Shown piece by piece: positions 1 to 34,823 of a DNA stretch of 34,823 nt. Position 1 is the first letter of the stretch, and every line of letters starts with the position of its first letter. Below the pieces are notes generated by a model that was given only the letters and a program-made list of their open reading frames with translations, was not told the DNA's origin and did not search any database. A program made the translations under genes and the position numbers. Location: positions 1-34,823 of the forward strand of contig PWWM01000251.1 of assembly GCA_003561495.1 (NCBI GenBank), given 5' to 3'. This stretch comes from Gammaproteobacteria bacterium. GTDB lineage: Bacteria > Pseudomonadota > Gammaproteobacteria > Xanthomonadales > Wenzhouxiangellaceae.

Positions 1-1334
1 ACCTGTTCAGCACAACTCGAATTGCCGGCATTGCCGGCTGCGACAAAGACTGCCAGGTCCGGATAATCCCAGGCCAGAAAATCCGCATCGCGGGCCAGCG
101 CGCCGTAGGCCGTGCAGCCGGGATTGCAAGTGCCCTGGCTGAAGCAGGGAACGCCCCAGGAATTATTGTGAATCCGGGCGCCGCCGGCGTGGGCAATCGC
201 CCCGGCATGGTAAAGGCTGCCGCCGAGCTGATTGAGATACTCCAGGCCCTCGCCCATCTCCTGGGCAATCAACCTGGCCCCCGGCGCGGCGCCGTCACGA
301 TCGCCCTGTTCACCGGGCGAGGTCCCCGCCTCGCAATCGGCCGGACTCGAGGCCCGGTTACCCACGGCCGAGGCCGCCACATGCGTGCCGTGCCCGGCGT
401 TGAGAGCCGGGTTGCAGGCCGCATCACCAAGATCGGCTTCTGCAAAGGACCACTTGTAATACAGGCTGGTGGTGCGCTGATTGGGGTCCGGGCTGGCGGC
501 CGGGCAATTGGCGCCTTCATCACATTCACTGATCGGTGGATTGGCGCCGGTCGGATCGATGAACGAACAATGCCCGAAATCCACACCCGAATCCAGCACG
601 CCAATGGTCTGACCGCAACCGAAGATACCCTGGTCAAAAAGCGGCACATGTCCGCTGGTGCCACTTTGGTGCAACCAACCACCTTGTGAGTTGAGATAGA
701 CCGGCTCACGGTAGACGTCAATGGCGGCCACAGCATCCATCGCTGCCAGGCCCACGATGACCCCTGTTTGGACTTCGGCGGTCACGTTGGCCACCAGACG
801 CTCACTGCGAGGGCCGGCCTGCTCGAAAACCACGCTCAATCCAGTCAGGGCGCGTAACGCGTCACGGTACTGATCGAGAGGCTTTCCCGGCCACAAGTTG
901 ATTTTCAAAGGCATGGCGGTGTCTGAAAATTCCGCCAGGCGGATGGATTCGGTAACACTTTGCCCGATCTTCAAAGCCGGCGGCAAAGGACCGACCGCAA
1001 CCACTCCGGCCAGACGCCGAGCCTGACCGTCAAGACCCGGATCCATTCTCACCACATAGGCATGGCGCGGAAGGTAATCGAGAATTTCCGCACCCAGGTC
1101 GATCAACCCCTGGCGTTGGCTCGCATGAATGGGGCCATCGAACTTGACCAGCCGGATTCTGGATGGTTGCATTTGGGTGCGTGTTTCCACACCTGACATC
1201 CAATCAGTCGCCTGCACCGATCGCGCCTGGCAAACATCGAACGGGCCGGTTTCATGATGAACAATGCAGCGATCATCAGCTGCGGCCAATGCAGTGAGCA
1301 GCAAGAAGGCGATAAAGGCTTGGGCTTTCGGCAT
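1..1334 (-). CDS. Secreted S8 (subtilisin-like) serine protease, partial (C-terminus lies beyond window start)
   Basis: Read by hand on minus strand (absent from the ORF track because it has no stop in the window): MPKAQAFIAFLLLTALAAADDRC... signal peptide, then QTIGVLDSGVDFGHCSF (Asp motif), NAGHGTHVAA (His motif) and FVAAGNAGN (oxyanion Asn region). The catalytic Ser block would lie outside the window. Confidence 0.88.
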   Translation of the reverse strand, partial: MPKAQAFIAFLLLTALAAADDRCIVHHETGPFDVCQARSVQATDWMSGVETRTQMQPSRIRLVKFDGPIHASQRQGLIDLGAEILDYLPRHAYVVRMDPGLDGQARRLAGVVAVGPLPPALKIGQSVTESIRLAEFSDTAMPLKINLWPGKPLDQYRDALRALTGLSVVFEQAGPRSERLVANVTAEVQTGVIVGLAAMDAVAAIDVYREPVYLNSQGGWLHQSGTSGHVPLFDQGIFGCGQTIGVLDSGVDFGHCSFIDPTGANPPISECDEGANCPAASPDPNQRTTSLYYKWSFAEADLGDAACNPALNAGHGTHVAASAVGNRASSPADCEAGTSPGEQGDRDGAAPGARLIAQEMGEGLEYLNQLGGSLYHAGAIAHAGGARIHNNSWGVPCFSQGTCNPGCTAYGALARDADFLAWDYPDLAVFVAAGNAGNSSCAEQ

Positions 1335-1502
1335 CGTGCACTGTTTGATTGAAGACAGGGATGTGATTTACAGTGACGCGCCAGGCCAATCAGAACGCAA
1401 CAGCCTGATTCAAGCATTGAGCGTCAGCTGGAGTGTACCCGAAATTCATGAATGGACCATGCAGCTCGAGACTGGTCCTGGTGCCCTGACACGCCCATGG
1501 CC

Positions 1503-2288
1503 TCAGCTTCGCAAACCAATGCCGCGCTTGAGCAAGGTCAAGCAGATCACAAACAGCACCGTTCCAAAACCCAGGGTAATGGCATAGGCAATCCACAGCG
1601 GAATGTCACTGACGCCCAACAGCCCGTAGCGAAAGGCGTTCACCATGTAAACGATCGGGTTGACCAGGGCGATCTGCTGGGTGATGCCCGGCAGCAGGCT
1701 GACCGAGAAGAACACCCCGCCCAGGTAGGTCAGGGGTTGCAGGACGAAGGTGGGAATGATCGAAATGTCATCGAATTTCTGGGCGTAGATGGCGTTGATG
1801 AACCCGGCCAGGGAAAACACGATGGCGGTCAGGAACAAGATACTGATCGTGACCGCAACGTTGTACATGTGAAAGCCCGAGAAGAATGCGGCCACCAGCC
1901 ACACCAGCACACCCACCGTCAGGGCGCGAAAGACCGCGCCGGAGACATAGCCGGCCAGAATGATCCAGGGCGGCAACGGGCTGACCAACAATTCCTCGAC
2001 ATGCTTGCCGAACTTGGCGCCGAAAAACGACGAGGTGATATTGCCGTAGGCATTGGTGATCACGCTGAGCATGATCAGGCCCGGGACGATGAATTCCATG
2101 TACGGCAACCCGCCCATTTCGCCGACCCGTCGTCCGATGATGGCGCCGAAGATGACGAAATACAGACTCATGGTGATCACCGGCGGAATCAGGGTCTGGG
2201 CCCAGATCCTCAGGATTCTGGTGATCTCCTTGATCAGGATGGTCTGGTAACCAATCCAGTAACTTCTCGCCGAAACTTCAACGCTCAT
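1503..2288 (-). CDS. ABC-2 type transporter permease (YadH-like)
   Basis: 261 aa, multiple hydrophobic segments; motifs IIGRRVGEMGGLPYMEFIVPGLIMLSVITNAYGN and YLGGVFFSVSLLPGITQQIALVNPIVYMVNAFRYG typical of YadH; 4-bp overlap with the upstream ATPase gene. Confidence 0.9.
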   Translation of the reverse strand: MSVEVSARSYWIGYQTILIKEITRILRIWAQTLIPPVITMSLYFVIFGAIIGRRVGEMGGLPYMEFIVPGLIMLSVITNAYGNITSSFFGAKFGKHVEELLVSPLPPWIILAGYVSGAVFRALTVGVLVWLVAAFFSGFHMYNVAVTISILFLTAIVFSLAGFINAIYAQKFDDISIIPTFVLQPLTYLGGVFFSVSLLPGITQQIALVNPIVYMVNAFRYGLLGVSDIPLWIAYAITLGFGTVLFVICLTLLKRGIGLRS

Positions 2289-3211
2289 GCCGCATCCTCC
2301 TGGTCGAGATTGACCAGGCGCACGAACAACTCTTCCAGTCGATTGGCCTTGTTGCGCATGGAGCAGACTTCCATGCCGTGTTCCTCGAGCACCCGGAACA
2401 GGCGATTGAGACTGCGTGATTTGGGCATGCTCGCCTCGATCGTGGTCGGGTCGCGCAGTACCAGCTCGACACCGTCCAGTTCCGGCAGACTGGTGATCGG
2501 TTCGCGCAGATCGAGCACGAAGGTCTCGATGTCAAGCTTGCCCAGCAGGTGCTTGATTGAGGTGTTCTCGACGATCTCGCCATGATCGATGATGGCGATG
2601 TTGCGACACAGGTTCTCGGCCTCTTCCAGGTAATGAGTGGTCAGGATCACGGTGGTGCCGGCGGCGTTGATCTCGCTGATGAACTTCCACATCGAACGGC
2701 GAATCTCGATATCGACCCCGGCTGTGGGCTCATCGAGAATCAGCAATCGCGGTTGGTGGACCATGGCCCGGGCGATCAGCAGGCGTCGCTTCATGCCGCC
2801 CGAGAGCGTGCGCGCCATGCGAAAGGCCGGTTCCCACAGGCTGAGTTTTTTGAGGTAATACTCTGCGCGTTCCTTGGCCACTCCACGCGGCACGCCGTAG
2901 TAGCCGGCCTGGTTGACAACGATATCGAAGGGTTTTTCAAACTGATTGAAATTGACTTCCTGCGGAACCAGGCCGATCTCGGCCATGGCCCGCGAGCGCT
3001 GCTTTTGCACACTGATGTCAAACACCTTCGTTTCACCCGCACTGGCATTGACCAATGAGCTGACGATCCCGATCAGGGTGGACTTTCCGGCCCCGTTGGG
3101 ACCGAGCAGGGCGAAGAAATCGCCCTCTTCAACGCTCAGGTCGATACCCTTCAGCGCCACCACGCCATTGCGATAGGTTTTTTTCAGTTGATTGACTTCC
3201 AGGGCTTTCAT
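2285..3211 (-). CDS. ABC transporter ATP-binding protein (YadG-like)
   Basis: Starts MKALEVNQLKKTYRNGVVALKGIDLSVEEGDFFALLGPNGAGKST (Walker A), LSGGMKRRLLIARAMVHQPRLLILDEPTAGVD (signature and Walker B). The tracked ORF to 4660 is an antisense extension; start taken at 3211. Confidence 0.93.
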   Translation of the reverse strand: MKALEVNQLKKTYRNGVVALKGIDLSVEEGDFFALLGPNGAGKSTLIGIVSSLVNASAGETKVFDISVQKQRSRAMAEIGLVPQEVNFNQFEKPFDIVVNQAGYYGVPRGVAKERAEYYLKKLSLWEPAFRMARTLSGGMKRRLLIARAMVHQPRLLILDEPTAGVDIEIRRSMWKFISEINAAGTTVILTTHYLEEAENLCRNIAIIDHGEIVENTSIKHLLGKLDIETFVLDLREPITSLPELDGVELVLRDPTTIEASMPKSRSLNRLFRVLEEHGMEVCSMRNKANRLEELFVRLVNLDQEDAA

Positions 3212-3298
3212 GACCGATGGCACATTTTGTTGTAAGGTTTCGCGGGCACAATAAGACATCGATTGTAAAGCCACTGTCTTGACTTGGGACCGTTGTCC

Positions 3299-4755
3299 AT
3301 GGGATTCAAATATTTCTTGCCGTTTGGAATCGTTCTGGGCCTGTTGGCTTTGCAGCCGGCGGGTGCTGCCGATCGTTGGGCGGCGCTGGAGGCCTGCGAG
3401 TTGTCTGCCGCCGGCGGCCGCTTGAGCGTGCAGGCCCGTTGCGGCACCTTCGAAGTCCCGGAAAACCCGGCCCATCCCGAGGGGCGACAAATTGAACTGG
3501 CCTATGCCGTCCTGCCCGCGCGCAGCCGAGCCGAACCTGATCCGGTGTTTTTTCTGGCCGGCGGACCGGGTCAGTCGGCGCGCGAAGCGGCCGCACTGAT
3601 GCGCCATGCCCTGCGCGAGGTCAATCGGGATCGCGACCTGATCTTTCTCGACCAACGCGGCGCCGGCGCCTCCAATCCCCTGGACTGCGACTTCGAGCAG
3701 GTCAGCGACTGGTTGGAAATGGACTTCGAGGCCATCAACGAGGTCCTGCGCGAGTGCCATGACCAGCAATGGGATGCCGATGTGCGCTTCTACACCACCA
3801 CCGACGCGGCGCGCGACCTGGATGACTTGCGCGCCCGTTACGGTTTCGATCGGATCAACCTGATCGGCGGCTCTTACGGCACCCGCCTGGCCCAGGTCTA
3901 CCTGCGCAACTACCCCGACCAGGTCCGCAGCGTAGTGCTGGACGGAGTCGTTCCGACCCGCCTGCGGCTGGGCTCGGAGCATGCCCTGATGCTGGATGAA
4001 TCCCTGGACCAACTGTTCGATGCCTGCCTGGATGACGAGGCCTGCCGCCGGGCTTTTCCCGGGTTGCACACGGCATTCGAGCGCCTGGTCGATCACTACC
4101 GCGACAATACGCAGCCCATCGTCATCGTTGAACCGCGCAGCGGCGACAAGCTGGAGCTGGATTTCGACCTCGATCTGCTCGCCTCGGGCTTGCGCTTTCT
4201 GGCCTACAGCCCGCAGACCCAGATGATGATTCCCAAGTTGATCCACGAGGCCGCCACCACCGGCGATCCCTCGCGGCTGGCCAGCCAGGCGCTGATCGTG
4301 ACCGAACAGGTCGATCAGTCCATCTCGGTCGGGCTCAACTTTGCGGTCGGTTGCGCCGAGGACTGGCCAAGCTGGCCGCGTGATCTGGACGCTGAACACA
4401 CCCTGATGGGCAATACCATGCTCGAGTTCTATGACCATGTCTGCGCCTGGTGGCCGGCCGGCGAGGCGCCGGAGGATTTTCACCAGCCCTTCGATCCGGG
4501 CGCGCCGGTACTGATCCTGTCGGGGGAGAACGACCCGGTCACGCCCGCTCACTATGGTGACGAGGCAGCCGAGCAATACGCCAACAGCCTGCACCTGGTC
4601 GGCCGCGGCCTGGGTCACATCACCTTGGGTCAACCCTGCTTCAACCGCATCGTCAGCCAATTCATCACCCGCGCCGGGTTCGACGACCTGGATACCGAAT
4701 GCCTGGACCAGCTGGACCGGGGACCGTTCTTTCTCAACCTGCTCGGACCTGCGCC

Positions 4756-4759
<4 letters not shown>
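3299..4759 (+). CDS. Secreted alpha/beta hydrolase (prolyl aminopeptidase/TAP-like C-terminal type)
   Basis: MGFKYFLPFGIVLGLLALQPAGAAD signal peptide; FFLAGGPGQSA, FLDQRGAGASNPLDC, NLIGGSYGTRLAQVYLRNYP (nucleophile elbow GGSYG), VLILSGENDPVTPAHYG and GRGLGH typical of this family. Confidence 0.9.
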
Positions 4760-5492
<733 letters not shown>

Positions 5493-5496
<4 letters not shown>

Positions 5497-6662
5497 TCGG
5501 GGTATTCATCAAGGAACTGCTGGACAACTTTCGCGACCGGCGCGTCATTCTCAACACCCTGGTCTTCACGCCGATCTTCGGGCCGGTGATCTTCGTGGTG
5601 TTGATGGCCTTCATGACCCAGCAGGCCACCGAACGCATGGAAGCGCCACTGGAGTTGCCGGTGGTCGGCGCCGAACACGCGCCCAACCTGATCGGATTCC
5701 TGGAGCGTCAGGGTGTCATCATCACCGGCCCGCCCGAGGATCCCGAGCGCGCCATTCGCACCGAGGAAGAGGAAATCATTCTCAGGATTGGTCCGGATTA
5801 TGGTCAGGCCTGGAACGAGGGACGCCCGGCCCCGGTGGAGCTGATTGTCGATCAGTCCCTGCGCTACACCGGCGCGACCGTGTCCAGGGTGCGCGGTTAC
5901 CTTAACGGCTATTCCGGGGAGATTTCTCAGTTGCGCCTGATGATGCGCGGCGTGCACCCGGAATTGACCCGTCCCATCCAGATCAAGGTCACCGACCTGT
6001 CGACTCCTGAATCGCGCGGCGGCATGATCCTGGCCTTTCTGCCCTACTTCATCCTGATCACGGTGTTCATGGGCTCGATGCACATGGCCACCGACACTAC
6101 CGCCGGCGAGCGGGAACGCAAGTCGCTGGAACCGCTATTGATCAACCCACTGCCGCGCTGGCAGGTGATGGCCGGCAAGCTGGCCGCGACCACCGCCTTT
6201 GCCCTGATGACCTTGGCACTGGGGCTGATTGCCTTTGTCATCGCCATGGGCTACATGCCGGTCGAAGACATGGACATGGCCCTGAATCTGGATCTGGGGG
6301 TGGCCGCCTGGGCCTTTGTGCTGGTCGCCCCGGCCGCGCTGCTGGCCGCGGCACTGCTGACCATCCTGGCCTCGTTCGCCAAGAGCTACCGCGAGGCGCA
6401 AAGCTACATGAGCATGGTCGTGCTCATCCCCATGATCCCCAGCCTGTGGATGCTGATTGACCCGGCCCGTACCGAAACCTGGATGACGCTGGTGCCCTTG
6501 CTCAATCAGAACGTGCTGATCCTGGAGCTGGTGCGCGGCGAACCGGTCAATCTGGCCTGGGTCGGCCTGTGCCTGGCCTCGACCAGCCTGGCCGCGCTGG
6601 TGCTGGCCTTCATTGCGGGCACCCTGTACAACCGCCCGAAGCTGATCTTTACATCCGGTTGA
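5493..6662 (+). CDS. ABC transporter permease (NatB-like)
   Basis: 389 aa; N-terminal TM, large extracytoplasmic domain, C-terminal TM cluster; GGMILAFLPYFILITVFMGSMHMATDTTAGERERKSLEPLLINPLPR is characteristic of NatB; 4-bp overlap with the ATPase gene. Confidence 0.9.
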
Positions 6663-6681
6663 ACCAAGCCGGGACTCTGAC

Positions 6682-8064
6682 CTATTCCGCCGTCTCGATT
6701 CGTCGCCGGATACGAGGCTGCTCCAGGGCCCGGTAATTGGACAAGACATTAACGCCGCTGCCATCGGTCACGGTACCGTTGGTGAATTGCTGGATAGCGA
6801 AACTGATGACCGGTTCGCCCACATAAACCGTGCCATCCGGGGCCGTGAGAAACACCGCATCATCGTCGTGCTCACCGAAGCTGAGCCTGGCGACCCCTTC
6901 AACAAAGAAACTCGGATGTCCCAGCGCGTGGCTGGATGCCGGCATGGCCGGGTGGCCGAGAATGGGTGATTCGATCGCCATGCCGATCTCGGATGGATGG
7001 GCGTTGAGTGGCATGCTGTAATGGATATTCCCGGGCGCGACCGGAAACTCGGGACCTTTCACGCAAGTCACTCCGGGCGGAAGCGTCACACAAACGCCGG
7101 AGCCTTCTCTCAAATCGCCACTGCGTGAACGCACTTTCAAGGTAGGTTCCACATCAATCAACAACTCGGCGCCATTGTCCTGGTAGCGCGCCAGTGGCCG
7201 GTGCAGCATCCATTCGGTCTTGGCGCCCAGGTTGGGCTCAATGGAAAAATCCACCCGATGGGCGGTCGCCATCAAGGCGGCGGCCACCGCCTCCAAAGGA
7301 TGCGACCATTCGTCGATTCGGCAACCGCTGCTCATACAAAGCAGACTGCGCGTTCCGCCATGCTCGGCGCCCGGGTCATTGGCATTGGCCAGGTCGGGCG
7401 TCGCGTCGGTCGGCGCAGTGTGCTGGGCAATCCCACTGAACCCGCTCAAGGCCGTTGCGGCAATCGAGTTCATGGTGCCGCCAAACACGTTGATGATGGA
7501 CACTGTCGCACTGAGATGGCCTGAAGGCGAGTCCAGAAAGGCGTTCGGATCCATCGCCCAATCCCCGATCTCGAACTCGTCGGCCAGCTCCGGGCAACCC
7601 AACCAGCGACCGTCACTGGTCACCGGTGATTCACTCTCCGCCCGGGCCATTTCAATGATCTCGATCGAACCATGCCGACTGCCCAGGGGATAAATTGGGA
7701 AATGTTCATCCAACGGCAATGAACACGATGTGTCCGAAATGGTCAGCAACGGCTCGTCGGCGTCATCGCCAAGCATGGAGCTGCTGATGAGTCCGGCCGT
7801 CCAGACCCCACCGGCGTCAAGGTACAGGTTTCGGTTCAGCAGCAGCGTTCCATCGGAGTCCAGCACGCGAAACTTGGCGGCGCTCGGCTCATCCCCATCA
7901 TTGCGAACCGTCAAGACACTCCCATTGCCCGCACTGGTTGTCCAGTACGGAACGATCAATGCGCTGCCAAGGCCGGCATCGGCACGATGCACCTGCGCGC
8001 CCAGGCTTGCACTGGCCATGGCCAAGCCAATCACTACCAACAGGCGAGTTGCATGCATCTTCAT
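6682..8064 (-). CDS. Uncharacterised secreted protein, 460 aa
   Basis: MKMHATRLLVVIGLAMASASLGAQVHRAD signal peptide, paired Cys residues, no family recognised. Start set at 8064, downstream of the tracked 8247 start, because of the signal peptide. Confidence 0.75.
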   Translation of the reverse strand: MKMHATRLLVVIGLAMASASLGAQVHRADAGLGSALIVPYWTTSAGNGSVLTVRNDGDEPSAAKFRVLDSDGTLLLNRNLYLDAGGVWTAGLISSSMLGDDADEPLLTISDTSCSLPLDEHFPIYPLGSRHGSIEIIEMARAESESPVTSDGRWLGCPELADEFEIGDWAMDPNAFLDSPSGHLSATVSIINVFGGTMNSIAATALSGFSGIAQHTAPTDATPDLANANDPGAEHGGTRSLLCMSSGCRIDEWSHPLEAVAAALMATAHRVDFSIEPNLGAKTEWMLHRPLARYQDNGAELLIDVEPTLKVRSRSGDLREGSGVCVTLPPGVTCVKGPEFPVAPGNIHYSMPLNAHPSEIGMAIESPILGHPAMPASSHALGHPSFFVEGVARLSFGEHDDDAVFLTAPDGTVYVGEPVISFAIQQFTNGTVTDGSGVNVLSNYRALEQPRIRRRIETAE

Positions 8065-8373
8065 TCTCCTGATTTTTTGTAGCATGAGCCCCCTAAGCGG
8101 CTGAATGTTGACAGAATATGAAAAGGTGTCAAGTGCAGGTTGTCCCCTTGTAAGGAGATTGACGGCGCATGGGCACCCTTCTCTCAGCCGCTGTTGATTT
8201 GCCTTCTCACTACCCGCTTCACCTCGGCAATGCCATACTCTGTCCACTTACCATGTTCTTGAGCACAGATGGTCAACAATTCAATTTTCGACATTAACGC
8301 GACGTGTGGTAGACGAGGCGCGGTCCGGGATGTGACTCGCCAGCGAAGCGGCGTCGAATGCTTCAATCTCGAC

Positions 8374-8399
8374 CGTCGGCCACGTAGGGCCGACCTACG
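8374..8399 (-). repeat. REP-like element (copy A)
   Basis: Minus strand CGTAGGTCGGCCCTACGTGGCCGACGG; same head CGTAG, same loop CTACGT, stem GTCGGCC/GGCCGAC. Confidence 0.8.
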
Positions 8400-8405
8400 C
8401 CTTGC

Positions 8406-9179
8406 ATGATCCTCATCATTTCCTTAATCGCCGCTTTGGGCGCCATGCTGGTGCTGTGGGCCTGGCAACTGAAATCCGGTCGGGCCGACTGGGTGGATGT
8501 GGCCTGGGCGTGCTCGATCGGGTTGTTGGCAGTGTGCTATGCCATTGTTGGCGAAGGCAGCGTTGAAAAGCGCATCCTGGTGGTGCTGGTGGCCGGGACC
8601 TGGTCGTTCCGGCTGGTCAGGCATCTTGCAGTGCGGCTGGCCGGTCATGACCAGGAAGACGGTCGCTACCAGGCCATACGCGAACATTTCGGTCCACGCC
8701 AGCACGCGTTTTTACTGGTGTTCTTCCTGGCACAAGGGCTGCTGGCCTGGCTGTTTGCAATGCCGGCCTGGGTGGTGGCCAATGATCCATCGTCGACCTT
8801 GAATGGCTGGGTCATCGCCGGGGTACTGGTCTGGTTTGTCAGCCTGGCCGGTGAGAACATCGCCGATCGGCAACTGGCCGCCTTTCGGGCTGATCCGGCC
8901 AATCGCGGCAAGGTTTGCAAGGTTGGCCTGTGGCGATATTCGCGCCACCCCAATTATTTCTTCGAATGGCTGCACTGGTTCAGCTACCCGCTGATTGCCT
9001 TCGGCGCCCCGAACCAGTGGATGACCTGGCTAGGTCCGTTACTGATGCTGCTGTTTCTCTATCGCCTGACCGGCATTCCGTACACTGAGAAACAGGCATT
9101 GAAGTCACGGGGCGAGGCTTATCGCCGCTACCAGGAAGAGACTTCAGCCTTCATTCCCTGGCCACCCCGGCGCCCCTGA
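8406..9179 (+). CDS. DUF1295 family membrane protein (steroid 5-alpha-reductase-like)
   Basis: 257 aa multi-TM; RADWVDVAWA, RHPNYFFEWLHWFSYP and GEAYRRYQEETSAFIPWPPR are hallmarks of DUF1295. Confidence 0.88.
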   Translation: MILIISLIAALGAMLVLWAWQLKSGRADWVDVAWACSIGLLAVCYAIVGEGSVEKRILVVLVAGTWSFRLVRHLAVRLAGHDQEDGRYQAIREHFGPRQHAFLLVFFLAQGLLAWLFAMPAWVVANDPSSTLNGWVIAGVLVWFVSLAGENIADRQLAAFRADPANRGKVCKVGLWRYSRHPNYFFEWLHWFSYPLIAFGAPNQWMTWLGPLLMLLFLYRLTGIPYTEKQALKSRGEAYRRYQEETSAFIPWPPRRP

Positions 9180-9231
9180 AGTACGGCGGCGCGCTATCCT
9201 ATAGCATTCCTGAACAGGGTGGCTTAAGACC

Positions 9232-11049
9232 ATGTGCGGCATTGTTGCGGCCAACGCGGAACGAAACATCATCCCGATCCTGATTGACGGTCTGCGCCGG
9301 CTGGAGTACCGCGGTTATGACTCGGCCGGCCTGGCCTGTCTCGAGCCGGGTGGGGATCTGTTCGATCACGCCGAGGTCGGCAAGGTCGCCGATCTGCACA
9401 CCGCCCTGGATGCCGACCTGACCAGTCACCTGGGCATCGCCCATACCCGCTGGGCCACCCACGGTGCACCGACCCGGGCCAATGCCCATCCCCATCTTTC
9501 CAATCAACGGGTTGCCGTGGTCCACAACGGCATCATCGAGAATTTCGAGAACCTCAAGCGCGAACTGGCTGCTGAAGGCTACGAGTTCAAGTCGGAAACC
9601 GATACCGAGGTCATCGCCCATCTTATTGACCGGGAACTGGAACGGGCCACCCGGCCGATGGAAGCCATACAACGGGCCTGCAAACGGCTGGACGGCGCAT
9701 ACGCCATCGCGGTGCTGTTGCGTGATTGTCCCGACCGTCTGTTCGGCGCCCGCCAGGGCAGCCCGCTGGTGGTCGGTGTCGGAGTGGGCGAGCATTTTCT
9801 GGCCTCGGATGCCGCTGCCCTGGTGCCGGTGACCCAGCAGATGATGTTTCTCAATGACGGCGACCTGGTCGAACTCGGTCGCGATCAGGTCCGGGTCGTT
9901 GACGCCGAACTGGAGCCGGTCGAACGTCCGATTCGCATATCCACGCTGCCGGCGGACTCGGTCGACAAGGGCAGTTTTCGGCACTTCATGGAAAAGGAAA
10001 TCCATGAGCAACCCGACGCCATCGCCACCACGCTCAACGCCCACCTCGAAGGGACGCGCATCTGTCCAACCCTCGATCGAGAATTGCTCAGCAAGGTTCA
10101 AGCCATTCACATCATCGCCTGCGGCACCAGCTACCACGCCGGACTGGTGGCCCGCTACTGGATCGAAAGCCTGGCCCGGGTGCCGGTCAGCGTCGAGATC
10201 GCCAGCGAGTATCGCTATCGTCAGCCGGCCATACCCGACGATACCCTGCTGATCGCCATCTCTCAGTCCGGCGAGACCGCCGACACCCTCGCGGCGCTAT
10301 CTTCTGCCGGTGAGTTCGGCTACCTGGACACTCTGGGCATTTGCAACGTGCCCGAAAGCGCCCTGACCCGCCAGTGCGGTCACATTCTCATGACTCGCGC
10401 GGGCCTGGAAATCGGTGTCGCCTCGACCAAGGCCTTCACTACCCAGCTGACCGTGTTGCTGTTGCTGGCCGCCGCCCTGGCCGAGGCCAAGCACCGGGAT
10501 CCGGCGCTGATTCGCCAGGTACTGGAAGATCTGGGACAGGCGCCGCAACAGGCCCGCGAAGTGCTGGCCATTGGTGATCGCGTGCGAGAAGTGGCTGAAG
10601 AGATCGCCGAAAAACCACACGCGCTGTTTCTCGGCCGGGGTCCGGAATACCCGATCGCCATGGAAGGCGCCCTGAAACTCAAGGAGATTTCCTATATTCA
10701 TGCCGAGGCTTACGCCGCCGGTGAGCTCAAGCACGGACCGCTGGCGCTGGTTGACGATACCCTGCCGGTCATCGTGCCGGCCTCCAGCAACCGCCTGCTC
10801 ACCAAGTTGATCTCCAACCTTCAGGAAGTGCGGGCCAGGGGCGGGAAATTGTATGTTTTCGCCGATCGGGGCGTGACCATCGAGCCCCATCCCAGCGTGG
10901 AACTCATTCAGGTGCCCGCGCCTCACTCGAACGTCTCACCCATCATCCAGGTCCTGCCTTTGCAATTCCTTGCCTACCACGTCGGCGTGCTCAAGGGCAC
11001 CGACGTGGATCAGCCGCGCAATCTGGCCAAATCGGTCACCGTGGAATGA
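9232..11049 (+). CDS. glmS: Glutamine--fructose-6-phosphate aminotransferase (isomerizing)
   Basis: MCGIVAANAERNIIPILIDGLRRLEYRGYDSAGLA N-terminal amidotransferase with Cys1; SIS domains ACGTSYHAGLVARYWIE and ISQSGETADTLAAL; ends DVDQPRNLAKSVTVE. Confidence 0.99.
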   Translation: MCGIVAANAERNIIPILIDGLRRLEYRGYDSAGLACLEPGGDLFDHAEVGKVADLHTALDADLTSHLGIAHTRWATHGAPTRANAHPHLSNQRVAVVHNGIIENFENLKRELAAEGYEFKSETDTEVIAHLIDRELERATRPMEAIQRACKRLDGAYAIAVLLRDCPDRLFGARQGSPLVVGVGVGEHFLASDAAALVPVTQQMMFLNDGDLVELGRDQVRVVDAELEPVERPIRISTLPADSVDKGSFRHFMEKEIHEQPDAIATTLNAHLEGTRICPTLDRELLSKVQAIHIIACGTSYHAGLVARYWIESLARVPVSVEIASEYRYRQPAIPDDTLLIAISQSGETADTLAALSSAGEFGYLDTLGICNVPESALTRQCGHILMTRAGLEIGVASTKAFTTQLTVLLLLAAALAEAKHRDPALIRQVLEDLGQAPQQAREVLAIGDRVREVAEEIAEKPHALFLGRGPEYPIAMEGALKLKEISYIHAEAYAAGELKHGPLALVDDTLPVIVPASSNRLLTKLISNLQEVRARGGKLYVFADRGVTIEPHPSVELIQVPAPHSNVSPIIQVLPLQFLAYHVGVLKGTDVDQPRNLAKSVTVE

Positions 11050-11052
11050 CAA

Positions 11053-11075
11053 ACGCCCGCCGAAAAGGCGGGCGT
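11053..11075 (+). terminator. Hairpin (terminator-like) after glmS
   Basis: acgcccgcc-gaaaa-ggcgggcgt: 9-bp perfect stem, GAAAA loop, 3 nt after the glmS stop region; the T run (ttttt) is only ~11 nt further on, so termination efficiency is uncertain. Confidence 0.65.
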
Positions 11076-11144
11076 CGGTAGAAGTTTTTCGGTGCTTAAC
11101 CGGATCGATGGTCACAAGGCCATCGATCAAAGTGCATTCCGATT

Positions 11145-11294
11145 TCAGGCAATGCGGCGGTAGGCAATCGCGCCGGAATCATCGGACTCGGAGTCACTGC
11201 ATTCGTCCTGGAGATGGTCCAGCCATTCCATGACGACATCGTCAGACAGCAGTTGATTGAACTTCTGAGATTCGTTGTATTGGACCTGTTCCAT
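11145..11294 (-). CDS. Small acidic protein, 49 aa, related to ORF 11629-11823
   Basis: MEQVQYNESQKFNQLLSDDVVMEWLDHLQDECSDSESDDSGAIAYRRIA; GGGAG ribosome-binding site ~7 nt upstream of ATG; shares FNxxLSDxxVMEWLxxLxxE with the second small ORF. Confidence 0.6.
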   Translation of the reverse strand: MEQVQYNESQKFNQLLSDDVVMEWLDHLQDECSDSESDDSGAIAYRRIA

Positions 11295-11465
11295 GATCTT
11301 GCTCCCGAAGGTTGCATTTTTAGTCTCGGGAATAAGAATGCATTTTCCATGCCAGAAAAGATCTGCGGCAGACAAATCAGGGGGTTAAACAATTGTCCTC
11401 ATTTGAAAATGACCGCAAACTGACGGGAATAGTCAGTCACGAGACATTTTAGGGCAACGCCTCTA

Positions 11466-11499
11466 AAAGCAAAACGCGCCCACCTGACGGGGGGCGCGT
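11466..11499 (-). terminator. Rho-independent terminator on minus strand
   Basis: Minus strand reads ACGCGCCC-ccgtcaggt-GGGCGCGT-TTTGCTTTT: 8-bp GC-rich stem (11474-11481 / 11492-11499) followed by a T-rich tract; ~130 bp downstream of the 11629-11823 ORF. Confidence 0.65.
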
Positions 11500-11628
11500 A
11501 ACGCTGTCTGGGCCCTGGGCTGGTAGTCCAGGGTGGGCGACAATTCAGACACATCGCCCAATGGGTTCCCCTTCCCGTGTGTTCTTTCGAACCGTTCGCT
11601 GACCGAAGCCCGGCAGCGAGCGGGTGGC

Positions 11629-11823
11629 TCAAACCTGCAGCGTGGCCGAGTGGCCTTCGTGGCGGGATTCTTCGAGGTCCAGGGCCGAATCCTCTTCTTC
11701 GAGATCCATCAACCACTCCATGACAGCCTCGTCGGAGAGCATGCCGTTGAAGGCGGTTTCATCGACAGAAGCGATCAGTTCCACATCCTGGTTGTCGGTA
11801 AAAATCAGATTGAAGTCGGCCAT
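11629..11823 (-). CDS. Small acidic protein, 64 aa, related to ORF 11145-11294
   Basis: MADFNLIFTDNQDVELIASVDETAFNGMLSDEAVMEWLMDLEEEDSALDLEESRHEGHSATLQV; motif shared with the 49-aa ORF; GAGG upstream of ATG. Confidence 0.6.
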   Translation of the reverse strand: MADFNLIFTDNQDVELIASVDETAFNGMLSDEAVMEWLMDLEEEDSALDLEESRHEGHSATLQV

Positions 11824-12034
11824 GTCCTTTGCGCCTCGTCATTTGTTGACTGTGTGCGTTCATGGACATTCATGCACATTTCGTGCCAGGATTTCGGAGG
11901 CACCGTAAAACCAAGCCATCGATAAAAACAATCGCCGGCTGGATGGCCCGAAAGTGACAGAATTGGTCCAGGAGTTGACGGACCGGGGCATCTCAAGTCA
12001 GGCACAATGACGCACCCGTTCAACGGATCTCGCC

Positions 12035-12931
12035 ATGCCTGCCCGTCACCTGATGCTGTTGCTGCTGATCTGCCTGATCTGGGCCGGCAACTTCATTGCC
12101 GCGGCCTGGGCCGTGGAGATTCTGGAACCGGTGACATTTACCGTGGTTCGCTTTGCGCTGGTGCTGGCCGTGCTGGCGCCACTGCTGCGCATCCCGCACC
12201 GGTCCCAGTGGCCGCGTTTGCTGGCCTGCTGCTGGACCATGGGGGCCGTTCATTTCGGCCTGGTCTTTTTTGCCCTGGGTCGATCCGAGGATGTCTCGTC
12301 GATCGCCTTGTTGATGCAGGTCTACATTCCCATGTCGACGCTGCTGGCCGTGTTGATACTGGGCGAGCGCATCGGTTGGCGCACCACGCTGGGGATTCTG
12401 ATCGCATTCGGGGGTGTTCTGGTCATGGGCCTGGACCCGCTGGTGCTGGCCCAGCTCGACGTGCTGGTGCTGGTATTGGGCTCGGCATTTGCGCTGGCCA
12501 TGGGCACCATTCTGATGCGCGGACTCCAGGGCATTGGCGTGCTGTCCTTTCAGGCCTGGAATGCAAGCTTGTCTCTGCCCCCGTTAATGGTGCTGGCCTG
12601 GTGGCTGGAGAGCCCGCTCACCCAGATCAGCGCCAACCTGGACCATCCGGGGCTGTGGGGAGCCATCGCCTATTCGGCCATTGGCGCCTCCATCATCGGT
12701 CACGGCGGCTTTTACTGGCTGATTCAGCGCCACGAGGTCAACAAAGTCACCCCCTACTTGTTACTTGTGCCGGTACTGGCGGTCATCCTGGGCATCCTGA
12801 TCTGGGGAGATCGCCCGGGTCTGCGCCTGATCACCGGCGGTGGACTGGTCCTGGGCGGCGTTCTCTGGATCACCCTGCGTGCCCGCTTCCGGCGCCGCCT
12901 CCCACCCAGACCACCCCCGGCCGGAACGTGA
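12035..12931 (+). CDS. EamA/DMT family transporter
   Basis: 298 aa, ~10 hydrophobic segments, LLLLICLIWAGNFIAAAWAVEILEPVTFTVVRFALV start typical of EamA/RhaT proteins. Confidence 0.9.
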   Translation: MPARHLMLLLLICLIWAGNFIAAAWAVEILEPVTFTVVRFALVLAVLAPLLRIPHRSQWPRLLACCWTMGAVHFGLVFFALGRSEDVSSIALLMQVYIPMSTLLAVLILGERIGWRTTLGILIAFGGVLVMGLDPLVLAQLDVLVLVLGSAFALAMGTILMRGLQGIGVLSFQAWNASLSLPPLMVLAWWLESPLTQISANLDHPGLWGAIAYSAIGASIIGHGGFYWLIQRHEVNKVTPYLLLVPVLAVILGILIWGDRPGLRLITGGGLVLGGVLWITLRARFRRRLPPRPPPAGT

Positions 12932-12980
12932 CTCGTTCAAGACCCGGTGTTAGTTGAGTCCTCGAAATCTGAACCTGACA

Positions 12981-13059
12981 GGCCGGGCTAGTGGGGTGGC
13001 CTGCAGGGCTCTTGCCGCAGTAGCGAGGTCGCCCTGCAGGCCACCCCACTAGCCCGGCC
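12981..13059. repeat. Perfect 28-bp inverted repeat with 23-nt spacer
   Basis: 12981-13008 ggccgggctagtggggtggcctgcaggg; 13032-13059 ccctgcaggccaccccactagcccggcc is its exact reverse complement. Confidence 0.95.
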
Positions 13060-13119
13060 AGGATGCCAACAACCTGCACAATCACTCCAGGATTGTTGTT
13101 TTCTTCACCATGTCATGTT

Positions 13120-13143
13120 AATGTAATAACACGCTATTACATT
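13120..13143. promoter_or_regulatory. Candidate operator palindrome upstream of TrpR-like regulator / his operon
   Basis: AATGTAATA-acacgc-TATTACATT, 9-bp perfect arms, ending 8 nt before the ATG at 13152. Confidence 0.7.
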
Positions 13144-13151
13144 GATACACA

Positions 13152-13463
13152 ATGAAGCAGCTCGATCAACAACACGCCCAGGCCAACCGCGCCGCCCGCT
13201 CCAGCCTGGCCGAGGCCTTCCTTGCCATGCAAACGGCCGATGAATGCCGCGCCTTGCTCAAGGACCTGACCACCCCGGCAGAACTCGAAGCCCTGGTCGA
13301 CCGCTGGCGGGTGGTGAAGTACCTCGACCAAGGCATGCCCTACCGCGAGATCCACGAGCGCACCGGCGTCAGCGTCACCACCGTCGGCCGGGTCGCACGC
13401 TTTCTCGAAAACGGCAACGGCGGCTACCGCCTGGCCCTCGAACGCATCAAAAACCCTGACTGA
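13152..13463 (+). CDS. TrpR-family (YerC/YecD, HisR-type) transcriptional regulator
   Basis: 103 aa; LLKDLTTPAELEALVDRWRVVKYLDQGMPYREIHERTGVSVTTVGRVARFLENGNGGYRLAL matches the YerC/YecD TrpR-related HTH pattern; directly upstream of hisG. Confidence 0.9.
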   Translation: MKQLDQQHAQANRAARSSLAEAFLAMQTADECRALLKDLTTPAELEALVDRWRVVKYLDQGMPYREIHERTGVSVTTVGRVARFLENGNGGYRLALERIKNPD

Positions 13464-13495
13464 CCCCTGAATCCTGACCCCTTAAACCTTGAACC
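13461..13495. repeat. Degenerate heptanucleotide array, consensus TGAACCC, 5 units
   Basis: tgacccc tgaatcc tgacccc ttaaacc ttgaacc, starting at the stop codon of the regulator; reverse complement of the GGGTTCA array at 17831. Confidence 0.65.
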
Positions 13496-13505
13496 TTTCT
13501 TTTAT

Positions 13506-14396
13506 ATGACCCGACTCAAGATCGCCATCCAGAAATCCGGTCGCCTGGCCGAAAAATCTCTCGGCCTACTCGAACGATCCGGCCTGTCTTTTGCCCGCAG
13601 CAAGGACAAGCTGTTCTGGTATGGCCGCAACCTGCCGGTCGATTTGCTGCTGGTCCGCGACGATGACATTCCCCGCCTGTTGCTCGAAGGGGTCTGCCAG
13701 CTCGGCATCGTGGGCGAGAACGTGGCCCTGGAAAAAGTGCTCGAAAACCGCCGGCGCCGACCGGAAGCCCGGCTCGAACCCATGCTGAAACTCGAATACG
13801 GCCATTGCCGCCTGATGCTGGCCATTCCAGAGGACGAGGAATTTCAGGGTCCCGGGCAGCTTCAGGGCCGTCGCCTGGCCACCAGTTATCCGTTCCTGAC
13901 CCGGCAGTATCTCGACACGCACGGGGTCGAGGCCGATATCGTCCCGCTCAACGGCGCGGTCGAGATCGCGCCCAGCCTGGGCACCGCCGATGCCATCGTT
14001 GACCTGGTCTCGACCGGCACCACGCTCAGGGCCAATCACCTCAAGGCGGTCGATGAGGTGCTGGACAGTCAGGCGGCCCTGTATCGCACGCCGGGGACAC
14101 TGGATCCCGACAACGAGGCCCTGCTGGCCAAGCTGCTGACCCGCATCCAGGGGGTCCAGCAGGCTGCCGAGACCAAGTACGTGATGCTGCACGCCCCGCG
14201 CGACCGGCTGGCCGAGATCTCCGATCTGTTGCCGGGCGCCGAATCACCGACTGTGCTCAACCTGGAGGGCCAGTCCGACCGGGTTGCCGTGCATGCGGTG
14301 TGCACCGAACAGGTGTTCTGGGAACACCTCGAAGAGCTCAAGGCCGCCGGCGCCTCGGCCGTGCTGGTTCTGCCCGTGGAGAAGATGCTGGCATGA
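13506..14396 (+). CDS. hisG: ATP phosphoribosyltransferase
   Basis: MTRLKIAIQKSGRLAEKSLGLLERSGLSF..; LPVDLLLVRDDDIPRLL; DAIVDLVSTGTTLRANHL; long form (~296 aa) with C-terminal regulatory domain. Confidence 0.98.
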   Translation: MTRLKIAIQKSGRLAEKSLGLLERSGLSFARSKDKLFWYGRNLPVDLLLVRDDDIPRLLLEGVCQLGIVGENVALEKVLENRRRRPEARLEPMLKLEYGHCRLMLAIPEDEEFQGPGQLQGRRLATSYPFLTRQYLDTHGVEADIVPLNGAVEIAPSLGTADAIVDLVSTGTTLRANHLKAVDEVLDSQAALYRTPGTLDPDNEALLAKLLTRIQGVQQAAETKYVMLHAPRDRLAEISDLLPGAESPTVLNLEGQSDRVAVHAVCTEQVFWEHLEELKAAGASAVLVLPVEKMLA

Positions 14397-15706
14397 AGAT
14401 TATCGATACCGCCTCGATCAGTGAACGAGCACTTGATCAGATTCTCGCCCGCCCCGCCCTGGAAACCGATGCCGAATTGCGCGCCGCAGTCGCCGACATC
14501 ATTGCCGCGGTCGCAAGCGACGGCGACCGGGCCGTGCTGGAATTCGGCCGGCGCTTCGACGGGCGCGAACCCGAAAGCCTGCTGGCCTCGCAATCACAGA
14601 TCGAGTCGGCCGCGGGCCAACTGGATTCGGAACTGCTCGCCGCCATCGATACCGCCATCGACACCGTCACCCGTTTTCACGAGGCCGGCATTCCGACCGA
14701 CCAGTGCGTGGAAACCGCACCCGGGGTGATTTGCGAAGCACGCTGGTCACCAATGGATCCGGTCGGGCTGTACGTCCCGGCCGGGACCGCCCCGTTGCCT
14801 TCGACGGCCATCATGCTCGGCGTGCCGGCACGCCTGGCCGGTTGTCGCCAGATTGTCCTGGCCACGCCGCCGGGCGCGGATGGTCGCGCCGACCCGGCCG
14901 TCCTGGCCATTGCCGCGCGTCTCGGAATCGAGACCGTGCTGGTCGCCGGAGGCGCCCAGGCCATTGCGGCCATGGCCCTGGGCACGGCCTCGGTGCCGGC
15001 GGTCAACAAGACCTTCGGGCCCGGCAATCGTTTTGTCACCGAGGCCAAGCGGCAATTGGCCGAGCGGGCCGATGGCGCGGCCATGGACCTGCCTGCCGGC
15101 CCATCGGAAGTGCTGGTGGTTGCCGATGACAGCGCCAACCCGGAATTCATCGCCATCGATCTGCTCTCGCAAGCCGAACACGGTCCGGACTCGCAGGCCT
15201 TTCTGGTCACCACCAGTCCGCAGCTGGCTGACCAAGTCAACCAGGCCATCGAGGCGCTCATGAAAAAACTGCCCCGGGCCGAAACGGCCGGCCAGGCACT
15301 GACCCATGGCGCCATCCTGGTCACTGACACGATGGATCAGGCCATGGCGGTCTCCAACCGCTATGCGCCCGAACACCTCATTATTGCCTCGGATGATGCC
15401 GAGGCCCTGGGCATGCAGGTCATCAACGCCGGCTCGGTCTTTCTCGGCCATTACACGCCAGAAGCCCTTGGCGATTACATCTCCGGCACCAACCATGTCC
15501 TGCCCACCGGTGGCTGGGCGCGCATGACCGGTGGCTTGTCGGTGATTGATTTCATGCGTCGAACGACCTTTCAGCAGGCCAGCCCCGAAGGCTTGCGCAC
15601 ACTGGGCCCGCCCGGCGCCCGTCTGGCTGCCCATGAAGGCCTCGATGCCCACCGCCTGGCCATTCAATTGCGTCTCGAAGCGCTCGATCGCGAGTCGGGT
15701 CCATGA
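14393..15706 (+). CDS. hisD: Histidinol dehydrogenase
   Basis: PVGLYVPAGTAPLPSTAIMLGVPA, VNKTFGPGNRFVTEAKRQL, MDLPAGPSEVLVVADDSANPEFIAIDLLSQAEHGPDSQ, YAPEHLII; start at 14393 overlaps the hisG stop. Confidence 0.98.
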   Translation: MKIIDTASISERALDQILARPALETDAELRAAVADIIAAVASDGDRAVLEFGRRFDGREPESLLASQSQIESAAGQLDSELLAAIDTAIDTVTRFHEAGIPTDQCVETAPGVICEARWSPMDPVGLYVPAGTAPLPSTAIMLGVPARLAGCRQIVLATPPGADGRADPAVLAIAARLGIETVLVAGGAQAIAAMALGTASVPAVNKTFGPGNRFVTEAKRQLAERADGAAMDLPAGPSEVLVVADDSANPEFIAIDLLSQAEHGPDSQAFLVTTSPQLADQVNQAIEALMKKLPRAETAGQALTHGAILVTDTMDQAMAVSNRYAPEHLIIASDDAEALGMQVINAGSVFLGHYTPEALGDYISGTNHVLPTGGWARMTGGLSVIDFMRRTTFQQASPEGLRTLGPPGARLAAHEGLDAHRLAIQLRLEALDRESGP

Positions 15707-16761
15707 ATCCGCTCGACCTGGCCCGCCCGGACATCCTGGCGCTCAAACCCTATGCCTCGGCGCGTGTCCTGGCCGACAGCGCCGGCATCCTGCTCAATGC
15801 CAATGAAAACCCCTGGCCGCCGCCGGGCGATGACGGTCTTGCGCTCAATCGCTATCCGGACCCGCAACCGCCGGCATTGAGACACCGGCTGGCCGAGGAG
15901 TATGGCGTCGACCCTGAAAACCTGCTGATCACCCGCGGCAGCGACGAGGGCATCGATCTGCTGACCCGTGCGTTCTGCCGTGCCGGCCAGGACCAGGCAC
16001 TGATCTGTCCGCCGTGTTTCGGCATGTATGCCTTGTATGCGCGCATCCAGGGCGCCGGGGTGGTCGAAGTACCGCTCATCGAAAAGGACGATCAATGGCA
16101 GGTCGATTTCGAGTCGATCGCATCGGCGCCGGACTGCCGACTTTACTTTCTGTGTTCACCGAACAACCCGACCGGCAACGGCATGGACCCGAATGCCGTC
16201 ACACAACTGGCTCGACGAATAGAAAACCATGGCCTGGTCATCATCGACGAGGCTTACCAGGAATTCTCCGAACAGCCCTCGCTGATCGAACACCTGGACG
16301 ACTGCCCCAACCTGGTCGTGCTGCGCACCCTGTCCAAGGCCCATGGGCTGGCCGGATGCCGGATCGGCGCGCTCATCGCTGCGACCGACATCATCGAATT
16401 GCTGCGGCGAATTCTCGCCCCTTACCCATTGCCGACCCCGTCCATCCGGGCCGCGCTGGCCGCGCTGGACAACGCTTCGCAACGCCGCCGGCAACTCGAT
16501 GAAATCCGCCGTCAGAAACAGCGCCTGATCGAAATACTCGACCAGCACCCCCAGATTCACCAGTACTGGCCCGGATTGGCCAACTTCGTCCTGGTTCGGG
16601 CCAGTGACGGGCCGGGGCTGGTCGCCGATGCGGCCAGTGCCGGCATTCGCCTGCGCGATCAGTCATCGCAACCGGGATTGGCCGATTGTGTCCGCATCAC
16701 CATCGGCACCAAGACCGAAACCACGGCGCTGATCGAATTTCTCAAGAGGTGGCGAACATGA
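15703..16761 (+). CDS. hisC: Histidinol-phosphate aminotransferase
   Basis: LLNANENPWPPPG, RGSDEGIDLLTRAFCR, LCSPNNPTGN, IIDEAYQEFS, LRTLSKAHGLAGCRIG. Confidence 0.98.
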   Translation: MNPLDLARPDILALKPYASARVLADSAGILLNANENPWPPPGDDGLALNRYPDPQPPALRHRLAEEYGVDPENLLITRGSDEGIDLLTRAFCRAGQDQALICPPCFGMYALYARIQGAGVVEVPLIEKDDQWQVDFESIASAPDCRLYFLCSPNNPTGNGMDPNAVTQLARRIENHGLVIIDEAYQEFSEQPSLIEHLDDCPNLVVLRTLSKAHGLAGCRIGALIAATDIIELLRRILAPYPLPTPSIRAALAALDNASQRRRQLDEIRRQKQRLIEILDQHPQIHQYWPGLANFVLVRASDGPGLVADAASAGIRLRDQSSQPGLADCVRITIGTKTETTALIEFLKRWRT

Positions 16762-17822
16762 GCCGAAAAAAGATTCTTTTCATTGACCGCGACGGCTGCC
16801 TGATCGAGGAGCCCGAAGACGAACAGGTCGACCGCTTCGAGAAGTTCCGGTTGATGCCGAATGTCATTCCCGCATTATCGCGACTGAAAGGAGCCGGTTA
16901 TCGCTTTGTCATGGTGAGCAACCAGGACGGACTGGGTACTGAATCCTTTCCCGAACAGGACTTCATTGGCCCGCACGAGCTGCTGCTGCAGATTCTTTCT
17001 TCCCAAGGCATCGCGTTTGACGCCGTCCATATCGACCGGACGCTGCCGGCCGATAACGCCCCGACCCGCAAACCCGGGGTCGGCATGCTGCTGGAGTATC
17101 TGCGCGATCCCGGTCTGGATCGCAACCGCTCGGCGGTTATTGGCGATCGCGAAACCGACCTGGAGCTGGCCGATAACATGGGCCTGCGCGGCTACCGGAT
17201 CAGCGAGGAAATGGGCTGGAACGAGATCGCCGATGCCCTGCTGGATCAGCCGCGCACCGGCTCGGTCGAGCGAAACACCCGGGAAACGACCATTGCGGTG
17301 GCCGTCAACCTCGATCAGTCCGCCCCGGTGACCATCGACACCGGCATCGGGTTTTTCGACCACATGCTCGAACAAGTGGCCAGCCACGGCGGTTTCGCCC
17401 TGGAACTCCAATGCAGCGGTGACCTGCATGTCGACGAACACCACACCGTCGAGGATTGCGCGCTGGCCCTGGGCAGCGCTCTGGACCAGGCGCTGGGCGA
17501 TCGCCACGGCATTGGACGCTATGGTTTCACCCTGCCGATGGATGAATCCCTGGCCAAAGTCGCTATCGATCTGTCCGGGCGGCCGGTATTCGTGCTCAAC
17601 GGCGAATTTCCGCGCGAGTCCGTCGGTGGCCTGCACACCGAGATGGTGGGTCATTTCTTTGCCTCGCTGGCCCAGACGCTTCGCTGCGCGCTGCATATCG
17701 ACTTGAGCGGTGACAATACCCACCACATGGTCGAAGCCTGTTTCAAAGGCGTGGGTCGGGCGTTGCGACCGGCGCTGGCGACCGGCGCGGCCGGCATGCC
17801 CTCGACCAAAGGGGTGCTTTGA
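16758..17822 (+). CDS. hisB: Bifunctional histidinol-phosphatase / imidazoleglycerol-phosphate dehydratase
   Basis: N-terminal HAD KILFIDRDGCLIEEP; C-terminal IGPD GIGFFDHMLEQVASHGGF, VDEHHTVEDCALALG, DNTHHMVEACFKGVGRAL. Confidence 0.98.
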   Translation: MSRKKILFIDRDGCLIEEPEDEQVDRFEKFRLMPNVIPALSRLKGAGYRFVMVSNQDGLGTESFPEQDFIGPHELLLQILSSQGIAFDAVHIDRTLPADNAPTRKPGVGMLLEYLRDPGLDRNRSAVIGDRETDLELADNMGLRGYRISEEMGWNEIADALLDQPRTGSVERNTRETTIAVAVNLDQSAPVTIDTGIGFFDHMLEQVASHGGFALELQCSGDLHVDEHHTVEDCALALGSALDQALGDRHGIGRYGFTLPMDESLAKVAIDLSGRPVFVLNGEFPRESVGGLHTEMVGHFFASLAQTLRCALHIDLSGDNTHHMVEACFKGVGRALRPALATGAAGMPSTKGVL

Positions 17823-17830
17823 AGATGCAA

Positions 17831-17858
17831 GGGTTCAGGGTTCAGGGTTCAGGGTTCA
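17831..17858. repeat. Four perfect tandem copies of heptamer GGGTTCA
   Basis: gggttca gggttca gggttca gggttca fills most of the 49-nt hisB-hisH gap. Confidence 0.95.
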
Positions 17859-17871
17859 AGGGGGGAGTTTG

Positions 17872-18468
17872 GTGAGTATTGTGGTGATCGATACGGGGGG
17901 CGCCAACTTGGCTTCGGTGGTGCATGCCATTCATCGGCTGGGGGCGGAATGTTCGTTGACCAGTCGGGCCGAGCGGATTCGTTCCGGCTCCCGGGTCATC
18001 CTGCCGGGCGTGGGCTCGGCCGGTGCGGCCATGGCGGCATTGCGCGAGGCCGGCCTGGTCGAGGTCATTCGCTCACTGACCCAGCCGGTGCTGGGCATTT
18101 GTCTCGGTCTGCAGTTGCTCTACGAGCGTTCCGATGAAGGTGGCACGGAATGTCTCGATCTGATTCCCGGAACGGTCCGCAAGCTCCAGGTTCCCGATCA
18201 ACTGCGCCTGCCGCACATGGGTTGGAGTCAGCTTGATTGGCGCAGGGCGGATGATCCGCTGGCCCGAGGGGTGGATGCCGATGACTGGTACTACTTCGTT
18301 CACAGTTTCGCCGCGCCCACCGAACATGCGATTGCCACCGGCAAGCACGGTCGGCCATTCGCCGCGATCGTGCGCAAGGACAACTTTGCCGCCTGCCAAT
18401 TCCATCCGGAAAAATCGGCGGGTGCCGGTGCGCGGATTCTGGCCAACTTCCTGGAGTCGCAATCGTGA
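17872..18468 (+). CDS. hisH: Imidazole glycerol phosphate synthase subunit, glutamine amidotransferase
   Basis: GTG start preceded by aaggggggag SD; IVVIDTGGANLASVVHAIHRLGAE, VILPGVGSAG, PVLGICLGLQLLYERSDEGG, LPHMGWSQLDW, FAACQFHPEKS. Confidence 0.96.
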   Translation: MSIVVIDTGGANLASVVHAIHRLGAECSLTSRAERIRSGSRVILPGVGSAGAAMAALREAGLVEVIRSLTQPVLGICLGLQLLYERSDEGGTECLDLIPGTVRKLQVPDQLRLPHMGWSQLDWRRADDPLARGVDADDWYYFVHSFAAPTEHAIATGKHGRPFAAIVRKDNFAACQFHPEKSAGAGARILANFLESQS

Positions 18469-18511
18469 ACAATAATGCAGTTCAGAGTTTCACACTATCA
18501 GGGAGCATGCA

Positions 18512-19246
18512 ATGATCATCATCCCAGCCATTGATTTGCGTGGCGGCCGCGTGGTTCGTCTGGAACAGGGCGACTACGAGCGCGAAACCCGCTACCCGGA
18601 GGACCCGATCGAGCTGGCCCTGCGTTATCAAAAGGCCGGCGCCACCTGCCTGCATCTGGTCGACCTGGACAGTGCCCGCGATGGTGGCGAAGCGAACCTG
18701 AAAATCATCCACGCCATCTGTGGCGCCGTCGACATCCCGGTGCAAACCGGCGGCGGGGTTCGTTGCCTGGAAGATCTCACCCAACGCCTGGAAGCCGGAG
18801 CCAAGCGAGTCGTGGTGGGCAGTTTGTGCGTGAAGCGCCCGGAAGTGGTCTGCAGTTGGCTGGACAGTCTCGGCGGCGATTGTCTGGTAGCCGGACTGGA
18901 TGTTTCGCGTGGAGTGGATGAGGCCTGGTTTCCGCATGCCAGCGGTTGGTCCGAGGCCGGAGACACCGACCTGTTCACCCTGCTCAGCCGCTTCAGCGCC
19001 GCCGGCCTGGTCCACCTTTTGTGCACCGATATCGAGCGTGATGGCATGTACCTGGGTCCTTCGATCACTCTGTACCAATCCATTGCCAATGAATTTCCCG
19101 CCCTGAAAATTCAGGCCTCGGGTGGCATTGGTTCGCCGGATGATCTGGAGTCGGTATCCAGAACCGGCGTGGACGGGTGCATCGTCGGCCGCGCCCTGCT
19201 CGAAGGGCGAGTGCCATTGAAGGAGATCGAACGATGGTCGCGATAA
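18512..19246 (+). CDS. hisA: Phosphoribosylformimino-5-aminoimidazole carboxamide ribotide isomerase
   Basis: [79 protein letters not shown]. Confidence 0.98.
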
Positions 19247-20019
19247 GAATCATTCCCTGCCTGGACGTGCGCGACGGGCGGGTGGTCAAGGGGGTGCGTT
19301 TTCGCAACCACCGCGAAATGGGCGATATTGTCGAGCTGGCCGGGCGCTACCGTGACGAGGGCGCGGACGAGCTGGTCTTCTATGACATCACCGCCAGCCC
19401 GCAAAAACGCAGTGTCGACACCGACTGGATTGCGCGCGTGGCCGAGGCGATTGACATTCCCTTTTGTGTCGCCGGCGGCATTCGCGATATTGCCACCGCC
19501 CGCGCCGTGCTGCATGCCGGCGCTGACAAGATCTCGGTCAACTCGCCGGCCCTCGAGCGTCCCGAGCTGATCGCTGAACTGGCCGCCGAATTCGGTTCGC
19601 AATGCGTGGTCGTGGGGATTGATTCCATCCGCGAAGGCGATCAATTCCGGGTTCGCCAGTACACCGGAGACCCGGACAATATGGTCGACCCGCGTCGCAA
19701 CACCTTGGAATGGGTCAGCGAAGTTCAGCGCCTGGGCGCCGGAGAAATCGTGCTTAACTGCATGGATGCCGATGGCGTGCGCTCGGGTTATGACATCGAC
19801 CAGCTCAGTCGCGTGCGCGCCATCTGCCGGGTGCCGCTGATCGCATCGGGTGGCGCCGGGGCGCCGGAGCATTTTCTGGAAGTCTTTCGCCAGGCCGATG
19901 TCGATGGCGCGCTGGCCGCGACCGTGTTTCATTCCGGGGAGATTGCCATTCCCGATCTCAAGGCCTGGCTGGGCCAGTCCGGCATTGTCACCCGCATCAA
20001 GTCACCGGAGGCAGCATGA
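19234..20019 (+). CDS. hisF: Imidazole glycerol phosphate synthase cyclase subunit
   Basis: [91 protein letters not shown]; start corrected to 19234. Confidence 0.98.
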
Positions 20020-20636
20020 ACACCGAATGGCCCGAACTGGACTGGGACAAGATCGACGGACTGACGCCGGCGATCATCCAGGATGCCGGCGATGGCCGGG
20101 TACTGATGCTGGGTTACATGAACCCTCAAGCCCTGAAAGTCACCCTCGAGTCCGGCCGCGTGACCTTTTTCTCACGCAGCAAGCAGCGCCTGTGGACCAA
20201 GGGCGAGACCTCCGGTCACTTCCTGGAACTGGTCGATATCCGTTGCGACTGCGATCGCGACACACTATTGATCCAGGCTCGACCCCACGGACCCACCTGT
20301 CACCTGGGCACCACCACCTGCTTTGGCGAGACTCACTGGCCGGCGATCGGCCAACTCAACCGACTGGAACGAACCATCCATGAGCGCGCACAGGACGGTT
20401 CCGAGTCCAGTTATACCCGCAAGCTGCTTGAACGCGGCGCCGAGCGCTGCGCCCAGAAAGTCGGCGAAGAAGGCGTGGAAGTCGCGCTGGCCGCAGCGAC
20501 CGGCGAAAGGGAAAAACTCGCCGAGGAAGCCGCCGACCTGCTCTATCACCTGCTGGTTTGCCTGAAATCAGTCGATGTCGATCTCGACCAGGTCCTTGAA
20601 GTCCTGAAAAGCCGGCACCGTTCAGTCACCCAGTAA
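20016..20636 (+). CDS. hisI: Bifunctional phosphoribosyl-AMP cyclohydrolase / phosphoribosyl-ATP pyrophosphatase
   Basis: His[52 protein letters not shown]; His[43 protein letters not shown]. Confidence 0.98.
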
Positions 20637-21395
20637 CTGGGGGTCAACCGCCGGCTTGGCCTGGATCTCGGGACGGGCAAAGTAGAAACCCTGGAAGTGA
20701 TCCACTCCGGCACACTGCTTGAGCCACTCGACTTCCTCGGCACGTTCGACACCGGCGGCGATGACGCCAATATCCAGCGCTCGGCAGGTCGCCACCATGC
20801 CCAGCACCATGGCCTGGCGCCGACGGCTGGAATGGATCCCGTTGATGACTTCGCGATCCAGCTTGATGAAGTGCGGCCGAAACACCACCAGCCGTTTCAG
20901 ACCGGCCTCGCCGGTACCGAAATTGTCGGCCAGCACCCGAAACCCGGCGTCCTCGGCCTTGTCGTGTGCCGCCGCCAGCTCACGTGGGTTGCCCAGTCGC
21001 GCCAGGCTGGAGAATTCCAGCACGATCCGACCACGATCAAAACCGGCCCGGTCGGCCTTCCGGCGAGGGACCGCCAGCATCTGATCAACGTTGCCCGGAG
21101 TGATCTGGGTGCAATTGAGAAAAAGGTTGGAGCCTATGCCCAACGCGGCGGCATCCTGTATGGCGCGGGTACGACAGGCCTGATCGAAGTAGGCCAGGTT
21201 TTCCGGTCTCACATTGGCAATGATGCTGCTGGCCGGTTCACCGGAACGACCGCGAACCAGCGCCTCGTAGCCGAACACCCGCCCGACGCCAAGCTGGACA
21301 AGCGGCTGAAAGGCAAACTCGATGCCAACCCCGATGACTTCGGTGTAGTCGTCAAGTTTCGGGTCGTGATCGGTGGCCATGGTTGCCTCGAACAT
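20622..21395 (-). CDS. EAL-domain protein, probably degenerate
   Basis: FQPLVQLGVGRVFGYEALVRGRSG, NLFLNCTQ, VLEFSSLA, VLADNFGTGEAGLKRL, FIKLDREVINGI, IAAGVERAEEVEWL, QGFYFARP. Start 21395 (or 21380) chosen over the TTG at 21473. Confidence 0.88.
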   Translation of the reverse strand: MFEATMATDHDPKLDDYTEVIGVGIEFAFQPLVQLGVGRVFGYEALVRGRSGEPASSIIANVRPENLAYFDQACRTRAIQDAAALGIGSNLFLNCTQITPGNVDQMLAVPRRKADRAGFDRGRIVLEFSSLARLGNPRELAAAHDKAEDAGFRVLADNFGTGEAGLKRLVVFRPHFIKLDREVINGIHSSRRRQAMVLGMVATCRALDIGVIAAGVERAEEVEWLKQCAGVDHFQGFYFARPEIQAKPAVDPQLLGD

Positions 21396-21631
21396 AAGTC
21401 GATTCCCTGTTGAATTGTAAGCGTTGATAGTCAGGAAAACAGAAATTCCTTTCTCCTGCCAACGATAATTCAACTTTCATGCCAACGTGTTGAACCTGAT
21501 GGGTGGATCACGCCCGAACCAGCAAAACGAGCCGATGTTTTACCAGTCAGTGACTGGCTCAGTTCTGAATCATGACTCGTCGGGACCATTCCGACCCAAT
21601 CACGACCTGATCGGACCCGAGCCGACCCGAT

Positions 21632-22363
21632 TCAGACAAGAAAGCCGTGGTAATCCTCCAGCGCGTCGGCCAGCGCGGCTTCGTACAGTTTTCGACCATG
21701 TTCACGACGGGCCAGGCCGGATTCAGCGCCGATGCGGCCATCCGGGAAATGTTTGCGATAATCGCTGGCATCGCGAATCGGCCCCTCAGGCGCGCGCTCG
21801 GGATCCAGTGGCACGTCCCGTACCTGGTCGGGATAGGCATGCCAGGTCAGGGAAATCTCCGACGGGGTGGCGTGCGAACCCTCGGCATCGCCGAACAATT
21901 CACGACTCAGACGGGTGACGCGCTTGCCGGCAAACCAGTTGGCCAGTTTCAGGTGCAATCCACCGGCCTGGCCGGACAGGCTGGATTCGGCATAGACCTC
22001 GGCAAAGGCGGCGTTGACGGTGGCGATGTTGCCACCGTGGCCATTGAGAAAGTAAATGCGTTCGAACCCCTGGACGGCCAGCGACCCGACGACATCGACC
22101 ACGACCGCCATCAGCGTCGAGGGTTTCAGTGTGATTGACCCGGGAAAGCCGAGATGATGCTGGGCCATGCCGATGCTCAAGGTCGGGCCAATCAGAATGC
22201 CTTCGGCATGCATTCCCTCGGCAATGATTTCCGGGCACAGTGCATCGGTGCCGATCAACCCGGTCGGGCCGTGCTGCTCGGTCGAACCGATCGGGATGAC
22301 GATGCCGCGAGATTGCTCCAGATACTTTTCAATCTCCGGCCATGTGGACAGTTGTAGTTTCAT
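21632..22363 (-). CDS. Creatininase family protein
   Basis: MKLQLSTWPEIEKYLEQSRGIVIPIGSTEQHGPTGLIGTDALCPEII, GMAQHHLGFPGSITL, YFLNGHGGNIATVNAAFAE; start at 22363. Confidence 0.93.
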   Translation of the reverse strand: MKLQLSTWPEIEKYLEQSRGIVIPIGSTEQHGPTGLIGTDALCPEIIAEGMHAEGILIGPTLSIGMAQHHLGFPGSITLKPSTLMAVVVDVVGSLAVQGFERIYFLNGHGGNIATVNAAFAEVYAESSLSGQAGGLHLKLANWFAGKRVTRLSRELFGDAEGSHATPSEISLTWHAYPDQVRDVPLDPERAPEGPIRDASDYRKHFPDGRIGAESGLARREHGRKLYEAALADALEDYHGFLV

Positions 22364-22406
22364 GGCTGGATTATAAAGGGGGTGGGGTGTGGGGGCTGGG
22401 CGCCGA

Positions 22407-22447
22407 GTGGTATTTGACCGATCAGTCCGTGATCGGTCGGATACCAC
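22407..22447. repeat. 18-bp stem-loop with 5-nt loop
   Basis: GTGGTATTTGACCGATCA-gtccg-TGATCGGTCGGATACCAC; 16 Watson-Crick plus 2 G.U pairs when read as plus-strand RNA. Confidence 0.9.
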
Positions 22448-22468
22448 CCGATGCTTACCCAAAAAAAC

Positions 22469-23197
22469 CTAATCGATACGCGGCAGAATCTCTTCCCATA
22501 GATCTCGCCAGACCGACCAGCGATGGCCACCCGGGCGGGTGATGACCTGGTCGGAATCGACCAGCTCGGCCAGCAGGCGATTGCCGCGGGCCATGCGATC
22601 ACTTTCACCCCACCCCAGCCAGATGGTCTGGTCCAGGCCATCGCGCAAACAGACCCACAAGTCACGTTCGAAGTCCCGACCGGCATCGCCCGGCTGCCAG
22701 TCGGCCGGACCCCCGGCATCCTCGATTTCGGAAAGTATGGCGCGACCGCCCAGATGCGGGGCCAGGGCGATCACCCCGGTCACGGACTCGGCATCACCCA
22801 GGCAACTGTAAAGCAGGCCTCCGAAGCCGCCCAGCGAGGGACCCGAAATCCAGATGTCGCGGTAGCCCTGCTCCACGGCCGGATGGATCACATCGACTTC
22901 AAGGCGCTCGACAAAACTGCGCTCGCGGTAGTAGCCCATGTGCGCATCGACCACCACCACATCCCAGTCAGGCTGAAGTTGACCGACCAGATCGACCACC
23001 CCCTGGCGTTCGAATCCGTCGCCGCGATCACGGGCGCCGGGCAACAGCACCAGCAGGGTGGCCGAGCGCTGGTCACTGTCGGCCGGGAACCAGGACTGCG
23101 GCAATTGATCTTCCGTAGTGCGCAGCCCGGCACAGGCAGTCAACGACAGCGCCAGAACAACCAGCGCAACCCGAAAAAACCCCCGGCTGAAGTTCAT
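22469..23197 (-). CDS. Putative lipoprotein, alpha/beta hydrolase fold
   Basis: MNFSRGFFRVALVVLALSLTACAG lipobox; LLVLLPGARDRGDGFERQG, DIWISGPSLGGFGGLLYS (nucleophile elbow-like GPSLGG). Confidence 0.8.
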   Translation of the reverse strand: MNFSRGFFRVALVVLALSLTACAGLRTTEDQLPQSWFPADSDQRSATLLVLLPGARDRGDGFERQGVVDLVGQLQPDWDVVVVDAHMGYYRERSFVERLEVDVIHPAVEQGYRDIWISGPSLGGFGGLLYSCLGDAESVTGVIALAPHLGGRAILSEIEDAGGPADWQPGDAGRDFERDLWVCLRDGLDQTIWLGWGESDRMARGNRLLAELVDSDQVITRPGGHRWSVWRDLWEEILPRID

Positions 23198-23215
23198 GAA
23201 TCGCTCAACTCATCT

Positions 23216-23632
23216 TCAGCGTGAGTCACGCTGAGCGCGCGCCAGCTGGGAACGAATATCGCCAACCAGGTTGTCGATCCAGGCCAGGTAGTTATTGTGA
23301 ATCACCACGCGGCCATCCCTGCGCTCGGTGTACCGCAGCTCCTCGGAATCGCGGTAGCTGATCTTGATCTCATCTTCGCCGATGTCAATGCCGATTTGCG
23401 CCCAGTGCGCACGCACGTACAGATCCGCGATGATGAAATCGTCCCCTTCCTCGGCGACCGTCCAGTCACGGGCGTACATGGCATTGATCACCGCATCCTT
23501 GGCCGCGGATTGCGACACACCCTGCGGGATGCTGATCGGCGCCGGATCAACCAGGTCGCTGGTACGCAACTGGCCAAACGCCGCGATGGGAACCAGCAGA
23601 AAAAACAGAATAAGCAGGCGATTGATTTTCAT
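23216..23632 (-). CDS. Small secreted protein of unknown function
   Basis: 138 aa; MKINRLLILFFLLVPIAAFGQ signal peptide; VINAMYARDWTVAEEGDDFIIADLYVRAHWAQIGIDIGEDEIKISYRDSEELRY. Confidence 0.75.
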   Translation of the reverse strand: MKINRLLILFFLLVPIAAFGQLRTSDLVDPAPISIPQGVSQSAAKDAVINAMYARDWTVAEEGDDFIIADLYVRAHWAQIGIDIGEDEIKISYRDSEELRYTERRDGRVVIHNNYLAWIDNLVGDIRSQLARAQRDSR

Positions 23633-23811
23633 GACATCTCGCTCCTTATGAATGGAAGTCAGCTTCAACAGAATCGTCAACAATACAATTCCACCACGGA
23701 CAAGAATACTCCTGCGGCGGCAAGAATGCAGTCAAACCACTAGCTTTTGCCATTCAACTACGCAGATTGTCCCTGCTGTCTGCCACAAATCGATCGTGGC
23801 TTGGCCTGAGA

Positions 23812-23841
23812 CGTAGGTCGGGGCTACGTCCCCGACGGACC
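23812..23841 (+). repeat. REP-like element (copy B)
   Basis: CGTAGGTCGGGGCTACGTCCCCGACGGACC; stem GTCGGGG/CCCCGAC, loop CTACGT. Confidence 0.85.
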
Positions 23842-23932
23842 ATCGTGACCTAACCCCCACCAGATCGTTCGCATGCCCGAACCCGAACCAAGCACCGAAA
23901 CACATCGAATTCTTGTCAATATCGGGGATGAT

Positions 23933-23961
23933 GTCCGTCGGGGACGTAGCCCCGATCTACA
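23933..23961 (-). repeat. REP-like element (copy C), inverted relative to copy B
   Basis: Minus strand TGTAGATCGGGGCTACGTCCCCGACGGAC; matches copy B at nearly every position. Confidence 0.85.
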
Positions 23962-23983
23962 GGCATCCCGGCAGGTCAGCACT

Positions 23984-24652
23984 TCAGCGAATTCTTCGAA
24001 GCATGTGCTCGCGCCGGGCCAGACGGGCCCAGAACCGTCCACAAACAAACCAGCACACGTAGGCCGCCTCGCGAATGCTGTGCCAGAGGTTGGCCGGCGT
24101 CGGCCGGAAAGCCCGTTCAGCCGGGACCAGATGAACCTGCATGCCAAGCTGATTGGCAAAGATGCGTAGCCGACCCAGGTGGTAACGGCTCGACAACAAG
24201 TAGGTCGGCGTGTCCTTTTCAATCAGGTCACGGGCATGACGAAGATTCTGCAGGCTGTCGGTGGATTCCTCTTCGAGTTCGATGCGTCCCGGGTCAATGC
24301 CTGCCTGATGCATCAGCCAGTCGCGTCCGGCCGCCGCCTCGGATGGCTGGCCACCCCCCAGAATCACCAGGCGCAGGTCAGGCTGGCCAACGACCAGCTC
24401 GGCCGCACGCTCCAGGCGCTTTCTGAAATCGGGCGAGGGTTGACCCTGATCAAGCTGGTGGCCACACACCAGCATCACTCCCTCGGTCGGCCTGACGTTG
24501 GCCGCCAGCATCCAGCGCCATACCCACAGCCAGGCCACCAGCCAGCTCAGACCGACACTGAGGATCAGCATGATCAAGGCGACCACCAGCGATTCACGCA
24601 CGGCCGGATCACGCCACACCTCACCCGGCGTGCGCGGCGTTGACTGATTCAT
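23984..24652 (-). CDS. YdcF/SanA-like DUF218 membrane protein
   Basis: N-terminal TM (ALIMLILSVGLSWLVAWLWVWRW), VMLVCGHQLDQGQPSPDFRKRLERAAELV, LRLVILGGGQPSEAAAGRDWLMHQAGIDPGRIELEEESTDSLQNLRHA. Confidence 0.85.
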   Translation of the reverse strand: MNQSTPRTPGEVWRDPAVRESLVVALIMLILSVGLSWLVAWLWVWRWMLAANVRPTEGVMLVCGHQLDQGQPSPDFRKRLERAAELVVGQPDLRLVILGGGQPSEAAAGRDWLMHQAGIDPGRIELEEESTDSLQNLRHARDLIEKDTPTYLLSSRYHLGRLRIFANQLGMQVHLVPAERAFRPTPANLWHSIREAAYVCWFVCGRFWARLARREHMLRRIR

Positions 24653-24744
24653 GCGCCTTACTCCCCGAACCCGGTCGAATTGCGCATCGCCGGTTCATCC
24701 GGGTTATGATTTGTGACGATTTCGTGGATCAAGATGAATTTCCC

Positions 24745-25920
24745 GTGCATGTAACGTCCATGACCCTGTCGTGCGCAGCTGGCCAGGGTCTCGCCGCACT
24801 CCGTCAAGCCTTGGCCGAGCAACGCTCCGGTCTGCGCACCAATGATTTTCCCGGTTGCGAACTCGACACCTGGATCGGTCGGGTCAGTGGTGTTGAGGAT
24901 ATCCGATTCGACCCCGACCTGGCCGAGTACGATTGTCGCAACAATCGCCTGGCCCTGATCGGCCTGGAGCAGGATGGTTTCGTTCAGGCCGCCGAAGCAC
25001 TCAGGAAACGATACGGTCGCGAACGCATCGCCTGCGTGATCGGCACCAGCACCGCCGGAATCGGCACCACGGAAGCCGCCTATCGTGACCTGGGCGAGGA
25101 CGAACACTTCGACCCGGCCTACCTGTTGCCGCGCGTGCATACCCCGCACACATCGGCCGCGTTTGTCGCCAGGGTCCTGGGACTGAACGGGCCGGTGGTG
25201 ACTATCTCCACAGCCTGCTCCTCCAGCGCCAAGGTCTTTGCCACCGCGGCCCGCCTGGTCGATGCCGGCCTGGCCGATGCCGCCGTGGTCGGCGGCGTCG
25301 ACAGCTTGTGTCTGTCGGTGCTCTATGGCTTTCATTCTCTGGAGCTGGTGTCCGATCAGCCCTGCCGCCCCTTCGACCGCGCCCGCAAGGGCCTGAGCCT
25401 GGGTGAGGGTGCCGGTTTCGCTATCCTGGAAAAAACGCCCGAGCAATCACTCGGACGCCTGCTGGGCTGGGGCGAAAGCTCCGATGCCCACCACATGGCC
25501 TCACCGCATCCTGAAGGCGCCGGGGCCGGGGCCGCCATGGCCGGGGCCCTGAAACGTGCCGGCCTGGACCCGCAAGCCATTGGCTATATCAATTGCCACG
25601 GCACGGCCACCCCCCTCAATGACCAGGTCGAAGCCCGGGCCATACGTCGCATCTTTCCGACGCCACCTCCGGCGGCCTCGACCAAGGGCTGGACCGGCCA
25701 CACGCTGGGTGCGGCCGGCATTGCCGAGTCGGTCTTCAGTCTGCTGGCGCTCAATGATGGCTACCTGCCCGCCGGTCTGAACCTGACCGAACCGGAACCC
25801 GACTGGGAGGATTTCATCCTGCTTGAGCCGGTCGAAAAGCAGATCGATGCGGTGCTCAGCAATTCGTTTGGCTTCGGCGGCAGCAACTGTGCCCTGATTT
25901 TCGGGCGGGAAGGCGCATGA
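24745..25920 (+). CDS. Beta-ketoacyl-ACP synthase (KAS I/II family), aryl-polyene type
   Basis: VTISTACSSSAKVFATAARL (Cys), INCHGTATPLND (His), KGWTGHTLGAAGIAE (His), NSFGFGGSNCALIF. ORF runs from 24640 but 24640-24652 overlaps the divergent gene; start likely GTG 24745 or ATG 24760. Confidence 0.93.
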   Translation: MHVTSMTLSCAAGQGLAALRQALAEQRSGLRTNDFPGCELDTWIGRVSGVEDIRFDPDLAEYDCRNNRLALIGLEQDGFVQAAEALRKRYGRERIACVIGTSTAGIGTTEAAYRDLGEDEHFDPAYLLPRVHTPHTSAAFVARVLGLNGPVVTISTACSSSAKVFATAARLVDAGLADAAVVGGVDSLCLSVLYGFHSLELVSDQPCRPFDRARKGLSLGEGAGFAILEKTPEQSLGRLLGWGESSDAHHMASPHPEGAGAGAAMAGALKRAGLDPQAIGYINCHGTATPLNDQVEARAIRRIFPTPPPAASTKGWTGHTLGAAGIAESVFSLLALNDGYLPAGLNLTEPEPDWEDFILLEPVEKQIDAVLSNSFGFGGSNCALIFGREGA

Positions 25921-26708
25921 ATATCGACTTCGACATACTCGGCGCCGGAATCTGCGCACCCGGATTGCCGGACTGGGAAGCCTTGCTTACCGCCCTGGCC
26001 GGCCGGGGTCTGAGTGAAGACCGCAAGGCCCAGCCATCGGCGCTTTTGTCACCACGCGAGCGCCGCCGGGCGCCGGCGGCGGTCAAGCTCAGTTTCGCCG
26101 CCGCCGAACAGGCCTGCGCCATGGCCGGGCTGGAACCGGCCGAACCGGTGGCCGTGTTCAGCTCGGGCATGGGCGACCTGCAAATCACCGATTACATGTG
26201 CCGCACCCTGGCTGAACAACCTGACCTGCTCTCCCCGACCCGGTTCCATAATTCGGTGCACAACGCTGCTTCCGGCTACTGGTCGATCGGCGCCGGAGCC
26301 ACCGGCGATGTGACCGCAGTTTCAGGCTGGCGCGACAGCGCCCTGGTCGGTCTGCTCGAGTGCCTGTCGAGGATCCACCATGAGCAGCAACCGGTTTTGC
26401 TGGTGGTCTACGACGATGTCGCCTGCGGTCCGATGCGCGACCTGTGGCCGACCGAACAGCCATTCTGCGCCGCCATGGTGATGGCCCGGCCCGGCAATTC
26501 GGCAGCCGTGTCCCGATTGCAGGCCACCGTCGGTCGTGACCGCGATCCACACGACGAGCTGCCCGAGCCGCTGCAAGCGCGCATCGTCGACAACCCGGCG
26601 GCACGCATCCTTCCGCTAATGGCCCTGGTCGCGGGCCACACCTCGGGTCCCGTCACCCTGGCCGGCGAGCAGGGGCTCAGCCTGGAATTTCAGGTGCCCA
26701 TTCCGTGA
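25917..26708 (+). CDS. Beta-ketoacyl synthase-like chain length factor (ketoacyl-synt_2 type)
   Basis: 263 aa; VAVFSSGMGDLQITDYMCRTLAEQPDLLSPTRFHNSVHNAASGYWSIGAGATG is KS-like but the Cys nucleophile region is replaced; 4-bp overlap with the KS gene. Confidence 0.85.
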   Translation: MNIDFDILGAGICAPGLPDWEALLTALAGRGLSEDRKAQPSALLSPRERRRAPAAVKLSFAAAEQACAMAGLEPAEPVAVFSSGMGDLQITDYMCRTLAEQPDLLSPTRFHNSVHNAASGYWSIGAGATGDVTAVSGWRDSALVGLLECLSRIHHEQQPVLLVVYDDVACGPMRDLWPTEQPFCAAMVMARPGNSAAVSRLQATVGRDRDPHDELPEPLQARIVDNPAARILPLMALVAGHTSGPVTLAGEQGLSLEFQVPIP

Positions 26709-27454
26709 AAACCGCGGTTGTAATCCCGGCGCGCAATGAACAGCGCACCATCCGTGAGGTGGTCGCGGCTGCCCGCGACCAGGTCGACCAGGTCATTGTC
26801 GTCGACGATGGCTCGACCGACCGCACCTTGGAATGCCTGGAAGGATTGACCGTCGATATCGTTCGGCACGAGCACTCGCGCGGCAAGGCCGCGGCCCTGG
26901 CCACCGGTTTCGAGCACGCGCTGGTCGGTGACTGTGACTGGGTCATCACCCTGGACGGTGACGGCCAGCACGACCCGGCCGACATCGAGCGTTTGCTGGA
27001 GGCGGCGAATGTCTGGCCGGACCATCTGATCATCGGCGCACGCATCCGCCAGCGCCACCGCCAGCCCGGCATCCGTCGATTCGCCAATCGCTTTGCCGAT
27101 TTCTGGATTTCATGGGCCAGTGGCCAGCGCGTGCCCGACAGTCAGACCGGCTTTCGCGCCTACCCGCGCGCGCTCCTGGAAAAGATCCGACCGTCCACGC
27201 GCAAAAAGCATGGTTTTGTCTTCGAGACCGCCATGCTGATCGACGGCGCGCGCGCCGGTCACCGCTGTGTGGCCGTGCCGATCGACAGCGTTTACCACGA
27301 CAATGCCCGTCCCAGCTATTTCCGTCCGGGGCGGGATGTCTGGGAAATATTCTGGTTCGTGTGGTGGCGGATCTGGCTGTGGGGCTTGTATCTGCCCGGC
27401 CTGTGGCGCATGCTGACCACCAAGACCCGCTTTCACGACCCGAAATCGTCGTGA
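26705..27454 (+). CDS. Glycosyltransferase family 2 (dolichol-phosphate-mannose synthase-like)
   Basis: TAVVIPARNEQRTIREVVAAARDQVDQVIVVDDGSTDRT, VITLDGDGQHDP; C-terminal hydrophobic segment. Confidence 0.92.
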   Translation: MKTAVVIPARNEQRTIREVVAAARDQVDQVIVVDDGSTDRTLECLEGLTVDIVRHEHSRGKAAALATGFEHALVGDCDWVITLDGDGQHDPADIERLLEAANVWPDHLIIGARIRQRHRQPGIRRFANRFADFWISWASGQRVPDSQTGFRAYPRALLEKIRPSTRKKHGFVFETAMLIDGARAGHRCVAVPIDSVYHDNARPSYFRPGRDVWEIFWFVWWRIWLWGLYLPGLWRMLTTKTRFHDPKSS

Positions 27455-27509
27455 AGGAATCCTGTATGTCGTGCCTGTACAATCATCGTTTTGAATCTCC
27501 CAGTTCCTG

Positions 27510-29150
27510 ATGGCCATGCAATCCGACATTGTCATTCTCGGTGGTGGTCTGGCCGGCATGACCCTGGCCCTGCAGATTCGGGGCCGTCACCCCCAGGCAA
27601 CCATCAAAGTCATCGAACGCCGTATTCACCCGGTCCCGGTTTCGGCCCACAAGGTCGGCGAATCCACCGTCGAGATTGGCGCCCATTACCTGGCCGATGT
27701 CATCGATTTGCGCGAACACCTGGAAAGTCATCATCTGCGCAAATATGGCTTGCGCCTGTTTTTCGGCGCCGACAAGACCGGCGACCTGGCTGATGCTGCC
27801 GAACTCGGAGCGAGCCACTTGCTGACCTTGCGCAGCTACCAGATCGATCGCGGCGTGCTGGAAAACCACTTGGCCGAGCGGCTGAAATCCTCCGATATCG
27901 AATTGATCGGCGACGCAACCGTACGCGCCATCGAGCTGGCCGAGGAGACCAACGAGGATGGCCTGCACCAGGTCAGCTACCGGACCGATGGCCAGACCCA
28001 AACGCTACGGGCGCGCTGGGTGGTCGATGCGATGAGCCGGGGTTCAATCATCAAGCGCCACCTCGACCTGTCCGAGGACAACGGTCATGAGTGCTCATCG
28101 GTATGGTTCCGGATCGCTGATCGTATCGATATCGGCCAGTGGAGCGGCAGTGCCGAGTGGCAGCAACGCTGCAATCAGCTGCCGCGCTGGCTGTCGACCA
28201 ACCACCTGGTCGGACCCGGCTACTGGGTCTGGCTGATTCCGCTGGCCTCGGGCTCGACCAGTATCGGCATCGTGTTCGACAATCGCCTGCATGACTTCGA
28301 CCAGCTCAAGACCTGGGAGGGCACCCTGGACTGGCTGGCCGAACACCAGCCGCTGTGTCGGCGGGCCATTGACGAATCGGACGGCCAATTGCAGGATTTT
28401 CTCTACCTGCGCAATTTCTCGCATGGCTGCAAGCAGGTCTTTTCTCCGCGCCGCTGGGCACTGACCGGCGAAGCCGGCGTCTTTCTCGATCCCTTTTATT
28501 CGCCCGGCAGCGATTTCATCGCCATCAGCAACACCTATATCACCGACTTGATCTGTCGCGATCTGGCCGGTGAACCATTCGCCCGCCAGGCCCGGCTCTA
28601 CGAACGCAGCTTTTTCTCCTTTTACCAGTCCTCGCTGCAGCTTTACCGGGATCAGTACCCGTTGTTTGGCCACGCCCGGGCGATGAGCGCCAAGACCATC
28701 TGGGACTATGCCTACTACTGGTCCATTCTGGCGCTGTTTGTGTTTGCCGACCGCCTCACCGACACAAAGTTGTTCCTTCGCAACGGCGTCATCCTCGACC
28801 AGGTCCGTCAACTGCATGACCAGATGCAGGCCATGTTCAGAACCTGGGCCAGCGAAGAAACCGAGGTGAACTCGACGGGTCTGTTCGTCAACCAGTCGGA
28901 ACTGCCGCTGCTGGTTCGTCTCAACCGCGAACTGTCCGAAGTCGCCGATGATGACGATGCCGAGCTGGATGCGCGCCTGGCCGCCAACTGCCGCATGCTG
29001 CATGCGCTGGCCGCTGAAATGCGTGAACTGACGCCGGAGGCAGCCGCCGAATGCGTCAGCCTGCACCGGGTCGATCCGAACCTCGACCAGCCCTTGCTGA
29101 CCGGTTTGCCTGAGCGCTTTGTCCGCGGTTCCGAGCCCGTCGTGGCCTGA
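27510..29150 (+). CDS. FAD-dependent oxidoreductase, tryptophan-halogenase-like
   Basis: DIVILGGGLAGMTLALQI (GxGxxG-type), HKVGESTVEIGAHYL, GYWVWLIPLASGSTSIG (WxWxIP), FLDPFYSPGSDF. Confidence 0.85.
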   Translation: MAMQSDIVILGGGLAGMTLALQIRGRHPQATIKVIERRIHPVPVSAHKVGESTVEIGAHYLADVIDLREHLESHHLRKYGLRLFFGADKTGDLADAAELGASHLLTLRSYQIDRGVLENHLAERLKSSDIELIGDATVRAIELAEETNEDGLHQVSYRTDGQTQTLRARWVVDAMSRGSIIKRHLDLSEDNGHECSSVWFRIADRIDIGQWSGSAEWQQRCNQLPRWLSTNHLVGPGYWVWLIPLASGSTSIGIVFDNRLHDFDQLKTWEGTLDWLAEHQPLCRRAIDESDGQLQDFLYLRNFSHGCKQVFSPRRWALTGEAGVFLDPFYSPGSDFIAISNTYITDLICRDLAGEPFARQARLYERSFFSFYQSSLQLYRDQYPLFGHARAMSAKTIWDYAYYWSILALFVFADRLTDTKLFLRNGVILDQVRQLHDQMQAMFRTWASEETEVNSTGLFVNQSELPLLVRLNRELSEVADDDDAELDARLAANCRMLHALAAEMRELTPEAAAECVSLHRVDPNLDQPLLTGLPERFVRGSEPVVA

Positions 29151-30134
29151 TCAGCCGCTGGTGACCGCCTCGATCTCGACCAGCAGGTCCGAACGGCAGA
29201 TATCCCCGCGAAGCCCGATGACCGGTGTGTCCGGCCAGGCCGAGCGCAATTGCTCGCGAACCTGCGGCCAGTGCTCGGCATGGCGGACATAGGCCCGCAA
29301 CAGGCTGTGCACGCCGAACTCGCCCAGCGCCGGGCGTCTCAGGCGCTGGGTGCTTTCCTTGAGCACGGTGTCCAGGTTGACGATGATTTCAGCCGTCTGG
29401 GCCTCCAGGTCGCCTTCATGCAGGGTGCGATGACCGACCACGCTGGCGGTGCCTGAAATCATCAAAAAGGCGCTGCCATCGGGCTGGCCGATGGCCGTGG
29501 CGCGCGCAAAGGACGGGCTGCGCGGGCCGTAAATGCGCGGATAGCGGTAAGCGCTGACCTGGCGTGGGTTCTCGATATTGATCCCGCCATGGCGACCGGT
29601 CAGAACCATGACGCGCAGATGGGGATCGTCACCACCAATGGCCGTTCCCGCACACAGTTCGCGATCACCAATACCGGCCGCTTCCAATGCTCGCGCGCGT
29701 CCCAGGCAGAATCGGCGATAGCGTTCGTCGTCACCTTCGCCACGATTGATCGCCGGCATGAAATTCCAGGCACGAATGAGCGTCGGACAGCCTTGCATCT
29801 TGGCCAGGGCAAGGATCTCGCCGTAAAGCCTCTCGGTCATTCCCGCCGGGTCAGTGCGACCGTCATCGGCACATTCGCAGGCGATGTACAGGAGATGGTC
29901 AGCTTGGCAGAAACGCAGATCGCCATGCCGACCACTCTCGGCCTTTGCGGGAATCAGCCAGTGTTCCTCGACCTGGTCACCGCCCAGCAGCTCCAGACCA
30001 ATCTGGTCAAAGCCCGGACGCGGCTGGTCGAACGCGAACCGCATCAGCGCCTCCGAGCCCGAGCTGGCCGAGGCGCTGATTCGAATGCCGGCGCGACTGG
30101 CCGGCTTGATCAAGCCGGCTTCAGTGACCACCAT
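29151..30134 (-). CDS. xanB2: XanB2/FkbO/Hyg5-like chorismatase (3-hydroxybenzoate synthase-like)
   Basis: YIACECADDGRTDPAGMTERLYGEILALAKMQGCPTLIRAWNFMPAINRGEGDDERYRRFCLGRARAL, SAYRYPRIYGPRSPSFARAT, LMISGTASVVGHRTLHEGDLEAQTAEIIVNL match the chorismatase family as I know it. Start 30134 or 30152. Confidence 0.88.
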   Translation of the reverse strand: MVVTEAGLIKPASRAGIRISASASSGSEALMRFAFDQPRPGFDQIGLELLGGDQVEEHWLIPAKAESGRHGDLRFCQADHLLYIACECADDGRTDPAGMTERLYGEILALAKMQGCPTLIRAWNFMPAINRGEGDDERYRRFCLGRARALEAAGIGDRELCAGTAIGGDDPHLRVMVLTGRHGGINIENPRQVSAYRYPRIYGPRSPSFARATAIGQPDGSAFLMISGTASVVGHRTLHEGDLEAQTAEIIVNLDTVLKESTQRLRRPALGEFGVHSLLRAYVRHAEHWPQVREQLRSAWPDTPVIGLRGDICRSDLLVEIEAVTSG

Positions 30135-31479
30135 CGAACTCCACCCGGGCATTTTTCAGGCGCTGACGACGCGAGCGCAAAGTGGCCGGCAAATCGGCCA
30201 GGCTGACCAGCCAGAAAACCAGGCGGAAGGCGCGCAAACGCCAGCGAACCCGCCAGTTGTCGTACAAATCACCGGCCAGGGCCGACACCACCGCCGGCTT
30301 GATCTGAAACGCCGTCTGCGAGCTCAGAAACAAACGACGCATGGCCGGCGTGGGAAAACGATAGATCAGCCAGGCCAGTTCATTGACCCCTTGCCGGATC
30401 CGCTTGCGAAACTGGCTGCGGGCACGCTCGGAGGCGCGACGGTCACCGGCCAGTTCGGCCAGGATCACTTCGGCGCCCAGCTCGGCACTGTGCATGCCGA
30501 AATACACCCCGGATGAAAAAACCGGATCAATGAAGATCCCGGCATCACCAACCATCAGCCAGCGCTCGCCATCAAGCCGACGCGAAAAATAGGAGTAGTT
30601 GCCGGTCGCAGTAATCGGAGAAATCAACTCGCCGCGAGACAGGCGTTCCCAGGCATGGCGGTTGCGCTGGATGGTGGCGTGAAAAAAGCTCTCCACGTCG
30701 CGACCACGCCGGCGCAGGTATTCGGGATTGCAGACCGCACCGACACTCATGACGTTGTCCGGCAGCGGAATCATCCAGATCCAGCCCTGATCAAACCAGT
30801 AGATGCTGATGTTTCCGGCCGCCTCTCCGCCACGCCGCGGCACATCGCGAAAATGGCCGTACAGGGCCGCGGTGGCATGTTCCCGATTGCGTTCCTGCAG
30901 ACCGAAACGCCGCGCCAGTACACAATCCCGGCCGCTGGCGTCGACCACAAAGCGGGCCCGGATCCGCCGCCGCGCAGCTTCCTGCTCCACCTCAAGTTCG
31001 ACCCCATCACCGGCTTCGAAATCAACTTCGCGCACGCGTGCATTCATGGCCAGATGCGCACCGCACCGGCCGGCATGCTCGAACATCATGCGGTCCAGAT
31101 CCGAGCGCAATACCTGGAACGCGTGGTCGCAACCCTCGGCCTGATCCAGCGCATCCCGAAAACGGATTTCATGAGTATGCTCTTCCTCGTCATCGGTGGT
31201 GAAATCCACTCCCGGTTTCCGCACGCCGATCGCTTCAAGTTCCTGTTCCAGGCCCAGGCGTCGAAAAATCGGCAGGTTGTACGGTAAAAGGGATTCTCCG
31301 ATGTGAAAGCGCGGATGCTCATCCTTTTCCAGCACCAGGACGCGATGGCCACGCTCGGCCACCAGGCTGGCCAGGGTCGACCCGCTTGGCCCACCGCCAA
31401 TGACGGCGACATCAACCTGATCGGGCAACGGCACATTGGTGCTTGGATCGGACAAGTGGTCGAGGCTTCCTGTGAGCAT
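30121..31479 (-). CDS. NAD(P)/FAD-dependent oxidoreductase, halogenase-like
   Basis: VDVAVIGGGPSGSTLASLVAERGHRVLVLEKDEHPRFHIGESLLPYNLPIFRRLG, GWIWMIPLPDNVMSVGAV (WxWxIP), WLMVGDAGIFIDPVFSSGVYFGMHSAEL. Confidence 0.9.
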   Translation of the reverse strand: MLTGSLDHLSDPSTNVPLPDQVDVAVIGGGPSGSTLASLVAERGHRVLVLEKDEHPRFHIGESLLPYNLPIFRRLGLEQELEAIGVRKPGVDFTTDDEEEHTHEIRFRDALDQAEGCDHAFQVLRSDLDRMMFEHAGRCGAHLAMNARVREVDFEAGDGVELEVEQEAARRRIRARFVVDASGRDCVLARRFGLQERNREHATAALYGHFRDVPRRGGEAAGNISIYWFDQGWIWMIPLPDNVMSVGAVCNPEYLRRRGRDVESFFHATIQRNRHAWERLSRGELISPITATGNYSYFSRRLDGERWLMVGDAGIFIDPVFSSGVYFGMHSAELGAEVILAELAGDRRASERARSQFRKRIRQGVNELAWLIYRFPTPAMRRLFLSSQTAFQIKPAVVSALAGDLYDNWRVRWRLRAFRLVFWLVSLADLPATLRSRRQRLKNARVEFDGGH

Positions 31480-31668
31480 AATACTGACCTTGTATTATAA
31501 TCCACAGGTCACTACAGGCAGTGACACAGAATCCCGGCGCACTGCGTAGTAATAGCAGCCCGACCCTAATTCGCATGATTCTAAAGAAAGACCGGCAGCA
31601 CGACCCTGGATGTCCAGAACAAGGGGGCGGCCGTCTTCAGTCAAACAAAGATTCCTGGAGGAATATCA

Positions 31669-31938
31669 ATGAGTGCCGAGCAGACGCCGAGTGAGCGCAA
31701 ACTGGCCGAGCTGATCGTCGAATCGCTCAATCTCGAGGACATCGAGCCCGAGGAAATCGAGCCTGAAAAACCCCTGTTCGGCGATGAGTATGGGCTCGAT
31801 TCCATCGATGCGCTCGAGCTGGCACTGGCCATTTCCAAAACCTATGGCGTCCAGCTCAGGGCTGATGATGAGAAGAATCGGCACGTGTTCGCCAACCTGC
31901 GCTCGCTCAATGCCCATATCGAATCCTTGAGCGGCTGA
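31669..31938 (+). CDS. Acyl carrier protein
   Basis: 89 aa acidic; FGDEYGLDSIDALELALAISKTYGV phosphopantetheine attachment motif (DSI); GGAGG SD upstream. Confidence 0.95.
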   Translation: MSAEQTPSERKLAELIVESLNLEDIEPEEIEPEKPLFGDEYGLDSIDALELALAISKTYGVQLRADDEKNRHVFANLRSLNAHIESLSG

Positions 31939-31943
31939 CATCC

Positions 31944-32582
31944 GTGACCGCCGCCAGCGCCCAACCGCCCAACCCGATCGCCTTGCGTCTGGCCGCCCTG
32001 CTGGCCTACCCGTTGCTGGTCATTGTGGCGTTGTGGCTGCAGCAACCGGCCTTGCGCGCTCTGGGACTTCCGCTGCTGGCCGTCGCCCTGGTCGGACTGT
32101 GGCCGGTGCATACCGCAGGTCGCGTGGTTCTCCTGGCCAGCCTCCTGCTGGCTGCGCTGGTGGTCAGTCTGCCGAGCCTGGCGCTGTGGCCGCCCGGGCT
32201 GGCCTGCCTGGCTGTGGCGGCCTGGTTTGCATCCACGCTCAGGGCTGACTCGGACCCGGCCATCAAGCGTTTTGCGCGTGCCGTGCATGACCATCTCGGC
32301 ATGACCCTGCCGGCCGAAACCGATGGCTGGACCCGGGTCTGGACAGGCATCTGGGTGGTGCTGCTGAGTCTGATCGGCAGCGTGGCGATCGCACTGGCCG
32401 TCATCAATCAGGCCGGCTGGTGGCTGACCTGGATACTGGCCATTGCCCCGCTGATGGCAGTCAGCACCCTGATTCTGGAACATGTTCTGCGCCGGCGGCG
32501 CTTTCCCGACCATCATCCACTCACACTCGGGCAGTTTCTGATCACGCTGGTGCGCGTGCGACCGGAGCAACTGGGCCGATGA
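31944..32582 (+). CDS. Membrane protein of aryl-polyene clusters (COG4648-like)
   Basis: 212 aa, multiple TM; position between ACP and AMP-ligase; FARAVHDHLGMTL, VLRRRRFPDHHPLTLGQFL. Family assignment from context. Confidence 0.7.
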   Translation: MTAASAQPPNPIALRLAALLAYPLLVIVALWLQQPALRALGLPLLAVALVGLWPVHTAGRVVLLASLLLAALVVSLPSLALWPPGLACLAVAAWFASTLRADSDPAIKRFARAVHDHLGMTLPAETDGWTRVWTGIWVVLLSLIGSVAIALAVINQAGWWLTWILAIAPLMAVSTLILEHVLRRRRFPDHHPLTLGQFLITLVRVRPEQLGR

Positions 32583-33910
32583 GCAAGCTGCCACTGATGA
32601 CCCGTGAGCTCGATGATGTCATCGCCTGGCGGGCAGGCCGAACGGTCACGGCCGCCGAGTTCATCTTCCAGGCCCGCTGGCTGGCCGACAGGCTGCGTCG
32701 CGAGGACCAGGTCATCAATCTTTGCCAGGACCGTCACACCTTCAGCCTGGCCTTTGCCGCGGCCATCCTGGCCCAGACCACCACCTTGCTGCCGGCCAAC
32801 CGTCTGCCCGACACGGTGGACGCGCTGGTCAATCGCTATCCCGGTTGCCTGATTCTCAGCGACCAGGCCATTGACGGGCTGCACCATCCCATGCTCGATC
32901 CCGGCATGGCGCTTGACCAGTCCGGTCGCGCCGAGCAGGTGCCCGAACCGGATGAGTCCCTGCTGGCCGCGGTAGTGTTTACCTCCGGCAGCACCGGCCC
33001 GTCCTCGGCAGTCGAAAAGCCGTGGCGCACCCTGCATGACTCCAGCCTGATCAATGCCGCCGAGTATGGACCGCAGGAACGGGCTCACGTACTGGCCACC
33101 GTGCCGCCACAACACATGTGGGGGCTGGAAACCTCGGTGTTGCTGCCGTGGTTCGGGCCGGCCATCATTGCCAGCGCCCAGCCGTTCTTTGCCGCCGACA
33201 TCATCGCCCTGCTCGATCAGTTGCCACGGCCGCGAGCCCTGGTCTCGACACCGATCCACTTGAGAAATCTGGCTGAATCCGGCTTCGACATTCCAACCAT
33301 CGATCGCATTTACTCGGCCACCGCGCCGCTGGGCGCGAAACTGGCCGGCGAACTGGAGCGGCAAACCTCGGCGCGAGTCACCGAGGTCTATGGCTGTTCC
33401 GAAGCCGGCTGCCTGGCGCACCGCCGCGCGGCACGCGATGAGCCCTGGCAACTGTTCAAGGCCTTTTCCCTGCTCGAGGACCACGGACAATTCCGGGTCC
33501 ATGCCGAACACCTGCCCGAGGACGTCACCCTGCTCGATCACCTGGACGTGCTCGATGACGGTCGCTTTCGCCTGGCCGGCCGCCATGGTGACCTGGTCAA
33601 TATTGCCGGCAAGCGCGCCTCGCTGGCCGAGCTGACCCAGCGGCTGCTGGATATCAGCGGCGTGACCGATGGGGTGATTTTCCAACCGCCCGAGAACGAT
33701 GAGGGCCGGGTCACCCGCCTGGCCGCGCTGGTGGTCGCCCCGCAATTGAGCGAACGCCAGATTCGCCAGGCCCTGTCCAGGCGCATCGACCCGGCTTTCA
33801 TGCCGCGCCCCTTGCGCCGGGTCCCAGCCCTGCCGAGAGCCGAGAGCGGCAAACTGCCCCATCAGTCCCTGGTCCATTTCTACCAACAGGTCTGCGAGCC
33901 GGCTCGATGA
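32579..33910 (+). CDS. AMP-dependent acyl/aryl-CoA (ACP) ligase
   Basis: AAVVFTSGSTGPSSAVEKPWRTL, IYSATAPLGAKLAGELERQTSARVTEVYGCSEAG, RFRLAGRHGDLVNIAGKRASL, LPRAESGKLPHQSL. Confidence 0.93.
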   Translation: MSKLPLMTRELDDVIAWRAGRTVTAAEFIFQARWLADRLRREDQVINLCQDRHTFSLAFAAAILAQTTTLLPANRLPDTVDALVNRYPGCLILSDQAIDGLHHPMLDPGMALDQSGRAEQVPEPDESLLAAVVFTSGSTGPSSAVEKPWRTLHDSSLINAAEYGPQERAHVLATVPPQHMWGLETSVLLPWFGPAIIASAQPFFAADIIALLDQLPRPRALVSTPIHLRNLAESGFDIPTIDRIYSATAPLGAKLAGELERQTSARVTEVYGCSEAGCLAHRRAARDEPWQLFKAFSLLEDHGQFRVHAEHLPEDVTLLDHLDVLDDGRFRLAGRHGDLVNIAGKRASLAELTQRLLDISGVTDGVIFQPPENDEGRVTRLAALVVAPQLSERQIRQALSRRIDPAFMPRPLRRVPALPRAESGKLPHQSLVHFYQQVCEPAR

Positions 33911-34215
33911 CCGAAGTCAGGGTGGACTACACCGAGGCCGACGATCACCCGGCCCTGCCGGGACATTTTCCCGGCCACCCGGTCATCCCCGGCGTGGTCT
34001 TGCTGGGTCGGGTGCATGAGCTGGCCCGCGAGCAACTGGGGTTTTCGTCCGGAGCCAGCCGCTGGCAGCGCATCAAGTTTCTGCGACCGGTCGGGCCCGG
34101 ACAGACCTGCACGATCACCCTGGACGGTGACCGGGAGGCGTTTTCCTTTGTCATTACCACCGACGGGAATCAGCCGGTGGCCCGTGGACAGTGTCGACAT
34201 GTCCCACTGGCGTGA
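33907..34215 (+). CDS. FabA/FabZ-like hotdog dehydratase (aryl-polyene type)
   Basis: 102 aa; GHFPGHPVIPGVVLLGRVHELA, IKFLRPVGPGQTCTITL. Confidence 0.88.
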   Translation: MTEVRVDYTEADDHPALPGHFPGHPVIPGVVLLGRVHELAREQLGFSSGASRWQRIKFLRPVGPGQTCTITLDGDREAFSFVITTDGNQPVARGQCRHVPLA

Positions 34216-34823
34216 GCGCCCGGAGGGCGGCAACCGCTTCTGGCTGGCCCTGATTCGCTGGGTCATCCTCAACATCGGGCGCGGTTTCGCCCAGTTCTTC
34301 ATGGTCCCGACCGCGCTGTATTTCTACCTGGTTCGGGGTGTCGAGCGCCGCGCCTCAAAGCGCTGGCTTGAACAGGTCCAGGCGCCGCGCCGCGGCTTTG
34401 TCGGCGTGATCACTCACATCTATACGTTCGCCATCACCATTGTCGACCGGGTGCTGCTGCTGGCCGGTCGCGAGGATGAGCTCGATATCCGCGCCGAAGG
34501 CGTCGATGAACTGATCGAGGTGCTGCGCAATGGCAACGGCGCCCTGCTGCTGGGTTCGCACCTGGGCAGTTTCGAGGCCATTCGAGTGTTCAGCCGCAAA
34601 GCGCCGGAGGAGTGCCGCTACCTCAAGGTGGTCATGGACCGCCAGCAGAACTCGCTGATCACCCGCATGCTCGAGGAGATCAATCCGGACATTCGCGATA
34701 CGGTCATCGATGCCCGCCAGCCCGGTCCGCAGATCATCCTGCAAGCCTCCGAGGCGCTGTCGGAAGGGGCAATGGTGGCCATGCTGGCCGATCGAATCTA
34801 CCGCTCGGAAGCCTCGGTCAAGG
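34199..34823 (+). CDS. Lysophospholipid acyltransferase-like (LPLAT/HtrB-type) protein, 3'-truncated by window end
   Basis: Read by hand: MSHWRERPEGGNRFWLALIRWVILNIGRGFAQFFMVPTALYFYLVRGVERRASKRWLEQV...LLLGSHLGSFEAIRVFSRK...MVAMLADRIYRSEASVK; not in the ORF track because it has no stop. Confidence 0.88.
   Translation, partial: MSHWRERPEGGNRFWLALIRWVILNIGRGFAQFFMVPTALYFYLVRGVERRASKRWLEQVQAPRRGFVGVITHIYTFAITIVDRVLLLAGREDELDIRAEGVDELIEVLRNGNGALLLGSHLGSFEAIRVFSRKAPEECRYLKVVMDRQQNSLITRMLEEINPDIRDTVIDARQPGPQIILQASEALSEGAMVAMLADRIYRSEASVK

Follow-up and report, generated by a model that had tools for sequence, protein, structure and literature searches.

In the Lysobacter system, the ketosynthase (KS), half-size chain-length factor (CLF), acyl carrier protein (ACP) and ketoreductase (KR) are each required for a yellow xanthomonadin-like pigment (PMC3691225). 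KS/CLF, KR and dehydratases (DHs) serve as the polyene builders (PMC8253772), and the X. doucetiae ApeO-ApeC complex has been solved by crystallography (6QSP; PMC8358021). In the arc system, ArcB produces 3-hydroxybenzoate (3-HBA) and ArcT activates it. In Xanthomonas, XanB2 replaces UbiC as the supplier of 4-hydroxybenzoate (4-HBA) for ubiquinone.

The window analyzed here, 34,823 bp in length, is one whole contig (C231) of a metagenome-assembled genome (MAG) of 2.55 Mb, in 257 contigs and 73% complete. Eleven cluster genes lie at 24.7–34.8 kb and run to the contig end; because the window is the entire contig of an incomplete MAG, the cluster is truncated. That these genes belong to a xanthomonadin/arcuflavin-type aryl polyene cluster of a Wenzhouxiangella-like host is a well-supported prediction. 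Taking everything together, we are highly confident that the window holds the 5′ two-thirds of a xanthomonadin-type cluster, with the pathway and ubiquinone supply proposed below. An open-access literature search found no paper describing such a locus in the Wenzhouxiangellaceae, and with this cluster the family gains a xanthomonadin-type locus that is conserved and includes two halogenase-like genes.

Genes of the truncated cluster

The first plus-strand unit opens with an ApeO/ArcK-like KS gene (24640..25920). Its product scores 498.6 bits against NF006618 (cut-off 407) and carries the motifs CSSS, HGTAT and KGWTGH. The start at 24745 proposed in an earlier, sequence-only reading stays in contention, as one of four candidates (24640, 24706, 24724 and 24745). 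Next to the KS lies a half-size CLF gene (25917..26708, plus strand) resembling ApeC and Lysobacter ORF16, with an invariant HNSVHN motif and a PF13723 score of 85.5 bits (cut-off 25). In the PDB, the pair is best matched by the two chains of 6QSP: the KS retrieves chain A (6qsp_A), and the CLF profile (A1) retrieves chain B (6qsp_B, E 3.8e-18). A KS with an adjoining half-size CLF, as expected of an aryl polyene cluster of the ApeO-ApeC kind, is therefore present. The unit continues with a GT2 glycosyltransferase gene (26705..27454; PF00535, 95.9 bits), dolichyl-P-mannose-synthase-like as is Lysobacter ORF15, and ends with a gene for an FAD-dependent, halogenase-like enzyme (FAD enzyme 1; 27510..29150).

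On the minus strand, a chorismatase gene of the XanB2/Hyg5 family (29151..30152; PF21168, 104.6 bits) pairs with a gene for a second FAD-dependent halogenase, in the position of ArcA (FAD enzyme 2; 30121..31479). The chorismatase aligns to the Hyg5 and FkbO structures, and its CRSDLLVEIE motif includes both the Cys and the catalytic Glu. With the subfamily marker residues of PMC7170507, we find equivalents of the Hyg5-type Gly-240, Cys-327 and catalytic Glu-334 (SGTASV, DICRSDLLVEIE); the CH-II marker Gly-164 from the same source was left out of this test, its placement being uncertain. At the gene level, then, hydroxybenzoate supply is represented by a XanB2-type chorismatase with the family motifs and a predicted activity. 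Whether such an enzyme yields 3-HBA alone or 3-HBA plus 4-HBA is not decidable from sequence alone (PMC3949708).

Both FAD enzymes contain the two signatures of flavin-dependent halogenases, WxWxIP and Fx2Px2SxG. In FAD enzyme 2 (WIWMIP, FIDPVFSSG; PF04820, 77 bits), the closest solved relatives are the FADH2-dependent halogenases 5buk, ChlB4 and PltA. FAD enzyme 1 matches the Trp_halogenase family weakly (PF04820, 25.4 bits), yet both signatures are there (WVWLIP, FLDPFYSPG) and halogenases are among its PDB matches; it is predicted to be a distant halogenase. A Lys (RKYG/RKPG) occurs in the FAD enzymes at about the CmlS/PltA position, as judged by eye. These enzymes might instead be hydroxylases or other flavin oxidoreductases, the pigment being free of halogen, and the weak halogenase match of FAD enzyme 1 and the additional matches of the FAD enzymes to monooxygenase families point that way. 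We think this improbable, a minority reading that still deserves some weight, given the paired signatures, the solved relatives of FAD enzyme 2, and the fact that brominated pigments come from Xanthomonas clusters with such genes and none from Lysobacter, which is without them.

A 189-bp intergenic region (31480..31668) separates the minus pair from the divergent ACP operon and probably holds promoters for both directions. This arrangement is kept in relatives. The putative promoters show no sigma-70 consensus, a scan returning 0 sites versus 2.3 expected by chance. The division into three transcription units is itself read from strand and spacing alone. Rfam and tRNA scans gave nothing useful.

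The second plus-strand unit starts with a gene for a dedicated ACP (31669..31938), which matches PF00550, contains GLDSI and scores 119.7 bits against NF006617 (cut-off 70). It is followed by a membrane protein gene in the ArcU/ApeG position (31944..32582) and by a gene for an ArcT/XanA2/ApeH-like, AMP-dependent acyl-ACP/CoA ligase (32579..33910) with a TSGSTG motif and a PF00501 score of 50.1 bits. The open reading frame of this aryl ligase, which is also 4-coumarate-ligase-like, opens at 32420, and 32579 is the likely start. An ApeI/ArcS-like hotdog DH comes next (33907..34215), with an HFPGHP motif, a sub-threshold FabA/FabZ match and conservation in relatives. No family matches the membrane protein, which is found at the same position in relatives, at 44–75% identity. 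Since family matches are absent or weak, the identities of these two proteins are drawn mainly from position and conservation. The last gene (34199..34823) encodes the 5′ part of a lysophospholipid-type acyltransferase and is cut by the contig end; the full-length orthologue in the nearest relative, G025, is 93% identical and passes PF03279 (45 bits, cut-off 22.3). All genes named in the sequence-only reading were thus recovered, on the strands it had given.

The KS is FabF-like and the KR of the relatives FabG-like, as would be expected if these genes served an unrelated type II fatty acid or polyketide pathway. We consider that exceedingly improbable, because the KS and ACP pass dedicated models, the KS and half-size CLF match the 6QSP chains, a chorismatase and an aryl ligase are on hand, and the arc gene order is kept.

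The downstream half and the layout in relatives

Within its own assembly, the cluster stops at the contig end. No KR, LolA or MMPL gene was found there; a search for the rest of the cluster gave no MMPL match and, besides the contig end itself, only short stray matches. We turned to the G-numbered relatives, which include 29 genomes of the same genus. G025 is the nearest, with 77% identity in the chorismatase and 96% in the ACP; the chorismatase is 63% identical to that of L028, a Wenzhouxiangellaceae MAG. In G025, the acyltransferase gene is followed by genes for LolA_3, an MMPL transporter, an ApeP-like DH and a FabG-like KR. Beyond the KR lie PAS-GGDEF-EAL and DUF418 genes. The same LolA, MMPL, DH and KR genes are found downstream in G026, G024, G003 and G015.

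The sequence-only reading had expected KR, LolA and MMPL genes downstream, and they are directly downstream in G025, though not in the assembly of the window. Among the observations that it named as counting against it were no KR downstream and placement of KS, CLF and ACP in an unrelated pathway; neither of these was made with G025 and the profiles. The elongation set is accordingly divided, one DH being in the window and the KR and second DH in relatives alone, and the LolA and MMPL export genes are likewise seen through relatives alone.

The exact three-unit layout occurs in G025 and in four further congeners (G026, G011, G024 and G003); G015 and L028 show the second half of it. Outside the genus, Dyella, G039 and G053 also have a chorismatase gene that runs divergently to the ACP operon, with the KS unit located elsewhere or ordered differently. 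Given its recurrence among congeners, the exact layout is a feature of the genus on top of an older arrangement. The suggestion that the layout may be lineage-specific thus stands for the three-unit order and not for the divergence of chorismatase and ACP operon, which extends to Dyella and to other families.

Projected from homologues, the chemistry would run as follows. The chorismatase would convert chorismate to 3-HBA and probably some 4-HBA, and the AMP ligase would put the aryl starter onto the ACP. The ApeO-ApeC-type KS/CLF, with the KR and DHs, would then elongate the starter to an aryl polyene. Bromination of the ring would probably be carried out by one or both flavin halogenases, as in Xanthomonas. 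The acyltransferase and GT2 would join the polyene to a lipid anchor, and the LolA and MMPL proteins would carry the pigment to the outer membrane.

Instead of a xanthomonadin, free or bound to a lipid anchor, the product might be a polyene-dialkylresorcinol (DAR) ester of the flexirubin/arcuflavin type. Azoarcus arc, where the product is a polyene-DAR hybrid, is similar in gene order and in pairing a halogenase with a chorismatase, and the KR and LolA also resemble flexirubin models, though less strongly. DarA and DarB genes are, however, absent from the window and from the surroundings of the cluster in G025, and we rate such a product as quite unlikely. Some observations count against the main, xanthomonadin-type reading: we saw no methyltransferase, thioesterase, second ACP or ApeR-type KS in or beside the cluster, the KR and exporter are known from relatives, and the membrane protein and DH are weak by profile. 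The xanthomonadin-like assignment made in the sequence-only reading is borne out by the 6QSP chains, the dedicated KS and ACP models, and a gene content and order as in Azoarcus arc and Lysobacter.

Two chorismatase lineages at one site

The chorismatase was found in 28 of 30 genomes of the genus, UbiC in none of the 30, and the CLF, used as a marker of the cluster, in 13. UbiA matches were present in all 61 relatives' genomes searched. As UbiC is missing from the genus and UbiA is present, the chorismatase probably supplies ubiquinone as well, and it is probably the sole source in the cell of the precursor 4-HBA. Across an order-wide sample of 299 genomes, 259 had the chorismatase, 4 had UbiC above the cut-off and 0 had both (Fisher p = 2.8e-4); G045, which lies outside this sample, has both. 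Neither gene was detected in 36 of the 299 genomes, nor in G019, which has UbiA. These cases imply another route to 4-HBA or missed genes.

In 14 genus genomes without the cluster, the chorismatase gene adjoins a creatininase gene, the same one that the window has upstream of its cluster. DUF418 is on its other side in nine of the 14, giving the order creatininase-chorismatase-DUF418; in G014 and G018, the next flank gene stands in place of DUF418. The early-branching G007, G020 and G023 have the creatininase neighbour too, a hint that the site originally carried a solo chorismatase.

In the chorismatase tree, the 13 cluster-bearing genomes of the genus form one clade (support 98/94) and the cluster-less genomes another (98/96 without G030). 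Trees of HisD and of the unlinked AlaRS intermix cluster-bearing and cluster-less species. A single clade of cluster-bearing species was rejected by HisD (p 4e-5) and AlaRS (p 1.5e-77), and the HisD groupings were rejected by the chorismatase (p 6e-6 and 2e-129); all of these values are too favourable, as the groups were named after the trees were seen. The chorismatases, then, follow the cluster: those from genomes with it fall together, as do those from genomes that lack it, in conflict with the HisD and AlaRS trees.

Thirteen alignment columns tell the two lineages apart without exception. When these are removed, 88% of bootstrap trees still recover the split, which argues against convergence at the active site as its sole cause. 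The N-terminal half alone gives the split in 100%, and the C-terminal half keeps it in only 46%, so some convergence is possible. The pattern can be explained in either of two ways: the cluster travels with its own chorismatase and displaces the resident copy, or both chorismatases were in the ancestor and one was lost per species. In the absence of UbiC, almost all species would have to retain a chorismatase, and acquiring or losing the pigment genes would therefore be accompanied by chorismatase exchange or reciprocal loss. The 13 discriminating residues may reflect a shift in product, the pigment form making 3-HBA plus 4-HBA and the solo form mainly 4-HBA. The combined reading, in which two lineages share one site, cluster gain and loss go with exchange or reciprocal loss, and products possibly differ, is one we hold tentatively, at somewhat below even chances.

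Comparison with known systems

Overall, the evidence supports well an ordinary member of the known xanthomonadin-type aryl polyene clusters. Less ordinary, and worth follow-up, is the pattern of chorismatase lineages. It amounts to a natural experiment on the two functions known for XanB2, one in pigment and one in ubiquinone synthesis, with one locus seen with and without the pigment genes. Because two chorismatase lineages have been retained there, the effect of pigment loss on the product spectrum of the shared enzyme, a chorismatase of primary metabolism, becomes testable.

Xanthomonas pig/xan is alike, by published description, in its XanB2-type chorismatase, aryl ligase, halogenase and type II PKS (PMC3691225, PMC3949708). 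Gene order around its KS/CLF pair is said to vary. The ape clusters of E. coli, Xenorhabdus and Acinetobacter share the ApeO-ApeC pair and have counterparts in ApeH, ApeI, ApeP, ApeQ, ApeM and ApeL. E. coli ape differs in taking 4-HBA from UbiC, in having ApeR, two ACPs, a methyltransferase and a thioesterase, and in being without a chorismatase or halogenase. The Lysobacter enzymogenes OH11 cluster resembles the locus in its KS and half-size CLF, GT2, ACP, two DHs, KR, LolA, acyltransferase and chorismatase, but is without a halogenase and has another gene order (PMC3691225).

The arc genes for arcuflavin in Azoarcus sp. BH72 occupy two unlinked loci and include an additional methyltransferase, DAR genes and a two-component system (PMC3949708), whereas here we see a single locus with two halogenase-like genes and no methyltransferase. 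In both, the chorismatase adjoins a halogenase and the half-size CLF adjoins the KS (PMC3949708). Azoarcus also shares the order ACP, U, AMP ligase, DH, acyltransferase, LolA and exporter: arcV-U-T-S-R-Q-P corresponds to the second plus-strand operon, and arcB-arcA to the minus pair (PMC3949708).

Distribution of UbiC and chorismatase

UbiC was not found anywhere in the genus of the window's genome; across the order it is almost missing and chorismatase is common. None of the 299 genomes sampled from this order (0/299) carries both, and one genome outside the sample, G045, does. In the congener G019 (99% complete), UbiA is present and neither chorismatase nor UbiC is detectable.

Chorismatase phylogeny

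The chorismatase phylogeny comprised the window gene (29151–30152) and sequences from relatives (L003–L027 and L090–L095). The tree groups the sequences by whether or not their genomes carry the pigment cluster, and not by species as represented by the HisD and AlaRS trees; despite this grouping, the gene occupies one chromosomal site.

Genes surrounding the pigment locus

Four long ORFs in the window (1452–2585, 2582–3058 and 12007–12957, plus strand; 6682–8247, minus strand) had no Pfam match at 1e-5. Upstream of the pigment locus lies a Trp-repressor-like gene followed by the histidine operon (hisG, hisD, an aminotransferase and further genes to hisIE; 13152–20636), a synteny kept in much of the genus. 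Both flanks of the cluster carry c-di-GMP genes, encoding an EAL protein in the window (20622–21473) and a PAS-GGDEF-EAL protein downstream of the ketoreductase gene in the nearest relative, G025 (L050, 15462–17969).
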